In this document: one piece after another, positions 1-64,000 of the stretch
Numbering within the stretch: position 1 is the stretch's first letter
Layout of the letters: the number at the start of each line of letters is the position of its first letter
Assembly (NCBI GenBank): GCA_024742875.1
Contig: JANSXP010000011.1
Span: 86,493 to 150,492, forward strand
DNA length: 64,000 nucleotides
Reading direction: 5' to 3'
Source of the DNA: Planctomycetaceae bacterium
GTDB taxonomy: Bacteria; Planctomycetota; Planctomycetia; Planctomycetales; Planctomycetaceae
Made by a program: the position numbers and the translations under genes
The notes under the pieces: generated by a model
Database searches by the model: none
Told to the model about the DNA's origin: nothing
The model's input: the letters and a program-made list of their open reading frames with translations, nothing else

Positions 1-1
1 G

Positions 2-1855
2 GAGATCGGGCATGGACAACCCAGCGAACGGCACCCCAACTACGTCCCGGCATTCGCGAAGCAGGGTGGGGTCCCGGCTGACGGATGGTACACAATCCGA
101 GTGAAAGCGGCGGCAGCCAACCGGCTGGACCACGGCTACGATCACAGCGAGTTTGATCGCTTCAAAACCCAGCAGCTGAAGATGGCCCTGTGGATTGCTC
201 CCAGCGCTATGCTTCTTGATAAGAACGCAGCCGATCAGCGGCAACTGCTCGAAGTGAGGGATCTGCCTGATGATCAGCCAGACGTGTTGACAAAACGAGT
301 CTGGCTTAGCAGAGGAGCCATTCCGTTCGTCAGCTGGACAAATGGCATCAGTTCCAAGGGCAACATTCGCCGAGTCGCTGAGAAACACCACCCGGAAGTG
401 ATCCGCGCAACGAAGACGCAGCGAGATGCGGCAAAGCTGGGAAATCCTGAGGCGAAGGCGCTGGTCGAAGCACTTGCGCAGAATGAAAACAATCGTTTGC
501 TTTCGGATGTCTACCACGGACCTCGCATTCGCGTCTGGAGTATGGACATTGACGGTCCGGAGTTTGACCATTGGCCCCCCGTCAGCCATCAACTTCTGTT
601 CGGCGATGTGACCGATGCTTCCCGGGTCGATATTGATCGCACAGTCGCGAAGTTTGCCAGCCGCGCATTCCGTCGCCCAGTGCCACCTGCAGAAGTCCAG
701 CACTACGTGGCGTTTATTCGCGGCCGAATGAAAAACGGTGCCGGACACGCAGAAGCACTGAAACTCGGGCTGGCGGCCGTCCTGGCATCACCGCGGTTTC
801 TGTACCTCGACGAAGGCAACGACGAAGCCGATTCGAAACTCACGGCATTCGAAATGGCCACACGTTTGTCTTATTTTCTGTGGAGCAGTACTCCTGATGA
901 GCAACTGCTGGCAGCAGCTGCGAATGGGGACCTCAATACGCGTGAAGGTCTGGCACAACAGGTGGAACGCCTGCTTCAAAGCGACAAAGCGGACGCCTTC
1001 GTCGAGCACTTCACTGATACGTGGCTGCGTATCAACACACTCGGCTCCATGCCGCCGGACCCGAAAGCTTTCGGAGCGTATTACCGAGACCGGCTTGAGA
1101 ATCTCTTCAAGAGGGAAACGCGACTGTTCTTTGGCGACCTGGTCAAAACAAACGGTTCGATCGTGAACCTGCTCGACAGCGACTACACATTCGTCAACGA
1201 TGCTCTGGCCACGCATTACGGCATCGACAACGTTCAGGGGGAACACTTCCGCAAGGTCGCGTTTCAGCCGAGACATCGACGTGGCGGTCTGCTGGGCCAC
1301 GGCAGCATCCTCACGCTTTCCGCGAACGGCATTGAGACGTCTCCGGTCGTGCGGGGCGTGTGGGTTCTGGAGAACATCCTGGGCACTCCGCCTCCCCCGC
1401 CTCCGCCCGACGTCCCCGCGATCGAGCCGGACACACGAGGCACCACAACAATTCGCGAACAACTCAGGAAACATCGCACCGTCGCGGCCTGTGCCGACTG
1501 CCACCGCAGGATTGACCCGGCTGGTTTTGCTCTGGAGTTTTTCGATCCGATCGGCGGCTTCCGCACTCACTATCCCGGACGCGGCAAACGCCCCACCGTG
1601 GATGGTTCCGGCCAGTTGCCCACAGGCGAACGGTTCGACGACGAACGCGGCCTGAAGAAGCTTCTGCTTGCTCGCAAAGATCGATTTGCGGAAACTCTGG
1701 CAAAGAAACTGCTGACTTACGCAACCGGTCGGGCGATGACCTTCCGAGATCAACCGGAGATCAAACGCATCGCCGCCGAATCCGCCAAAGACGGGTACAG
1801 ACTTCGGGACCTGGTTGTCAGGATTGCAACCAGTGAGACCTTCGGCAGACGGTAG
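2..1855 (+). CDS. DUF1592-family planctomycete cytochrome-like protein, 5' end cut by window
   Basis: The reading frame is open to the left edge, so the gene begins outside the window. The GTG at 101 is internal: residues before it (…GVPADGWYTIRVKA) align with the middle of the full-length paralogue at 3239-5656. Visible domains in order are DUF1595 (RAFRRPV), DUF1592 (TRLSYFLWSSTPDEQL), DUF1588 (YTFVNDALATHYGI … RRGGLLGHGSILTL), a CADCH motif followed by RIDPAGFALEFFDPIG, and a C-terminal DUF1585. These proteins are common in Planctomycetota, usually beside a DUF1552 gene, and are thought to be exported haem proteins; their reaction is not established. CxxCH is the c-type haem-binding consensus, but haem at this C-terminal site is inference. 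The stop lies 10 nt before the next ATG, so the two are probably cotranscribed. Confidence 0.93.
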   Translation, partial: EIGHGQPSERHPNYVPAFAKQGGVPADGWYTIRVKAAAANRLDHGYDHSEFDRFKTQQLKMALWIAPSAMLLDKNAADQRQLLEVRDLPDDQPDVLTKRVWLSRGAIPFVSWTNGISSKGNIRRVAEKHHPEVIRATKTQRDAAKLGNPEAKALVEALAQNENNRLLSDVYHGPRIRVWSMDIDGPEFDHWPPVSHQLLFGDVTDASRVDIDRTVAKFASRAFRRPVPPAEVQHYVAFIRGRMKNGAGHAEALKLGLAAVLASPRFLYLDEGNDEADSKLTAFEMATRLSYFLWSSTPDEQLLAAAANGDLNTREGLAQQVERLLQSDKADAFVEHFTDTWLRINTLGSMPPDPKAFGAYYRDRLENLFKRETRLFFGDLVKTNGSIVNLLDSDYTFVNDALATHYGIDNVQGEHFRKVAFQPRHRRGGLLGHGSILTLSANGIETSPVVRGVWVLENILGTPPPPPPPDVPAIEPDTRGTTTIREQLRKHRTVAACADCHRRIDPAGFALEFFDPIGGFRTHYPGRGKRPTVDGSGQLPTGERFDDERGLKKLLLARKDRFAETLAKKLLTYATGRAMTFRDQPEIKRIAAESAKDGYRLRDLVVRIATSETFGRR

Positions 1856-1865
1856 AGGACACGAA

Positions 1866-3152
1866 ATGCAAAAACGACTCGACCGTCGCTTATTTCTCGG
1901 GGGCACTGGTGCTGGCCTCGCGCTGCCGATGCTGGAATCACTGCAACCTGCTGCGAACGCCGGTGAATCGATCACCGAAAACAGGGCTCCAGCGCGTCGG
2001 TTTGTGTGCGTCGCACCAGACTACGGTGTTTACCCGCCGGCCTTCTTTCCGGAGCAGACCGGACGTGACTACGAGATGCCCGCCACACTGAAGATGATGG
2101 CCCGGCATCGGCAGGACATGTCGGTGTTCTCGTATCTCGATCATCCCGGCGTCGGCGGCGGACACGCCTGCACGCGTACGTTTCTCAATGGGCTCAAAGC
2201 CGGCGACGCTGGCACAGACCGCAATCGACTGGTTTCCCTCGATCAGGTCATCGCTCGCAGGATCGGCATGGAGAACCGGTTTCCGGCTCTGGTGACAGGA
2301 AACGGGGCTCCCATTTCATTCACCGAAGCTGGAATCCCTGTGCCGTCCGTGCCGACGCCCGATCGATTCTTCAACCTGCTGTTCGTTGATGAGGACGCGA
2401 AGACCAAAGACCGCCAGCGTCAGGCGCTCGGCGACAACGCCAGCATCCTCGACGTGCTGCTGGAGGATTCACGGTCGCTTCAGCCGAAGCTCGCTTCACA
2501 GGATCGGGTTAAGCTGGACGAGTACCTGACCGCCGTCCGCGAAACAGAACGCAAACTGACGCGTCGCAAAGACTGGATCGATATCCCCAGGCCGAAAGTC
2601 AAACCGCCGAAGCGGGACGAAGACGTCTACGAGCAGAGCGTTTATCCGTACGACATGTCTTTGTTCTTCGAAATCATGGTCCTCGCCCTGCAGACCGAGT
2701 CCACCCGTGTGCTGACGTATCAGATGCCGGGCGGCAACCGCATGTTTCCGTTCGACGGGATTACCATGGGCTACCACACGCTGACGCACCACGGCAAGGA
2801 CCCGGAAAAAGCAGGCCAGATTCAGATCATTGATCGTTACTACCTGACACAGCTCGCCAGCCTCATTGATCGGCTGAAGACAACCAAAGATCGGGAAGGT
2901 CGGCCGCTGCTGGACAGCACGGTCGTCCTGTTCGGAAGTGGTATGGGCAACGCCAGCTCGCACAGCAGCCGCGACGTGCCGGTGCTGGTCGCGGGCGGAG
3001 GACTGAAGCACGGCCACCACCACTCATTCCCGAAGGACAACAATCAGGGGACACCACTCTCGAATCTGTATGTGACGCTGCTGCGACAGTTCGGCATGGA
3101 AACGGATCGATTTGCGAGCAGCGCGGGTGATCTCGATCATCTGATGACATGA
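1866..3152 (+). CDS. DUF1552 family protein, Tat-exported
   Basis: The 428-residue product begins with a twin-arginine signal (DRRLFLGGTGAGLALPML). ATG at 1866 is preferred over an upstream in-frame start at 1815 because it places the twin arginines at the N-terminus and has a GAGG box about 10 nt upstream. The body matches the DUF1552 family: GGGHACTRTFLNG, SLDQVIARRIG, a central helical part with LDEYLTAVRETERKL, and FGSGMGNASSHSS near the C-terminus. DUF1552 proteins are almost always encoded next to DUF1592-family genes, as here on both sides, and may act with them outside the cytoplasm. The biochemical role is unknown. Confidence 0.93.
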   Translation: MQKRLDRRLFLGGTGAGLALPMLESLQPAANAGESITENRAPARRFVCVAPDYGVYPPAFFPEQTGRDYEMPATLKMMARHRQDMSVFSYLDHPGVGGGHACTRTFLNGLKAGDAGTDRNRLVSLDQVIARRIGMENRFPALVTGNGAPISFTEAGIPVPSVPTPDRFFNLLFVDEDAKTKDRQRQALGDNASILDVLLEDSRSLQPKLASQDRVKLDEYLTAVRETERKLTRRKDWIDIPRPKVKPPKRDEDVYEQSVYPYDMSLFFEIMVLALQTESTRVLTYQMPGGNRMFPFDGITMGYHTLTHHGKDPEKAGQIQIIDRYYLTQLASLIDRLKTTKDREGRPLLDSTVVLFGSGMGNASSHSSRDVPVLVAGGGLKHGHHHSFPKDNNQGTPLSNLYVTLLRQFGMETDRFASSAGDLDHLMT

Positions 3153-3238
3153 CACCGACGTCGCCAGACTTGTGGGCACCCTGATCTGAACGCGAAACAC
3201 CACCAATCAGTAAGACACAGACTTTCCCGGACGTGGCT

Positions 3239-5656
3239 ATGATTCGCCTGGCATGCATTATCCTTGCACTGTGTCAGCCTGTTTGCGTGCATCCGTCACG
3301 GCTTGTCGCGGACGACTCGCAGACTCAACTGCAGGCGTTCTTACAGAAGCACTGCGTCAGTTGCCACGGCGACTCGGAACAGCAGGCCGACCGACGGCTT
3401 GACGACGTGTCGTTCGACTTTTCGAAACCGCGCAACGGTGAGTTACTACAGGATGCGCTGGACCAGTTGAATCTGGGCCAGATGCCGCCGGAAGATGAAC
3501 CACAGCCAACTCCCGCAGAAACGCGAGAGATCGTCGCACTTCTGACAACGACGGTCGCCAAAGCCCGGGAAGCTGCTCGCAGTCACTCGGCCGGACGCGT
3601 GGTGCTGCGGAGGCTGAACAGAACAGAGTACCGTAATACGGTCCGCGATCTGTTTCGGCTGGACATGACGGACTTTGATCCGACCGTTGCGTTTCCGGCT
3701 GATGACTCGGTGGAAGGGTTCGACAACATTGGAGAGGGCCTTTTGACTTCGGACTTTCTGCTGGCCCAGTATCTGGATGCGGCTGAGCAGGTCATCGAGA
3801 AGGCGATCCGTCCAGGTGCACAACCAACGATTGAGCAAATCATTGCCGAAGGCGATGCCATCCACGGCGGAGGCCATGCGGACCAGCGAGGATTTAAGCG
3901 GGCACTTGTCCGTGATCAGTTCACGCGGGCGTATGTTAAGCGCAAGTATGCCGGCGTTCCGGCCGACGGCGAGTACGTGCTGCGAGTCACAGCAAACACG
4001 GTCCGCTGGCGAGACCACCGGTTTGATCTGGAGGGACTCGGCTATGACTCGTCCGAACCACCGCGAATTCGCGTTCTGGTGACGAATCGCCGGCTGGGAG
4101 TTGTCTCGACCAGAACCTATGGCGAATACGAGATCCGTGACGGAGAGCCGATCGACATCGAGGTGCGCGGCTTCCTGCAGCAGGGCTACGAGTTCGCTGT
4201 GGAATGGGCGAACGGTCCGCGCGGTTCGCAGAAGCGAATCATGCGCAAGGTCTTTCCAAAGTATCTGCCCGAAGATACGGTGGAGCTCGCGCGAAACCCG
4301 GTCGAGATGTATCTGGGGGCGGCCCCGGAACTGAGGCTGCATCGCCTGGAACTGGAAGGCCCGTTTTACGAACAGTGGCCGCTGCCCGGATTCGCTCGCT
4401 TCTTCGACGACGTTCCGGCAAGTCCGGGCAAAGACGATTTGCACCGCTGCCTGACTCGCTTCACATCCATCGCCTGGCGACGTCCCGCGGATCCGCAGTC
4501 CCTCAATCGCTACCTGAACCTGGCGACCACACGTTTCGAACAGACGGGTGACTTCTGGCAGTCCGCGAAACTCGCCATGAGGGCGATACTTGCTTCTCCC
4601 GGATTCCTGTACCTGGTCGAAGCGAATGCCGCCAACAGCGATCGAGAACTGGACGAGTACGAACTGGTCACACGGCTGTCGTACTTTCTGTGGAGCTCAA
4701 TGCCGGATGACACACTTCTCGCACTGGCGGCCAGAGGCGAATTATCAACTCCGGACGTTCTGAGCGGGCAGGTCGAGCGGATGCTGGACGATCCCAAAGC
4801 GGCCGCCTTCACGGAGAACTTTCCCGGCCAGTGGCTGGGAATGCGTCGGCTCGGTTCCATGCCACCTGACCCCGCCACTCACAAAGCCTACTACGCTGAC
4901 AACCTCGAATCGGCCATGCGGGAAGAAACACGCCGGTTCTTCAACCACGTCCTGAGAGAGAACACAAGTGTGCTCAGGTTTGTCGATGCTGACTATACGT
5001 TTTTGAATGCCGCGCTTGCTCGTCACTACGGAATTGAGGGCGTCGCCGGCGACAACTTCCGGCAGGTCGCTCTCCGGCCGAAACATCGTCGCGGAGGTTT
5101 GCTCGGCCATGGCAGCATTCTCACGCTCACTTCCAACGGCGTGGAGACGCAGCCAGTCGTCCGCGGGATCTGGGTCCTTGAAAATCTTCTGGGTACGCCG
5201 CCATCTGCTCCGCCACCGGACGTGCAACCCGTCGAGCCAGACACCCGCGGCGTCAGGACAATCCGCGAACTGATGGCCAGGCATCGGACAATCGAGACCT
5301 GCAATGAGTGCCACCGGAAGATCGACCCCATCGGCCTGGCGATGGAAAATTTCGATCATCTCGGGCGGTTTCGTGACCGTTACTCGAAGCATGCCCGCAT
5401 CGACCCGTCTGGAGAAATGCCCGATGGATCAAGATTTGACGGACCAGACGGCATTCGCGCCTACCTGCTCGCTCGCCCCGGACAATTCACAGGATGTCTT
5501 ACGGAAAAGCTGATGACCTACGCCGTAGGGCGACGTCTGGCATTTGCTGATCGTGGCGACGTCGACGCGATCGTTTCAGCGGTGGGAGACACAGGCTATG
5601 GTTTCCGAGACCTCATCAAACTGATTGTCGCCAGCCGCGTATTTCACATGAAGTAG
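3239..5656 (+). CDS. Full-length PSCyt/DUF1587-1595-1592-1588-1585 protein
   Basis: Complete 805-residue protein. ATG 3239 is chosen over GTG 3233; it gives a Sec signal peptide (MIRLACIILALCQPV). A c-type haem motif C39-V-S-C-H43 follows, then the conserved acidic LNLGQMPPEDEPQP stretch, DUF1587 from about residue 118 (RVVLRRLNRTEYRNTVRDL), DUF1595 near 400, DUF1592 from about 470, DUF1588 about 580-690, CNECH near 687 with RKIDPIGLAMENFDHLG, and DUF1585 from about 745. It is a close relative of the gene at the left edge, so this block looks like a duplication flanking one DUF1552 gene. The family is predicted to be periplasmic with electron-transfer capacity; the substrate is unknown. Confidence 0.94.
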   Translation: MIRLACIILALCQPVCVHPSRLVADDSQTQLQAFLQKHCVSCHGDSEQQADRRLDDVSFDFSKPRNGELLQDALDQLNLGQMPPEDEPQPTPAETREIVALLTTTVAKAREAARSHSAGRVVLRRLNRTEYRNTVRDLFRLDMTDFDPTVAFPADDSVEGFDNIGEGLLTSDFLLAQYLDAAEQVIEKAIRPGAQPTIEQIIAEGDAIHGGGHADQRGFKRALVRDQFTRAYVKRKYAGVPADGEYVLRVTANTVRWRDHRFDLEGLGYDSSEPPRIRVLVTNRRLGVVSTRTYGEYEIRDGEPIDIEVRGFLQQGYEFAVEWANGPRGSQKRIMRKVFPKYLPEDTVELARNPVEMYLGAAPELRLHRLELEGPFYEQWPLPGFARFFDDVPASPGKDDLHRCLTRFTSIAWRRPADPQSLNRYLNLATTRFEQTGDFWQSAKLAMRAILASPGFLYLVEANAANSDRELDEYELVTRLSYFLWSSMPDDTLLALAARGELSTPDVLSGQVERMLDDPKAAAFTENFPGQWLGMRRLGSMPPDPATHKAYYADNLESAMREETRRFFNHVLRENTSVLRFVDADYTFLNAALARHYGIEGVAGDNFRQVALRPKHRRGGLLGHGSILTLTSNGVETQPVVRGIWVLENLLGTPPSAPPPDVQPVEPDTRGVRTIRELMARHRTIETCNECHRKIDPIGLAMENFDHLGRFRDRYSKHARIDPSGEMPDGSRFDGPDGIRAYLLARPGQFTGCLTEKLMTYAVGRRLAFADRGDVDAIVSAVGDTGYGFRDLIKLIVASRVFHMK

Positions 5657-5701
5657 TGTCTGTCGGAAGCTCTTCCACGAAACAGCAACAAAGACTGCAC
5701 A

Positions 5702-7036
5702 ATGCGATTCACCAGCGTCCTGACCGGAATTCTGATTTGGGGAGCCGCAGCGTTCGCTCAGGCGGACGGATTGAGCACGAAGACACGGCCGAACATCATC
5801 TTCATCATGGTCGATGACCTGGGCCGGGACTGGGTGAGCTGTTATGGCTCGAAGCACCAGACCCCCGGTGTCGACCGGCTGGCCAAAGAGGGCCTGCGTT
5901 ACACCACCGCGTGGTGCACTCCAACCTGCACACCCACACGTGTGACTCTGCTGACTGGCCAGTATCCGTTTCGGCACGGATGGGTGCAGCACTACGATGT
6001 CCCGCGCTGGGGCGGTGCAGGGCTGGACTGGAACAAACACACAACCTTCGCCTCCGCAATCCGGGAAGCAGGCTATGCGACGGGTATCGGCGGCCAGTGG
6101 CAGATCAACGACCTCCGCTCTCAGCCGGATGCCTTGAACCGCCACGGCTTCGACGAGCATTGCGTCTGGACGGGAGCCGAACAGGGCCAACCGGAAACTG
6201 CAGCACGCTACGCCAACGGGCGCGTGATAACGAACGGCAAACGCGAGACGGTGCCCTATGGACCAGACGCCGTCAACGATTTCGCCATCGACTTCGTGCG
6301 GCGGCACAAAGACGAGCCGTTCCTGTTCTACTATCCGATGCTGCTCGCTCGCGGCCCGTTTGGTTCGACTCCGCTCAACAAAGACAGGCCACCCACCGAG
6401 CCGGCCGAGCATTACGCCGGCTACGTGACCGACATGGACCGCCTTGTCGGTCGCCTGATCGACGCCGTGGACAAATGCGGCATTCGCGACAGAACCATGA
6501 TCGTCTTCACCGGAGACAACGGCTCATCAGTCGCCGGGACGCTCAATGATGAACCTTACAACAGGGGGAAAGGTCAGCGAGCGGACTGGGGCGTGCACGT
6601 ACCATTCATCGTTCGGGCTCCATTTCTGATTTCGCAGCCGGGTCTCTATTCGACTGACCTCGTTGATTTCACAGATATCTACCCGACGTTCATTGAACTG
6701 GCCGGGGCGAGACTTCCGGAAGGCGTCACGCTGGACGGCACGTCACTCGTCCCAGGCCTTTCCGGCGACGAAGACCCATTCAAAAAACGCAACTGGATCT
6801 TCTCGCAGATGGGCGACTTCCGCATGGTCCGCGACTGGCAGTTTCTCCTCGACAATCAGGAAGGCTGCTACCGCCTTGAAGACGACCCGCTGCAAACGAA
6901 GAATCTCTTCACATCAAAGGAACGTATCGTCCCCGGTCGCCGAGCCCGCCTGCAGAAGATCCTTGACCGGTTCCCGGCCAATGGGCCCGCCCCGTTTCCG
7001 GAGTTTCAGAAAAAGTATCCGACGGCCGCTCCATGA
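5702..7036 (+). CDS. Secreted sulfatase-family protein with altered active-site motifs
   Basis: 444 residues with a signal peptide (MRFTSVLTGILIWGAAAFAQA) and a sulfatase/alkaline-phosphatase fold. Metal ligands D38-D39 (IIFIMVDDLGRD) and the formylglycine-type motif C76-T-P-T-R80 are present, followed by LLTGQYP and GDNG. Unlike the other two sulfatases here, the GKWH motif that supplies a lysine and a histidine is GQWQ, and the H-x-x-H-x-P region reads LLARGPFGSTP, so two or three catalytic or sulfate-binding residues are changed. The GFDEHCVW segment resembles a sulfatase subgroup in which GKWQ is common (from memory). It may have altered specificity or be inactive. It follows the DUF1592 gene by 45 nt on the same strand. 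Confidence 0.9.
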   Translation: MRFTSVLTGILIWGAAAFAQADGLSTKTRPNIIFIMVDDLGRDWVSCYGSKHQTPGVDRLAKEGLRYTTAWCTPTCTPTRVTLLTGQYPFRHGWVQHYDVPRWGGAGLDWNKHTTFASAIREAGYATGIGGQWQINDLRSQPDALNRHGFDEHCVWTGAEQGQPETAARYANGRVITNGKRETVPYGPDAVNDFAIDFVRRHKDEPFLFYYPMLLARGPFGSTPLNKDRPPTEPAEHYAGYVTDMDRLVGRLIDAVDKCGIRDRTMIVFTGDNGSSVAGTLNDEPYNRGKGQRADWGVHVPFIVRAPFLISQPGLYSTDLVDFTDIYPTFIELAGARLPEGVTLDGTSLVPGLSGDEDPFKKRNWIFSQMGDFRMVRDWQFLLDNQEGCYRLEDDPLQTKNLFTSKERIVPGRRARLQKILDRFPANGPAPFPEFQKKYPTAAP

Positions 7037-7227
7037 TCTTTGTCCGTCGGTCTCACAGAAAGGCGATCAAGCCCTTTGCTGAATCACCGTCCTGACTATC
7101 TCGACAGACGACCGCTGTTCGTGACCGTCTCGCCAGGATTCTCGACTCGAACCGCAGGACGTTTCGTTTCTGTTCTTTATCCCCCTTTCGCAGGCCGGCT
7201 CACGGCAGCGTTGACAGACACTGGACC

Positions 7228-9027
7228 ATGGCAAAACACAGATTACTTAACTTCACATCAGTGATGGCTTTGGTATTGGTCACCCTGGCTGCTGATGCCG
7301 CTGAACGGCCGCCCGCGCCAGATGGCATTGGGCAATTATCGACAGCACCAAAACTCTTCCCGGGCGGAGTCGACGATCAGGGGCGAGCATATTTGCTCAA
7401 CGGACAGTCAGCCAGTGGCGGCAAACTGATCCTGACGGCAAGCAATGGATTCTTCGACAACGGAACCTGCCGCGCCCGTGGTGAATCTTCGCTGCCAAAA
7501 GCTGGCGACGACGATCTCATCAAGCCGAACTTCGCAGTGCTGGACCAGTGGAAACGAACGGATGGCACGCTGCGGTGGCACCTGTGGCTGTCAAAGCCTG
7601 GCCAAATCCACTTCTCGGTCAATATGGGAATTGGAAAAGACGAGGCGGGATCCCAATTGAAGGTCACGTTTGCTGGTGAGACTCGCACGGTGACCACCAC
7701 GGCATCAACGTCAGGCAATCCTCAACCCTGGGATTTGACATTTGATGCAATGAACGCCGGCGAGCACACGATCACTCTGGCCGCCTCCAGCATCAGAAAT
7801 CCCCGATCTGGTGTTGGTGAACTGCACACGATCGACGCCTACGGCCCTGCAATCCACGACGCGCAGCTGCTTCGAGCCCGTTGGCGCCCGGCAGCCGTGC
7901 ATGGTGGGTACTCCTGTTCGTCGATCGACCAAAGCCGAATGTGGGTCATGACCACGCGAAGCACGACAGACTTCAGCAGCTACTCCCCCATCACCACTCC
8001 CTTCGGATACTACGGCACTTCGTTCGATGCGGATCGACGAGCCAGAGGTGGATTCAATTTCTCAATGTGGGCGGCACGGGCCGGAGCAGAAATCCCTCCC
8101 GTGGAACAGATGCCGCATCTTTTGGCCGCTGGATCGCCGGAAGCAGAATTCAGCGGATTCGGCCACGAGGGCTCCGGCGTCAAGTTGCGAGGCTGGACCC
8201 CCATGCCCGACCGACCGAAGGTCTGTGTACAGGCTCTGCGTGTCGAAACCGAGGGGAGCTACGACACATATAGCGGCTATTTCTGGGACCATCCCGGCAA
8301 AGGCTGGAAACTGTACGCCGTCGGTCGCAAATGGAATGGTGGTGAGACGCGAACGCACCTTTCCCCCGGATCATTCTGCGAAGTGCCGGGACCACCTCAC
8401 GTCCAGCGGTCAGGCGACATGGTTCGGGAAATTCGCCGCAGAGGGTGGCAATACAGCGACGGTCAGTGGCACGCGATGGATACCTTCCAGTGTAAATCAA
8501 AGGGCCCCGCGAATAAGTTCTGGCACACCACCCGCGACGGTGAATTCGCCATGAGCACAGGGGGAATGCGGTTTTACAACTTCGAAAAGCCATCGAGCCC
8601 CTCGACACCGACACCGTCACCGGAGTTTCTTTCCCCTGCTGCCACTCGCCAGCTTTTTCAGCGACCCGCTGATATCAGCCGCATAGAAACGACCGAAGCC
8701 GGAATGACGAATGCCACCATCAACATTTTCATGGCTCGCGCCGGAACGAACGGGCGAGCCACAATCTACTATGGTGAATCAGACTGCCTGACGTTTGCAA
8801 AACGAAAACTCCACGGCACCGAGCAACGATCGAAGGTCAGCCAATCGACACAGGCCGACGGCCGCTCATGGTCCCACAGTGCTTCGTTGAATTCCCTCAA
8901 TGACGGCAATAACCTTTTCACCCTAACCGGTTTAAAATCGGGAACGCCCTATTACTACCGAGTGCTGGTGATCAACGACCACGGGCAGACCTGGGCATCC
9001 CAGACAAACAGCTTTCAAACTCGATGA
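7228..9027 (+). CDS. Secreted DUF3472-like protein with C-terminal fibronectin-type domain
   Basis: 599 residues with an N-terminal signal (LLNFTSVMALVLVTLAADAA). An N-terminal beta-rich, carbohydrate-binding-like part (residues about 40-210, with WDLTFDAMNAGEHTITLAAS) is followed by a middle part resembling DUF3472: FGYYGTSFDADRRARGGF, FSMW, GEGTG-like FGHEGSGVKLRG and YSGYFWDHPGKGWKLYAVGR. The last 100 residues look like a fibronectin type III domain (TGLKSGTPYYYRVLVIND). The family assignment is from motif memory and is moderate. The role is probably extracellular polysaccharide binding or processing. The stop overlaps the next gene's first possible ATG by 4 nt, suggesting translational coupling. 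Confidence 0.82.
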   Translation: MAKHRLLNFTSVMALVLVTLAADAAERPPAPDGIGQLSTAPKLFPGGVDDQGRAYLLNGQSASGGKLILTASNGFFDNGTCRARGESSLPKAGDDDLIKPNFAVLDQWKRTDGTLRWHLWLSKPGQIHFSVNMGIGKDEAGSQLKVTFAGETRTVTTTASTSGNPQPWDLTFDAMNAGEHTITLAASSIRNPRSGVGELHTIDAYGPAIHDAQLLRARWRPAAVHGGYSCSSIDQSRMWVMTTRSTTDFSSYSPITTPFGYYGTSFDADRRARGGFNFSMWAARAGAEIPPVEQMPHLLAAGSPEAEFSGFGHEGSGVKLRGWTPMPDRPKVCVQALRVETEGSYDTYSGYFWDHPGKGWKLYAVGRKWNGGETRTHLSPGSFCEVPGPPHVQRSGDMVREIRRRGWQYSDGQWHAMDTFQCKSKGPANKFWHTTRDGEFAMSTGGMRFYNFEKPSSPSTPTPSPEFLSPAATRQLFQRPADISRIETTEAGMTNATINIFMARAGTNGRATIYYGESDCLTFAKRKLHGTEQRSKVSQSTQADGRSWSHSASLNSLNDGNNLFTLTGLKSGTPYYYRVLVINDHGQTWASQTNSFQTR

Positions 9028-10946
9028 TTCTTTGCACTTTAGAACGTTGTGCTGACATGTTGCCCCGAACCGTCGCATTTGTCGTTTTTCTAACGACCGC
9101 CACTGCTGTTGCACAGCCGCGCTGGAGCGATCTGTATGAGCCGCGGGTGTTTAACGACATGCCGGTTCGCGTGATGAAGCCATTTGGCTTTGACGGCACT
9201 GAAAAGTATCCGGTCATCGTTTCGCTGCATGGTGCTGGTGGCAAAGGGACAAACAACCAGAAGCAATTGAAGGACTGGAATCGGCAACTTGCCGAGCCTC
9301 AGCGCAGAAAGAACTTCCCCTGTTATGTCGTGGCACCGCAGGTTCCGGAATTATGGGATGCCCAGGACCTGGAAAGCATTCAGGCTCTAATCAGGACGCT
9401 GCCATCGGTCGACATGAACCGCATCTACGTCATGGGACATTCGATGGGCGGTCACGGCACATACATCTTCATTCAGCTCGCTCCGGACTACTTCGCCGCC
9501 GCAGCACCGTCGGCAGGAAGCGGGCTCAAACGCACCCGCCCCTTTGTCGATCCCGCCAAATTCAAAGACCTGCCGATCTGGGCGTTTCATGGAGATCGTG
9601 ACGGAGTTTGCCCTGTCGAAAAGGACGTGAAGATCTTCGAAGGCATGAAGCAACTTGGCGGCAACATGAAGTTCACAATCTGGAAGGGGGACAATCACGG
9701 AGTCTCAGGAAAGATGATTCCAGGTGCGGACAACGGCACGACGCAGTTCAGCGGCAGTCGATGTGATCCCGAACCTGATTTCATGACGTGGTTGTTTTCT
9801 CAAGCCAGAAAGAACGACCAGCCTTCAAAGCAGACATCAGCGTGGACGAAGCACGTTGTTGTCGCCAAAGCAGGCAGCATGATTAACTCTGCCGTTGCCA
9901 GTGACTTCGACGGCGACGGTATGATCGACGTCCTGTCATCATACGACGGGCGTGTCACCCTGCTGAAAGGACCTTCCTGGAAACCTCACACACTGCACAT
10001 CTTCGATCCAAACAACTCCCGCAACAAACCGCGAACGAGCTGCATTCACAGTTGCCTGATGGATGTGGACAATGATGGCGACCTCGACTTCTGCGGCTCC
10101 AACAACACGGTTTTCTGGCTTGAGTGCCCTGACGATCCGTTCTCCGGCAAACCGTGGACATACCGCACGATCGATGATCAGATCCTTGGCACCCATTGCC
10201 TGATCACCGGCGACGTTGATGGAGACGGACGAGTCGACCTGATTGCCAATTCCGGCCGGCCGCCGGAGACAACCGCCATTCCGTATTCACTCACCTGGCT
10301 TTCGGTCCCCACAAGTGTTCACTCCGTTGCGAGCTGGCCTCGACACGTTTTTGCAGACCGGGATGCTCCAGGTGGCTCGCATTACACCAGCATCGGCGAC
10401 ATCAACAATGACGGTCGTGCGGACATCGCGTGCGCCGCGAAAGGGGGTGAAGGCTTCCCCGACGGCGAATGGTTTGCGTGGTGGGAACAGCCTGAAAATG
10501 CCACAGCCCCCTGGACGAAACACGTTCTTGCCGACAACCAGTCAGGTGCAACCAACATCCACTCTGTCCATGTGGATCAGGATCAGCACATCGATTTTGT
10601 CGCCACGCGAGGACATGGCAGTGGCGTTCTTTGGTTCCAAGGTCCGGAATTCCACGCCATCGAAATCGACCCTGACATTGCCGGTCCGCATTGTCTGGCG
10701 ACTGTGGATCTGGACGGTGACGGCGACATTGATATTGCCACGTGCGGTCGAGACAGCACCGGCACCGCCGTCTGGTATGAGAACTCAGGAACCGGCAGCT
10801 TTACCAGACATCTCGTCGGCGTTTACCAGGGAGCCTATGATATTCGCGCCACTGACATGGACGGCGACAGAGATCTCGACCTTCTGATCGCAGGCCATGG
10901 GAACAACAATATCGTCTGGTACGAGAATCGAATTCACGCGAATTAG
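9024..10946 (+). CDS. Secreted esterase-like alpha/beta hydrolase fused to FG-GAP/VCBS repeats
   Basis: 640 residues. The N-terminal half is an alpha/beta hydrolase of the PHB-depolymerase/feruloyl-esterase kind: oxyanion segment LHGAGGKG (69-75), nucleophile elbow G138-H-S140-M-G-G143, acid in HGDRDGVCP and histidine in GDNHGVSG. The second half (from about 295) carries at least six calcium-type repeats: DFDGDGMIDVL, DVDNDGDLDF, DVDGDGRVDLI, DINNDGRADIA, DLDGDGDIDIA, DMDGDRDLDLL, which normally form a beta-propeller. ATG 9024 overlaps the preceding stop (ATGA); ATG 9057 would give a more compact signal peptide (MLPRTVAFVVFLTTATAVA) and is a real alternative. Likely an exported carbohydrate esterase with a propeller module. 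Confidence 0.9.
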   Translation: MILCTLERCADMLPRTVAFVVFLTTATAVAQPRWSDLYEPRVFNDMPVRVMKPFGFDGTEKYPVIVSLHGAGGKGTNNQKQLKDWNRQLAEPQRRKNFPCYVVAPQVPELWDAQDLESIQALIRTLPSVDMNRIYVMGHSMGGHGTYIFIQLAPDYFAAAAPSAGSGLKRTRPFVDPAKFKDLPIWAFHGDRDGVCPVEKDVKIFEGMKQLGGNMKFTIWKGDNHGVSGKMIPGADNGTTQFSGSRCDPEPDFMTWLFSQARKNDQPSKQTSAWTKHVVVAKAGSMINSAVASDFDGDGMIDVLSSYDGRVTLLKGPSWKPHTLHIFDPNNSRNKPRTSCIHSCLMDVDNDGDLDFCGSNNTVFWLECPDDPFSGKPWTYRTIDDQILGTHCLITGDVDGDGRVDLIANSGRPPETTAIPYSLTWLSVPTSVHSVASWPRHVFADRDAPGGSHYTSIGDINNDGRADIACAAKGGEGFPDGEWFAWWEQPENATAPWTKHVLADNQSGATNIHSVHVDQDQHIDFVATRGHGSGVLWFQGPEFHAIEIDPDIAGPHCLATVDLDGDGDIDIATCGRDSTGTAVWYENSGTGSFTRHLVGVYQGAYDIRATDMDGDRDLDLLIAGHGNNNIVWYENRIHAN

Positions 10947-11279
10947 CGATTGCGTCGTGCCATTCCGGCGCCCTTACCGCATCAACCGATAAACCAGTGA
11001 TGTTGCGTGAGATTGGGTTGTGGCCTGTCCGCGAACGCATCGAAGTGGACAGTGGATGAGCCGCGTTACTGTCGGTATCAGGACATCATTTCCATGATGG
11101 CCATGATCTGATTCACGGTCTTACGATGATATCGCTATCCTAAGGGTCAGGCTCGTCCTGTTCAAACCAACTCTTTGGTTCTGCCGGGCCAATCTTCAGA
11201 CACGCTGGTCTCTGGCTGTCAGCTGTTGAAATTCAAGTCGCGGCAATGATTCGTTAGTCAGAGGCAGCTGGAGAACACA
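10947..11279. other. Intergenic, no gene seen
   Basis: This 333-nt stretch separates two same-strand genes and holds no plausible reading frame. A short palindrome ATGGCCAT occurs near 11096. A GGAGA box ends about 5 nt before ATG 11280 and is the likely ribosome-binding site. I see no convincing terminator; a promoter for the next gene is expected here but cannot be placed. Confidence 0.5.
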
Positions 11280-14003
11280 ATGTTGAACATCCATTCTTTA
11301 AGAGCGAACCGACCAGCATCGCCGATCAGGTTTCTGATCCTTCTGACGTTGTGGTTAACACCTTCTGTGGCTAAGGCGGATGTTGGACTTCCCACAATCT
11401 TTTCCAGCAATATGGTGCTTCAACGGGAGTTGGCGGTGCCTGTTTGGGGGACTGCTGACCCGGGCGAAGACGTCACAGTGAGGTTTGCAGGGCAGTCCAA
11501 ACAGACCACAGCAGATGCAGATGGAAAGTGGATGGTGCGGCTGGATCCACTGGCAACTTCCCACAGGAAACAGACTCTGCTTGTCGAAGGAAAGAATCGG
11601 CTGGAACTTTCCGGTGTACTGGTCGGCGAAGTCTGGCTGTGCAGCGGGCAGTCGAACATGGCCGATTCGTTCAGCTCCAGCAAGAATCGATTCATCGAAC
11701 CAGAGTATTTCGAGAAGGGTCTGGCTCAAATGCGAGTCTCCACTCGGCACGGCTGGACGGGCATCGACGAAAAAACGCAGCGGTCAGTCTCTCGCGTTGG
11801 ATTCTACTTTGGCGAAAAACTGTACCGAGAACTGCAGGTCCCGATCGGTTTGATCCTGCGATACAACTCCGGGACACCGATCCAGGCATGGATCCCGAAA
11901 GACGATTCGGAGATCATTCGAAAACGACTTGGCATCCCCGAAGGCTGGAATGATATTCAGGAGAATCGAAATCCAGGGGTTCAGTTCGCCGACAAAATTG
12001 AACCGATCATTCCCGTTTGTTTTCGGGGAGTGATTTGGTACCAGGGTGAGCGGAATGCCAAAACGCAGACAGGCCATGAATATCGCCATCTGCTGCCCTT
12101 TATGATCGACAATTGGCGCCAGCTGTTCGCACGTCGTGCCGGAGTGCCCGTACGAAAGTTCCCTTTTTACTACGTTCAGGTTCCCACTCAGGATGCCACC
12201 GGAGAATGGCCGTGGCTGCGAGACGCTATGCGTCGCGCGCTGGCGACCACCCAGAACACCGGAATGGCCGTCTTTTATGACCACGGCCCCAGCCTGCATC
12301 CTCATGACAAGCGTTATGCCGGAGAACGGCTGGCTCTTTGGGCACTTGCGAAAGACTACGGCAGATCGAAGCTGGAATATTCGGGGCCGTTGTTGAAGAG
12401 CGTCGAATTCCGCGGCAATACGGCGCGACTTTTCTTCGACCATGTCGCAGGGGGACTCAGGAACCCTGCCGGCGATGAGACAAGCCTGGACTTTTTTGAA
12501 ATCGCCGGTGAAGACGCAAAGTACGTTACAGCGAACGCAAAGATCGTCGGCGACCAGGTTCATGTGACCAGTCCCAGCATCGCCAACCCGAAATTCGTGC
12601 GATATCTGTTCCGCAAAGAACAACCTGACCCGGCCATCAGTCTTGTGAATTCAGCCGGGCTGCCCGCGTCGAGTTTCATGACGGATGACTTCAAACCACC
12701 GCGGGAACCAATCACTCAGCGGCCACCAAACAGACAACTGACCGAAGCGGAAATGGCGGCACGCAAAGCGGATCGAATCGCAAGGCGAGAAGCTCGGAAC
12801 GCCCCTGCCACCACAAAGGAGTTACCCGGAAAGCCATCGTCAGGCAAAGCCATGAAAACACAGGACGCTGCTTTGCCTGCGGAAGCAGATGGACCTGCGC
12901 CGGAAGTTGTGGATTTGTCTTCTGAAGATATTTCCTACGCCAAAGAGCAGCATCTTCCCGATCTCGAACGACCATTCCTCGATGCGACTCCGGAGGACAT
13001 GGCGGACGGAATCGAGGTTGGCGAACTTGGCACCGATAGCGGTGACAGGGAGATGATCGTGGCATTCGCTCGAGAAATCGCCGCTGGTAAGCACGGAGAT
13101 GTCGACAGCCTGTTGATTCATCACGACGGCCGATTGATTTTTGAATCGTACTTTCGCCGCGGGCGAGCCAACTATCCTCACTACCAAATGTCGATCACAA
13201 AATCCTACACGGCGATGGCGCTGGGCCGCGCCATTCAACTTGGCCGTTTGAAGATGTCCGACCTGAATCGACCTGTGCTCGACTTTCTGAAGGACATCGA
13301 CCGAAGCAATCTCGCCACTGGCAGCCACACGATCACTTTGAACGACGCCTTGAACATGCACTCGGGGATTCGCGTCGACAAAGCAACTGTCGCGAACCTT
13401 CGAAAATCGGCGAGCACGTTGAAGGGACAGGGACAGATTCAGGCGTACCTTGAATACACGGCTCCGATCACGAAAGAGTCCAGACAATACAAGTATCAGT
13501 CATCTGACCCGTCGATCGTGATGCAGGTGATTGAATCCGTCGTGCCGGGATCAGCGCGTGAATTCATCCAGAAAGAACTGCTCAAGCCAATGGGAATTTC
13601 CAATTTTGGCTGGCAGGATGACGTGAGCGGTCTGCCGAAATCAGCTGCTGGCAGCAGCATGAGATCTCGCGACATGATCAAGTGGGGGATGCTGGTACAG
13701 AACCGCGGCGAGTGGGACGGCGAGCGATTGATCCCGGCCGAGTTCGTACAGCGGGCGACTTCCAGAATCCACACAAATCCGCAGGACACGTCATACGGCT
13801 ACTTTTGGTGGCGTCATGATGTCGAAGTGCAGGGAAAGACGTACGACCTAAAATCAGGCCGCGGTGCTGGTGGCCAATTTATCATGATGATTGACGAATT
13901 GGATCTGATTATGGCCGTCACATCTCACAACAAAGGAATGGGCAACATGCTGAATACTGCCCCACAGCGGGTCATTCCTGCGATGCTTTCCACGGCTCCC
14001 TGA
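11280..14003 (+). CDS. Sialate O-acetylesterase-like (SASA) domain fused to beta-lactamase-like serine hydrolase
   Basis: 907 residues with a signal peptide ending near residue 33 (…TPSVAKA). Residues about 35-490 are a sialate-O-acetylesterase-like carbohydrate esterase: beta-sandwich start (IFSSNMVLQRE), C121-S-G-Q-S125-N-M nucleophile block, GVIWYQGERNA (usual form GESNA) and LHPHDKRYAGERLALWAL. A charged alanine/arginine linker (about 480-570) follows. Residues about 590-900 are a class C beta-lactamase-like serine hydrolase: S638-I-T-K641 is the SxxK motif, LNDALNMHSGI follows, YQSS stands where YxN is usual, and a GRGAGGQ segment lies near the C-terminus. The two hydrolases are normally separate proteins. 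It is probably exported and acts on acetylated glycans or esters; real substrates are unknown. Confidence 0.92.
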   Translation: MLNIHSLRANRPASPIRFLILLTLWLTPSVAKADVGLPTIFSSNMVLQRELAVPVWGTADPGEDVTVRFAGQSKQTTADADGKWMVRLDPLATSHRKQTLLVEGKNRLELSGVLVGEVWLCSGQSNMADSFSSSKNRFIEPEYFEKGLAQMRVSTRHGWTGIDEKTQRSVSRVGFYFGEKLYRELQVPIGLILRYNSGTPIQAWIPKDDSEIIRKRLGIPEGWNDIQENRNPGVQFADKIEPIIPVCFRGVIWYQGERNAKTQTGHEYRHLLPFMIDNWRQLFARRAGVPVRKFPFYYVQVPTQDATGEWPWLRDAMRRALATTQNTGMAVFYDHGPSLHPHDKRYAGERLALWALAKDYGRSKLEYSGPLLKSVEFRGNTARLFFDHVAGGLRNPAGDETSLDFFEIAGEDAKYVTANAKIVGDQVHVTSPSIANPKFVRYLFRKEQPDPAISLVNSAGLPASSFMTDDFKPPREPITQRPPNRQLTEAEMAARKADRIARREARNAPATTKELPGKPSSGKAMKTQDAALPAEADGPAPEVVDLSSEDISYAKEQHLPDLERPFLDATPEDMADGIEVGELGTDSGDREMIVAFAREIAAGKHGDVDSLLIHHDGRLIFESYFRRGRANYPHYQMSITKSYTAMALGRAIQLGRLKMSDLNRPVLDFLKDIDRSNLATGSHTITLNDALNMHSGIRVDKATVANLRKSASTLKGQGQIQAYLEYTAPITKESRQYKYQSSDPSIVMQVIESVVPGSAREFIQKELLKPMGISNFGWQDDVSGLPKSAAGSSMRSRDMIKWGMLVQNRGEWDGERLIPAEFVQRATSRIHTNPQDTSYGYFWWRHDVEVQGKTYDLKSGRGAGGQFIMMIDELDLIMAVTSHNKGMGNMLNTAPQRVIPAMLSTAP

Positions 14004-14631
14004 TCGGGCGCCTCACCAGCGGAACCGCCGCAACGCCATTCGGTTCGCAGCCATTCGGAATCGTGAACGTGTGCGAAACGAGTGTCACGGTCTCTGCTAC
14101 CCCCGCCGGCAGGACTCAAAGTACGAAAAAGCGATTAACCCGATTTCAGTCTGTAATCGTTTCGTATTGTAAGCTGTTTCTCTTGAGGAGTTTTCGACAT
14201 GACTGCCTGCCCTCAAATTCGTTCTGCGCTGCTGCGAACCTCTGCCTTTGCGACGCAGTCGGCTGGCACGCTCAGCGCGAGCCTCAGAGAGTCGATCGCA
14301 TCAAGCAGTTCGATGGGCAACCTGGCCACATCACGGGCTGACTGATCAACCGACCGGATCAGTTGCCAGGCTGCATGTACCACCAGATCACGATTCCCGA
14401 CGTCTGCGTAAGAATCTGCGGAGTTCTTCTGTTCCGTTTCGGGCTCACCAATAACAACACTCGCGAAACGGACGGGGGTTCGGAAGCCATCCACTTCCGT
14501 TTCTACGTTTCTGTCTTTCCAACTCCAGCGATTTTGCTCATTCGCTGCCGCGAACGCTCGTCGCTGAGCAGTATGGTAACGCAGCCCAGCGCATCTTCAG
14601 TGAGTCTCGAACGACTCGATTGAGCAATCGC
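14004..14631. other. Gene-poor 628-nt stretch with a possible minus-strand gene remnant
   Basis: No convincing complete gene. On the minus strand a frame open from about 14605 to 14213 contains RDLVVHAAWQLIRSV followed by LALSVPADCVAKAE, which faintly resembles helices 1 and 2 of four-helix-bundle (23S rRNA intervening-sequence type) proteins, whose second helix typically reads …SVPANIAEG. The only starts are non-ATG (GTG at 14494), no ribosome-binding site is visible, and the frame stops right after the match. It may be a decayed copy or chance. I see no terminator or repeat otherwise. Confidence 0.3.
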
Positions 14632-15048
14632 TCACATTCCGTGCGCAGGCTGCTCGCTCCGTTCACTCCGCCGACGATGATGCCACCACAGCAGGGCGTT
14701 AAGAGCCAGCAGCGGCGCCCACAACACCCAGTGGAGGATGATCATCCAGCGGGTGCCGCGCCCATTGTCTTTGGCGTCCCCCCACCACCGCAGAGAAGCG
14801 CGGGGAACCCGAGCATCAATCCAGCCGGAGAACTCTTTCTTCTTCATCGGTTCGAAGTGCACGATGACCGGCCACCAGGGGCGCTGTGGACGCGTAACGC
14901 TGTCCATCTCAATCAGCCAGCCGATGGGGTGCGAGTAGATCGACACCCGCCCCTGCGCCGACATGACACGAAACCGGCTCAAGACGGTCAGCAGGACAAC
15001 GACCAGCAGTACCAGACGGGCGGCAAGTCGAAACAGGATCCAGATCAC
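14632..15048 (-). CDS. Small two-helix membrane protein, function unknown
   Basis: 138 residues. GTG at 15048 is chosen because an AAAGGAG box sits 8 nt upstream; the longer frame from 15099 has no such site. The protein begins directly with a hydrophobic helix (FRLAARLVLLVVVLLTVL), followed by a loop of about 70 residues rich in Trp, Pro and basic residues (MKKKEFSGWIDARVP), a second hydrophobic helix (MIILHWVLWAPLLALNALLWW) and a basic tail (HHRRRSERSE). This fits a two-pass inner-membrane protein. I do not recognise the family. It stands alone, opposite in direction to the genes on both sides. Confidence 0.65.
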   Translation of the reverse strand: MIWILFRLAARLVLLVVVLLTVLSRFRVMSAQGRVSIYSHPIGWLIEMDSVTRPQRPWWPVIVHFEPMKKKEFSGWIDARVPRASLRWWGDAKDNGRGTRWMIILHWVLWAPLLALNALLWWHHRRRSERSEQPAHGM

Positions 15049-15571
15049 AGTGTGTGCTCCTTTGTCGCAACTTTTCGTTGATGACACCTTCTGCGGCACG
15101 TTAGCCGCATCGTTCCTCCAGGATGCTGTGAGCTCTGCTGCCGTCTGCGCGGCAAATCCACTTCGGCAATGGTATCAGTTGCTGGGCCCATCAGTCGCCG
15201 GTGCCAACAATCGCTGATCAGATTGCCCTTCTGAGTTTCTTCTCGTGCCATATCCCGTAGGTCACACAACGCGGCGTGATGGCTGCTGGGAACGAAATTC
15301 TGCCATCAGCGCGGCTGTTCTGAAGACTGTAACAGACTGTTCCCGTTCAACGGGAACAGTCTGTTACAGTTCAACGGGAAATGCTCACTCCAACAGAACG
15401 CAGCAGAAAATGATGAGATGGCAGTGACCAGTTCGTACAATAGGCGGAAGGCGCGGCCTGCAGGCCAAATGACCAGGCAGGGAAATCAGATGACAACACC
15501 TCGAAACAGCGGCATCAGACGCCCACCAGGCGAAAATTAAGGCAAAACGCGACAACTCCTGAGAACGCTTT
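15049..15571. other. Divergent intergenic region with hairpins
   Basis: This 523-nt stretch lies between the divergent starts of the small membrane protein and the DUF1552 gene and should hold promoters for both. It contains a TGCGGC/GCCGCA hairpin at 15092-15109 in the leader of the minus-strand gene, the large palindrome at 15326-15370, and a 12-bp palindrome GGCCTGCAGGCC at 15455-15466. No reading frame here looks coding. Confidence 0.5.
15326..15370. repeat. 45-bp perfect inverted repeat
   Basis: Two 21-nt arms (left 15327-15347 beginning CTGTAACAGACTG; right 15349-15369 ending CAGTCTGTTACAG) are perfectly complementary around a single central C at 15348. One more A-T pair extends each side. 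The core 11-mer TTCAACGGGAA occurs again immediately downstream at 15370-15380, as a direct repeat of 15346-15356. There is no T-run after the right arm, so it is a poor rho-independent terminator. Possible roles are a cruciform or protein-binding palindrome or a copy of a dispersed repeat. Confidence 0.9.
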
Positions 15572-16864
15572 ATGACAAATCACGTTAACCGCAGGCATCT
15601 GCTGCGCGGCGCTGGCGCGCTAATCGCATTGCCTGGGCTGGAGTCGATTGGCTTCCGCCGATCGGCTTCGGCCGCAAAGAAGTCGCCGCCGCAACCAGAC
15701 AAACGTCTGGTCTTTCTGGGGCTGGGGTTTGGGGTGACACAGGAGACGTGGTTTCCTGACGTCGAACAAACGGGAGCCGAATACAGGCTGCCGGAAGGGC
15801 TCAAGCCGCTGGCACGACACAGGAACGACTTTACGGTCGTGCAGGGCTGCGCGAATCAGTTCAGCAATGAGGCCCACTGGGGAAGCACGTTCTGGCTGAC
15901 CGGTGCCAATCGTTTCGCCGTGCCCGGCCAGAACATGTCCAACAGCATCTCCGCCGATCAGGTGGCCGCGCAGCATTTCGGTCAGACGACACGTTTTTCG
16001 TCCATTCAGCTGAACAGCACAGATGGCAGTTCGTCAGGTCATGGCCCTGGTCTCTCCCTGGCCTGGGACCAGCGCGGAAAGCCTGTTGCAGGTTTCAACA
16101 ATCCGGTGCACGTGTTTCACAGGCTGTTCTCCGCCGACGACATGCCACTGGAGCAGCGACAGGCGGCCATCGCCGAAGACCACAGTGTGCTGGATGCCGT
16201 CCTCACGGACGCCCGTCGTGTCAAGCGCGGTCTTTCCGGAACCGACAGGCAGAAACTGGAGGAGTACTTTCAGGGCATCCGCGACATCGAGAAACGACTG
16301 AGCAGGGACGAACAATGGCTCGAGATCCCCAAAGCCAGACCGCCCCTGGACGAACCCGGGCCGAGTCTGAAAGGACGCGAAGAAATTGCCGTCATGTACG
16401 ACCTGATTGTCGCCGCGCTGCAGACGGACAGCACACGTGTGATGACGTATCGCATGCCAGGTCAAAGTCTTCTGCAGAGTCTCGGCGTCTCACTGGGCGC
16501 CCATAACGTCAGCCATTACTCTCCGGGAGAACGCATGCAGGCTTCCCAGACGCGCGACCAGACTCACTGCGAGCTGCTGGCCGGCCTGATCGACAGGCTC
16601 AAAGCCACAAAAGAGGAAGATGGATCAAGTCTCTTTGACCATGTAGCGCTGGCCTTCGGTTCCAATATCAGCTCAATCCACTACCTGACAAACTGTCCCA
16701 CAATTCTCACAGGCGGCGGAGCCAGTCTGAAGCTGGGTCAGCATCTCGTCCTGCCGCAGGACACGCCGCTGTGTAATGTCTGGCTGACGATGCTGCAGGG
16801 CCTGGGCATCAGCGTGGAACAACACGGTGACAGCACGGGGGTTGTCAAACAGCTGCAGGCTTAG
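15572..16864 (+). CDS. DUF1552 family protein, Tat-exported
   Basis: 430 residues beginning with a twin-arginine signal (NRRHLLRGAGALIALPGLES). DUF1552 hallmarks are FTVVQGCANQFSNEAHWG, SISADQVAAQHFG, LDAVLTDARRVKRGLSGTD, LEEYFQGIRDIEKRL and FGSNISSIHYLTN. It is the first gene of a second block (DUF1552, DUF1552, DUF1592-type, broken DUF1592-type). Only 67 nt separate it from the next start. It diverges from the DUF1552 at 1866, so the two blocks are not a recent copy of each other. Function unknown beyond a likely partnership with the DUF1592-type protein. Confidence 0.93.
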   Translation: MTNHVNRRHLLRGAGALIALPGLESIGFRRSASAAKKSPPQPDKRLVFLGLGFGVTQETWFPDVEQTGAEYRLPEGLKPLARHRNDFTVVQGCANQFSNEAHWGSTFWLTGANRFAVPGQNMSNSISADQVAAQHFGQTTRFSSIQLNSTDGSSSGHGPGLSLAWDQRGKPVAGFNNPVHVFHRLFSADDMPLEQRQAAIAEDHSVLDAVLTDARRVKRGLSGTDRQKLEEYFQGIRDIEKRLSRDEQWLEIPKARPPLDEPGPSLKGREEIAVMYDLIVAALQTDSTRVMTYRMPGQSLLQSLGVSLGAHNVSHYSPGERMQASQTRDQTHCELLAGLIDRLKATKEEDGSSLFDHVALAFGSNISSIHYLTNCPTILTGGGASLKLGQHLVLPQDTPLCNVWLTMLQGLGISVEQHGDSTGVVKQLQA

Positions 16865-16931
16865 CGCGGCTGCCACCGTGAATGGGTGGGGCGACAGGCC
16901 CCCTAAACACATTGCAACAGAGGGTAAAAAC

Positions 16932-18155
16932 ATGAAAAGACGGACTGTTCTTTCGGGGGCTGGCGTAGCCCTGCTGCTGCCTCGCATGGAAAGCCTGGGC
17001 CAGGTGAGTGAGACACATCCTCCGCGTCGCCTGCTGACCATTGTGAATCATCTCAGTTTTTATCAGCCGGAACTGATACCGGAGTCAGACGGCGCCTTCG
17101 GCAATGCCCCCTCCCTCCTGGACGCCCTCTCCGATCACTTCGAGCACCTGAAAGTCTTCAGCGGTCTGGCCAACCCGGCTGTTCAAAACGGTTTCGGTCA
17201 CACGCCGTGCGTTGGCATTCTCTCCGGTTATTTCAACAAGCTTGAGCGTCGCAACCGTCTGTCGATTGACCAGGCGATCGCGGATCTGATTGGCGGTGAC
17301 ACACGATTCAAGTCACTCGTGTTTCAGGCGGGGGAGAACCTTAACTTCTCTCAGATCTCATGGGACCGGCACGGCCTGCCGGTGAAGCAGATCGACTCAC
17401 CACGCCGAATTTTTAATCTGCTCTTTCAGGTCGACGAGAAACACGCGACACAGAAACAGGTGCTTGCCGAAGACCGCAGCATTCTTGACGCGCTGTTTCA
17501 GCAGGCCAGGTCGATGAAGAAGCGTCTGAACGCCACTGACCGTGCAAAGCTGGATGAATACCTGACATCGGTTCGCGAAGTGGAGCAAACGGTGAAACGC
17601 CGCGAGTACTGGGCTGACCGTGACAGGCCGCAGGTGGATTACGAACTGGCTGACTTTGACCGCAGGTCAGTGGATGACTACGTTGCCACTCTGCTGGACC
17701 TGGCGGTTCTGGCACTGGAAACCGATTCGACGCGTGCCGTCACGGTACAGATCCCCTTCTGGGAAGGCTTCCGGGAGTCGGAACTGAGCGGCAACTATCA
17801 CGATCTGTCTCACCACGGCCAAAAGCCCGAAAAGATCAAAAAGCTGCTCATGATGGAGCACGCCATCCTCACACGGATCTGCGACGCTCTGGGAACGATG
17901 AAGCGGCGCAGCGCCGGCCACAGTTCGGTTTTCGACCAAACGACCGTGCTACTGACGGCGTCGATGGGCAGCGCAAACGCCCACAACTTTGACGACCTGC
18001 CGGCGCTCGTGTTCGACGGCCGCATGAAGAAGACTGGCCACTGGCAGAAGCGGGATATGCCCATGAGCAACCTGTACCTTGGCTTGCTGCAGATGTTTGG
18101 CGCCGAACAGGATCGTTTCGGAGAAAGCACTTCGGCCCTGGAGGTACTGGCATGA
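16932..18155 (+). CDS. Second DUF1552 family protein of the block
   Basis: 407 residues. ATG 16932 is preferred to an upstream in-frame start at 16827: it gives a twin-arginine N-terminus (MKRRTVLSGAGVALLLPRM) and has AGAGGG about 8 nt upstream. DUF1552 features include FSGLANPAVQNGFGHTPC, RLSIDQAIADLIGG, LDEYLTSVREVEQTVKRRE, LSHHGQKPEKIKKL and LTASMGSANAHNFDD. The stop codon overlaps the start of the DUF1592-type gene by 4 nt (ATGA), so the two are translationally coupled, which supports a working pair. Confidence 0.93.
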   Translation: MKRRTVLSGAGVALLLPRMESLGQVSETHPPRRLLTIVNHLSFYQPELIPESDGAFGNAPSLLDALSDHFEHLKVFSGLANPAVQNGFGHTPCVGILSGYFNKLERRNRLSIDQAIADLIGGDTRFKSLVFQAGENLNFSQISWDRHGLPVKQIDSPRRIFNLLFQVDEKHATQKQVLAEDRSILDALFQQARSMKKRLNATDRAKLDEYLTSVREVEQTVKRREYWADRDRPQVDYELADFDRRSVDDYVATLLDLAVLALETDSTRAVTVQIPFWEGFRESELSGNYHDLSHHGQKPEKIKKLLMMEHAILTRICDALGTMKRRSAGHSSVFDQTTVLLTASMGSANAHNFDDLPALVFDGRMKKTGHWQKRDMPMSNLYLGLLQMFGAEQDRFGESTSALEVLA

Positions 18156-20452
18156 TGCGACTGTGCTGGCCCCTGCTACTACTGAGCTTCCTTCCGCCGG
18201 GAAATCTCCGCGCCGATTCAGAACTGCAGAAGTTCTTCAGGCAAAACTGCATCAAGTGTCATGGCCCCGAAGACCCACAGGGCGACGTACGACTGGACGG
18301 TTCTGTCGACATACTGACAGCCAGCACAGAGTTGCTGGAAACGATCACATCTCTGATCGAGGCGGGTGAGATGCCTCCGGAAGGGAGCCCGCAGCCCTCA
18401 CCCGAAACAGTCACAAAGATCACGCATCTGCTGCAGCAGCAGATTCTCGCTCAGCGGCCGGCCAACCCTCTCAGGCGACTCACTCGCGTCGAATACACAA
18501 ACGCACTGCACGATCTGTTTGGTATCGAGTTTGACCTGTTCAACCTGCTGCCACCGGATCATGTCGAGCACGGTTTCGACCGGTTCGGAGACGCACAGCT
18601 CATGTCTCCGCACCAGCTGATGGCTTATCTGACGACTGCTCGCTTCGTTTCTGAACGCCTGCTGCCTGATGCGCGTCCCAACACGCAGACATGGGAATTC
18701 GATGTGCGACATTTTCACGGCAGCAGGAACTTTGCAACCGGAGGTGGCGGAGATTATCGTGACGGCGACGAATATGTGCTCACCGGATTCCGCCCTTACC
18801 GCAGTAATCTTCATCTCTCCATTGATCCGGAAAGGCACGATCAATTTGTCATCCCGGCTTTCGGCGTGTACCGGCTGGAAGTGAAAGCTCGCGCGACCAG
18901 TTCCCGGGAAGATGAGGTCATCGGCATCAATCTGGGCGATGGTCGACATCCAACCAGTTTCCGAAGTATCCGGCGGATCCCGATGCCGCACGGGGCAGAC
19001 GGTTTTACGACTCAGCTCACTCTCAGGGCGGGCGACCAGCCAGGCTTCACCTTCGACAGCGCTCGCGTGCCGGGGCGGAGTCTGGCCAAAAAACCGCACA
19101 AGGGGCCCGATCTTCGATTCTCATCGGTCAGGCTGACCGGCCCGCTGGCAGAGGAGTGGCCTGCGCCCGCGATGCGGGCGATTCTGCCGCAGCCAAACAT
19201 GCCTCCCGGGGAACTGGTCGACCATCTTGCCATGCTGCTGACGCAGCGCCCGCTGTCCGTGGAGGACCGGGCGAGATTTGTGAAGATCGGCCGGCAGCAG
19301 CAAACTCGCGGGGCATCCCAGGTGGCCGTCGCCCGCAGCCTGCTGACCGCTCTGCTGAGCTCGCCGCATTTCCTGTTCAAAGCCGAGTCGCCTGAGCTCA
19401 CCGACGTTGAGCGGGCCTATCGTCTTTCGTGGTTCCTCTGGAATTCCGTTCCCGATGCTGCACTTCTCACCGCAGCAGAATCGGGCGAATTGCGGCAGAA
19501 TCCGATGGCACAGGTGGAACGGATGCTGAGCGACGCCAAAGCGGGGCGGTTCGTCGACGACTTCACTCGTCAGTGGCTGCAGCTCGAGAAGGTCGACAAC
19601 TTCGGGCCGGACGTGCGCGTGTTCAAGGATGTTCGCCGCATGACGGTGGATTCGATGAAACGCGAAGCGCGGGAACTCTTCCGCCACCTGCTGGAGAACG
19701 GGCTGAGCATGGAACATTTCATTGACTCGAACTTTGTCATGGCGAACGACCGCCTGGCTCGATTCTACGGTCTGCCGTCTGTCGCGGGTGATGGATTTGT
19801 GCCGGTGACACTTCCGGAAACAAGCGAACGTGGCGGACTTGTCGCTCAGGCCGGTTTTCTCAAATTGACGTCGACCGACTTCGCAACGTCGCCCATCCAC
19901 CGCGGCTCGTGGATCCTCAGGAATCTGTACAATGAGAAGATCGATCCGCCGGCCGACGTGTTGATCAAAGAGCCTGATATTCGAGGCACAACGACCGTCC
20001 GTGAGGCCATTCTTAAACACCAGGAACTCAAAAGCTGCGCACGATGTCACTCGAAGATCGATCCGCTCGGTTTTGCCCTGGAATATTACGACCCGGTCGG
20101 GCGCAAGCGCGATCAGTATCGCCACGTGGAGGAAGTTCCGGCTGACGACGAGGCCACCACATTTACAAAGAAGATCAAATTCACCCGAGCTCCGATTCAT
20201 GCAGCGATGAAACTTCCCGGCGGTCGCCAGGTGTATGACATGCTCTCGCTGAAAGCAGCCCTGATGGAAGACAAAGAACGGATCCTCAAAGGCATCATTG
20301 GAAAACTCGTCAGCTACGCTCATGGAAGGGAAGTGACGCGTGCCGACCGCGGGCACGTCGACGCCATTTTTGAGTCCGTCGCCAAAGAAAATTTCTCTTT
20401 GCGCGCCGCCATCCACGCGATTGTTGCTCACCCTGCATTCGGTCGGAAATAG
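18152..20452 (+). CDS. DUF1592-family cytochrome-like protein
   Basis: 766 residues; a second ATG follows at once, at 18155. Signal peptide (WPLLLLSFLPPGNLRA) then C33-I-K-C-H37, the c-type haem motif, GEMPPEGSPQPSPE, and DUF1587 (NPLRRLTRVEYTNALHDLF). A GGGGD-containing domain follows, then DUF1595 (QRPLSVEDRARFV), DUF1592 (YRLSWFLWNSVPDAALL), DUF1588 (SNFVMANDRLARFYGL, RGGLVAQAGFLKL), CARCHSKIDPLGFALEYYDPVG and DUF1585 at the end. Compared with the protein at 3239 it has an extra insert before DUF1585 (VPADDEATTFTKKIKFTR). Coupled to the upstream DUF1552 gene. Confidence 0.94.
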   Translation: MMRLCWPLLLLSFLPPGNLRADSELQKFFRQNCIKCHGPEDPQGDVRLDGSVDILTASTELLETITSLIEAGEMPPEGSPQPSPETVTKITHLLQQQILAQRPANPLRRLTRVEYTNALHDLFGIEFDLFNLLPPDHVEHGFDRFGDAQLMSPHQLMAYLTTARFVSERLLPDARPNTQTWEFDVRHFHGSRNFATGGGGDYRDGDEYVLTGFRPYRSNLHLSIDPERHDQFVIPAFGVYRLEVKARATSSREDEVIGINLGDGRHPTSFRSIRRIPMPHGADGFTTQLTLRAGDQPGFTFDSARVPGRSLAKKPHKGPDLRFSSVRLTGPLAEEWPAPAMRAILPQPNMPPGELVDHLAMLLTQRPLSVEDRARFVKIGRQQQTRGASQVAVARSLLTALLSSPHFLFKAESPELTDVERAYRLSWFLWNSVPDAALLTAAESGELRQNPMAQVERMLSDAKAGRFVDDFTRQWLQLEKVDNFGPDVRVFKDVRRMTVDSMKREARELFRHLLENGLSMEHFIDSNFVMANDRLARFYGLPSVAGDGFVPVTLPETSERGGLVAQAGFLKLTSTDFATSPIHRGSWILRNLYNEKIDPPADVLIKEPDIRGTTTVREAILKHQELKSCARCHSKIDPLGFALEYYDPVGRKRDQYRHVEEVPADDEATTFTKKIKFTRAPIHAAMKLPGGRQVYDMLSLKAALMEDKERILKGIIGKLVSYAHGREVTRADRGHVDAIFESVAKENFSLRAAIHAIVAHPAFGRK

Positions 20453-20459
20453 CATTGCC

Positions 20460-21484
20460 ATGAATCCTGCCCACCGACTTTCTCCCCCATTGGCTCGCCC
20501 GTTCATTCAGTTCGCCGTCACGACCGCCGTGCTTTGCGCTTGCGCTCAGGCGGCGCCTCCCGCAGCACGGTTTCCGCAACAACACCGGGCCTTTCTCTCT
20601 GCACACGGCTTCGATTGCCACAGCGCCGAGTTGCAGGAAGGCAACGTCGACCTTGTAGCGCTGCCCTTCCACATCACCACGCTCCAGCAGGCAGAACTGT
20701 GGCAAAAGGTACTGAACGCAGTGAACTCCGGCGAGATGCCGCCGAAAGATGCAAATCCGCCCGGCAGCAATGAGAAGACCGACTTCCTCGACGACCTTGC
20801 TCAGACGATGGTCGCTGCACGCAGGGCCCTGTCAGACTCTGGTGGCAGAATCAGTATGCGACGGCTCAACCGGCGTGAGTACTGCAACACGATCGCACAT
20901 CTGACGGGGGTCAAAGTCGATGTGAGTGCACTGCCCGCCGATGGCGGGGCCGGAACATTCGACACGGTTGGGGCATCGCAGTTCCTTTCCAGCGACCAGT
21001 TTCAACAGTATCTCAAACTGGGTCGTCAGGCGATTGATGAAATGTTCGAAAAAGAGTGGGCCCGGCAGGCCGGGCCACGAGTCTTTCGCGTCGAACCGGA
21101 AACAACCGTCGATCCCCGGAGTCTCCGGAGTCTGCAACAGCTGGAGGCAACTCAGGAACGGTTCTTCGCTGGAAAGCCCAGGTGGACAAAGCCGCAGCCG
21201 CTGCAAAGAACCGGGACATCATGGCCGCAATTCCTGACGAGAATCCGAGGCTGGATCTGTCGTCGTGGCCGTCCGCATCGGCCTTCCTGTTCTACCGTCA
21301 CGCCCACAAACTGATCGGAGCGCCCGATCCCAAAAAGTTTGGCTTCAAAGATGACAACGACGCCACGTTTTCCTTTCAGGGGGGATACTCCCGAAAACAT
21401 GCGTACCTGAGCCTGCCGCCCAACGACGGACCGCACAACGGCGCATCGGCACAACAAGAATGGACTATGTGGCGCCCGGATTGA
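20460..21484 (+). pseudogene. Frameshifted and truncated DUF1592-family gene
   Basis: From ATG 20460, 7 nt after the previous stop, a signal peptide and a PSCyt-like start are readable (AHGFDCHSAELQEGNVDL), then DUF1587 (SMRRLNRREYCNTIAHLTG). The haem motif has lost its first cysteine (G-F-D-C-H). Near 21169 the homologous protein jumps to another frame: the original frame continues as unrelated residues to 21314, while the sensible continuation (AQVDKAAAAAKNRDIMAAIP … LIGAPDPKKFGFKDDNDATF) is read in the frame ending at 21484. A one-base deletion in TTCGC/TGGAAA would explain it. DUF1595, 1592, 1588 and 1585 are all missing, so this is a remnant of about 340 codons. A sequencing error could explain the shift but not the truncation. 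Confidence 0.88.
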
Positions 21485-21540
21485 TCGCCGCTGATCGCCG
21501 TCGGCGATGGCCGCATGAAAATCGTCGCATGAAAATCGTC
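21483..21540. repeat. Short tandem and inverted repeats at the end of the pseudogene
   Basis: GATCGCCG occurs twice (about 21483 and 21493). ATCGCCG-T-CGGCGAT forms a perfect 7-bp hairpin at 21494-21508. A 14-nt unit GCATGAAAATCGTC is repeated in tandem at 21513-21526 and 21527-21540. These lie exactly where the truncated gene ends and meets the convergent sulfatase, so they may mark the deletion or rearrangement that truncated it. Confidence 0.8.
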
Positions 21541-21588
21541 GCCTAACGATCGCATTAACCGTTTCACGGTGCCGTTTGACGCGTTCTG

Positions 21589-23058
21589 TCAGGGTTTCGA
21601 CTTTCGCTTTTTCGCATCAAAGTCCGGATGTCGCTGCCTGCGTTCTGCCGTAATGGAGTTTGAAGTCGGTGCGTCGATCAGGCCCCAGTCCTTTTCATGA
21701 CTGATCACCGGCACGGCTGGAAACAGGCTGCCGGTCGGGCGCTGCGCAGCCCCGCGCTGCATAAACTCACCGAGATCCTTTCGCGTTGTGGTCGCCAGCC
21801 CCATGAGTTGGCGCACGATGTTTGGATGTTCCGCCGCCACATTGGTGCTCTCCGCAGGGTCTGTTTCCAGGTTGTAAAGGACGGGTTGCTGCAGACTGGC
21901 GAACCGCCTGTTTTTGTCCCAGAAGGGGGTCTGTTTTTTCTCTCGCGGCAGATGCAGCTTCCACTGATCCTGACGGATCGCCTGCAGGTTTTCGCAGTTG
22001 TAATACAAAAACGGCTGCCCTGGCGATCGTTTCAGGGACTGCCCGCTCAACAAAGGCAGCAGGCTTTCGCCATCGTAGATCCGCCCCGTCGGAAGGGCGG
22101 CGCCCATCGCCGCGGAAAATGTGGGAAACACGTCCATTGCATTCACGCTCGTTTCGCAGACACCCGGTGATGAGATCTTTGCCGGCCAGTGGACGATAAA
22201 GGGCACGCGGTGTCCGCCTTCAAACGTCACATACTTGGTCCCGCGATAGGGCCTGGCATACTTATTGGCCGTGGGACCATTGTCCGATGTGAACACCACA
22301 ATCGTATTTTCTGCCAGCCCCGCCTCCTGCAGCGCGGTCATCATCTGTCCTACACTCCAGTCCAGTTCCTGCATGACGTCCCCACGAGTACCGTCTTGGG
22401 ACGTCCCTTGAAACGCCTTGCCCGCCTGAAAGGGAGTGTGCGGATAGTTGTGCGCGTAGTACAAAAAGAACGGCTCACCACTGCGACCGTGCTCGGCAAT
22501 GATCTTTGTGACACGCGTTGTGTACAGCTGCGTCAGTCGATCAAGCGGCGTTTCTGCAAACACGCGTTCCTCGTCATCAAAAAACTCAGGAGAGTGAGCG
22601 AAGTTGCACGGCATGCCATAGTAATGTTCAAACCCCTGAGCTCGTGGGAGGAATTCGGGCTCCGTGCCGAGATGCCACTTGCCAACCATGTGGGTGGCGT
22701 AGCCCTGACGCCGGAACTGCTCGGCCAGCGTGATTTCGTCCGGGTGCAGTCCCAGAAACCAGTGTGCCTTCCGGTTGGGATTGATTCCCAGGTACATGCC
22801 GCAGCGCTGCGGGTAGGCGCCCGTCAAAAACGCGGCCCGCGACGGAGAGCAGATCGACGCTGCCGTATGAAAATCCGTGAAGCGTATTCCCTGGGCGGCC
22901 AGTCGATCGATGTGCGGCGTCCTGACGTTTTCGGCGCCATAGCAGCCAACATCGGAAAATCCGAGATCGTCGGTCAGCATGAAGATCACGCTGGGCGGAC
23001 GCTCATCACCAGCAGCTGACAGGCACAGCAGGACAGTCAGAATGAGGAACGGCTTCAT
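21589..23058 (-). CDS. Secreted sulfatase, canonical active site
   Basis: 489 residues with signal peptide (MKPFLILTVLLCLSAAG). Canonical type I sulfatase: metal ligands D30-D31 (FMLTDDLGFSDVGCYG), formylglycine motif C70-S-P-S-R74 followed by AAFLTGAYP, GKWHLG, AHNYPHTPFQ, FTSDNGP and RGTKYVTFEGGHRVPFIV. The cysteine would need conversion to formylglycine by a maturase not encoded here. It probably cleaves sulfate esters from a polysaccharide; which one cannot be told. It converges with the pseudogene and lies 76 nt downstream of the other minus-strand sulfatase, so the two are probably cotranscribed. Confidence 0.95.
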   Translation of the reverse strand: MKPFLILTVLLCLSAAGDERPPSVIFMLTDDLGFSDVGCYGAENVRTPHIDRLAAQGIRFTDFHTAASICSPSRAAFLTGAYPQRCGMYLGINPNRKAHWFLGLHPDEITLAEQFRRQGYATHMVGKWHLGTEPEFLPRAQGFEHYYGMPCNFAHSPEFFDDEERVFAETPLDRLTQLYTTRVTKIIAEHGRSGEPFFLYYAHNYPHTPFQAGKAFQGTSQDGTRGDVMQELDWSVGQMMTALQEAGLAENTIVVFTSDNGPTANKYARPYRGTKYVTFEGGHRVPFIVHWPAKISSPGVCETSVNAMDVFPTFSAAMGAALPTGRIYDGESLLPLLSGQSLKRSPGQPFLYYNCENLQAIRQDQWKLHLPREKKQTPFWDKNRRFASLQQPVLYNLETDPAESTNVAAEHPNIVRQLMGLATTTRKDLGEFMQRGAAQRPTGSLFPAVPVISHEKDWGLIDAPTSNSITAERRQRHPDFDAKKRKSKP

Positions 23059-23134
23059 TGTCAGAGCCTAAAGAGTGCGACGATTGGCCACGGCCGGGGA
23101 TTCTGTTTCGTCCGGCAAAGAATGAATGCGTGTG

Positions 23135-25267
23135 TCAGCGGCCGTCGCTGTTGCCTGCCGACACCACATCTCCCTGCGGATACTCATCGAGCACTGTTCC
23201 GTCAAACTGAAAATCATCGGCCGTGATGTGCCCCCAGCCACCCGTTGATTTGTCGACCACTTTAATGAACAGTTTCTGACCGGTGTAGGGCGTCAGATCC
23301 CATTCCCGCTCCTGCATCACCTGATCTCTCACACCTTGAGTCGACTGCACCTGCCGTCCGTCCGCCCGGCAAAGTGCCACGTACACATCCGGCCCGTTTC
23401 CGCCTCCCACGCGAAACGTCATCCTGCCTGGTTCCGGCACAAACAGGGGCGAGATGATCACCCCCGTTTGCGCGTCCTGGCCTTTTTTCGCGTCAGCCGA
23501 GGGTTCCAGCGTCGTGAGGTAAAATTTGCCCTGCTTGTTGTATTCTCCCCTGTTGTGGAAGAAACGATCGCGACGGCCAATCAGGTGGCCAAACTGACCG
23601 GCAGCAATCTTCCACGGAGCCAGCTGACCGGATTCAAAATCGAACGACGCACTGCGGCCGCTGGGGGCTGCGGCCGTCTTTTTTGCCGGCCGGCCCTGAC
23701 GCGGCTTTTTCGCAGAAGGGGAGGGCCGCGGCCTGTAATCGGCCAGCACGGACTGCATTTCCTTAACCACGTCGGGGTGTTCACGATAGACATTTCGGGT
23801 CTGACGAATGTCCGCTTCCAGATCGTACAGCTGAGCGGGCGGGGCGTCTTTTCTGATGCGACCATCTTCAATGTCGCTGTTGACTGACCCCACAAAACTG
23901 GCGGCCGCAGGTCCGGCGAATGTGTGATCCTTCGGTTTCTTCCCTCCGAACCCTCCACTTCCCTGTCGGGGAATGTACATCCACCGCCCCTTGCGAACGG
24001 ACAGATGCGTCCCCTTGTGAGGGGCCAGCACCAGATGATCACGGATCGGCTCCAAAGGCTCCTCCACAAAGGCGGGCAGCATGTTGACGCTGTCAATCTG
24101 CTGCGTTCCAGGCAGCTGCTCACCGGTCAGCGCAGCAAACGTGGCCAGCATGTCGACGTTTCCCATCAGCTGTCGGGACACCGTGCCGGCCGGGACGTGA
24201 CCTGGCCAGCGAACGATCATCGGCACTCGATGGCCCCCCTCCCAGACACCAAATTTAAAACCCAGCAGGTCGCCGTTCTGACGATGGTCTGCCTCAAAGG
24301 CGGCCTGGCCGCCCAAATTGAACATACCACCGTTGTCACTGGTAAAAATCACCAGCGTGTTGTCGCTGAGTCCGTTGTCGTCAAGACACGTCATCACTTC
24401 CCCAACAATCCAGTCCAGTTCGTGAATGAAGTCGCCGTACAGACCGCATTGACTGGTTCCCTGAAACCGCTTGGCGGGTGTGAAGGGGTGATGAATGTTG
24501 GTCGTCGCCAGATAAAGAAAAAACGGTCCGTCTTTCCGCGCGTTGATCCACTGCACCGACTTCTTTGCCAATGTTGTTCCCACCTGGTAATCATTGAACA
24601 GCTCGTGGGCCTGCCGAGCGCCGCCGAATGCATTGGCACTGCGATTGGCCGCCTCGGGCGGTATGGGAGTGATCGGTGTGGCGTTTTTTGCCCCCCGCCC
24701 CAGATAGACAAGCGGGTCGCTGGGGTCGCTGCCCACCACGCGGTCGTTTTCCACGTAGACATACGGCGGTGCGCTGTTCACCACCGGCATGCCAAAGTAG
24801 TAGTCAAAGCCGAGATCCTGCGGGCCGGGCCGCAGCGGCTCCTGCCAGAGATTCCTGTTGCGGCCGAAACCCAGATGCCACTTGCCGATGACGGCCGTGT
24901 CATAACCGGCCGCCTGAAACACATCCGCGATCGTGGTGCGCTCTGTATCCACAAGCAGCTGCGACGTGATGGGCGCCGGTCCCCACACACCTCGACCATC
25001 ACTGGCCCGCACCGGGTACTGCCCAGTCAGCAGCGCGTATCGCGATGGTGTGCAGACCGCCGACACCGAGTGCGCGTCAGTAAATCGACGCCCTTCGGCA
25101 GCCAGCCGATCAATGTGAGGCGTGCGAACTTTGGTTGCCCCATAACATCCCAGATCGCCATAGCCCAGATCATCGGCGAAGATCAGCACAACATTGGGGG
25201 GCGCCTCCTGAGCCGCACAGGGCAGGGCGAGCAGTACGCCCCAGACAATCGCAACAGTCGTTTTCAT
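23135..25267 (-). CDS. Secreted sulfatase with extra C-terminal beta-sandwich domain
   Basis: 710 residues from ATG 25267 (a GTG at 25276 is also in frame). Signal peptide (MKTTVAIVWGVLLALPCAAQ), D32-D33, C72-T-P-S-R76, GKWHLGFGRN, TTNIHHPFTP, FTSDNGG and WEGGHRVPMIVRWPG show an intact arylsulfatase-type catalytic domain to about residue 520. A basic Pro/Lys/Ala linker (KKPRQGRPAKKTAAAP) leads to about 165 residues that look like a carbohydrate-binding beta-sandwich: FDFESGQLAPWKI, then FRVGGGNGPDVYVALC and WGHITADDFQF. This tail resembles C-terminal domains of glycoside hydrolases and could target the enzyme to polymer. Its ATG overlaps the stop of the small frame upstream (TGATG). Confidence 0.94.
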   Translation of the reverse strand: MKTTVAIVWGVLLALPCAAQEAPPNVVLIFADDLGYGDLGCYGATKVRTPHIDRLAAEGRRFTDAHSVSAVCTPSRYALLTGQYPVRASDGRGVWGPAPITSQLLVDTERTTIADVFQAAGYDTAVIGKWHLGFGRNRNLWQEPLRPGPQDLGFDYYFGMPVVNSAPPYVYVENDRVVGSDPSDPLVYLGRGAKNATPITPIPPEAANRSANAFGGARQAHELFNDYQVGTTLAKKSVQWINARKDGPFFLYLATTNIHHPFTPAKRFQGTSQCGLYGDFIHELDWIVGEVMTCLDDNGLSDNTLVIFTSDNGGMFNLGGQAAFEADHRQNGDLLGFKFGVWEGGHRVPMIVRWPGHVPAGTVSRQLMGNVDMLATFAALTGEQLPGTQQIDSVNMLPAFVEEPLEPIRDHLVLAPHKGTHLSVRKGRWMYIPRQGSGGFGGKKPKDHTFAGPAAASFVGSVNSDIEDGRIRKDAPPAQLYDLEADIRQTRNVYREHPDVVKEMQSVLADYRPRPSPSAKKPRQGRPAKKTAAAPSGRSASFDFESGQLAPWKIAAGQFGHLIGRRDRFFHNRGEYNKQGKFYLTTLEPSADAKKGQDAQTGVIISPLFVPEPGRMTFRVGGGNGPDVYVALCRADGRQVQSTQGVRDQVMQEREWDLTPYTGQKLFIKVVDKSTGGWGHITADDFQFDGTVLDEYPQGDVVSAGNSDGR

Positions 25268-25542
25268 CACTCGCACTTTCGTTGCGCCTTTCCGGCAGTC
25301 TTTTGCGGCCGAACTGTTTCAGCAGGCTGCTTTGATGGGTCCGGCAGCCCCAATCGGAAATCGTCGGCCCGGTCGGGCCATTCGGGCCATTCGGGCCATT
25401 CGCTCACCAGCTCCACCTGTGAAAGATCCCAGGGCTCAGGTCCAGTCGCCGTTTTGAGCCGGAGCAACGAGTCAGAGACAAAAGGCACACCTGGCCACAC
25501 GCTGTTCTGCGACACCCGTTGACCAGATTTTCCATCGGACAC
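25267..25542 (-). CDS. Possible small protein with Glu-Trp-Pro repeats, coupled to sulfatase
   Basis: A 91-residue frame starting at GTG 25542 whose TGA shares its last base region with the sulfatase ATG (TGATG, minus strand). It contains LKTATGPEPWDLSQVELVSE followed by three Glu-Trp-Pro units encoded by a 9-bp DNA repeat, and a Lys/Gln-rich tail. There is no clear ribosome-binding site and no family I recognise. The tight stop-start overlap argues for translation; the weak start argues against. It may also be the remnant of a longer gene. Confidence 0.3.
   Translation of the reverse strand: MSDGKSGQRVSQNSVWPGVPFVSDSLLRLKTATGPEPWDLSQVELVSEWPEWPEWPDRADDFRLGLPDPSKQPAETVRPQKTAGKAQRKCE
25373..25399. 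repeat. Three tandem 9-bp repeats (TCGGGCCAT)
   Basis: TCGGGCCAT is repeated three times without change (25373, 25382, 25391) and followed by a partial TCG. The unit length is a multiple of three, so copy changes would keep frame in the minus-strand small frame (Glu-Trp-Pro). It is too short and too close-packed to be CRISPR-like. Confidence 0.9.
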
Positions 25543-25872
25543 AAGAAATGTCGAGGATGGATTGCGACACGCGTTTAACGATTTGCGACACGCCAGTTCT
25601 CAGCCAAAGGGCACAAAATGGCACGTGCAGGTGCCCATCCAGCGCCAAACGGGCGCCGCACAACGAAGCGAAATCCGGGCCGATAGTGCGCCAGCACGAG
25701 GCAGGTTGTGGAGAGCACCAGAAGAATCCCGCACAGGGTCAGCGTTAGCGGGAACAACCAGACTGGAGTTTCTCTCGCCCGTATTGAAGCTCCGAAGCAT
25801 CCAACCCTTTGCTCGGGTGACTGTGCGGAATAGAGCTGGTAGAGCGAAAACCGAGAGCTTGACTGCGGCAAT
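25543..25872. other. Intergenic, no firm gene
   Basis: About 330 nt between the small coupled frame and the beta-barrel gene. A minus-strand frame at 25575-25871 would encode 98 residues with one hydrophobic helix (WLFPLTLTLCGILLVLSTTCLV), but its start has no ribosome-binding site and it begins directly at the stop of the upstream gene; I do not call it. The phrase TGCGACAC recurs at about 25508, 25563 and 25583 as spaced short direct repeats. Confidence 0.35.
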
Positions 25873-27351
25873 CTAGAAGCGGCGTTCCAGCTGGATCATC
25901 GTCTCAGAGCGGAAGCCACCATTGTTGATCAGCGGAATGACGTGCCCCGCTCTGACGTGCCAGGAATCGGCCAGCTGCAGCTGCAGACCAAACGTCATGT
26001 TGAGCCACGTGGGCTGAGGATCAATATCCTGCAGATCGGCCACCACGGCGGTGTCTGCGTCTCCAAAGAATCCCCCGACGGTTCCGCCGGGAGCCGTGGA
26101 CGGCGTCAATGCAGTTGTCGCCCGAAACTCCAGGACGCCCGACAGACTTCGGATCCATGCGCCGCGCGGCTGACGGTACATCTGCCAGCCCACCTGAGCA
26201 TCCAGTGAGGCCAGAATCGATTCCCGGTAACTGCCAAAACGCCCGGACTCCGGAGCAAACACCAGAAAGGAGGGTTGCTCTTCAAAGAAGAAATCATCGT
26301 CATCGACAGGCACATCCAGCTGCGTGTGCAGCTGAAAAAAGACGTTCTCTGCCGGGGCTGCCAGAAACGCGAGAAATGGAATGATATTCAGCGTCTCATT
26401 GGTGATCGTGTAGTTAACATCGGCCAGATTGCCTTTGACATCACCGGCAATGGGGATACTCAGTCCCACACCACCGGACAACAGATAATTGCGTTCCTCC
26501 GCCAGGATCTGCTTGTAGATCACGGACAGGTTCCCAAAAACTTCCCGCGATGCGGACTGCGAAGTCGTTGGGCCAAAGATGGGGTCTGTCAGCTGGCTGC
26601 CCGTTGACGGTGCACTGATCATCGGCAGGCGAAATTCCAGCGACGCGTCCTCACCGACCGTCAGAAACTCGGCACCGATCGTGGTCACAAATACGGACTC
26701 ACGACGACTGAACTGTCCGAGACTGGGGTTGGAGCTGTCTGCAATTTCCGCGCGGAACAACTCATGAAAATAGTGCGTCTGCACAAAAATTCGGTGCCGC
26801 GGAATCGGGCTGAAGTTGTCGGAAATTTTCAGCCTCGGCCCACCGCCAATCATGGGGTTCTGGATTTCTCCAGGGATCGGACTGAGGATCTCCGGAGAAC
26901 CAAGGTTGGCGCCAGCGACCTGCGGCAAAACGAATGAGAGCGCCGGAGGTGTCTGGAAGAAATCGCCAAACATGTTGGGCGCGCGAGCAAGTCGGATGCG
27001 ACCGCGCGAGGCACTCGCTGATCGCCTGCGGCTGGCCAGAGAGGAAGGTCGACGTCCCGCGGCCGATGTCGCTCCGGATCGCTGTGGCGTGCCGGCTGAT
27101 GGCCCGGTGGGTGCCGTCGCGTCAGACGGAGAACGGGGAGTAGCCGGTGACGCCGCCTGCGGTCGAGCGGGACCTGGTGGCGCCGTGCGTGGAACGGGGC
27201 TGCGTTCGTCCGGCTGACCAAACTGCGGGGTCAGCAGACGGATTCCCGGATTGGAATCTTGCGGTGGGGGGGGCTGTGCGCTGCACTCCACCAGGCAAAA
27301 CGTCAGCACACAAAAGACGACGCGCGCGGATGTGAGTGGTTTGTATCGCAC
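25873..27351 (-). CDS. Probable outer-membrane beta-barrel protein with Pro/Ala/Ser-rich N-terminus
   Basis: 492 residues with a signal peptide (VVFCVLTFCLVECSAQ), a low-complexity Pro/Ala/Ser/Arg-rich part (about 25-125), and then a long stretch of alternating hydrophobic and polar residues. The protein ends in LERRF; a C-terminal phenylalanine is the usual insertion signal of outer-membrane beta-barrels. Phrases such as RIFVQTHYFHELF, ASLEFRLPMISAPS, NYLLSGGVGLSIPIAGD and WLNMTFGLQLQLADSWHVRA read like barrel strands. No named family is recognised. It is the last gene on the strand that carries the kinase and caspase-like genes, 233 nt downstream of the kinase, so membership of that operon is likely but not certain. 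Confidence 0.8.
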   Translation of the reverse strand: MRYKPLTSARVVFCVLTFCLVECSAQPPPPQDSNPGIRLLTPQFGQPDERSPVPRTAPPGPARPQAASPATPRSPSDATAPTGPSAGTPQRSGATSAAGRRPSSLASRRRSASASRGRIRLARAPNMFGDFFQTPPALSFVLPQVAGANLGSPEILSPIPGEIQNPMIGGGPRLKISDNFSPIPRHRIFVQTHYFHELFRAEIADSSNPSLGQFSRRESVFVTTIGAEFLTVGEDASLEFRLPMISAPSTGSQLTDPIFGPTTSQSASREVFGNLSVIYKQILAEERNYLLSGGVGLSIPIAGDVKGNLADVNYTITNETLNIIPFLAFLAAPAENVFFQLHTQLDVPVDDDDFFFEEQPSFLVFAPESGRFGSYRESILASLDAQVGWQMYRQPRGAWIRSLSGVLEFRATTALTPSTAPGGTVGGFFGDADTAVVADLQDIDPQPTWLNMTFGLQLQLADSWHVRAGHVIPLINNGGFRSETMIQLERRF

Positions 27352-27584
27352 AAAACTGGCCCCTGAATATCCCTCAATACTCTGTTTCTTCGGTCGGGAA
27401 ATTCAGGGCAGGAACCCAATTCGCCAGAGATGTCAAACCGGTCTGGCGATTCCAGTCCCGGTCGGTCACAGTCGTCACAACTCTTACGCTGACGCCGACA
27501 CGTCCATCGCCACAACGCGAGCTTCGGCAGAATCTGCCGCTTCAATTCTCACAGCAGCTGTGGCGATTCAGGCGGCGATACTCC

Positions 27585-30014
27585 TCAGGGGCTGAGAAAC
27601 TCATCAATCAGTTCGCGTGCTTCATCGCGCAGCTGAAGCAGTTCCCCATCATCCGGCGTGCGCTGCAGAGCGGCTGTAGCCGTCTGCAGTACGGTATTCA
27701 GCAGCAGGGAAGCCGCCGCATCGTTCTTTCGATCGAGCTCAACCATTGCCAGCCGCAGGCGCGCGTCCAGCAGGAGAATGATGGTGGCATCGCCCGCCTG
27801 TTCCTGATGCACCCGAGTCAGACCTGCCAGAGCTGCCGTGAGCTCTTCAAAGGCCGCATCCATCTGTCCGTCTTCCTGCAGCAGGGAGGCGAGATTCATG
27901 CGAGCGACGGACGCGTCCACCGTGTAGTCGGTGACACTGGGGTTCTCCCGGGCAAGCTTTCGCAGTTCCGCTGTCGCCGTGCGATAGCTGTCAATTGCCG
28001 ACGTCAGATCACCGGACTCTGCCAGCAGGTCCCCGCGCAGCCGCAGACACAGCGCCAAACGCGAGCGATTCTCAAGGATTTCCGGAGCTTCGGTCACGGT
28101 ACGACGAAACGCCTGTTCGGCGCGATCGATGTACTCCAGTGCGGCGGCTGTCTCCAGTTCATCAAGTGCGAGGTTGCACAGATTGTAGTAACCCATTCCC
28201 AGATCCCGACGGGTTTCAAAGTGCTCGGCTTTTGCCAGAATCGTCTCACGTCGCTGCTGAGACTGCAGCATCAGGTCCATCGCTTTCGCTGTCTCACCTC
28301 GTTCCCGTTCAATGATACCCAGATTCATCTGGCTGCTGGCAACAAGTCGCTGCAGTCGCGGATCGTCGGTGCGCCGATCAACAATGGCCAAACGCACCTC
28401 CAGCGCCCGTCCGGCTGTCTTCAGGGCAGCGTCCGCTTCGCCGGTCAGCATCTGAATGCGGCTCAGCGCAGACAGTGTGTCCGCAAAAGACTCCGGCAAC
28501 TCGTCAGAATCGGGTGACTCTTCCAGCAGCAGTTCCTGAAGCTCGAGAGCCTGCGTCAGCGCCTCATCGGCCACACTCAGATCCGGATTCACAGCCTCTT
28601 CAATCAAACCAACGCGAAACAGGGTGGCCGCAAATTCCTCTCGCAGTGAGGCGTCTTCACGACGTTCCGCCAGGAACCTCCGGTAGTACTCCAGGGCGTC
28701 ACGCAGGAGTTCCTTCTGCAGCGGCTGCAGTCCCGGCTGATTCAACAGCCGATCTTCACTGACGCGGGTGAAATAACGGTCCACTGCCTGCCTGGCCATG
28801 GCGTAGTTTCGAATGGCGGCCTGCTTCTGCCGTTCTGACTCACGCAGGTTGCTTTCCGACTCGGCCGCCCGACGTTCGGCCAGCAGCGCGAGACGAGTGG
28901 AGACAACAGTCCCTGCTACCAGCGATCCGACAAAAGCCGCCAGGAGAGCTGCCACCGTGCGATTGCGCAGACACCACCGCCACATCGCCGTGAGGCGACC
29001 CGTCGGACGGGCCACCACCGGACGCCCCTGCACAAACCGCTGCAGATCCTCCGCGAGGGCCTGGGCTGAAAAATAGCGCTGCCGTGGTTCCTTCGACAGG
29101 CACTTCAGACAGACAGTTTCGATGTCGCGAGGCACACTGGGATTCAGGTCTCGCGGCGACACGGGCTGCTGCCGGACCACCTGGTCCAGTGTTTCCAGTG
29201 TGCTGGCCGCCTGAAACGGGGGGCGGCCGGTCAGCAGGAAATAGAGAATCGCACCCAGCGAGTAGATATCAGTGCCGGGGCCCTGCAGGTCGGTTCTGCC
29301 TGTCGCCTGCTCGGGCGCCATGTAGCCAGGTGTTCCCAGAATCTGACCGCTTTGCGTGAGGTTGTCGGAAGACTCAATCGACTTCGCCAGGCCGAAGTCC
29401 GTCACCATCGGCTGGCCTTCACGGGACAGCAGCACATTCTCCGGCTTGAGATCCCGATGAATGATGCTCTTCTGATGGGCATATCCCACGGCCTGACTGA
29501 CTTCAAAACACAGACGCGCCGCTTCCTTCGGAGGCAGCGGTCCGCCGGCCGCCTTTTCTTTCAGATTGGGACCTTCAATCAGCTGCATGGCATAGAAGTG
29601 CTGACCGTCCACTTCCCCAATTTCATAAATGGGGACGATGCCGGGATGCTGCAGCTGCGCGGCGGCTTCGGCTTCGATATAGAACCGCCGTATGTCCGCT
29701 TCGTCCGCCAGCGCGCCTCCCAGGACCATCTTGAGAGCCACGATACGCTTCAGTCGCGTTTCCCGCGCCCGAACAACAACCCCCATTCCCCCCCGCGCAA
29801 TCTCCTCAATGATCTCATAGCCACCAAAGACACGCGGCGAGATCGGGGGCGGTTCGGACGCAGCAGCGGCGGCACCACCATCCGTTTCCTGACGAAACAG
29901 GGCTGGCGATGAGGCGGTGATTTCCGGTGCTGCGGTGTCCGGTGAGTCAGAGGGAGTCTCTGTGCCGGGCACACGCCAGCGATCCGGATCTGATTCATCC
30001 GAGGCCCTGGGCAT
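27585..30014 (-). CDS. Membrane-anchored Ser/Thr protein kinase with TPR-like C-terminus
   Basis: 809 residues. After a Ser/Pro-rich N-terminus a Hanks-type kinase domain spans about 65-330: A-R-G-G-M-G (73-78), K95 in VALK, catalytic H186-R-D-L-K-P-E-N, D206-F-G and GTPGYMAPEQ. All catalytic residues are present. A single membrane helix (about 354-373, VAALLAAFVGSLVAGTVV) separates it from a long helical, tetratricopeptide-like C-terminus that would lie outside the cytoplasm. T6SS clusters often encode such a kinase (PpkA/ImpN/TagE) controlling assembly through an FHA protein. It begins 3 nt after the stop of the caspase/VWA gene, so it is cotranscribed with it. Confidence 0.94.
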   Translation of the reverse strand: MPRASDESDPDRWRVPGTETPSDSPDTAAPEITASSPALFRQETDGGAAAAASEPPPISPRVFGGYEIIEEIARGGMGVVVRARETRLKRIVALKMVLGGALADEADIRRFYIEAEAAAQLQHPGIVPIYEIGEVDGQHFYAMQLIEGPNLKEKAAGGPLPPKEAARLCFEVSQAVGYAHQKSIIHRDLKPENVLLSREGQPMVTDFGLAKSIESSDNLTQSGQILGTPGYMAPEQATGRTDLQGPGTDIYSLGAILYFLLTGRPPFQAASTLETLDQVVRQQPVSPRDLNPSVPRDIETVCLKCLSKEPRQRYFSAQALAEDLQRFVQGRPVVARPTGRLTAMWRWCLRNRTVAALLAAFVGSLVAGTVVSTRLALLAERRAAESESNLRESERQKQAAIRNYAMARQAVDRYFTRVSEDRLLNQPGLQPLQKELLRDALEYYRRFLAERREDASLREEFAATLFRVGLIEEAVNPDLSVADEALTQALELQELLLEESPDSDELPESFADTLSALSRIQMLTGEADAALKTAGRALEVRLAIVDRRTDDPRLQRLVASSQMNLGIIERERGETAKAMDLMLQSQQRRETILAKAEHFETRRDLGMGYYNLCNLALDELETAAALEYIDRAEQAFRRTVTEAPEILENRSRLALCLRLRGDLLAESGDLTSAIDSYRTATAELRKLARENPSVTDYTVDASVARMNLASLLQEDGQMDAAFEELTAALAGLTRVHQEQAGDATIILLLDARLRLAMVELDRKNDAAASLLLNTVLQTATAALQRTPDDGELLQLRDEARELIDEFLSP

Positions 30015-30017
30015 GAG

Positions 30018-33000
30018 TTACTCAGTCGGTATCAGCAGACCATTGTCGCTGGACACCGGAACGATCACGGGAGTGAGTGTGTGAAGTGCGTCCTGCTCCA
30101 CGTCTTCTCTGAGGATAAACTCCAGTGTTCCATTCGCCAAGGGGATCCCGTCGGAAGGCTGGAATTCAAAGACAGTGGAAACCACCCGGTTGTCACGATC
30201 GGTCCGCTGTCGACGCACAAAGGCCACCGGTTTCGGCGTCGCCAGCTGTATCACGAGGGAATCGACTCCCGGCGAACCAGCGCCGTGCTGCTCCACCACC
30301 GTCAGCCGAGCCAGCTGGCGATCGGCGATGACATAAACCATCACACCATTGATCCCCGCAGGCGTTTTCACCAGAGGCTGCGCGTCCGGCAGCGGCTTCA
30401 GTTGCGAAAGTGCGAGCTGATCGACAGGCGGCGCCCGTTGCGGTCGGACAAACAGTCGCACTTCGGCTTGTTTCGCATCGGCGGGCCAGTTGCCGGCCGT
30501 TATTCCCACGGCTGGCACGGGCGTGCCCGGCAGCCATCCGAACGCGTCGCAGTCATAGGATTCTCCGACGCTGCGTCCCATCTCGTCAAGAGGCGTCAGA
30601 CGCACGTGCAGACTCGTCGGTCGTGCCGGCAACCCACCACGCGGGTCCTGAACAGAAACGACCAGCTGGGCCGCCTGATCCTTCACGCGGACAGCCTGAG
30701 TCGCACATTGCAGACCGGAATCACGCCCCGTGCCGGTCTCCGTCAGTTCCGACCACCGAGGAGTCCCGGTTGTCCAGCGGGGGACTTCCAGACGACGCCC
30801 ATCATCACTGAGTTTCCATTTCAGCGCTTCGCCACCGTGCAGAAGGAACTTTGCGGTCGCCTCGCCCATGTTGAGGGAAACCTGTTCGGCGCCCGCATCT
30901 ACGGAAACGGTCACATCACGCCCGGGAGCAGAACTCACCAACTCACCGCTGGCACGACGCAGCACAAATTCGTCGGACTCCATCAGCCCCGACAGCGAAG
31001 AAAGCAGCTCTGTCAGATCGCTGGCTGTTTGAAACTGACCACCGCTGGCTCTGGCGATCGTCTGGAATTCCGATTCCGCCTGTCCGGCTTCTGCCCGCGA
31101 AATCTGATAGCCAACGATATCCACCCGCACGCCCTCCGGCAGTGCACCGAGCACATCCTGCAACGTCCGCTTTCTGGCCGCTGAGGGATTGGTCTGTCGA
31201 TTCACACCATCCGTGAGCACAACCACACGACGTCCCCTCCGCACGTCCTCAGATTCCAGTGCGCTGAAGGCGTCGGTCAAAGCGAGGTACAGCGGCGTTT
31301 CGCCCCAGGGACGCAGACTGGCCAGCAAAGGCGCAACGGACTCCAGTGTGCCGGCATCAAAGCGCCCCACGGGCAGCGCCATCTCGACATCGTCCCAGGG
31401 CCTCAAATCACCGGGAACACTGTGAAGATAGCCATCATTGATCAGCATCTGCTGTGGGTTCTGCGGATTCCAGCCGACACGATGACCAAAAAACATCAGG
31501 CCCAAACGTGACGTGGCTTTCGCCGCCTGCCCATGCAGCAGATGGGACAGGGCCCGCAAACCCACCTGAAACCGCGTCTGCTCGCTGCCCGCCACTTCGG
31601 CGCGCACAGCGGTCGCCATACTCTGAGAGCAGTCAAAGATCACGACAATTGACTGACCGGCCGCCGCCTGTCCCTGCACATCCACGGTGGCTGCTCTGAC
31701 GGCCGGCATCTGCATTGACGACTCGGCACCTCCTGCCCGACTCACCAGCACCGGCTCGCGAATCATGTTGCCCCGAAGATTGGCAACGGCAAAGACCTCG
31801 GACGACGCCTTGAGAATTCCGGCTTCCGTGAGACGCAGACGCCCCGTCAGATCGGCTGCCATCGCTCCGGTTTGCGGAATCAGAGGCAATGGCTCGGCAT
31901 TAGACAGGACGGTGTTGTCGGCATCGGCAAAGTACAAACTGCCGGCCAGCGGACTCATGCCAAATCGCTCCAGCGGACCGTTGGAGCGCACATGCACATC
32001 CACGGCATCAAGCTGCGTCGAACCCAGCAGCAGCACACTGCTGGTCCTGACATTCAGGCCTTCGGTCAGCAGGCGGCGGCGGCGATTCAGCAGCCGGTTC
32101 ATGTCAATCAGCTCTCGCTGCAATGCAACAGACTCACCCTGCTGCCCTCGAAAAGACGTCAGCAGGCGCGTGGTCGTTTCCGCAAAGTAGGGCTCACCGC
32201 CCGCCACAGCCGGGCCGTAGAAGTCATCGAGCGTTCGCTGGCACAGATCCAGCGTCTGCACGTCGCGATCCAGCCGCTGCCGAGCGGCAATCGTGTTGAC
32301 AAACCCGCTGGGGACAAAGAGCGGTGCAATCAGCCTCAAACGGAACTCAGAATTGATCAGCTGCTGCCGGTACTCGCTGATCTCCGGCTGACTGCCGTTC
32401 AGAGCGCTGCGGCACGAATCGTAAATCTGCTGCAGTTCCACGCGAAACTGCAGTGTTCCCGCCTGTGCCATCAGACGACCGGTATCCGTATCACGCTCCG
32501 CCGAACTGTTCTGCACGGCCAGCAGATTCTGCACGAGCGCTTCTTCCTCAGGCGAGCGTCCCGTTTCCTGCCCGCGCCCGTCGCCCTCTGTCAGGTCTGT
32601 GTTGCTTGCGCGGGCGGCGATGGCCTCATCCAGCCGGCTGCGCAGCTGCTGCCGCTGCGCGGCCCCGGTGGTACCGCTGACCGGATCGGCAGCCGGCAGC
32701 AATGGCAACTCCAAAAGGGCGCGCGCCCGCTGAATGTCTCTGGTACTGGCGGTCATATCGCGCAGCAGAATAGCGTACTCCGCATTCAGTTCGTCGTGAT
32801 GGGATCGGAGTTGCTGCTGCACCTGGGCGGTTGGAGTGGTGAATGGCAGGACGGCCAGACTGGCCAGCTGCGAACGACTGTCACTCAATCCGGCCGCCAG
32901 ACGGTGTGTGGACTCCATCAATTCCAGCAACTGTTCGCTGGACGATTCTGCAGACGCTGCTTTCCAGCGAGTCCACCACACCAGTTCCGACAGCGAGGTT

Positions 33001-34679
33001 GCCAGAGCGTGGACCGCCTCTCGGGTCCTGTCGGATCTGTCTGCCGCCAGCCGATAAGCATCGGCCGCGGTGCGGAACCCGTCCCGCGCGTTGCGTCCGG
33101 TCAGCAGGGCGTCCTCAGCCTGGCGACGAGAGGCGTCTGCCAGGTTCAGTTGCGAAACACACCAGGGAAGGCGGCCGGCCGGAATGTCGTTCCAGGTGGA
33201 TTCGGCAAGCGCCCGTGTGGTGATCGCCTCCCGAACCAGGCCGGAGAATTTCCAGCACGCGCTGCCCTTCTGCTGCGACAGCAGCGAGGCAAACTGGAAG
33301 GTGGGGGATAGCGCGCGGTCGGAGTCGGCAGGAATCTGCTGCATCGCACGCGCCAATTCGCCGGCGGTCGCCGCACTGGCGGCCGCCACTGTGGCCAGTC
33401 GCACACTGTCGGAGCGGTCTTCACGAGTTGCTGCCGCCAGCTCAGCTTCCAGATGGCTCATCTTCAAGCTGAGTTGACTGGACTCTATCGCCGCCTCGGT
33501 CCGGCAGGCGGCGCCGCTTTGCACCAGCTTTTCCAGACGCAGCAAACGGGCCTGAATACCGGCCCAGGCAACTGGCAGGGCTATCTGCGGCTGCTCGGCG
33601 GCAAGCGTTTCATAACGACTCCACAGCGATTCCAGGTCGGCAGCCGGACCGTCTGTCAGCGGCTTGACAGTGGGATGCGGCAGTTCTGTCGAAACCCAGC
33701 TCACGATGTAGTCATCGCCTGGGCTGAGATCGCCGCTGATAAGCTGAACCGTCTGCCCGAGACCATACACCGACCGCGCATACCCCGAGACATTCTGCGT
33801 TACGAAGGCGGTCAGTTCCCGCAGTGAGACATAGTGGTCTCCGTTGCCTGTGGGATGGCGGTCTGCACCGCCCCGCAGCCCTTCTACGAAGTAGTAGCCG
33901 AAGCTGCTCTGGTGACGACTGCCAAGACCCAGTGACTGTTCGCCCGTGCTGCACGAAGTCATCACCGTAAGATTTTTCACCGGCTCAGCCTGCAGCTCTG
34001 AGCGCACCGCCTCGACAAATCGATTGGTGACCTCAGCGCGATGCCAGTTGGCAACGTGCCGATGGCAGTCTATGACCAGCATGACGGGACAGGATTCAGA
34101 TCCACGACTGGAAACAACCTGCTCCACAACATCCGCAAATGGAACCCAGGTTGTCGAATCCAGCGGTGACGCGCCCGGTGGAATCAAAGCCGGACGGCCG
34201 GACGGATCAGTGTCCACATGCAGGCTGAGATACACGATGAACGGCTCATCGTTCCGGACTGAGCGACCTGCCGCCCGCGACAGTCGATCCAGTTCTGCAA
34301 GGAACTGTTCACGACTGTCAATCCCCTCGGTGGCGTCAAACAGAGTCAGCGTATCCGCATCAAGATGACGCAGTGCCTGCAGATCCTCGAACGCCCAGCC
34401 ATTGGGTTGAAACGGGGCTTCGTACTGCGTGGCCATGATGGCCACCACCGGCGTTTGACGGGGACGAAACCTCATCAGCCAGACAAATCCCAGGGTCATG
34501 CCCAGCAGCAGAGCAACGGACACGACCGATCGGGTCATCGTCCGCCAGGGACGCGTTGCGCCGCGCTGCCGGGCGGACCGCTTCTGCCAGCGATGCTTCA
34601 CGGAGCGGCCCGATCGCGTGCGACCACGCCAGTCCGCGCGACCGGATTTCGCATTCTCGTTCTGGCGTCCGCCTGACAT
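30018..34679 (-). CDS. Giant single-pass protein with intact caspase-like and von Willebrand A domains
   Basis: 1553 residues. A strongly basic N-terminus (about 20 Arg/Lys in the first 50 residues) precedes one membrane helix (51-69), predicting a cytoplasmic start and a large periplasmic body. Residues about 75-315 resemble a peptidase C14 (caspase-like) domain: strand FIVYLSLH with H154, then PVMLVIDC with C205, 51 residues apart as expected for the dyad, followed by TSCSTGEQSLGLG and YVSLRELTAFV. A long helical middle follows. A von Willebrand A domain starts near 1008 (VVIFDCSQSM, D1016-x-S-x-S metal site; VVVLTDGVN). The C-terminal 350 residues look beta-rich. Caspase activity is inferred from the two residues only. 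It sits among T6SS-linked genes, 50 nt after the lipoprotein gene. Confidence 0.9.
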   Translation of the reverse strand: MSGGRQNENAKSGRADWRGRTRSGRSVKHRWQKRSARQRGATRPWRTMTRSVVSVALLLGMTLGFVWLMRFRPRQTPVVAIMATQYEAPFQPNGWAFEDLQALRHLDADTLTLFDATEGIDSREQFLAELDRLSRAAGRSVRNDEPFIVYLSLHVDTDPSGRPALIPPGASPLDSTTWVPFADVVEQVVSSRGSESCPVMLVIDCHRHVANWHRAEVTNRFVEAVRSELQAEPVKNLTVMTSCSTGEQSLGLGSRHQSSFGYYFVEGLRGGADRHPTGNGDHYVSLRELTAFVTQNVSGYARSVYGLGQTVQLISGDLSPGDDYIVSWVSTELPHPTVKPLTDGPAADLESLWSRYETLAAEQPQIALPVAWAGIQARLLRLEKLVQSGAACRTEAAIESSQLSLKMSHLEAELAAATREDRSDSVRLATVAAASAATAGELARAMQQIPADSDRALSPTFQFASLLSQQKGSACWKFSGLVREAITTRALAESTWNDIPAGRLPWCVSQLNLADASRRQAEDALLTGRNARDGFRTAADAYRLAADRSDRTREAVHALATSLSELVWWTRWKAASAESSSEQLLELMESTHRLAAGLSDSRSQLASLAVLPFTTPTAQVQQQLRSHHDELNAEYAILLRDMTASTRDIQRARALLELPLLPAADPVSGTTGAAQRQQLRSRLDEAIAARASNTDLTEGDGRGQETGRSPEEEALVQNLLAVQNSSAERDTDTGRLMAQAGTLQFRVELQQIYDSCRSALNGSQPEISEYRQQLINSEFRLRLIAPLFVPSGFVNTIAARQRLDRDVQTLDLCQRTLDDFYGPAVAGGEPYFAETTTRLLTSFRGQQGESVALQRELIDMNRLLNRRRRLLTEGLNVRTSSVLLLGSTQLDAVDVHVRSNGPLERFGMSPLAGSLYFADADNTVLSNAEPLPLIPQTGAMAADLTGRLRLTEAGILKASSEVFAVANLRGNMIREPVLVSRAGGAESSMQMPAVRAATVDVQGQAAAGQSIVVIFDCSQSMATAVRAEVAGSEQTRFQVGLRALSHLLHGQAAKATSRLGLMFFGHRVGWNPQNPQQMLINDGYLHSVPGDLRPWDDVEMALPVGRFDAGTLESVAPLLASLRPWGETPLYLALTDAFSALESEDVRRGRRVVVLTDGVNRQTNPSAARKRTLQDVLGALPEGVRVDIVGYQISRAEAGQAESEFQTIARASGGQFQTASDLTELLSSLSGLMESDEFVLRRASGELVSSAPGRDVTVSVDAGAEQVSLNMGEATAKFLLHGGEALKWKLSDDGRRLEVPRWTTGTPRWSELTETGTGRDSGLQCATQAVRVKDQAAQLVVSVQDPRGGLPARPTSLHVRLTPLDEMGRSVGESYDCDAFGWLPGTPVPAVGITAGNWPADAKQAEVRLFVRPQRAPPVDQLALSQLKPLPDAQPLVKTPAGINGVMVYVIADRQLARLTVVEQHGAGSPGVDSLVIQLATPKPVAFVRRQRTDRDNRVVSTVFEFQPSDGIPLANGTLEFILREDVEQDALHTLTPVIVPVSSDNGLLIPTE

Positions 34680-34729
34680 GACTTGCGACCTCTGAAAACC
34701 GATTGCCCAGGATCAGGCTGGGCGTCCAA

Positions 34730-36535
34730 CTACCGTTCGTCAAGTGGACGAGCCGCCTGACGGACACTGCGATCCAGGACACGAATCAGAAACAGTCGAT
34801 CCCGCGTCACAAAGACGGGGCTGCACGTTCCGATGTCTGCCGTCTTTAACACCTCACGCAGTTTGGCGCTGGGCACCTCGCTGATCGGTACCAGCCCCGA
34901 GGTGCGAATTCTCAGTCGCGACTTGTCGACATTGACCATGGGGTCAGGCACGCGGCGATTCACCAGTCGCCAGATCTCATTCATCATCGCCAGATCCCGC
35001 TCACGTTCGACATCGGTCGTCTGCAGTTCCATTTGCTCCCAGCTGACGTGCAGTTCGCCCGAAGGTTTTCCTGCGTTTGATCGCGCGGGGATCGGTTGCC
35101 TCACTTCGGCTGAGACCATCTGGATGCGAGAGTCTGCACTGCGTGGAGGTGTCGCCACCGGCACGGCCTGCAGTGGTTCCTGCTCACGCACGGCCAGCTG
35201 CAGCTGATCACGAAATTCGTACTCGGCACTGGCGGCTGCCACGAGAGCTTTCTGCTCCGCCTCCTGTCGAAAGCGTTCCGCCAGAAAGGACCGAAGCATC
35301 GCTTTCTTGCGGGTCAGCGGCAAAGTGGGATCGATGGTCGCATACCACTCGGTCACCAGTTCATTCACTTCGAGGGGGTCACCCGTTTGAACGGTTCCGG
35401 AGCCGATCGGCCCTGTTGCTTGACGTGCTGCCTTACGACCGCCGTGAGGGTCAGTCACATTGTTCTCAAGATCGCCGCCTCCAATACTGTGTCCCGTTGG
35501 GGCTGTCTGGCGGGTGGACGTGGCTGCCACTGGCGGTGCGGGCTGCCCCCTGGCGGGCCGTGCTGCGGGAGGCACGTCACTGGTGACGATGGCTGCAGGT
35601 TGATGGTTTGATCGGACGGATGCAGGCTGGGCGCTGGTCGTCGGGCCCCCGCTCTCGGGCGCTGTAAATTCTCGATCGGCCTTTGATTTGGCCGCTGATG
35701 TGGCCCAGTCTTCAGGTGGCGGCGGCCCCTCAATTTCCGGGACCGGAACGGTGATATCGGGCCCGCAGTAAGTCAGGGCGATCCTGGCCACCCGGCGAAT
35801 TCTGGCAGAAGGTTCCCGCGGACAGCAATCGTCGCCCTGATCGTCTGACATCTCCCGCAGGCGGGCTCGGATTCGCGGACTGCAGCAGGCCCCGTTTTTG
35901 CAGAATGTGCACGGCTGCCCGGCCGCCTCTTTGACGGCCTTCACCGCGGCGTACCTGACATCTTCGGTGCAGTCATCCATGGCCGCCAGCAGGGCGTCCT
36001 CCACTTCGGGGTAACATCCTCCACAGCCAATCGACGCCAGATAATTCAGAGCCAGAATCTTTTGCTGAGCCTGATCTTCTTCCTGTTTGATTTTGGCGGC
36101 TGCCGCCACAGCCGGACTGGGTGACTCCAGATTTTCGGGACTGCTGACCGGTGAAACGGGGGGAGGTCCCTGTGCTCCAGGGAACGCCGTTTCCAGGGCA
36201 GGGAACATGCGGTGCACGAGTCGCCGCAGGGCACCAAACCCCTCGACGGTGTGCTGCTTGCACTGATCGATCCCCAGAAACTGGGGCAGTGTGGGCGGTG
36301 GACCGACGGCTGGTGCCGCGGCGATGTAGACATCCGCAGGACCGGCCGCTGCCGCGGGAGCCACGGCTGATGCCCCCGTATTTCCGGAAGTCGCACAACC
36401 GGTGATCGCTGTGAAAAGCAGCAGCACGGTCAGACAAAGCGCTCGCGACGGGAAAACGGGCGCACGCTTAAGCGGCACCGCTGCGGAGACAGTGAACCAG
36501 CCCACCTTTCCTATCTTAGCAATGCGCGGAATCAT
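34730..36535 (-). CDS. Cysteine-rich HEAT-like lipoprotein
   Basis: 601 residues from ATG 36535, which has AGGGGG 10 nt upstream; a TTG at 36571 is in frame but lacks a site. The N-terminus is a lipoprotein signal with lipobox ITG-C47. A helical HEAT-like part (about 155-260) holds ten cysteines in 87 residues (C171, C174, C189, C209, C212, C217, C218, C237, C238, C257), including IGCGGCYPEVEDALLAAMDD and VRYAAVKAVKEAAG. A low-complexity Pro/Ala/Thr stretch follows, then a conserved-looking C-terminal part (about 390-600; VNELVTEWYATIDPTLPL, RRVPDPMVNVDKSRL). The paired cysteines suggest metal binding or disulphides. It may be an outer-membrane-anchored partner of the neighbouring giant proteins. 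Family not named. Confidence 0.85.
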   Translation of the reverse strand: MIPRIAKIGKVGWFTVSAAVPLKRAPVFPSRALCLTVLLLFTAITGCATSGNTGASAVAPAAAAGPADVYIAAAPAVGPPPTLPQFLGIDQCKQHTVEGFGALRRLVHRMFPALETAFPGAQGPPPVSPVSSPENLESPSPAVAAAAKIKQEEDQAQQKILALNYLASIGCGGCYPEVEDALLAAMDDCTEDVRYAAVKAVKEAAGQPCTFCKNGACCSPRIRARLREMSDDQGDDCCPREPSARIRRVARIALTYCGPDITVPVPEIEGPPPPEDWATSAAKSKADREFTAPESGGPTTSAQPASVRSNHQPAAIVTSDVPPAARPARGQPAPPVAATSTRQTAPTGHSIGGGDLENNVTDPHGGRKAARQATGPIGSGTVQTGDPLEVNELVTEWYATIDPTLPLTRKKAMLRSFLAERFRQEAEQKALVAAASAEYEFRDQLQLAVREQEPLQAVPVATPPRSADSRIQMVSAEVRQPIPARSNAGKPSGELHVSWEQMELQTTDVERERDLAMMNEIWRLVNRRVPDPMVNVDKSRLRIRTSGLVPISEVPSAKLREVLKTADIGTCSPVFVTRDRLFLIRVLDRSVRQAARPLDER

Positions 36536-36621
36536 CGCGCGAATTCCCCCTAATCGTTGGCGTCGTGCCAAGAAGTACTATCGGTACAATCGGCACCCCA
36601 CTTAACGGCAGGGGCGACTAT

Positions 36622-39600
36622 CTAGCGCAGGTCAAGGTCGACCCTGTGTCGTGCGGGCGGTGGTGCAACTGTGACATCCGCCTGTTTTTCGCGTTTGAGT
36701 CCTCGGACAACAGCGAACGCCGTCAGCGTGTACTTTCCAACTCGGACATCCTTCAGCCAGAAATTTCCCAACTCATCGGTCACGACCGGCTCTGGGACAG
36801 GCAGTTGCTGCTGGTTCTCCGAGGCTGGGGCATTGGGATCGGCCGGCTCCTCGAGCGCGGGCGGCGCGAGGGAAATCCTGCATCCTGCCACGGGCTGCCC
36901 GCCGTAGAGAATGGTTCCGCGAATGTCGTTGACAGCTTCGGCCTCCATCCGGGCAGCCTGCTCAGCGGAAATGACACGGATGGCACGCCGGAGCGGAACA
37001 CTGCGATTCCCCGCTCGATCTGTCGCCTGCAGCAGAACGATGGCCGGGCCTGGCGTCAGACCGGTCGTGTCCGCTGTGCCCACCCACCGACCGTCCGTCA
37101 GTTGCAGTGGCACCGGGGCGGGTGTCTCCAGCATGGTCCGAGAATCTGCTGCGGCAAAACCGGCAAGCACCTGCTCAATGCCGCTGGAATCTCCATCGCT
37201 GCCGCTGGCGACGACCATCAACGGTGCGCCCACTGCGACGCGTTCTGCGGGAACTGTCCCCAATTGGGTCAATCGTGGCGGCGAGCCGTCAAAACACAAA
37301 GGCACCGCAGAACTCCAGACCGTGCGGTCCGCCATCCGCAGTTGCGCCAGCAGGTTGACATTCGAGCGAAATCGTGCGACCGGCAGTTCAACGACCAAAG
37401 GAGCCACACGAGAGCCGAGTCGGAAATCACCGTCATCCGTCAGGCCGTCCCACAGCACCTGAATGGACTGCGTGTTACGAACGATCAACGGCTCATCGTC
37501 GGCGAGTTCACGGTCCCGATTGGCGTCAATACCCAGCGCGAGCTGATCGTCGGCTGTGCCAGGAAACCCGGGCGGCGCTGCCACGTCCAGTGAAACAGAA
37601 ATGGATGCTGCTGGAGCCGCGATGGCCGCTTGTGGTGCGGGATCCAGAATGCTTACAGCGAGGGTCTGGTCGTCCGGCAGCAGGCGACCATCTCCGCCGA
37701 CCTCGTTCAGCAGCCAGGCAAAGGCGCGATGGTGCCCATTAACAGACAGCTCGACAACCGACTGACCTGCCGCGGGCGTTGCCCGCAACTGCACAGAGTC
37801 TTGTTGGCCGCTCAGGGTCCCGGCGATCACTCCCGTAGCGCCGGCAGGACGAAATCCCAGCTCCAGCCGCACGGACTCTGAGGGCAGCCGCTGGGCATCT
37901 TCTGCAGCAACCTCCACAATCACTTCGCCGGTCAGCGGGTCACGACGAGCCTGCGCCTTCAGAAATCGGCGAGGGTGCTGGACGGCGACAGGAAAGTGAA
38001 ACATGCTGATGGTGCCATTTCGTTTATCTGTCAGGCTGAGAATCAATCCGTGGTCAACGGCGACGGCAGGAATCGGTTCCGACGTCACGGCCGGCTCGGC
38101 CTCTGATTCCGTGGGCTCCGCCGTTCCCGCAGATTCATCGGCCGATGATTCGGCGGGCGAAGCCTCTCCGGTTTCAGGGAGTACAAAAGGAAGGGCGACT
38201 GTCTGCCTGGCTGCCAGGCTCACGTCCGCAACGGCCAGCGGCTGCGGCTCAGCGTGATTTTTGCGCCACGCCAGCCCCGCCTCGATGGACATAGCGAACG
38301 ATGGCAGATCAGGCAGTGGGCCTGCTGCCGCGAGCAACTCAGCCTGCAGGACCGTTGCAAAGTCCACTTGCGATTGCAGCTGAAAGGCAAACGCGGTCGT
38401 TGTATTGGGAAACGCACTCAAAAGGGTTGGGCGTCTCTGATCGACAGTCCCCGGTGTCCCGGTCAGCCGGGGAAGCACCGAATGCTCCCGGGGAATTTCC
38501 AAAGGCACGTCAAACCGATAATTCTGATCTGCCGTCTGCAGCCGCAGGGTCAACCACGTTGGCTCTGTTGTTCCGGCGACACAGGTTAACGTGAGAGGCA
38601 CGTTTCGGCGGCCCCCCGCTGGGACAATTACGGTCGGCACAGACAGCAGAGGATCAGCGTCCAGAGGGTAGGCGCCGCGTTCCAGCAGGCGGACGAGTTC
38701 ATCAATGCGTGGCTGATCGGACGAATCGCGATTGACCGCATGGGCACGCAGCAGATCCTGCAGTTCCCGCTGACGCTCACGCTGACGCATGCGACCGGAC
38801 CTGCGGACACGTTGCGCGGTGACGGTCTGAAATCCCGGACTGCTTTCCAGGCGAATGCGGCCTTCATCCACTTCCGTCATCATCCTGACCGCAACCTCTT
38901 TGGTCCCGGGGTTCAGCAGCTGCACCGGCAGCCGAACAGTGTCTCCCACGGCAAGAGGCACCATGACCGGCAGTTCGACTTTCAGCAGAGGGTCCAGACT
39001 GGCTGCCGCCTGATCAGACAACTGCGCATGGAGATGATCGACCTCGAATGACGGAGCGTCCTGCAGGGCCAGCTTGACTCGTTCCAGCTGCAGCCGAGTC
39101 TGGGCCGACTGCAGTGTCTGCTGCTGCAACTGCGACAAAGAGGGGCTCAACGGCAGCTCGACACGACTGGTTTGAATGACGGGCAGCAGTGCGAGGGCTG
39201 AGGTCAGTGACAGTTCGGACAGACGTTGAGTCGGCCCGGTGGCCAACCGTTCAGCCGGCCGTTCGTCAGAGTACGAACGGCGAACTTCTGCGGCCAGCCG
39301 ACTGTGCATCGACCGCAGACCGCGGGCGAACTGGTTCCATCCAGAAGCGTCGGCATCCTGCCCAAGCGCATGATATTGCTCGTCCAGCCGTGCGTACTGC
39401 TCGTCAAGTTCGACGTGTCCCAGAGTCATCAGACGACAGCGCAGCAATTCCAGTTCCGCATGCTGGCGAATGATGTCAGCCGGCAGACGCGTGCGACTGA
39501 CTTCTCTGGGGCGCTGGGCGGACACCGCTTTGACCTCTGACGGCGCGGCAGAAATGTTCTGCAGCGCGGACAGAAGCTGACCGCGCTGTGCACTCGACAG

Positions 39601-42000
39601 TTGTGGGCTGTCCAGCAGAATCTGGATCCGGAATTCCTGCCACGTGGAGAGGCGACCGCCCACCGACTGAACGGTTGCCGCACGTGCCGCAGCCAGCAGT
39701 TCCTCCGATCGCCGAAGACCGTCCATCAGGTCGCGCACATGTGCGACGTCGGAGCTGACGGACCATGGCTCAATCAACACCACCAGAAGCTGTTCAAGCA
39801 GCTGCAGGTGGTCTTTCAGGCGGAAATAATCCACAGACGTGACGATCCGCGAAGACGCCTGGCAGCGAAAATCGCGAATGTCATCCGGAATCCTCCACAG
39901 GGCGTTCACCAGGACGTGCCGTGCCTGATGCAGCGTTTCCGCCGTGGCCAACAGATCCTCCAGCTGTCGTCGGGCCACCGTGATCAGCTGCAGAGCCTGC
40001 TTTTTCGGCGTTCGCTCGGGAGCAAAAACCAACTCCCGCTCAATCCCCAGCCGCCGTCGTTCCGCGGCCAGCAGCGCGGCGTCCAGTTTGCCGGGTACCA
40101 GAGCGCAGGCAGCCGCCGCCCGATCCGCCTGGAGTCTGAGCTGCAGCAATCCGGAGACCTGCTTCCAGTCAAGGCGATGATCCTGCAGCAGTCGCTCCGC
40201 AAACGCCTGCTCCCGCGTCACGAATGATTGGGGGGGCAGATCTGCCAGCCACGCGGCAAGCGGCTGGCTGTCAGGTTGGCGCACCAGCTGTTCCAGCTGC
40301 CGGATCTGTGCCAGGTCTTCGGCGTTTGCCTGCCAGCCCGCTGATTCGGTCAGCTGCAGCTGGCCGGCCGGCGAAATCGCGCTCGAGACCGCGATGGAAC
40401 CTGGCCATAACGCGGCCAGTTCCCGCATGGCCTGACTGGTGCCTGCATCAATAGCGGGGAGCTGATCTGCGCCCTGCCAGACGTCACTCAAAGCGGCGGC
40501 CGCTGCCTGCGACGTGTCTTCGGCAGCGTAAATGACGGCCGCCTGACGGCGTCGCAGCATCGCCTGCAGCAAACGAAACCGGAGAGGGGCAAATGTCACG
40601 GGAGAGACCGCCTGCTCGGCAAGCAGGTCACGTGTTTGCCAGGCCTGCAGCAGAACGGACCATGCCGGGTTTTCGCCAACGCTGGCGATCGGGGTGTCCG
40701 ACCGATCAACATCCCCGGAATCATCGGCTGCCACTGCAGCTGTGCCCGAATCTGCCTGACTGTCAGACGGTTTTTCGTCCTGCACTGCGGCGTTCTGTTC
40801 GCTGGCAGCAGGCGTCTGTGTGTCGACCTGTTTCGCGGACGCTTCGGCGTCCTGTTGAGAATCGTCAAACTGGTCCCGCGCAGGCTCCAGAGCGGCAACC
40901 GCGTTTGCAACGGAACGGGAGGCGATCATCGGCCGCAGCACGTGAAACAGCACGGATGCTGTTTCGGAATTGTCTGCGGGAGGCGGCGACGGCTCCGCGT
41001 CGGCTGGCGGCCGCTCTTCTGCCGCTGCAGCCGAATCCTCGTCTGGCTGCCACGTGCGATTGAGGGCAAGGATTTCAGGACTGTCGGCCCAGTTGATCCG
41101 CCCGAAATGAAACAGCTGCGGCGTCTGAGAAAGTCGCCCCGCACTTTTTTGCTCAATCCATTCGGCCGTTTGCTGATTCGTAAATCGGTAGGCCTCCACA
41201 ACCGTCAGCGAGCCGTCGCGGTCGTGGTCGGCCAGCTCACTGAGCGCCTGAGAGAACATATGCGCAAACACCGACTGACCGAGACTGCGACTAAAATGAC
41301 TGGACTCGAAATCGGCGCGGCTCGTCATCACCCACAGTGACGGATCACCGACCTGGTCGACCTGAGCCTGCAGCTGCGTGACGAATTGATTGACGAGCGT
41401 CCCGTGTGACAGGTCATAGGGCACCGAACCGCAATCGAGTACCAGCAGCTTCGCCGCACAGGGCCGCTGGCTGAGCATTCGCAGAAGATCGATCACCGGC
41501 AGCGTCGTTTCTTTCGTCCATTGAGGATCAAACTGCCACCGCAGATGCGGCGTCCCGTCGGACAGCAGACCATCCGCTTTGACATAGGTGATCACTACGT
41601 CAGACGGACTGTCGATGCCGGCGCTGATCTGCTCGGCCAGACGACTCAGTTCGTCGCGAACCGCCAGACGCGATGCCAGCGTCACACGATCTGCCTCCTG
41701 CTCTGTCCGGCGAAGTGTGGGGGCCGTTGCACGGAGCGACTGCAGGTCGGACGACTGATAGGCCATGGGGTCCGGGGCCCGCGGATCAAGGGGGTCCTGT
41801 CCCTGCACAACAAAAATGCCCGTGGCCGTCGACTGCAGCGGCCGCGAGAGCAGCTTCATGAAGCCCAGCAGCAGCGCAATTAACAGGCCCGCCCAGAACA
41901 GTCGCTGAGCCAGTCGGCGAATCGGCGAACCGGCTCTGTGAGGACGAGCCGGAAGCCACGCGTGTTTTCGCTCAAGAGGTGGCTGACGCTGAGGTAGCAT
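36622..42000 (-). CDS. Giant single-pass protein with degenerate caspase-like domain
   Basis: 1792 residues. A basic N-terminus and one membrane helix (about 33-50, LFWAGLLIALLLGFMKLL) are followed by a caspase-like domain (about 60-300) with the same plan as the 1553-residue neighbour: strand VVITYVKADG, then KLLVLDC with C190, then LWVMTSRADFESSH. The catalytic histidine position holds Lys/Ala, so it should be inactive. A perfect EF-hand calcium loop, D258-H-D-R-D-G-S-L-T-V-V-E269, lies inside this domain. A long helical middle follows; the C-terminal third is beta-rich with an Ig-like part (GPAIVLLQATDRAGNRS) and ends in a carboxypeptidase-regulatory-like domain (IRGTILYGGQPVAGCRISL … VRVGKYTLTAFAV). 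It is likely a structural or regulatory periplasmic protein. Confidence 0.88.
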   Translation of the reverse strand: MLPQRQPPLERKHAWLPARPHRAGSPIRRLAQRLFWAGLLIALLLGFMKLLSRPLQSTATGIFVVQGQDPLDPRAPDPMAYQSSDLQSLRATAPTLRRTEQEADRVTLASRLAVRDELSRLAEQISAGIDSPSDVVITYVKADGLLSDGTPHLRWQFDPQWTKETTLPVIDLLRMLSQRPCAAKLLVLDCGSVPYDLSHGTLVNQFVTQLQAQVDQVGDPSLWVMTSRADFESSHFSRSLGQSVFAHMFSQALSELADHDRDGSLTVVEAYRFTNQQTAEWIEQKSAGRLSQTPQLFHFGRINWADSPEILALNRTWQPDEDSAAAAEERPPADAEPSPPPADNSETASVLFHVLRPMIASRSVANAVAALEPARDQFDDSQQDAEASAKQVDTQTPAASEQNAAVQDEKPSDSQADSGTAAVAADDSGDVDRSDTPIASVGENPAWSVLLQAWQTRDLLAEQAVSPVTFAPLRFRLLQAMLRRRQAAVIYAAEDTSQAAAAALSDVWQGADQLPAIDAGTSQAMRELAALWPGSIAVSSAISPAGQLQLTESAGWQANAEDLAQIRQLEQLVRQPDSQPLAAWLADLPPQSFVTREQAFAERLLQDHRLDWKQVSGLLQLRLQADRAAAACALVPGKLDAALLAAERRRLGIERELVFAPERTPKKQALQLITVARRQLEDLLATAETLHQARHVLVNALWRIPDDIRDFRCQASSRIVTSVDYFRLKDHLQLLEQLLVVLIEPWSVSSDVAHVRDLMDGLRRSEELLAAARAATVQSVGGRLSTWQEFRIQILLDSPQLSSAQRGQLLSALQNISAAPSEVKAVSAQRPREVSRTRLPADIIRQHAELELLRCRLMTLGHVELDEQYARLDEQYHALGQDADASGWNQFARGLRSMHSRLAAEVRRSYSDERPAERLATGPTQRLSELSLTSALALLPVIQTSRVELPLSPSLSQLQQQTLQSAQTRLQLERVKLALQDAPSFEVDHLHAQLSDQAAASLDPLLKVELPVMVPLAVGDTVRLPVQLLNPGTKEVAVRMMTEVDEGRIRLESSPGFQTVTAQRVRRSGRMRQRERQRELQDLLRAHAVNRDSSDQPRIDELVRLLERGAYPLDADPLLSVPTVIVPAGGRRNVPLTLTCVAGTTEPTWLTLRLQTADQNYRFDVPLEIPREHSVLPRLTGTPGTVDQRRPTLLSAFPNTTTAFAFQLQSQVDFATVLQAELLAAAGPLPDLPSFAMSIEAGLAWRKNHAEPQPLAVADVSLAARQTVALPFVLPETGEASPAESSADESAGTAEPTESEAEPAVTSEPIPAVAVDHGLILSLTDKRNGTISMFHFPVAVQHPRRFLKAQARRDPLTGEVIVEVAAEDAQRLPSESVRLELGFRPAGATGVIAGTLSGQQDSVQLRATPAAGQSVVELSVNGHHRAFAWLLNEVGGDGRLLPDDQTLAVSILDPAPQAAIAAPAASISVSLDVAAPPGFPGTADDQLALGIDANRDRELADDEPLIVRNTQSIQVLWDGLTDDGDFRLGSRVAPLVVELPVARFRSNVNLLAQLRMADRTVWSSAVPLCFDGSPPRLTQLGTVPAERVAVGAPLMVVASGSDGDSSGIEQVLAGFAAADSRTMLETPAPVPLQLTDGRWVGTADTTGLTPGPAIVLLQATDRAGNRSVPLRRAIRVISAEQAARMEAEAVNDIRGTILYGGQPVAGCRISLAPPALEEPADPNAPASENQQQLPVPEPVVTDELGNFWLKDVRVGKYTLTAFAVVRGLKREKQADVTVAPPPARHRVDLDLR

Positions 42001-42089
42001 GGTGCAATGGCCCGTGACTGGAATCGACGAATCTTAGATCCCGTCGTCCATCCGCGAAAGCGGAATCCCGGACGAGCATCGGGCTGCCG

Positions 42090-42989
42090 TTACCCGGTCA
42101 TGGCCAGTCCGGCCGTCAAACAGTCGACCATCGCCGCAGAGGGGTCCGGCTGACCGGTGCCATACGCCAGCGTGGTGATCGCGCCCCGCGACGCCGTGGG
42201 AGGCATGCTCCGGGGAGGCGGCGGCGCATCATCGGCGGGATCGGCCGCTGCGGGACACCACAGGAGCGCGTGTGCCACCCACCAGAGGACGCCATCGTCA
42301 GCGATGGTTTCAACCAGCGATCGGATTTCCGTCAGCCGTTCCGCATCACTGGTCAGACACCACTGTCCGGCCGCGTCCAGCAGCCGCTGTTCCTCAATGG
42401 ACAGGTCCGTCACCAGCCGCTGGACGGATTCCACCAGCCATTGCACATTGACCACTGGCGGCAGCACCCAGCCCAGAAACTGCACTGCATCGAGATGGCG
42501 ATCCGCGTCCATGAACGCTGCCACCACGGCGGACACGGATCCGACATCGTCGGGCGGCACGTCCAGCGGGCGCAAAGCCAGCGCCGCAAGATCGGCGTCC
42601 AGATCAAAGGGCTGCAGTTCCAGCGGCTCCACCGTTTCTTCGTCAGCCTTCGACGGGGAGCGACCACTCGGATCGTCTTTTTCCGATGGATCATCCTCCA
42701 CACCTTCGACTTCGACGTGAAAGACTGTCTGCCCGGCCTGCAACTGCTGTCCGTCACGCAGTATTCCAGAGGTGCGCGGCTTGCCATTGAGCTGAATCTG
42801 CGCCCCATCAACCGCGTTCACCGTAGGACTTTCGTCACAGAAGCTGACAACAAAGTGGATTCCGAGCAACTCTGGATCGCCCGAGACCGCGTAGTCAGCC
42901 CACTCGGTGCTCCCAATTCGGACCTGCTGGCCTTTACGAATCAAGACCGTCGCGCCAGCGCGGTTGACGGGTTTCAGCAGCACGTGCAT
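42090..42989 (-). CDS. Degenerate FHA-domain protein, T6SS-associated
   Basis: 299 residues from ATG 42989 (AAGGG 9 nt upstream; a TTG lies just before it). Residues 1-100 have the FHA pattern of strands (LIRKGQQVRIGSTEWADYAV, LLGIHFVVSF, IQLNGKPRTSGILRDGQQLQ, GQTVFHVEVE), but the phosphothreonine-binding arginine of the usual GR turn is serine (RIGS27) and the S-x-x-H motif reads LGIH. An acidic linker leads to a C-terminal helical part (about 150-260, FMDADRHLDAVQFLGWVLPP), which recalls a small family (DUF6931) found near T6SS genes; that match is from memory. FHA proteins (TagH/ImpI/Fha) act with the T6SS kinase. This is the first gene of the minus-strand operon, divergent from tssA. Confidence 0.78.
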   Translation of the reverse strand: MHVLLKPVNRAGATVLIRKGQQVRIGSTEWADYAVSGDPELLGIHFVVSFCDESPTVNAVDGAQIQLNGKPRTSGILRDGQQLQAGQTVFHVEVEGVEDDPSEKDDPSGRSPSKADEETVEPLELQPFDLDADLAALALRPLDVPPDDVGSVSAVVAAFMDADRHLDAVQFLGWVLPPVVNVQWLVESVQRLVTDLSIEEQRLLDAAGQWCLTSDAERLTEIRSLVETIADDGVLWWVAHALLWCPAAADPADDAPPPPRSMPPTASRGAITTLAYGTGQPDPSAAMVDCLTAGLAMTG

Positions 42990-43257
42990 CAATAGGCCCT
43001 TCGTCGGATTTCCTCAAACGCCGTTTTATCAGCAAAACCGGCAAACTGACAAGCCAGCGGGCCAGCAGGCCAGCAGGCGCCAACGGCCTCAGGATGACGG
43101 GGCAGGGCGGAATCTGGGGCGTTGGTAGCTTGTATCCCGATTGTCGCGGCCACGTCGGCCCCCGATTGGAGCATTCCCCTCACAGTTGTACTGGCGGAAG
43201 CCGATTGATATCACTCGTAATGTCTTGCAATCGACATTTTTCAGGGCCACCCAGTCA
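42990..43257. promoter_or_regulatory. Bidirectional control region between FHA gene and tssA
   Basis: The 268-nt divergent spacer must hold promoters for both large operons. CCGATTG occurs as three direct repeats (43137-43143, 43162-43168, 43201-43207), and CAATCG, its inverted core, at 43228-43233, giving an inverted pair around TGATATCA (43206-43213). This is a plausible regulator-binding arrangement. The left part contains imperfect CCAGCAGG repeats. No sigma-54 type -24/-12 box was evident. Confidence 0.4.
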
Positions 43258-44385
43258 ATGCCTTCACCCAGCGTGCTGGACATCGATTCGCTGATTCAAC
43301 CCATCAGCGAAGACAATCCCTCCGGACTCGATGCACGGGAAGATCCGTCGCCGATGTCCGTCTACTATCTGCTCAAAGATGCTCGTTCCGTTGCTCGAGC
43401 CGCCGAGCGTCAGGCTCTGATGGGGGACGATGAGGCGGTTGCTGACTGGAAACCGATCAGCGAGGCGGCTCCCGAATTTCTCAGGACCAACTCCAAAGAC
43501 CTGGAAATCGCCGCCTATCTGATTGAGAGCCTGGTGCGTTCCCATGGTTTTGCCGGTCTGCGGGACGGATTTTGCCTGGTCAGACAGTTGATCGAGGGCT
43601 TCGCCGACACTCTCTATCCCCGTCCGGACGAGGACGGAGTGGAAACTCTTCTGGCTCCGCTCGCCGGGCTCAATGGCGTCGACGCGGAAGGCACGCTTGT
43701 CAGTCCCATTAAAAACGTGCCCATCACGCCAGTGGAAGAAATGGGAGCCTTTGGACTGGGAACCTACGAACAGGCGCTCGATCTGGAGCAGTCTGACGCT
43801 GAACAGCGGGAACGTCGCATCAGCCAGGGTGCCGTGCCACTGGATACATTCAACGCGGCCCTGACCCAGGGTTCTGCGGAATGGTTTGGGGAACTGCGGG
43901 ACGATATTCGGGACGCTCTAAGCAGCTGGGCCGAACTCAGTTCCCTGCTGGACGAAAAATTTGGCCGGGATTCACCTCCCAGTTCCAACATAAAAAACGC
44001 GTTGTCTGAGTGTCTGGAAACTGTTGAGTCACTGGCCCGTGACAAGCTGGCCATGCTGGACGTCACAGAGGAAGTCGCGGAGGAACCTGCCGGTGAGGAC
44101 ACCGAAGGTCCGAATGCACCACCGCCTGGGCAGAAATCCGGCGACAGTGTGGACAATATGCAGAACCGTGAAGACGCATTTAAGGTGTTGATGCGTGTTG
44201 CGGCCTACTTTCGCAAGACAGAACCTCATTCACCAATTTCCTACGCCATAGAGCAGATCATTCGCTGGGGGCGACTGCCGCTGCCGGACCTGCTGAAAGA
44301 ACTGATCAATGACGAATCCGCCGTCACACAGATGTTTCGGCTGGTGGGTATTCAGGGACGAGACCCTGAGGATCCGGCGAACTGA
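43258..44385 (+). CDS. tssA: TssA, T6SS assembly/cap protein (ImpA N-terminal domain)
   Basis: 375 residues from ATG 43258, which gives the standard short TssA start ([20 protein letters not shown]); the frame is open further upstream but that extension is unlike the family. The ImpA N-terminal domain is clear: [52 protein letters not shown] and [21 protein letters not shown]. The C-terminal part ([23 protein letters not shown] … [16 protein letters not shown]) is the form seen in short TssA proteins. TssA nucleates baseplate and sheath growth. First gene of the plus-strand T6SS operon; tssB starts 77 nt further on. Confidence 0.96.
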
Positions 44386-44462
44386 CGGCGGGCCGACGCG
44401 TGCCCGGCACGCCAACGACACTTGGAACCTCCATTCCTTTTCACTTCAGAAGGGCCAAAGCT

Positions 44463-44969
44463 GTGGCAAGTATTCACGATAAGCTCAATCGCGTGCGCAA
44501 GCCTCGCGTTCATATCTCCTACGAGGTGGAAACCGGCGGGGCAATGGTGCAAAAGGAACTGCCTTTTGTGGCGGGCGTCATCGGTGACTTTTCCGGTGAC
44601 CCACAGGAGCCCCTGAAGCCGCTGCGAGACCGCAAGTTCATCCAGATTGACCGTGACAATATCAACGACGTCATGGCCCGTATGAACCCTGGCCTGAACC
44701 TGAAAGTGGAGAACACGCTCGCCGGTGATGGCAGCGAGATGGCCGTCGATCTGAGCTTCAAGTCGATGGCTGACTTTGAACCCGCTCAGGTCGTCCAGCA
44801 GGTCGAGCCGCTGAAAAAACTGATGGAAACCCGCGACAAACTGCGTGATCTGCTGACCAAAGTGGATCGCTCTGAGGATCTGGAAAACCTGCTGGAGCAG
44901 GTCCTGCAGAACGAGGGCGACCTGAAGAAACTGTCTGATGAACTCGGTAGCACAGGAGAAGACGCATGA
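44463..44969 (+). CDS. tssB: TssB, small sheath subunit (VipA/ImpB)
   Basis: 168 residues. The GTG at 44463 is chosen over the frame-extending ATG at 44400 because the family starts with [20 protein letters not shown] and an AGAAGG box lies 9-10 nt upstream. Hallmarks are [29 protein letters not shown] and [20 protein letters not shown]. TssB and TssC form the contractile sheath whose contraction drives the Hcp tube. The stop overlaps the start of tssC by 4 nt (ATGA), as usual for this co-folding pair. Confidence 0.97.
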
Positions 44970-46459
44970 GTGAAGCAGAAAATGCACCACAGCCACAGGC
45001 CGAGGCATCCGTAGAAGCCGCATCCAGCCTGCTGGATCAGGCCATCTCAGCCACCAAAGCGACCGAGCGTTCCCGCGCCGAAGAGCTGCTGTCCACACTG
45101 ACAGAGGAAGCGCTGAAGGGCACGGTCACCTGGGACAAAAACCTGACGGCCACCATCAACCAGGCCATCTCCAAAATCGACGCGGTGATGTCGAAGCAGC
45201 TGTCGGCCGTCATGCATCATGAGAAGTTTCAGAAGCTGGAAGGATCGTGGCGTGGCCTGAGCCATCTGATCATGAACAGCGAGACGAGCGCCAATCTCAA
45301 GATCAAAGTGCTCAATGTCAGCAAGAAGGAACTGTTCAAGGACCTCGATAAGGCGGTCGAATTTGATCAGAGCCAGCTGTTCAAAAAGCTGTACGAAACC
45401 GAATTCGGTTCACCGGGCGGAGAACCGTATGCCACGCTCATTGGCGATTACGAATTCACGGGCCATCCGCAGGACCTGCAGATGCTGGAGAGCATCTCCA
45501 ATGTGTCCGCGGCCGCTTTCTGCCCGTTTGTTTCGGCCGCCGACCCGGCTCTGTTTGGTTTCGACAACTGGACAGAGCTTTCGCAGCCGCGCGACCTGGA
45601 AAAGATTTTCGAAACGGCCGAGTACGCCAAGTGGCGGTCATTCCGGGAATCCGAAGACTCACGGTTTGTCAGCCTGGTGATGCCCCGCACGCTGTCGCGT
45701 CTGCCTTACGGTGCCAACACGGCCCCCGTGGAAGAGTTTGACTTTGAAGAGGCGCCCATTGCCGCGGATGGCAGTTCTCTGCCGATGGACCACAACGATT
45801 ACACGTGGATGAATGCCGCCTACGTGATGGGCACCAACCTCACAGCCGCCTTCTCCGAATATGGCTGGTGCACGGCCATTCGCGGCGCAGAGGGCGGCGG
45901 CAAAGTCGAAGGACTGCCGACGCACACATTCACCAGTGACGACGGTGACTCGGATATGATGTGCCCGACTGAGATCGGCATCACAGACCGTCGCGAAGCA
46001 GAACTGAGCAAGCTCGGCTTCCTGCCGCTGTGTCATTACAAGAACACCGATTACTCCGTGTTCTTTGGCGCTCAGACGGTGCAGAACCCGAAGAAATACG
46101 ACACTCCGGAAGCCACAGCCAACGCGGCCATTTCAGCGCGGCTGCCATACATCATGGCCTCGTCGCGGTTCGCCCATTACCTGAAAGTGATGGCCCGGGA
46201 CAAAATTGGTTCCTTCATGGAAGCCTCCGACTGTGAAGACTGGCTGAACCGCTGGATCACCAACTACGTCACCGCGGACCCCAAACCGAGTGCCGATACC
46301 AAAGCGCGTTACCCGCTGCGGGAAGCCAAGGTTGTCGTGCAGGAAGTCGCCGGAGCACCCGGCTCCTACAACGCGGTGGCTCACCTGCGACCCTGGCTGC
46401 AGATGGAAGAACTGACCACCTCGCTGCGAATGGTGGCCCGTATTCCACAGATGGGGTAG
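44966..46459 (+). CDS. tssC: TssC, large sheath subunit (VipB/EvpB/ImpC)
   Basis: 497 residues of the EvpB/VC_A0108 family: [74 protein letters not shown] and [10 protein letters not shown], to a normal C-terminus ([20 protein letters not shown]). Length is standard, and no motif is lost. It is the principal sheath component with TssB. A second family member follows 122 nt downstream. Confidence 0.97.
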
Positions 46460-46581
46460 TCGCCGGATCGTGAGGTTTGGTCGCAGCGTGCGGCCAGACC
46501 TGCACAATCGTGTGTTTCTGTGCCTGGGACAGATCGGGTATGTTTACGCGTCCCTAAGTCAAACTGACTCCAGGAATCCGA

Positions 46582-48132
46582 GTGTCTGATTCAGCTCCTC
46601 AATCCGATGCCTCCGCCGCGGGAACGACTCAGTCGCCGATGGCGGGAGTATCGCTGCTGGATCAGATTCTCAGTTCGCCCGCAGCCGCACCAGGCACTGC
46701 ATCTGCCTCACTGAGTGAGTTTCTGGCGGAAAGCAGCCTGATCGAGTCCATACGCCTGTGGATCAGGCTGTCCGGGATCGCAGATCGCCTGACCACAGTC
46801 CCGCAGGTGCTGCGACTTCTCAATCGTGACGTGGCCCGCATTGACCGCCTGCTCAGCCAGCAGGTCAACACCGTCATTCATCACCCTCGCTTTCAGCGAC
46901 TGGAATCTTCGTGGCGAGGGCTGCAGTACCTGACTCACCAGGTCGATCCGGAAGCCAGTGTCCGCATTCGCATGCTGGATCTGAGCTGGAAAGAACTCAC
47001 CCGCGACATGGAGCGGGCGATGGAATTCGACCAGAGTCAGTTTTTCCGAAAGGTCTACAACGAGGAGTTTGACACGTCGGGCGGAGAGCCGTTTTCTGTC
47101 CTGCTGTGTGATCACGAAGTGCGACTGCGGCCCGGCCCCGGTGCCCCGACCGACGACATGGCGACGCTCAAATCCGTCATGCAGGTCGCCGCTGCGGCCT
47201 TCGCGCCGTTCGTCACCTCGGCCAGTCCGCAACTGTTCGGACTGGAAAACTTCACGCAGCTGCAGCGACCAATGGACCTGACGCGCATCTTTGAGCAGCA
47301 GGAGTATGTTCGCTGGAATGCGCTGCGTCAGCAGGAAGACGCCCGTTTTCTGGCCATGGTGCTGCCCCGAACGCTCATGCGAAAGCCGTATCGTGAAGAC
47401 GGACGCCGGGCCGATGGATTTCGTTTCCACGAAGACACATCTGACGGAGAACTCGGTGGCTACCTGTTTGGCAGCGCCGTTTTCGCACTCGGAGGCGTGA
47501 TGATCCGCTCGTTCTGTCGCAGTGGCTGGCTGGCCGACATTCGCGGTGTGCGTCGCGGCCAGGACGAAGGCGGACTCGTCACGGATCTGCCTGCCCATGA
47601 GTTTTCCACAGACCCGGAACAGATCGCCCGCCGTTACTCGACCGATGTCTCACTGACCGATCGCCAGGAAGCCGAACTGTCTGACCTGGGATTCGTATCT
47701 TTGTGTCCGTGTCAGGATACGCCGTGGTCGGCGATTCACTCCACGCCGTCGATTCAGACGCCTCGCCGATTCGATCGTGAAGAAGCATCCGTCAACGCGC
47801 GGCTGTCTTCGATGCTGCATTACATGCTGTGTGTGGGACGATTCGCACACTACATCAAGATCCTCGGTCGCGAAAAGGTGGGCAGTTTTTCGGATCCCCA
47901 GGACTGCGAATACTTCCTCAATAACTGGCTGCAGAAATATGTGTCTTACGACGCCGACGCCTCTGACGACGTCAAATCGCGTTACCCGCTGCGGGCCGCC
48001 GAAGCGCAGGTCAGAGAGAATCCCGCCAAACCCGGCAGTTTCATGACCATCATCAATCTTCAACCTCATTACCAGCTCGACGACATGGTCTCCGCTGTCA
48101 AGCTGACCACGGAAATCGGACAAAGCGGCTAG
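46582..48132 (+). CDS. Second TssC-family sheath protein (ImpD-like)
   Basis: 516 residues from GTG 46582 (AGGAA 6-7 nt upstream). It aligns along its whole length with the preceding TssC: VSLLDQIL, VIHHPRFQRLESSWRGLQYL, RIRMLDLSWKEL, MEFDQSQFFRKVYNEEFDTSGGEP and LQPHYQLDDMVSAVKLTTEI. It differs in a longer N-terminal linker rich in Ser/Ala. In the Rhizobium imp locus ImpC and ImpD are both of this family and lie in this order, so the pair is an older arrangement rather than a new duplication. Its place in the sheath (minor subunit, cap or baseplate-proximal ring) is not known to me. 19 nt before tagJ. Confidence 0.93.
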   Translation: MSDSAPQSDASAAGTTQSPMAGVSLLDQILSSPAAAPGTASASLSEFLAESSLIESIRLWIRLSGIADRLTTVPQVLRLLNRDVARIDRLLSQQVNTVIHHPRFQRLESSWRGLQYLTHQVDPEASVRIRMLDLSWKELTRDMERAMEFDQSQFFRKVYNEEFDTSGGEPFSVLLCDHEVRLRPGPGAPTDDMATLKSVMQVAAAAFAPFVTSASPQLFGLENFTQLQRPMDLTRIFEQQEYVRWNALRQQEDARFLAMVLPRTLMRKPYREDGRRADGFRFHEDTSDGELGGYLFGSAVFALGGVMIRSFCRSGWLADIRGVRRGQDEGGLVTDLPAHEFSTDPEQIARRYSTDVSLTDRQEAELSDLGFVSLCPCQDTPWSAIHSTPSIQTPRRFDREEASVNARLSSMLHYMLCVGRFAHYIKILGREKVGSFSDPQDCEYFLNNWLQKYVSYDADASDDVKSRYPLRAAEAQVRENPAKPGSFMTIINLQPHYQLDDMVSAVKLTTEIGQSG

Positions 48133-48151
48133 TTCCGACAGAAAGAATGCC

Positions 48152-48949
48152 ATGACCGCAGAAGAACTCTTTCAGGCTGGCCAGCTCCAGGACGCCATTG
48201 ACGCCGCCATCGCGGAAGTCAAAAAGCGGCCCACAGAAACGGGAATCCGCGGCTTCCTGTGCGAACTGCTGTGCTTCAACGGAGAACTGGAACGCGCGGA
48301 CAAACAGCTTGACCTGCTGAGCACACAGCTACCGGAGTCCGCCATGCAGGTGGCCCTGTTTCGGCAGCTGATTCGCGCCGAGACATCCCGTCAGGAGTTT
48401 TTTCGTGACGGCCGCGTACCGGAGTTTATCGGAGAGCCCACCGCCGCGCAGTCACTGTCACTGAAGGCATCAATCGAAATCCGCGAGGGCAACCCCACCG
48501 AAGCCGCGTCACTGCTGGCCGAAGCGGAAGAAGCGCGCGTCCGTGTTTGCGGGACATGTGACGAAACGGCGTTCGACGATTTTCGGGATCTGGATGATCT
48601 TTGTGCGAGCACGGTGGAAGTGCTCACGTCGACCGGCAAGTACTTCTGGATCGCCCCCGAACGAATCGAAAACGTGGAATTTGAACCGATGGAATCGCCA
48701 CGAGACCTGCTGTGGCGACCAGCGCGGATGTCGGTGGCCGGGGGCCCGGACGGCATCGTGTACCTGCCCGTTATCTACGCGGCCACAGGACTGCCTGCGG
48801 ATGACGGGCTCCGGCTTGGACGCGCAACGGACTGGCTGGGCGACGAAGGGCAGCCGGTCCTCGGGGTGGGGCAGCGGACAATTCTGTTTGGGGAACAGGA
48901 CAAACCGCTGCTGAGTGTGACACGGGTCGAATTCCAGGCAGGTGAGTGA
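48152..48949 (+). CDS. tagJ: TagJ/ImpE-type T6SS accessory protein
   Basis: 265 residues with an N-terminal helical repeat part (MTAEELFQAGQLQDAIDAAI, GIRGFLCELLCFNGELERAD) and the characteristic C-terminal part of the ImpE/TagJ family (FWIAPERIENVEFEPM, DLLWRPARM, YLPVIYAATG, RATDWLGDEG, VGQRTILFGEQD). TagJ binds the N-terminus of TssB and is thought to help ClpV recycle sheaths. Position between the second TssC and TssE is the standard impD-E-F order. Overlaps the possible GTG start of tssE by 8 nt. Confidence 0.95.
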   Translation: MTAEELFQAGQLQDAIDAAIAEVKKRPTETGIRGFLCELLCFNGELERADKQLDLLSTQLPESAMQVALFRQLIRAETSRQEFFRDGRVPEFIGEPTAAQSLSLKASIEIREGNPTEAASLLAEAEEARVRVCGTCDETAFDDFRDLDDLCASTVEVLTSTGKYFWIAPERIENVEFEPMESPRDLLWRPARMSVAGGPDGIVYLPVIYAATGLPADDGLRLGRATDWLGDEGQPVLGVGQRTILFGEQDKPLLSVTRVEFQAGE

Positions 48950-49448
48950 GGCAACTGTGGCCAGAACGAAACCAGATCAACCGCTGATGTCTTCGGTCTT
49001 CGATCGACTCATTGACGAACGTCCGGACCTCCGCACCGAGCCGCCCCGGCAGCAGCATCAGGTTCTGGAGGACCTGTGTCGTTCCGTCCGGCGCGACCTG
49101 GAGAATCTTCTGAATACGCGCTGGCGGGCAGAAGGGTGGCCGCCGGAACTGACCGAGCTGAAGCAGTCACTGGTGGGTTACGGCATCCCCGACATCTCCG
49201 GCGAGGACCTGGGGTCACCGGCTCGCCGGCAGCGGTTCTTACGACAGGTGGAAGAGATGATTCGCCTGTTCGAACCACGTTTCCAGCGCGTGAAAGTCCT
49301 GGAAGTGGAAAACGCGGACGCCATTGATCGCACGCTGCGGTTTCGTGTCGACGCTGTTCTGCATGCGTTTCCCGTGCCGCACCCGATCGTATTTGATTCC
49401 AGCCTGGAGCCGGCCTCCCGAACGTTCCGCGTGGAGGACTCCGCATGA
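48942..49448 (+). CDS. tssE: TssE, gp25-like baseplate protein
   Basis: 168 residues with GTG 48942; GTG 48957 (GAGG 5-6 nt upstream) is an equally good start and would avoid the overlap with tagJ. Family features are SSVFDRLIDE near the start, LEDLCRSVRRDLENLLNTRW (the conserved helix usually reading …R.DLe.LLNTR), LVGYGIPDISG and the gp25-like C-terminal strands (TLRFRVDAVLHAFPVPHPIVF). TssE is part of the wedge of the baseplate with TssF and TssG. Overlaps tssF by 4 nt (ATGA). Confidence 0.96.
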   Translation: MSEATVARTKPDQPLMSSVFDRLIDERPDLRTEPPRQQHQVLEDLCRSVRRDLENLLNTRWRAEGWPPELTELKQSLVGYGIPDISGEDLGSPARRQRFLRQVEEMIRLFEPRFQRVKVLEVENADAIDRTLRFRVDAVLHAFPVPHPIVFDSSLEPASRTFRVEDSA

Positions 49449-51283
49449 CGGACGACCTGCTCCCCTGGTACAACCGGGAACTTGCCTGGTTTCGACGCCA
49501 CGCTCGCGATTTTGCCCGCAGCCACCCCAAGATTGCCTCAAGGCTGCGGCTGGGCGCCGATGGCAGTCAGGACCCGCACGTCGAACGCATCATCGAAGCG
49601 TTTGCCTATCTGAATGCCCGCACCCGCAAAAAGATTGACGACAACTTCCCGGAGCTGACCGACGCGCTGCTGCACTCGCTGTATCCGCATTTTCTGGCTC
49701 CGCTGCCGTCAACGTTTATCACGCAGTTAACGCTTCAGGAAGGAGAGGCCACCGATGCCGCAGGATACGCCATTCCCCGCGGCACAGCGCTGGAGACCGA
49801 ACCGGTCGACGGAGAACCCTGTCGATTTCGCACCTGCTACGACGTGACGCTGATGCCACTGCGCGTCGCGTCCGCCGAATTGCGTGGTCTGCCGGTGGAA
49901 GCGCCCGCCACGCCATTTTCTCCCGACGCACAGTCCGTGCTGCGTATCCGCCTGAATGCCACGTCGGAAGAACGCCCACTGCGCGACATGGTCTTTCACG
50001 CACTGCGGCTGTTTCTGCATGGATCCGTGTCGCACGTGTATGCCCTGCACGAACTGCTCCTCAATAACTGCCTGGGAATGGCCGTAGCGCAGACACCGAG
50101 TGATAATCAGGCAGGCTGGGTTCAGGGCCCCGTGTTTACGCCGGTTGGCTTTGAAGAAGACGAATCCATCCTGCCGTATCCGCTGCACTCGCTCACGGGC
50201 TACCGACTGCTGACCGAGTTCTTTTCCTTTCCCACGAAGTTCCTGTTTGTTGATCTGACCGCGCTGTCGCAGCTGCGGCTGGATCGGTTTGAAGACACGA
50301 TGGAAGTCTTCATTTACCTGGACCGCTCGATTCTGGATCTGGAACAGAATGTCACGGCGGACACGTTTCGCACGGGCTGCACGCCCGTCGTGAATCTGTT
50401 TCAGCAGCGGGCGGAACCCATTCACATGAATGAAACGTCTACCTCCTATCGCCTGTCGGCCGACATTCGCCGCCCGCAGGCGGTGGAGATTTATTCGGTC
50501 GATCGGGTCACCGCGTCTTCTCCGGACGGCGAGGAACTGGAGTTTCGGCCGTTTCATTCTGCCAGCCACTACGACGGACATGACGACGTCGCCTACTGGC
50601 AGCAGCAGCGCGTGGACGCCGGCACCGACAGATCGGATCTGGATGAAGGCACGGAAATCGACCTGACGTTTGTCGACCTGAACGCCTCCCGCGCCCTGCG
50701 CGACGACTGGTACGTGGATGCTGAGGTGACCTGCTGCAATCGTGACCTGCCGGCGCGACTGCCTTACGGCGGTGCCCAGCCAAAACTGTATCTCAGCGAA
50801 GGGCAGGGGGCCGTGGGAGAGATTCGCTGCCTGACAGCGCCAACCGCCACGGTGCGTCCGCAGCGGCGCCGCGCGGCGTTCTGGCAGCTGATCTCTCATC
50901 TGAGTCTGAATCATCTGTCGATCACAGGCGAGTCAGACGGCGCGGCGGCTCTGCGCGAGATTCTCCATCTGTACAACATCAATGACGATCTGGACGGCCG
51001 CACGATCATCTCCGGTCTGTTATCCGTCAGCAGTCGACGCGTCACCCGCCGGATCCCGGGCGACCGCTTTGGAGGATTCTGCCGAGGCGTGGAAGTGGTC
51101 GTCGAGTTTGATGCAGAACGGTACTCCCGCAACAACCTGTATCTGTTTGCGTCCGTGCTGGAGAGATTTCTGGGGCTTTACTGCTCCATCAATTCCTTCA
51201 CGCGACTGATTGCCCGGGTGCGCGGAAGAGAACAGCCTCTGGCAGCGTGGGAAGCCCGCGCGGGGGACAGGGTGCTGATTTGA
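49445..51283 (+). CDS. tssF: TssF baseplate protein
   Basis: 612 residues, normal length. Clear family start: LLPWYNRELAWFRRHARDFA, HPKIASRLRL, DPHVERIIEAFAYLNARTRKKIDD and PELTDALLHSLYPHFLAPLPS. Later features include RLLTEFFSFPTKFLFVDL and, near the end, GFCRGVEVVVEFD and GLYCSINSFTRLIARVRG. TssF with TssG and TssE forms baseplate wedges that hold VgrG. Overlaps tssG by 4 nt, consistent with one translation unit tssE-F-G. Confidence 0.97.
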   Translation: MTDDLLPWYNRELAWFRRHARDFARSHPKIASRLRLGADGSQDPHVERIIEAFAYLNARTRKKIDDNFPELTDALLHSLYPHFLAPLPSTFITQLTLQEGEATDAAGYAIPRGTALETEPVDGEPCRFRTCYDVTLMPLRVASAELRGLPVEAPATPFSPDAQSVLRIRLNATSEERPLRDMVFHALRLFLHGSVSHVYALHELLLNNCLGMAVAQTPSDNQAGWVQGPVFTPVGFEEDESILPYPLHSLTGYRLLTEFFSFPTKFLFVDLTALSQLRLDRFEDTMEVFIYLDRSILDLEQNVTADTFRTGCTPVVNLFQQRAEPIHMNETSTSYRLSADIRRPQAVEIYSVDRVTASSPDGEELEFRPFHSASHYDGHDDVAYWQQQRVDAGTDRSDLDEGTEIDLTFVDLNASRALRDDWYVDAEVTCCNRDLPARLPYGGAQPKLYLSEGQGAVGEIRCLTAPTATVRPQRRRAAFWQLISHLSLNHLSITGESDGAAALREILHLYNINDDLDGRTIISGLLSVSSRRVTRRIPGDRFGGFCRGVEVVVEFDAERYSRNNLYLFASVLERFLGLYCSINSFTRLIARVRGREQPLAAWEARAGDRVLI

Positions 51284-52293
51284 ACAATCTGTCTTCCCAC
51301 CCCGAACGATACGATTTTCTTCAGGCCATCCGGCTGCTGGAACGACAGGGCCGTGCCCGCGGACGCGCGCGTGAGCCGGTGGGAGCAGACGCCGATTCGC
51401 GTGACGAAATCGCCCGCTTTACTGCGCAGACCGGGCTCGCCCATCCGGCCGGAGAGATCACGGCCCTCACACAGCGCAGTTCCGCGCCCACGGATATTGA
51501 AGTCTCGTTCCTGGGGCTGACCGGACCGTCCGGCGTGTTACCCGACCACTACACATCGCTGCTGCTGTCCCGACTGCGGGCCAACGACCGGGCCATGCTG
51601 GACTTTCTGAACCTGTTCCACCATCGCCTGATTTCCCTGTTTCATCGAGCGGCCGAAAAATACAACGTGCCGCTCAGCTGGGAGCGTCACCAGTCGGTGG
51701 CCGATCAGGATGATTTCAGCCAGGCGGTGCTGAGCCTTGCCGGCATGGGGACAGGTCACCTGCAGCATCGCAGCGGAGCCGATCGCGCGGTCAATGACTT
51801 TGCCGGCTTCTTTTCCCGGCAGGTGCGTCCCGTGGCCGGCCTGCTGGCAGTGCTGAAAAGCTACTTCCAGCTGCCGATCCGGATTGAGCAGTTCCGCGGA
51901 CAATGGCTGCGGCTGGATGAGGACCAGCGCACCCGGTTGCCCGGACAGTTCAATCGCCTGGGCCAGGATGCCGTTCTGGGAGAACGAGTCCGCGATGCCC
52001 AGAGCAGTTTTGCCATACTGGTCGGCCCGATTGATTACACAAAGTTTCGCCAGCTCATGCCGGATCGCACCACCCTCAGAGAACTGTGCGAGTTGACGCG
52101 TCAGTTTGCCGGTCCGGAGTTTGATTTTGACGTGCAGCTGGAGCTGCTGCCTGAAGAGATGCCGCCCCTGACTCTGGGCGGATCAGACGACGAAGCCAAC
52201 CGTTTGGGATGGAACACGTGGCTGTTCAGTCGGCCCATCAATCGGCAGGTGGCGGACGCCACCTTCTCTCTGGAGATTCTGCAAACCAGTTGA
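51280..52293 (+). CDS. tssG: TssG baseplate protein
   Basis: 337 residues from TTG 51280, which overlaps the tssF stop (TTGA) and has AGGG 7 nt upstream; GTG 51247 is in frame but has no ribosome-binding site. Family motifs are HPERYDFLQAIRLLE, IEVSFLGLTGPSGVLPDHYT, DRAMLDFLNLFHHRLISLFHRAAEKY, FFSRQVRPVAGLLAVL and DAVLGERVRDAQSSFAILVGP. Completes the baseplate set. An 89-nt spacer precedes clpV. Confidence 0.96.
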   Translation: MNNLSSHPERYDFLQAIRLLERQGRARGRAREPVGADADSRDEIARFTAQTGLAHPAGEITALTQRSSAPTDIEVSFLGLTGPSGVLPDHYTSLLLSRLRANDRAMLDFLNLFHHRLISLFHRAAEKYNVPLSWERHQSVADQDDFSQAVLSLAGMGTGHLQHRSGADRAVNDFAGFFSRQVRPVAGLLAVLKSYFQLPIRIEQFRGQWLRLDEDQRTRLPGQFNRLGQDAVLGERVRDAQSSFAILVGPIDYTKFRQLMPDRTTLRELCELTRQFAGPEFDFDVQLELLPEEMPPLTLGGSDDEANRLGWNTWLFSRPINRQVADATFSLEILQTS

Positions 52294-52382
52294 TAGAACG
52301 AATTCTCGGGTGACCTGCGACTGCTCCTTCAGGGGTCCTGCAGACACCCACACCTTCAGCAATCATTGAAGCGGACCGCAGT

Positions 52383-55028
52383 ATGGTATCGGTGAACCTG
52401 AAATCTCTTGTCGCCCGACTCAACGACACGTGTCGTCGCGCCCTGGAAGGGGCCGCAGGATTCTGCCTGTCGCGAACGCACCACAACGTTGAGATCGAAC
52501 ACTGGCTGGTCAAACTGCTGGAGGAATCCAACACCGATCTGGAAGCCATTCTGCGGCACTACGGCATCGACCATTCACGTCTTGCGGCGGATCTGACACG
52601 CGCACTCGACCGGCTGCAGACCGGTAACGCACGGCCACCGGGACTCTCGCCGGATATTGTCCAGCTGGCCCGAGAGGGCTGGATGCTGGCGTCCGTGGAA
52701 TTTGCCGCGGGGGCCACCCGATCCGGCTATCTGCTGGCCGCACTGCTGGCGGACGAAAATCTGGCCCGCATAGCGCGAGGAGCCTCGACGGAATTTGAAA
52801 AAATCAACGCCACTTCGCTGATTCAGGACCTGCCGGGTTTGATTGCTGACACCAGCGAAGCAGCGCAGGTTGCGGCAGTCACGTCTGCGGGCAGCGATGC
52901 GGGTCCTGCCGTGCAGGCGGGCGGCTCTTCGAAGACGCCATCGCTTGATCAATTCACCATTGATTTAACGGCCCGCGCCAAAAACGGAGAAATCGACCCG
53001 ATCATTGGTCGCGACGATGAGATCCGACAGGTGATCGACATCCTCACTCGGCGACGCCAGAACAACCCCATCATCACGGGTGAACCCGGCGTGGGGAAAA
53101 CGGCGGCCGTGGAAGGATTCGCCCTGCGAATCGCCGCGGGGGACGTTCCCGAACCCCTGCAGAACGTTTCTCTTCGTTCGCTCGATCTGTCCCTGCTGCA
53201 GGCCGGCGCGGGCGTGAAAGGAGAATTCGAAAACCGCCTGAAGTCCGTCATCGCGGAGGTCAAAGCCTCCCCACAACCCATCATCCTGTTCATCGACGAG
53301 GCGCACACGCTGATTGGCGCCGGTGGCTCGGCCGGGCAGGGCGACGCGGCCAACCTGCTGAAGCCGGCCCTCGCCCGCGGCGAACTGCGGACCATCGCCG
53401 CCACTACCTGGGCGGAGTACAAAAAGTACTTCGAACGCGACGCCGCCCTGGCGCGACGCTTTCAGGTCGTGAAGGTCGAGGAACCTTCCGAATCAGTCGG
53501 CATTTCCATGATCCGCGGCATGGTTGAGACGCTGGAAAAACATCATCAGGTCCGCATTCTCGACGAGGCCGTTGTGGATGCCGTGAAGCTGTCCAACCGT
53601 TACATATCCGGTCGGCAGTTGCCCGACAAGGCGGTCAGCCTGATCGACACCGCCTGTGCGCGAGTGGCCATTGGACAGTTTGCCACCCCCGCCCGCATTG
53701 AGGACCTGGAACGTCGCATCGGTCTTTTGGATGTGGAGCTGGAGATCCTGAATCGGGAAACGGTGACCGGCGCAGACCATGCCGAACGGCTGCAGGAGTC
53801 CACCACCGACCGCGACACCGCCGCCGCGGAACTGGCGGCCCTGCAGCAGCAGTGGAACGACGAGAAAGATCTGGTCTGTAAAATTCGCGACCTGCGACAG
53901 ACACTGGAAGGCGGTTCGGAAGAGGGGGACAGTGATCCACAGGCCCTGCGGTTGCAGTTGGCCGAGCTGACGTCGCAGCTTCAGGAACGCCAGGGGGAAT
54001 CGGGCCTGATGCAGGTCTGTGTGGACTCACAGGCTGTGGCGGACGTCGTTTCCAACTGGACGGGCATTCCCGTTGGACGCATGGTGTCTGACGAAATCAA
54101 GACGGTCCTGAACCTGCGTGAAGAGATGGAGAAACGGGTTGTCGGGCAGTCACACGGTCTGGAAGCCATCGCACAGAGCATTCGCACGTCCCGCGCTAAA
54201 ATGAAAGATCCGCAGCGCCCCATCGGCGTATTCATGCTGGCCGGTCCCAGCGGTGTGGGAAAAACGGAAACCGCCATCACGGTCGCCGAACTGCTCTACG
54301 GCGGCGAACAGAACATGACCACCATCAACATGTCAGAGTTCAAGGAAGAGCACAAAGTGTCGCTGCTGATGGGATCTCCTCCAGGCTACGTCGGCTACGG
54401 CGAAGGCGGTGTTCTGACAGAAGCTGTGCGTCGTCGTCCGTACAGTGTCGTGCTGCTGGACGAACTGGAAAAATCGCACGAAGGTGTGCAGGAAGTCTTC
54501 TATCAGGTGTTTGACAAGGGCATCCTGCGAGATGGTGAAGGTCGCGACATCGACTTCAAAAACACGGTCATCATCATGACGTCCAATGCGGGCACCGATC
54601 TGATCATGAAACTGTGTGCCGATCCGGACCTGATGCCCGACCCGGAAGGACTCAAAGAAGCACTGCACGAAGAACTGCTGAAAACATTCAAGCCCGCGTT
54701 TCTGGGTCGCTGCAACATCATTCCCTACTTCCCGCTTGGAGATGACGTCCTGAAGGGCATCATTGAGCTGAAGCTGGGAAAAATTGTTCGTCGTTTCCAC
54801 GAGAATTACCGCGCCGAGCTGACCTGCACGCCGGAGGTCGTCAACGCGATTCTGCAGCGCTGCCAGGAAGTCGCCAGTGGGGCACGCAACGTGGACAATA
54901 TCGTCAATGGCACCCTCCTGCCGGAACTGAGCGGTGAGTTTCTCAGCCGCATGGCGGACGGACTGCCGATCAACCGTGCGACAATCAGCGTCAGCGACAC
55001 GGGTGGTTTCGAATATCAAGTGGAATAA
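52383..55028 (+). CDS. clpV: TssH/ClpV, AAA+ sheath-recycling ATPase
   Basis: 881 residues. The N-terminal double-Clp domain (about 10-155; CRRALEGAAGFCLSRTHHNVEIEHWLV) is of ClpV type. First AAA module: Walker A GEPGVGKT at 233-240 and Walker B FIDEAH near 303-308. A coiled-coil middle domain covers about 440-540. Second AAA module: GPSGVGKT at 621-628 and VVLLDELEK. The VADVVSNWTGIPVGRM linker is the usual Clp form. ClpV unfolds contracted TssB/TssC sheaths, so this is a contractile system with sheath recycling, unlike ClpV-free T6SS subtypes. Confidence 0.97.
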   Translation: MVSVNLKSLVARLNDTCRRALEGAAGFCLSRTHHNVEIEHWLVKLLEESNTDLEAILRHYGIDHSRLAADLTRALDRLQTGNARPPGLSPDIVQLAREGWMLASVEFAAGATRSGYLLAALLADENLARIARGASTEFEKINATSLIQDLPGLIADTSEAAQVAAVTSAGSDAGPAVQAGGSSKTPSLDQFTIDLTARAKNGEIDPIIGRDDEIRQVIDILTRRRQNNPIITGEPGVGKTAAVEGFALRIAAGDVPEPLQNVSLRSLDLSLLQAGAGVKGEFENRLKSVIAEVKASPQPIILFIDEAHTLIGAGGSAGQGDAANLLKPALARGELRTIAATTWAEYKKYFERDAALARRFQVVKVEEPSESVGISMIRGMVETLEKHHQVRILDEAVVDAVKLSNRYISGRQLPDKAVSLIDTACARVAIGQFATPARIEDLERRIGLLDVELEILNRETVTGADHAERLQESTTDRDTAAAELAALQQQWNDEKDLVCKIRDLRQTLEGGSEEGDSDPQALRLQLAELTSQLQERQGESGLMQVCVDSQAVADVVSNWTGIPVGRMVSDEIKTVLNLREEMEKRVVGQSHGLEAIAQSIRTSRAKMKDPQRPIGVFMLAGPSGVGKTETAITVAELLYGGEQNMTTINMSEFKEEHKVSLLMGSPPGYVGYGEGGVLTEAVRRRPYSVVLLDELEKSHEGVQEVFYQVFDKGILRDGEGRDIDFKNTVIIMTSNAGTDLIMKLCADPDLMPDPEGLKEALHEELLKTFKPAFLGRCNIIPYFPLGDDVLKGIIELKLGKIVRRFHENYRAELTCTPEVVNAILQRCQEVASGARNVDNIVNGTLLPELSGEFLSRMADGLPINRATISVSDTGGFEYQVE

Positions 55029-55141
55029 GCGGCCCGGCCGTTTTGCAGACAAGCCTGAACGAAGCTTCAATTCGTTAGACCCAAACCTGTTCCCGGTCCG
55101 ACACTTTCACGGGCCAATGACTTTGACTGGAGATCAGTACG

Positions 55142-55639
55142 ATGGCATTTGATGCGTTTCTCGAAGTAGACGGCATTCCCGGTGAGAGCACAGATGACAA
55201 GCACGCGGACTGGATTGAGGTAAAGAGCTTCAACCATGACATCACACTTCCGATTTCCGGCTCGTCCAGCAGCGGCGGCGGTCGTGCGTCGGAACGAGCG
55301 GACCATGGCACCTTCACGATTGTGAAAGAACTGGACAAAGCGTCGCCCAAACTGGCTCTGATGTGCTGCAACGGCACCAACATTGCCAAAGTGACGCTGG
55401 AACTGTGTCGGGCCGGTGGTGACAAGCAGAAGTACATGGTCTACGAACTGACGGATGTTGTCGTGCAGCACTGGGACACGGATGGTGCACCGGAATCGGA
55501 AGGGCAGCTGCCTGTGGAAAAGGTCTCGTTTGTGTACGGCAAGATCAGCTGGACGTATACTCAGCTGGACGGCAAAACGGGCCAGCCCAAAGGCGACATC
55601 TCTGCAGACTGGGATCAGACCACCAACTCCGGTGGTTAA
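55142..55639 (+). CDS. hcp: Hcp (TssD), canonical inner-tube protein
   Basis: 165 residues, normal length and closest to the family consensus: FDAFLEVDGIPGESTDDKH, DWIEVKSFNHDI, HGTFTIVKELDKASPKLALM, VTLELCRAGGDKQKYMVYEL and VSFVYGKISWTYTQLDGKTG. Hcp hexamers stack into the tube expelled by the sheath. A strong hairpin terminator lies 27 nt after the stop, so this gene is probably the end of a transcript that starts at tssA or just upstream of hcp. Seven further Hcp-like proteins are encoded nearby. Confidence 0.97.
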   Translation: MAFDAFLEVDGIPGESTDDKHADWIEVKSFNHDITLPISGSSSSGGGRASERADHGTFTIVKELDKASPKLALMCCNGTNIAKVTLELCRAGGDKQKYMVYELTDVVVQHWDTDGAPESEGQLPVEKVSFVYGKISWTYTQLDGKTGQPKGDISADWDQTTNSGG

Positions 55640-55666
55640 TCAGTGACCGTGTTCCCAACACAGCAG

Positions 55667-55703
55667 CAGGGCGACGGTCGTTGATGTCCGTCGCCCTGTT
55701 CTA
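55667..55703 (+). terminator. Rho-independent-type terminator after hcp
   Basis: CAGGGCGACGG at 55667-55677 pairs perfectly with CCGTCGCCCTG at 55688-55698 (11 bp) around a 10-nt loop, followed by TTCTATT. It separates the canonical hcp from the next plus-strand Hcp-like gene, so they probably have different expression. Confidence 0.85.
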
Positions 55704-55743
55704 TTAGTCGACTCCGGGCTAAGACATTTCGGAAGGACGCCCT

Positions 55744-56280
55744 ATGGCACTCAACGCTCACCTTGCTCTGTTCACCGCTTACGACACGCCAGCGGAAGGC
55801 AAGCCGACCTCAACCGAAGAGCTCACAGGCAACGCTGTACCGGGAGCATCAACAGTGGTCGCCGACATTGCCAGTGATGCGAACAACATCCCCTGGGTCG
55901 TACTCACGAGCCTGCAGTACAATATTCGAAGAATCAATCTGGGAACCAATGAATACGGCAGCATCAGCCATTCCGGAATGGAGCTGGAAAAAGTCCGCGA
56001 TGAAGCGTCCCCGCTGCTAACCTTTCATGCGGCCGCTCAGACGCGTTTTGCGTCCTGCAAAATTGTACTTCTGGATGCAAACAACGACCTGGTGGAAACC
56101 ATTCGGCTGTACGGCTGCCGGATCGAATCAATCAGTGTGACGTGCGATGCGACAGGCGTGCAGCACGAAAAGTGCGTGCTGACGTACGAGCAGATGCATC
56201 TGATCCACGATACGGTTGGTAAAGGCTGGAATTCCGAAACGAACAGTGAGTTCATACCGAACGTCGCCCCGACGCCGTAA
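55744..56280 (+). CDS. Divergent Hcp-like tube protein
   Basis: 178 residues. It shares the Hcp strand order rather than its sequence: an N-terminal strand (MALNAHLALFTAY), WVVLTSLQYNIRRIN in place of the IEV-S-W strand, KVRDEASPLLTFHAAAQTRFASCKIVLLD, corresponding to the K..D.ASP.L…A…G…A.L region, and ISVTCDATGVQHEKCVLTYEQMHLI for the last pair. An acidic insert occurs at 18-45. GGAAGGA lies about 10 nt upstream of the ATG. It stands behind the terminator of hcp, so it is read separately or by read-through. Hcp assignment is by pattern; an effector role is possible. Confidence 0.78.
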   Translation: MALNAHLALFTAYDTPAEGKPTSTEELTGNAVPGASTVVADIASDANNIPWVVLTSLQYNIRRINLGTNEYGSISHSGMELEKVRDEASPLLTFHAAAQTRFASCKIVLLDANNDLVETIRLYGCRIESISVTCDATGVQHEKCVLTYEQMHLIHDTVGKGWNSETNSEFIPNVAPTP

Positions 56281-56291
56281 TCCGCTGCCGC

Positions 56292-57047
56292 TTAAGACCA
56301 GTGCCCCGGAAGTTCGTCCTCCGCCTGGCCCTTGTAGAATCGACACTTTGAGCTGGCCGCATACCGCGCGTCGGCCACAGCCGAGGCAGGTGGAGAAAAC
56401 GTATGCTCCACGATATCGCCCAGCGGTGCCGCCTGCGGACAGTTTCGTCCGCCGTCCCACGATTTCTCCACAATTGCGCCGTCCACGTCCGGGCGGGCAA
56501 CTGTCATGTACAGCGTCGTGAACCAGATCGTGAACACTTCTTTACTTGTGACTGTGTAGTTCGGTTTTTGCAGCTGCGTGACGCCGCTTAGACGTCCGCC
56601 GTCCTGCAGCGAGGGCACATCAAGGTTGTAGACGTTATCAAGCGCGGGAGCGAAATAGCGTTCGCCGGAGACTTTGTAGCTGCTGACATTGACCCCGCCA
56701 CCAACGACAAGAGACATGCGTACCGGCGGTTTGTTGGGAGTGTCTTCCCAGACATCAATAATCACCGCTTCGATCGCCTCTCCACTGCACGCGTACTCCA
56801 TCAGAAACGGTGACATCACGTCGACATTCTTCTCAACAGTCAGATCATTCAGCCCCACACGTCCGGTCGCCGCTTTAATCCCTGCACTGCCGCTGCCGGA
56901 ATACTCCTGCTGCACATCCTGGCTGAAACTGCGAAGTTCACTCCAGTAACCCGTGTATCCATCGAGTGTGCTGCTGCCTGGCCAGAATCGACCGTCCTGG
57001 TCGCTAAGCTTCTTTTTGGCGACGATCTGCATCATCATCCGCTGCAT
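56292..57047 (-). CDS. Divergent Hcp-like protein, last gene of minus-strand Hcp operon
   Basis: 251 residues. Hcp-like pattern: YWSELRSFSQDVQQEY (IEV-S strand), RVGLNDLTVEKNVDVMSPFLMEYACSGEAIEAVIIDVWED matching the F…K..D..SP.L..A…G…A.L core, and FTIWFTTLYMTVARPDVDG. Between these lies a longer insert (about 115-170) and the tail extends past the usual Hcp end (GGRNCPQAAP … CRFYKGQAEDELPGHWS), so it is about 85 residues longer than Hcp. It ends 11 nt from the convergent gene at 55744. Confidence in Hcp membership is moderate and rests on the core and on position. Confidence 0.72.
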   Translation of the reverse strand: MQRMMMQIVAKKKLSDQDGRFWPGSSTLDGYTGYWSELRSFSQDVQQEYSGSGSAGIKAATGRVGLNDLTVEKNVDVMSPFLMEYACSGEAIEAVIIDVWEDTPNKPPVRMSLVVGGGVNVSSYKVSGERYFAPALDNVYNLDVPSLQDGGRLSGVTQLQKPNYTVTSKEVFTIWFTTLYMTVARPDVDGAIVEKSWDGGRNCPQAAPLGDIVEHTFSPPASAVADARYAASSKCRFYKGQAEDELPGHWS

Positions 57048-57105
57048 GGTTTGCTCTCAATTCCTGATGAACAATAGAGAAGTTTTCCGAGCCCTTCTGG
57101 CAGAA

Positions 57106-57651
57106 CTACGGAGACGTCTTGTAGTCACCCGCATCCGAAACGCCTGAGAAGGCGTTTACGGGGGCCTCCAGCACCTGGCTCCACTCTCGCTCAATATTCT
57201 TCTCAACCTGATGGACCTTCATCTGCCCATACTTTAGTCCGATTTTCTCCTTCGGGATGCCGCCGCCTCCGGAGCTTTCGACATAGCTGACGTGGACGTA
57301 GCTGAGCGTATACACCAGAAATGGAGCCGGATAGGTGCTGCTGGTCCAGCCCCCTCCCGCGCTGTACAGCAGGATCTTTGCTTCGGCGATATAAGCGGCG
57401 CCGCAGCACATGCGAAACAGCTCCGGCGAGGAAGCGTCGACCGCTTTGGTAATCTCAAAGTCGCCGTGTTCGACAGACTCGACACTGCGCGGTCGCCCTC
57501 CGGTTTCCGAACCGTGCTGCTTTACAGAATGACTGTACTCCAGCACTTCGATCGCTTTGGGGCATCGGACGTCACCCGTGCCGTACTTTTGAGATCCATT
57601 GATCTTAAAACCGTCGTAAGACATCGCGAGGAAAATGTCAGTGTTTGCCAT
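57106..57651 (-). CDS. Hcp-like tube protein
   Basis: 181 residues, the most canonical of the minus-strand set: MANTDIFLAMSYDGFKINGS, AIEVLEYSHSVKQHG, HGDFEITKAVDASSPELFRM, AYIAEAKILLYSAGGG, FLVYTLSYVHVSYV and EKIGLKYGQMKVHQVEK. Starts 7 nt after the upstream gene's stop and is followed after 58 nt by the last gene. It could form or join tubes with the canonical Hcp. Confidence 0.9.
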   Translation of the reverse strand: MANTDIFLAMSYDGFKINGSQKYGTGDVRCPKAIEVLEYSHSVKQHGSETGGRPRSVESVEHGDFEITKAVDASSPELFRMCCGAAYIAEAKILLYSAGGGWTSSTYPAPFLVYTLSYVHVSYVESSGGGGIPKEKIGLKYGQMKVHQVEKNIEREWSQVLEAPVNAFSGVSDAGDYKTSP

Positions 57652-57658
57652 CTGTCGC

Positions 57659-58258
57659 TTATCCTTTGATCACGGTCATCAGGTCGTTGTAGCAATCCGG
57701 AAGATCGGCCACCGCATCCTCATACTTGTTGAGTTCCCCATTCCAGCCGGCAGTATGCGGCGGACCAGGCTGGCGGTCTTCGATCTGAATGGGGCGAAAA
57801 AACCAGTCGATCGACTGATACCGCAGTTCCAGGGCTTCCCCGTTGCCAACGGATGCCACGGGACCGTAATTGAAGTCGGTGATCATGACCTGCCCAAGCT
57901 GCACGATCCAGACGGGTGTGGGATAACTGTGCTTGTCCAGGCCAACAGTGTGCTCCACCATTTCACACGACATCACCTGCACCTTTTCCAGCACCACCCG
58001 CTGGATCATGGCACGAATCAGATAAGGTGAACAGGAATCCAGCGCTCGCGAAATCCGCATGGGCGCATGTTCCACCTGCCCCTGACGAAACTTCTCTGCC
58101 GAAAAACTTGGCCGTACATTTGCCGTCGGAATCGACATCCCATGTTCGAATCCAACGATCCTGATCAGCTTTCCGGCTTTGGGAATCAGCTTGCCATCAT
58201 CGGCGAGCGGCCACAGGCCTTCCAGATCCGGTGACCGCATATAAAGATGTTGTGTCAT
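57659..58258 (-). CDS. Hcp-like tube protein
   Basis: 199 residues with Hcp strand pattern: HLYMRSPDLEGLWPLADD, LIRIVGFEHGMSIP, VEHAPMRISRALDSCSPYLIRAMIQ (equivalent of HG.F…K.LDKASP.L), VWIVQLGQVMITDF and ALELRYQSIDWFFRP. The C-terminus is longer by about 30 residues (GWNGELNKYEDAVADLPD). 30 nt from the upstream gene, 7 nt to the next, so firmly in the operon. Confidence 0.84.
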   Translation of the reverse strand: MTQHLYMRSPDLEGLWPLADDGKLIPKAGKLIRIVGFEHGMSIPTANVRPSFSAEKFRQGQVEHAPMRISRALDSCSPYLIRAMIQRVVLEKVQVMSCEMVEHTVGLDKHSYPTPVWIVQLGQVMITDFNYGPVASVGNGEALELRYQSIDWFFRPIQIEDRQPGPPHTAGWNGELNKYEDAVADLPDCYNDLMTVIKG

Positions 58259-58288
58259 TTCAAGTCTTTCAGGATTCCGCTCTCATCG

Positions 58289-59137
58289 TCAGACGACGCC
58301 ATCGCCGGTGACCGCACCAATCGTCGCCCACGCGGCTGTGTACATCGCGACCGTGAGCCCCACCACAAAGCCCGTCAGTGGGGAAGCATCCACCAGACCA
58401 CCACTCTGGCTGCGACGGTCAAACACGCGCGTCGAGATTCCCTGGGGCACGGGAGTATCGCCAAACTGTGAAACGGCCCCCCAGCAAATGCGGTCGTAGC
58501 TAAGCTTCATTGTTTCGGAGTCCCCGTTCAGGCTCCAGTCGCGAATGATGACGTTTTCCAGCCCAATGACCATATAGGGAAACTGAACGGACGCGACGTT
58601 GAATGCGACTTTGCGACGATAGTAAAAGAGGGCCACTTTAAACTGTTCCTGGCAGGTGCAGCCGTACGCCAGCTGAGGTGTGGCGGAATCCAGTGACTTT
58701 GAAAAAGAGAAATGGTTCTGTTCCGGCAGAGAGCCGCGCAGGGCGCCCGGTTCCGTCATCGGCGGCTCCCCGGTCCAGCGCCAGTTATTTCCCGCGGCGC
58801 CCGCTGAGCTGTACGCATAATTCGAACCGCCCGGACGCTGCCGCATCGTTGTCGCTGCGGTCCACGAGACATCCTGGGCGTCAGCGGCCTCTTTGTGCCA
58901 GAATGTGCCACGATGAAACTTGTTCAAATCACTGTAGTCTTTCGCGCCACCCGCTCCGAACCCGCCAATGTTGTGATCGACGGAATCCACCTTGATGAAG
59001 TTCATAAACGGAACCTCGAGCGAATCTCCCCGGACCACAGAGGTGGGAATTCGTGGAATCATGGAGGCGATTTCCAGCGCTGTCTTGGGCAGCGCTTTGT
59101 TCCATCGCAGCAGAAAGAGGTAGCAGTTACTGTCCAC
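58289..59137 (-). CDS. Extended Hcp-like protein with hydrophobic C-terminal tail
   Basis: 282 residues from GTG 59137. Hcp-like core: FMNFIKVDSVDHNIG at 45-59, then an insert of about 75 Gly/Ala/Trp-rich residues (65-140), HFSFSKSLDSATPQLAYGC (142-160, the F-x-K-x-x-D-x-A-x-P-x-L signature), FPYMVIGLENVIIRDW and MKLSYDRICWGAV. After the Hcp fold the chain continues for about 60 residues, ending in a hydrophobic stretch (252-277, PLTGFVVGLTVAMYTAAWATIG) able to span a membrane. The start has only a weak GAGA box. Extended Hcp proteins with toxic C-termini are known in other bacteria; that this is one is inference. Confidence 0.78.
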   Translation of the reverse strand: MDSNCYLFLLRWNKALPKTALEIASMIPRIPTSVVRGDSLEVPFMNFIKVDSVDHNIGGFGAGGAKDYSDLNKFHRGTFWHKEAADAQDVSWTAATTMRQRPGGSNYAYSSAGAAGNNWRWTGEPPMTEPGALRGSLPEQNHFSFSKSLDSATPQLAYGCTCQEQFKVALFYYRRKVAFNVASVQFPYMVIGLENVIIRDWSLNGDSETMKLSYDRICWGAVSQFGDTPVPQGISTRVFDRRSQSGGLVDASPLTGFVVGLTVAMYTAAWATIGAVTGDGVV

Positions 59138-59149
59138 CGTTTTCTCTTT

Positions 59150-59824
59150 TCAAAAAGAGGTTTTGCCCATGACATCCCAGCCAAATGTTCTCTGGGTGTC
59201 TACGTGCCATTCAATTTTCTTATACGCAAACACGATCTTCTCCACGGGCCCGCGTGACAGAGGAGCGATGGTTTGCCATTGGGCTGAAGAGCCGCCCGTC
59301 AGCCAAGGCTGGTCGGGATAACTGCCGACAATTTCCGCGTCGCAGACGAAGGCGTCGAGCAGCTTGACCTGCAGAAGATTCTTCAGCTGCGTCTTTCCCC
59401 CTGAGGCGATCGTCGAACAGCAGGTTAACGTTACACTGGTGAGCAGGGCGTCCGTTTTTGTGGCCCACAGGTTGAGCAGCGGCGTTGATTTATCCATCAG
59501 TTTCAAAACTGACACCGGGTGCTGTTCGAGCGTGGAGGCGAGTCGCTGCGTGGCCTCTTCGGCCTCACGCTCAACGGCGGCCAGCGTCGACCTGTAGCCT
59601 TCCGGCATGCGCGCCTGTCCACCGCGAGGATTGCGCATTTTCGCAGCGCGTCGACGTTTTGCGGCGGCATCTTCCACATCGCTGCGTGACGCCCTGCTGG
59701 GGGCCCGTGAAAGGACATGCTCGAAAGCCAGGATTTCGACTTCCCCCGTGTGATTTTCCGCAGTCGAATCACCCGCGGGAATATCCGACGGGGCTTCGAT
59801 CTTCATGAAACTCTCAACATGCAT
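59150..59824 (-). CDS. Hcp-like protein with basic helical insertion
   Basis: 224 residues. Start FMKIEAPSDIPAGDSTAENH and VEILAFEHVLSR match the first Hcp strands; SVLKLMDKSTPLLNLWATKT matches the K-x-x-D-K-x-x-P-L core; PVEKIVFAYKKIEWHVDTQ matches the VSL.FAKIEW.Y end. Between them, about residues 42-102 form an inserted segment with a basic patch (KRRRAAKMRNPRGGQ) and a long amphipathic helix (LAAVEREAEEATQRLASTLE), at the loop that is short and Ser/Gly-rich in Hcp. ATG 59824 is used; ATG 59806 (GAGAG upstream) is possible. 15 nt after the upstream stop, 12 nt before the next start. Confidence 0.84.
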   Translation of the reverse strand: MHVESFMKIEAPSDIPAGDSTAENHTGEVEILAFEHVLSRAPSRASRSDVEDAAAKRRRAAKMRNPRGGQARMPEGYRSTLAAVEREAEEATQRLASTLEQHPVSVLKLMDKSTPLLNLWATKTDALLTSVTLTCCSTIASGGKTQLKNLLQVKLLDAFVCDAEIVGSYPDQPWLTGGSSAQWQTIAPLSRGPVEKIVFAYKKIEWHVDTQRTFGWDVMGKTSF

Positions 59825-59839
59825 GGGTACGTTTCGTCG

Positions 59840-60346
59840 TCAGGAACCTGGGGTCGCAAATTTATCGACGGTGCCATACTTCCACTGAATCTTTCCAAAG
59901 TACAGCAATTCCAAATGGGCCAGCGGCCCCTGATGCAGGGCAGAGCCGGAGACAATCCTGTCGCCGTGAGGACCAAACCCGGCCAGGGCCGGCTGTGTGA
60001 CATAGTGCAGACGCGAAATCACCACGTTCTCCGCCAGCACCTGATAGGCGTCTTTTGCGCCGTTCTCATCCTGCTCGTAGCCGCGAACAGACACGGTGGC
60101 TTTCGTGTACTTTTTCCCCTGACACAGCGACTGCAGCAGCTTGGCAGTTTTGGTGGTAAACACCTTGATGATGCTCAGTTCACCGTGTGATGCGGTGGCC
60201 GGACGCAGGGCCGTCCCGGCTCCGGTCAGTGTGTCAGAGCGATGCAGCCGATGGTGGAAAGAGAGAATCTCGAACTCTTCCGTGTGAAGGCCATCAGACG
60301 AGGGGCCAACAAAGGATTCCAGTTTGAGAAAACCGTCCAGCTGCAT
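59840..60346 (-). CDS. Hcp-like tube protein, first gene of minus-strand Hcp operon
   Basis: 168 residues from ATG 60346; the frame is open to 60478 but the upstream part is unlike Hcp. Features are LDGFLKLESFVGPSSDGLH, FEILSFHHRLHRSD, HGELSIIKVFTTKTAKLLQ, KATVSVRGYEQDENGAKDAY and HLELLYFGKIQWKYGTVD. Normal Hcp length. It leads the operon of six and is divergent from vgrG. Confidence 0.88.
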   Translation of the reverse strand: MQLDGFLKLESFVGPSSDGLHTEEFEILSFHHRLHRSDTLTGAGTALRPATASHGELSIIKVFTTKTAKLLQSLCQGKKYTKATVSVRGYEQDENGAKDAYQVLAENVVISRLHYVTQPALAGFGPHGDRIVSGSALHQGPLAHLELLYFGKIQWKYGTVDKFATPGS

Positions 60347-60603
60347 GAGGGCCCAATCACGCTGTGTGGAAATTATCCGGTGAAAATCGTCCGGTGGAAA
60401 CACCTTCCGGCCTGCGAAGCCTCCGACCGAATCTGCGGAGCACCCACTGGTCAGACGGTATCTGTTTGCCCGAACCAATGCAATCCTGCTGCCGCCCGTC
60501 AGGCGGCGGGCCGACCTCCATCATGCGGAATTCGGGCGATCGTTTGGTCGGCCACAGGGACTGTGTTTAGAATTGCCGGACCACCTTTCCGAAATGGGTC
60601 GCC
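60347..60603. promoter_or_regulatory. Divergent promoter region between Hcp operon and vgrG
   Basis: A 257-nt spacer that must hold the start signals of the six-gene Hcp operon (minus strand) and vgrG (plus strand). I see no clear repeat, terminator or small gene in it; no promoter box can be placed with confidence. Confidence 0.4.
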
Positions 60604-62541
60604 ATGGTTGAACTGTCGCAGGACAACAGAATTGTCACGGTCTCAGATTTTTACCCAAACGCGGAGGTTGTCGTCACGCGGGTCGACTCCGCTGCGACCA
60701 TCTCGGAGCCGTTTCGCATCACTGTCGGGGTCGTCTCCAGCGAAACCGCCATGGATCCCCTGAAGGTCATCGGGAAGACAGCCGGCGTCACAATCAAGCT
60801 TTCGAATGACGAACTGCTGCCGCTGCATGGCGTCGTGGCGTCGCTGGGCAAGGCCGACACATTTGAACTGGATGAAACGCCTCTGCGAGGCTATCAGCTG
60901 GAACTGGTTCCCGCGTTTTCTCTGCTCAAGCATCACACCAATTGTCGTGTCTTCCAGACAAAAACCTACCCGGAAGTCGTGGAGCAGATTCTGAAAGACG
61001 GCAAGGTCGACTACTCCTCGAAACTCAAATCCACCTACGAAAAAGTCGAATACTGCGTGCAGTATCAGGAAACGGACTTCGACTTTGTCAGCCGACTGAT
61101 GGAAGAAGTGGGGATCTTCTACTACTTCACACATGACAAAGCTGCGCACAAAATGATTCTGGGCGACGCTTCGACTTCTTACGTCAGCACGCCGGCCATC
61201 CGATTTTCCAGCGATGATCAGTTTGCGTTTGAGACCGTCACGTCGTGGAATCACAACTATGCACTGCATGGCACAAAATCGGAAATCTGCGTTTTCGATT
61301 TCGAGCAGCCGGGCAGCACGGTGCTCTCGAAGGAGAAAATGAAACTCAAGACGAAGACGCCTGACCCGTCTACCTACTTCGAGTATCAGACGCCCCCAAT
61401 CGCCATGAAGGGCAAATCGCTTGCCGTGGCGCGAATCGAACATGAAGAGGCCGGACACCATACAATCTCCGGGGAGGGGGCCCACGCTGTTTTGCAGCCA
61501 GGCATCAAGTTCCAGCTGACCGAGCACCCCGCCGACGAGGAAAACCAGCTGGAAGTCGTTGTGAGATCCGCGCAACATGTCGTTGAAGAGCCACTGCTGC
61601 CAGGTTCTGCAGATCTGCAGTTCGATATCCAGAGCGTCTTTGACGCAGTGCCCGCAGACGTCCCTTTGCGTCCGCTGCGCGTTCGCAGCAGGCCTCTGGC
61701 CGTGGGACCACAGTCTGCCAAAGTGGTGGGCGGCAAAGGGGCCGAGATCCTGACGGATAAATACGGTCGAGTCAAAATCCAGTTCCCCTGGGACCGAGAG
61801 GGCAAATACGACGACAAGAGTTCGTGTTTTGTCCGCGTCGCTCAGGGCTGGGCGGGAAACAACCGTGGGATGCAGTTTGTGCCACGGGTGGGGGATGAGG
61901 TACTCGTAGAGTTTCTGGAAGGCGATCCCAGCCGTCCCATCATAACCGGCAGCGTCTATAACGGGGACAACAAATCGCCCTGGCCTTTGCCGGATGAAGC
62001 GCATGTTTCAGGCATCAAGACACTGTCGACCGACAAGGCGAAAGCGAAGAACTTTAACGAGCTGAGCTTTCACGACCAGATCGGCAAAGAGAAGATCTAC
62101 TTTCACGCGGAACGGGACTTTGAACGCGTGGTGGAAAATGATGATCGGCTGAAGATCGGCTTCGACACAAAAGACAAAGGGGATCGTGTCGTTGACATCT
62201 ACAACGATCGCACTGTCACTCTCGAAGCCGGAAAAGACACGCTCCACGTGAAAGCGGGCGATCGCATCGTCAACATTGACAAGGGCAATCACGTGGTCAC
62301 GGTCAAGAGCGGCGATATGAAAGTCAGTGTGAAATCAGGACAACATGTGCTGGAAGCCGCGAAGTCCATCCTGTTCAAGGTCGGCGGCAGCACCATCAAA
62401 ATTGAACCCGCTGCCGTCACAATCAAGACGGCAGATCTCAAGCTGCAGGCTGATGCGAAAGCCGCCTTGAAAGGCACCATGGTTGATGTGAACGGCAGTG
62501 CCATGACAACCATCAAAGGCGGTCTGGTCAAGATCAACTGA
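60604..62541 (+). CDS. vgrG: VgrG (TssI) spike protein
   Basis: 645 residues, the gp27/gp5-like VgrG fold: an N-terminal base (YPNAEVVVTRVDSAATISEP, PLHGVVASLGK, YQLELVPAFSLLKHHTNCRVFQ, VQYQETDFDFVSRLMEEVGIFYYF), then the OB-fold region (VKIQFPWDREGKYDD, CFVRVAQGWAGNN, GMQFVPRVGDEVLVEFLEGD near 422-441, RPIITGSVYN) and a C-terminal beta-helix of valine/glycine repeats (LHVKAGDRIVNIDKGNHVVT). It ends with the helix, so there is no fused effector domain. No PAAR tip gene is in the window. The last 8 bp overlap the stop region of the convergent methyltransferase gene. Confidence 0.97.
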   Translation: MVELSQDNRIVTVSDFYPNAEVVVTRVDSAATISEPFRITVGVVSSETAMDPLKVIGKTAGVTIKLSNDELLPLHGVVASLGKADTFELDETPLRGYQLELVPAFSLLKHHTNCRVFQTKTYPEVVEQILKDGKVDYSSKLKSTYEKVEYCVQYQETDFDFVSRLMEEVGIFYYFTHDKAAHKMILGDASTSYVSTPAIRFSSDDQFAFETVTSWNHNYALHGTKSEICVFDFEQPGSTVLSKEKMKLKTKTPDPSTYFEYQTPPIAMKGKSLAVARIEHEEAGHHTISGEGAHAVLQPGIKFQLTEHPADEENQLEVVVRSAQHVVEEPLLPGSADLQFDIQSVFDAVPADVPLRPLRVRSRPLAVGPQSAKVVGGKGAEILTDKYGRVKIQFPWDREGKYDDKSSCFVRVAQGWAGNNRGMQFVPRVGDEVLVEFLEGDPSRPIITGSVYNGDNKSPWPLPDEAHVSGIKTLSTDKAKAKNFNELSFHDQIGKEKIYFHAERDFERVVENDDRLKIGFDTKDKGDRVVDIYNDRTVTLEAGKDTLHVKAGDRIVNIDKGNHVVTVKSGDMKVSVKSGQHVLEAAKSILFKVGGSTIKIEPAAVTIKTADLKLQADAKAALKGTMVDVNGSAMTTIKGGLVKIN

Positions 62542-64000
62542 GTTCTGCTGATTCGGGGTTTCCAGCGTCCGACCTGTCCTGTGCCGGTTGCAGGAGGCAC
62601 ATGCGGGACAGCCGACGCAGTCCATGCTCGACCAGCTGCCGCAGCAGCTCTCCGTTTTGGGCAAGCGTCCTGGCATCGCCGCCGTCGTGTTCCACCACAA
62701 GGTCGCCGGCGAGTATCAGCTGACCAAACTCCTCCGCCAGCCCGTCGACGTCATGCGTACCATCCAGCCGCCGCAGCAACTGACAATCGAGATCATTGAG
62801 CGACACCACGTCATGCTGCAGATTGGTGGCCCACTTCTGTACGGTCGCCTGATGTCGAATCAACGCATTCGCAAACGGCCGTGGCTCAATGTCCAGCGTA
62901 AACCGTGGTGATCCGGCTCGCAGACTCACCAGATCCCGGGAATACAATTCCAGCATCAGCTGAGTGATACTCATCTGGTCTTCTGCGACACGATCAGAGT
63001 TGCGGACCGCAAACGCATCCATCCCCTCGGCCGCTGCCAGACGACGACTGGCGACTTTAGCGAGATTCGCGAACGGAATCGCTGCCGGCGAAACGTCATA
63101 AAGTTCCAGCAGCGCGGCTTTCAGAATCGGCTGGGTCACGGTCGCCGTCACACCCGCCTGACCGCGAAATTCCTCCGCGGCAGGCAGCGTCACGTTGAAC
63201 GATGAAGAGGCCGGCTGCAACGACGAAACGATGTGCATATCGGCCAGTTGCTGTTCACTCAACTCCCGCACTGGCTGCAAATCTCCGTGACACAGCAGGG
63301 TGCGGCGGAAAGTTCGATTGCGGACGAAATCCAGATACTGCTCCACGTGAATCAGGCTGGAGCCGAGCTGCTGCAGCGTCTCATCCACTTTTTCGCCGTA
63401 ATTGGCCGGAATCATCTCACTCAGCTGAGTTTCGCACAGATACCTCAGTCCATGCTGACCGGCTCGCTCTGCAAACTCGTGAAAGAACAGTGGTTCGTTG
63501 TTGGCTTCCAGGTGCTCATGAAACAAGTAGCTGTCGGCACGCGGACGAATCAGTTCCGCCTCCCGTTTGAGCAGCTCATGGTACGTCGGATCAGTGGCCG
63601 GACCGGACTCAATAAGAAAATCGAGCAGGGCCCGCGCCTGGGCAACCTGAGTTTCCGCATCGTCAAACTGCCGCGCGTGAAAGCACATCATCTGCCGCAC
63701 CATTCCGCGCATGAACCAGCCGGGGTTGGTGTTGTAGCTGATGTACGCCACACCGTGCCTGGAGAGATTCTCGGCACTGATCCGCAGAATGGCGTCCTGC
63801 ACCTGAGAAGGCACCCAGGAATAAACGCCGTGGCAGATGATATAGTCAAACAGACCGTCAGTCGGACCGATTTCTGTCAGACTCTGATGCCGCAGTTCGA
63901 TGTTCTGCAGCCCCACCGACTGAATGAGTTCGTGACCTTCGGCAACCTGTCGCCCGGAAAGATCCACTCCGACAAATGTGGACTGCGGCATGGCGGCCGC
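62534..64000 (-). CDS. SAM-dependent methyltransferase with regulatory domain, 5' end cut by window
   Basis: The frame is open to the right edge: three alanine codons precede the methionine at 63991, as in the family phrase …AAAMPQSTFVGVDLS, so the glycine-rich SAM motif lies outside. Visible parts are motif I end (FVGVDLSGRQVAEG), FDYIICHGVYSWVP, LSRHGVAYISYNTNPGWFMRGM, then the methyltransferase regulatory domain (about 140-330; YHELLKREAELI, FHEFAERAGQHGLRYLCETQ) and a C-terminal winged-helix-like part (LDCQLLRRLDGTHDVDGLAEEF). Such proteins are predicted to methylate proteins or small molecules. Convergent with vgrG; no clear link to the secretion system. Confidence 0.9.
   Translation of the reverse strand, partial: AAAMPQSTFVGVDLSGRQVAEGHELIQSVGLQNIELRHQSLTEIGPTDGLFDYIICHGVYSWVPSQVQDAILRISAENLSRHGVAYISYNTNPGWFMRGMVRQMMCFHARQFDDAETQVAQARALLDFLIESGPATDPTYHELLKREAELIRPRADSYLFHEHLEANNEPLFFHEFAERAGQHGLRYLCETQLSEMIPANYGEKVDETLQQLGSSLIHVEQYLDFVRNRTFRRTLLCHGDLQPVRELSEQQLADMHIVSSLQPASSSFNVTLPAAEEFRGQAGVTATVTQPILKAALLELYDVSPAAIPFANLAKVASRRLAAAEGMDAFAVRNSDRVAEDQMSITQLMLELYSRDLVSLRAGSPRFTLDIEPRPFANALIRHQATVQKWATNLQHDVVSLNDLDCQLLRRLDGTHDVDGLAEEFGQLILAGDLVVEHDGGDARTLAQNGELLRQLVEHGLRRLSRMCLLQPAQDRSDAGNPESAELS

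Follow-up and report, generated by a model that had tools for sequence, protein, structure and literature searches.

In the textbook T6SS, the channel through the cell envelope is formed by the TssJ–TssM pillar, and the firing of the machine can be controlled by a threonine phosphorylation pathway, PpkA/Fha/TagQRST, which comprises a kinase, an FHA protein, a lipoprotein and a VWA domain. Membrane complexes of a different composition have also been described. The T6SSiii of Bacteroidota, as presented in the available part of PMC10781749, is without tssJ, tssL and tssM, and has the membrane complex TssNQOPR, in which the lipoprotein TssR carries a vWA-like domain; in the portion of PMC4793230 consulted, this type is given as restricted to Bacteroidetes. 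The accessible text of PMC10564176 describes an Acinetobacter complex with no TssJ, in which the periplasmic domain of TssM is kept and other proteins are added, and ascribes to Acinetobacter TsmK an enzyme-like fold lacking catalytic residues. For planctomycetes, T6SS genes have been noted previously in Rhodopirellula baltica (PMC2660368 and PMC5394234, from the available parts of both) and a Gemmataceae sheath is listed in the available part of PMC9230969. In the open-licence literature searched, mostly at listing level, we found no description of a planctomycete T6SS membrane complex or of the giant proteins reported below.

The system analysed in the present study is encoded in part on a 64000-nucleotide stretch of planctomycete DNA (hereafter the window) and in part on another contig of the same assembly. 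It resembles the T6SSi complex TssJ–TssL–TssM in having TssL, TssK, a baseplate and sheath of canonical type, and a homologue of TssM in which two N-terminal helices, a cytoplasmic domain and a third helix are recognizable. It differs from T6SSi in that its TssM stops at helix 3 and has no Walker A motif, TssJ was not found, and it has in addition two giant proteins (giants A and B) and a HEAT-like lipoprotein. The likeness to TssNQOPR, drawn from the published description only as far as it was available, consists of a lineage-specific complex with a vWA-like domain protein, proteins with a single helix and a predicted periplasmic part, and a lipoprotein; unlike T6SSiii, which is defined by the lack of tssL and tssM, the planctomycete system keeps TssL and half of TssM. 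With the Acinetobacter complex, as far as its available description goes, it shares the lack of TssJ, lineage-specific envelope proteins and an enzyme-like fold without catalytic residues, but its TssM has no periplasmic domain.

The T6SS genes and the shortened TssM

Pfam searches named the tail, baseplate and ClpV genes on the plus strand of the window at positions 43141–55028 (TssA, TssB, TssC, a second TssC, TagJ/ImpE, TssE, TssF, TssG and ClpV), and VgrG at 60604–62541 (+). Eight Hcp-domain ORFs, all above the Hcp cut-off, lie on both strands in the interval between ClpV and VgrG, and the end of the window is the end of its contig, C46. An earlier note, made from the letters of the window, had listed TssA–H, Hcp and VgrG as complete, which these matches bore out. 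Together with the TssK described below, the sheath proteins TssB/TssC, the baseplate proteins TssE/F/G/K, Hcp, VgrG and ClpV of a T6SS machine are all present.

The same note had reported that tssJ, tssK, tssL and tssM were missing. For tssK, tssL and tssM this was true of the window and not of the genome: the assembly (G000; 8.18 Mb, 168 contigs, 98.1% complete) contains a single match to TssK (PF05936) and a single match to TssL (PF09850; E=7e-30, with the TssL/DotU domain of the T6SSi membrane complex), both on contig C126 outside the window, and a truncated tssM with a frame of 552 residues beside them. For tssJ, the whole assembly gave no match to PF12790, and PF06761 (TssM) likewise had no match anywhere in it. 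Thus, of an intact tssJKLM set elsewhere in the genome, which the note had named as evidence against its own proposal, only tssK and tssL were found, tssM being short and tssJ undetected; neither a TssM with a periplasmic domain nor a TssJ, as in the T6SSi membrane complex, was found in this genome. A junction of contigs C46 and C126 was considered and rejected as their ends share no sequence.

The TssM of C126 has two predicted helices near its N-terminus and a third predicted helix four residues before the stop codon, and matches IcmF-related_N (PF14331; E=4e-11). Its homology over the cytoplasmic domain and its three-helix layout place it in the TssM family, although it has no Walker A motif. 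In a profile comparison with long planctomycete TssM, the short form aligned over the cytoplasmic part and the third helix (hhalign probability 99.2, E=1e-19). Beyond the last predicted helix, 13 short TssM proteins had 4–53 residues compared with 561–1098 residues in 12 long ones (two of the long values being lowered by one extra predicted helix), and the Walker A motif was present in none of 12 short and all of 16 long TssM proteins. Furthermore, a complete tssM near giant A in seven related loci (L008, L015, L040, L042, L048, L053 and L054, of which L048 and L054 are close copies) was short in every case, at 452–596 aa; in four further loci, the tssM near giant A was interrupted by a contig end. 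The short TssM is a recurrent type rather than a single broken gene. Searches with its sequence gave no match in the PDB and none among plasmids.

The loss of the periplasmic half of TssM, combined with the lack of a detectable TssJ, leaves the machine without its usual envelope bridge. We propose, at a probability of roughly 0.7 and judging from sequence, that giants A and B and the HEAT-like lipoprotein make up the portion of the membrane complex in the periplasm and outer membrane and so replace the periplasmic half of TssM and TssJ. The idea that the giants are a split-off C-terminus of TssM was rejected since they have no profile similarity to long TssM (probability 0.1), and the replacement is consequently argued from distribution and topology and not from homology. 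A very diverged TssJ may have escaped PF12790 in the giant-bearing genomes.

The divergent operon and its giant proteins

Six ORFs occupy positions 25873–42992 on the minus strand of the window, and all were present in the ORF listing where the earlier note had placed them. The start codons of tssA and of the first gene, which encodes the FHA-like protein (42090–42992, −), are separated by 148 bp as listed, on divergent strands. From this gene to the kinase gene the operon is closely packed, with intergenic gaps of 3–89 bp, and the gene for a putative outer-membrane protein (the barrel) lies 233 bp beyond. The FHA label drew weak support from a match to PF16697 (E=3e-4) that is below the cut-off, the firm match being to DUF6931 (E=1e-15); this protein is T6SS-linked in several related loci. 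The Ser/Thr protein kinase (27585–30014, −), with one predicted helix and a TPR-like region, was recognized as such by PF00069 (E=1e-46). Since kinases abound in these genomes, profile searching does not tie this one to the module. The lipoprotein was also correctly named: the HEAT-like protein of 613 aa, counted from a TTG start (34730–36571, −), has the lipobox ITGC with the cysteine residue at position 59. A clear lipobox was found in 11 of 20 members of its family, and Gly-Cys at that place in two more.

Giant A (1553 aa; 30018–34679, −) and giant B (1792 aa; 36622–42000, −) are paralogues across about 740 residues and share in this part the same order of a basic tail, a predicted helix, a weakly matching caspase-like domain and a helical region. 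Each giant of the window has one predicted N-terminal membrane helix (residues 48–66 in giant A and 30–48 in giant B), in agreement with the earlier reading. On the basis of hydropathy and the charge of the tail, both are likely to have an inner-membrane anchor with the bulk of the protein outside the cytoplasm. A W[RKQ]G motif within the first 140 residues was found in 22 of 44 giant A proteins, for which the mean after shuffling was 2.1, and in four of 22 giant B proteins. Assignment to A or B relies on the C-terminal profiles because the other profiles mix the paralogues; the protein of locus L145 that such a profile named giant B is giant A. Default HMMER filters missed parts of the giants in three genomes (G176, G099 and G089), and these were recovered by an unfiltered run.

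The caspase-like domains (giant A, residues 81–297, 33789–34439, −; giant B, residues 84–277, 41170–41751, −) owe their label to a match with the EACC1-associated caspase domain (NCBIfam NF047832) at E of about 1e-5, which gives the label a weak basis and, with scores of 25.6 and 25.2 bits where 140 is required, leaves both giants far outside that family. The giants differ from the family further in their T6SS context and in the catalytic dyad. The dyad is present in giant A of the window and variable among its relatives (aligned His in 27 of 50, Cys in 20 of 50); in giant B of the window, the catalytic His is absent, and His and Cys were aligned in ten and six of 32 sequences respectively. 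The His–Cys dyad of active caspases (C14) is thus not conserved among the giants, and a function of the giants as proteases was rejected on this ground.

On the C-terminal side, giant A contains a VWA domain (about residues 1005–1236; 30972–31667, −), identified by profile and by fold and having an invariant MIDAS motif DxSxS, together with beta domains, whereas giant B has a chain of Ig-like domains instead of VWA and a C-terminal CarboxypepD_reg-like domain. A search of the PDB by sequence returned two short matches for giant A, both in the VWA part. The structure models of the two C-terminal regions had a mean pLDDT of 86.5 each; that of giant A resembles, in parts, VWA pilus adhesins and integrin headpieces, and that of giant B resembles Ig-like adhesin chains. 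No TssM or TssJ entry was among the matches listed for either model, which is no evidence of absence. These resemblances would also suit surface adhesins or target-recognition proteins that grip the prey, with the bridge being made by other proteins. We regard this as improbable, as a predicted inner-membrane anchor, a basic tail and the conserved WRG-type motif of giant A argue against it, as does the one-to-one link of giant A with the short TssM described next.

Co-occurrence with the shortened TssM

Every model was run against one and the same draw of 195 planctomycete genomes, all with a completeness of 90% or more. TssK was found in 36 genomes and not in the remaining 159; the class to which the window belongs contributed 27 genomes, 12 with and 15 without TssK. 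Giant A was present in all 12 of the former and none of the latter, no genome outside the class was counted as having it, and among all TssK-negative genomes it numbered 0 of 159 when, as was our criterion, matches to the VWA side alone were left uncounted. Both halves of the protein were verified in ten of the 12 genomes, the assignment in G188 and G124 coming from one profile search. Five genomes with E values of 4e-18 to 6e-23 (G038, G186, G016, G027 and G120) were not counted because their matches cover only the VWA side (positions 234–575 of 793); the first four had no match to the N-terminal part of giant A, and in G120 only a piece of 156 aa was scored. The other giant A matches listed, besides pieces in the 12 genomes, were short, on the VWA side and at E=8e-9 or weaker. 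The lipoprotein was found in the same 12 genomes (E=7e-11 or better) and in none of the 15 TssK-negative genomes of the class, eight genomes at E=7e-5 or weaker being left uncounted. One stop codon was read through in the giant A match of G192 and in the lipoprotein match of G188; in the stretch fetched for G192, giant A is an intact frame of 1773 aa. The association of the operon with T6SS expected in the earlier note was therefore observed for giant A and the lipoprotein within the class (12/12 compared with 0/15), and the operon is not common in T6SS-free planctomycetes, as judged by giant A.

TssM showed a matching division. Its profile matched in 28 of the 195 genomes: short frames of 542–611 aa occurred in 12, all of them TssK-positive members of the window's class (and in none of the 15 TssK-negative members), and long frames of 1157–1683 aa occurred in 16, all outside the class. 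Of the 24 TssK-positive genomes outside the class, eight had their TssM missed by the profile; in three of these eight, PF06761 matched frames of 1133–1321 aa. PF06761 matched in none of the 12 giant-bearing genomes compared with nine of the other 24 TssK-positive genomes, and TssJ (PF12790) in none compared with 13 (13 of 195 overall). Nine TssK-positive genomes outside the class have a TssM of 1431–1683 aa, no PF12790 match and no giants, so the absence of TssJ alone does not require giants. Within the set of proteins searched for, a one-to-one match with the combination of shortened TssM and no detectable TssJ was seen for giant A and the lipoprotein. For giant B, the C-terminal profile matched at E below 1e-15 in seven of the 12 giant A genomes, a level reached by none of the remaining 183; the unfiltered search supported it in G168, G078 and G176 and gave a weak result in G099, with G124 left out.

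Because the genomes are related, Fisher p values for this co-occurrence overstate it. A TssK tree was built from 48 rows, comprising 35 of the 36 census genomes (the TssK of G098, a fragment, was left out) and 13 loci. The TssK proteins of giant-bearing systems, 25 of the 48 rows, fell on one side of a single branch (100/98), with locus L053 nested within the giant clade. The tree needs one label change only, hence the 12 genomes cannot be counted as independent events. Such a tree is what would be expected if giants and short TssM had merely been co-inherited in one lineage without a joint function, an explanation to which we give very little credence: neither giant A nor short TssM was found in any of the 15 T6SS-negative relatives in the class, and five of the 12 genomes have their giant and tssM genes in a cluster. 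It is from T6SS-negative relatives without any of the parts, for example G018 (genus g2), that the independent weight comes.

In these five genomes (G078, G168, G176, G099 and G124), no more than 5 kb separates giant A from the short tssM. The distance is about 50 kb in G129, G188 and G192 and 424 kb in G089, and the two genes are on separate contigs in G000, G065 and G160. The order in G078 and G176 is giant, short tssM, giant A, the cluster in G176 being about 2 Mb from tssK; in G099, the large frame upstream of tssM has no more than weak similarity to the giants. Retrieval through giant A gave 53 loci, of which 23 contain a core T6SS gene, 14 of these with TssK, TssL or TssM. Among the loci of at least 20 kb, a core T6SS gene was present in 14 of 19, with none in reach in the other five. 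Locus record names such as Deltaproteobacteria, Rickettsiales and Nealsonbacteria may be binning errors.

The neighbourhoods also bear on a different function for the operon, namely an envelope-sensing regulatory layer in which the giants, lipoprotein, FHA-like protein and kinase control firing in the manner of PpkA/Fha/TagQRST, with the short TssM and TssL sufficing as a minimal anchor. Like that pathway, the operon combines a kinase, an FHA-like protein, a lipoprotein and a VWA domain, here close to a T6SS; in the window, the kinase and FHA-like genes flank the giants, and giant A carries a VWA domain, as PpkA does. In contrast with the pathway, the planctomycete giants follow the short TssM, which giant A and the lipoprotein accompany in 12 of 12 genomes. 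In G078 and G176, giant A and the lipoprotein are clustered with tssM, and the profiles used there, whose targets did not include kinases, gave no kinase. A role as sensor would, moreover, leave the lost half of TssM unexplained. We therefore consider the regulatory layer unlikely, although less so than the adhesin explanation.

The proposed bridge and its outer end

If the giants and lipoprotein replace the missing bridge, the short TssM and TssL would retain the ring in the inner membrane onto which TssK and the baseplate dock, and the short basic tails of the giants may contact this ring. The helical and beta domains of the giants would act as pillars spanning the periplasm, the caspase-like domains serving as building blocks and not as proteases, and the lipoprotein, joined where present by an outer-membrane-like protein, would hold the outer end in a TssJ-like manner. 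The earlier suggestion of an alternative trans-envelope anchor gains support in its core, as giant A and the lipoprotein co-occur with T6SS and a TssM lacking its periplasmic half, and loses the part that concerned TssK and TssL, which are not replaced. Whether the system should be ranked as a distinct Planctomycetota class of membrane complex appears to us an even question. Such a class would have TssM as a docking ring without a nucleotide-binding loop, the giants as a periplasmic barrel, and the HEAT lipoprotein and outer-membrane proteins closing it; in this joint reading, which we hold at the same even odds, the barrel would be built from a duplicated single-helix pair of dead caspase folds with a MIDAS VWA domain and Ig-like ladders.

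Were the replacement real, there would be, besides TssNQOPR of Bacteroidota, another route for the needle without the TssJ and TssM pillar, both routes having a VWA domain. It would show where the anchor tolerates exchange of its parts, the tail, baseplate, TssL and half of TssM being kept and the pillar apparently replaced. In addition, the giant caspase-like/VWA proteins of planctomycetes gain a suggested function, and the analysis yields a short list of candidates for study of the membrane complex.

Two putative outer-membrane proteins were considered for the outer end. The barrel of the window (25873–27351, −) matched PF01203 at E=9e-4, below the cut-off, so that the label given to it earlier is weak and the fold putative; its relatives adjoin giant A in locus L025 and tssK in locus L142. 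On C126, a gene divergent from tssK encodes an outer-membrane-like protein and extends past the contig end. A relationship between the two proteins was rejected, their best match (E=0.04) being in a low-complexity stretch. Searching for the C126 protein and its relatives gave matches with E values of 4e-51 or lower in seven of the 12 giant-bearing genomes (G000, G078, G099, G124, G168, G089 and G160) and did not find it in the other five; none of the remaining 183 genomes had a match stronger than E=1e-9, and eleven genomes at this value or weaker were left uncounted. In G078, the genes for the lipoprotein homologue and the outer-membrane-like protein are adjacent, and in G168 a single frame of 1351 aa holds both, the lipoprotein homologue at residues 155–335 and the outer-membrane-like protein at residues 1086–1318.

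A lipoprotein fusion, and other giant proteins with a similar VWA domain

At L140, a locus from a comparison planctomycete genome, a homologue of the 613-aa HEAT-lipoprotein and the outer-membrane-like protein (a relative of that encoded beside tssK on contig C126) were found in a single 1351-aa frame (L140:4783-8838), and this natural fusion hints at a partnership between its two component proteins. Further giant proteins of 1837-1959 aa, with a C-terminal VWA domain similar to that of the 1553-aa giant A, are encoded at L153, L155, L156 and L157; they lack the N-terminal part typical of the giants, and their genomes lack the giant system.

Long TssM in other planctomycete lineages

At L120-L126, L128 and L154, TssM is 1410-1606 aa in length. 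A Pfam scan of its periplasmic part at L120, L121, L125, L126 and L128 gave no match, nor did the TssJ search in their genomes. These lineages may hide an additional membrane-complex variant.

Sheath, tube and VgrG-adjacent genes

Two TssC (VipB) sheath genes lie in tandem at 44966-48132 of the window, and consecutive pairs also occur at L006, L040, L042, L138, L141 and L154, an arrangement suggesting that the sheath would be built with two large subunits. Eight consecutive Hcp-domain genes (55142-60478; two on the plus and six on the minus strand; each above the Pfam cut-off) encode proteins of 165-282 aa, a high number for a single T6SS locus; these may be distinct subunits of the tube or cargo linked to Hcp. 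The end of the contig is occupied by a gene (62534-63991) for a methyltransferase with MethyTransf_Reg and PKMT C-terminal domains, which adjoins the VgrG gene and is read from the other strand.
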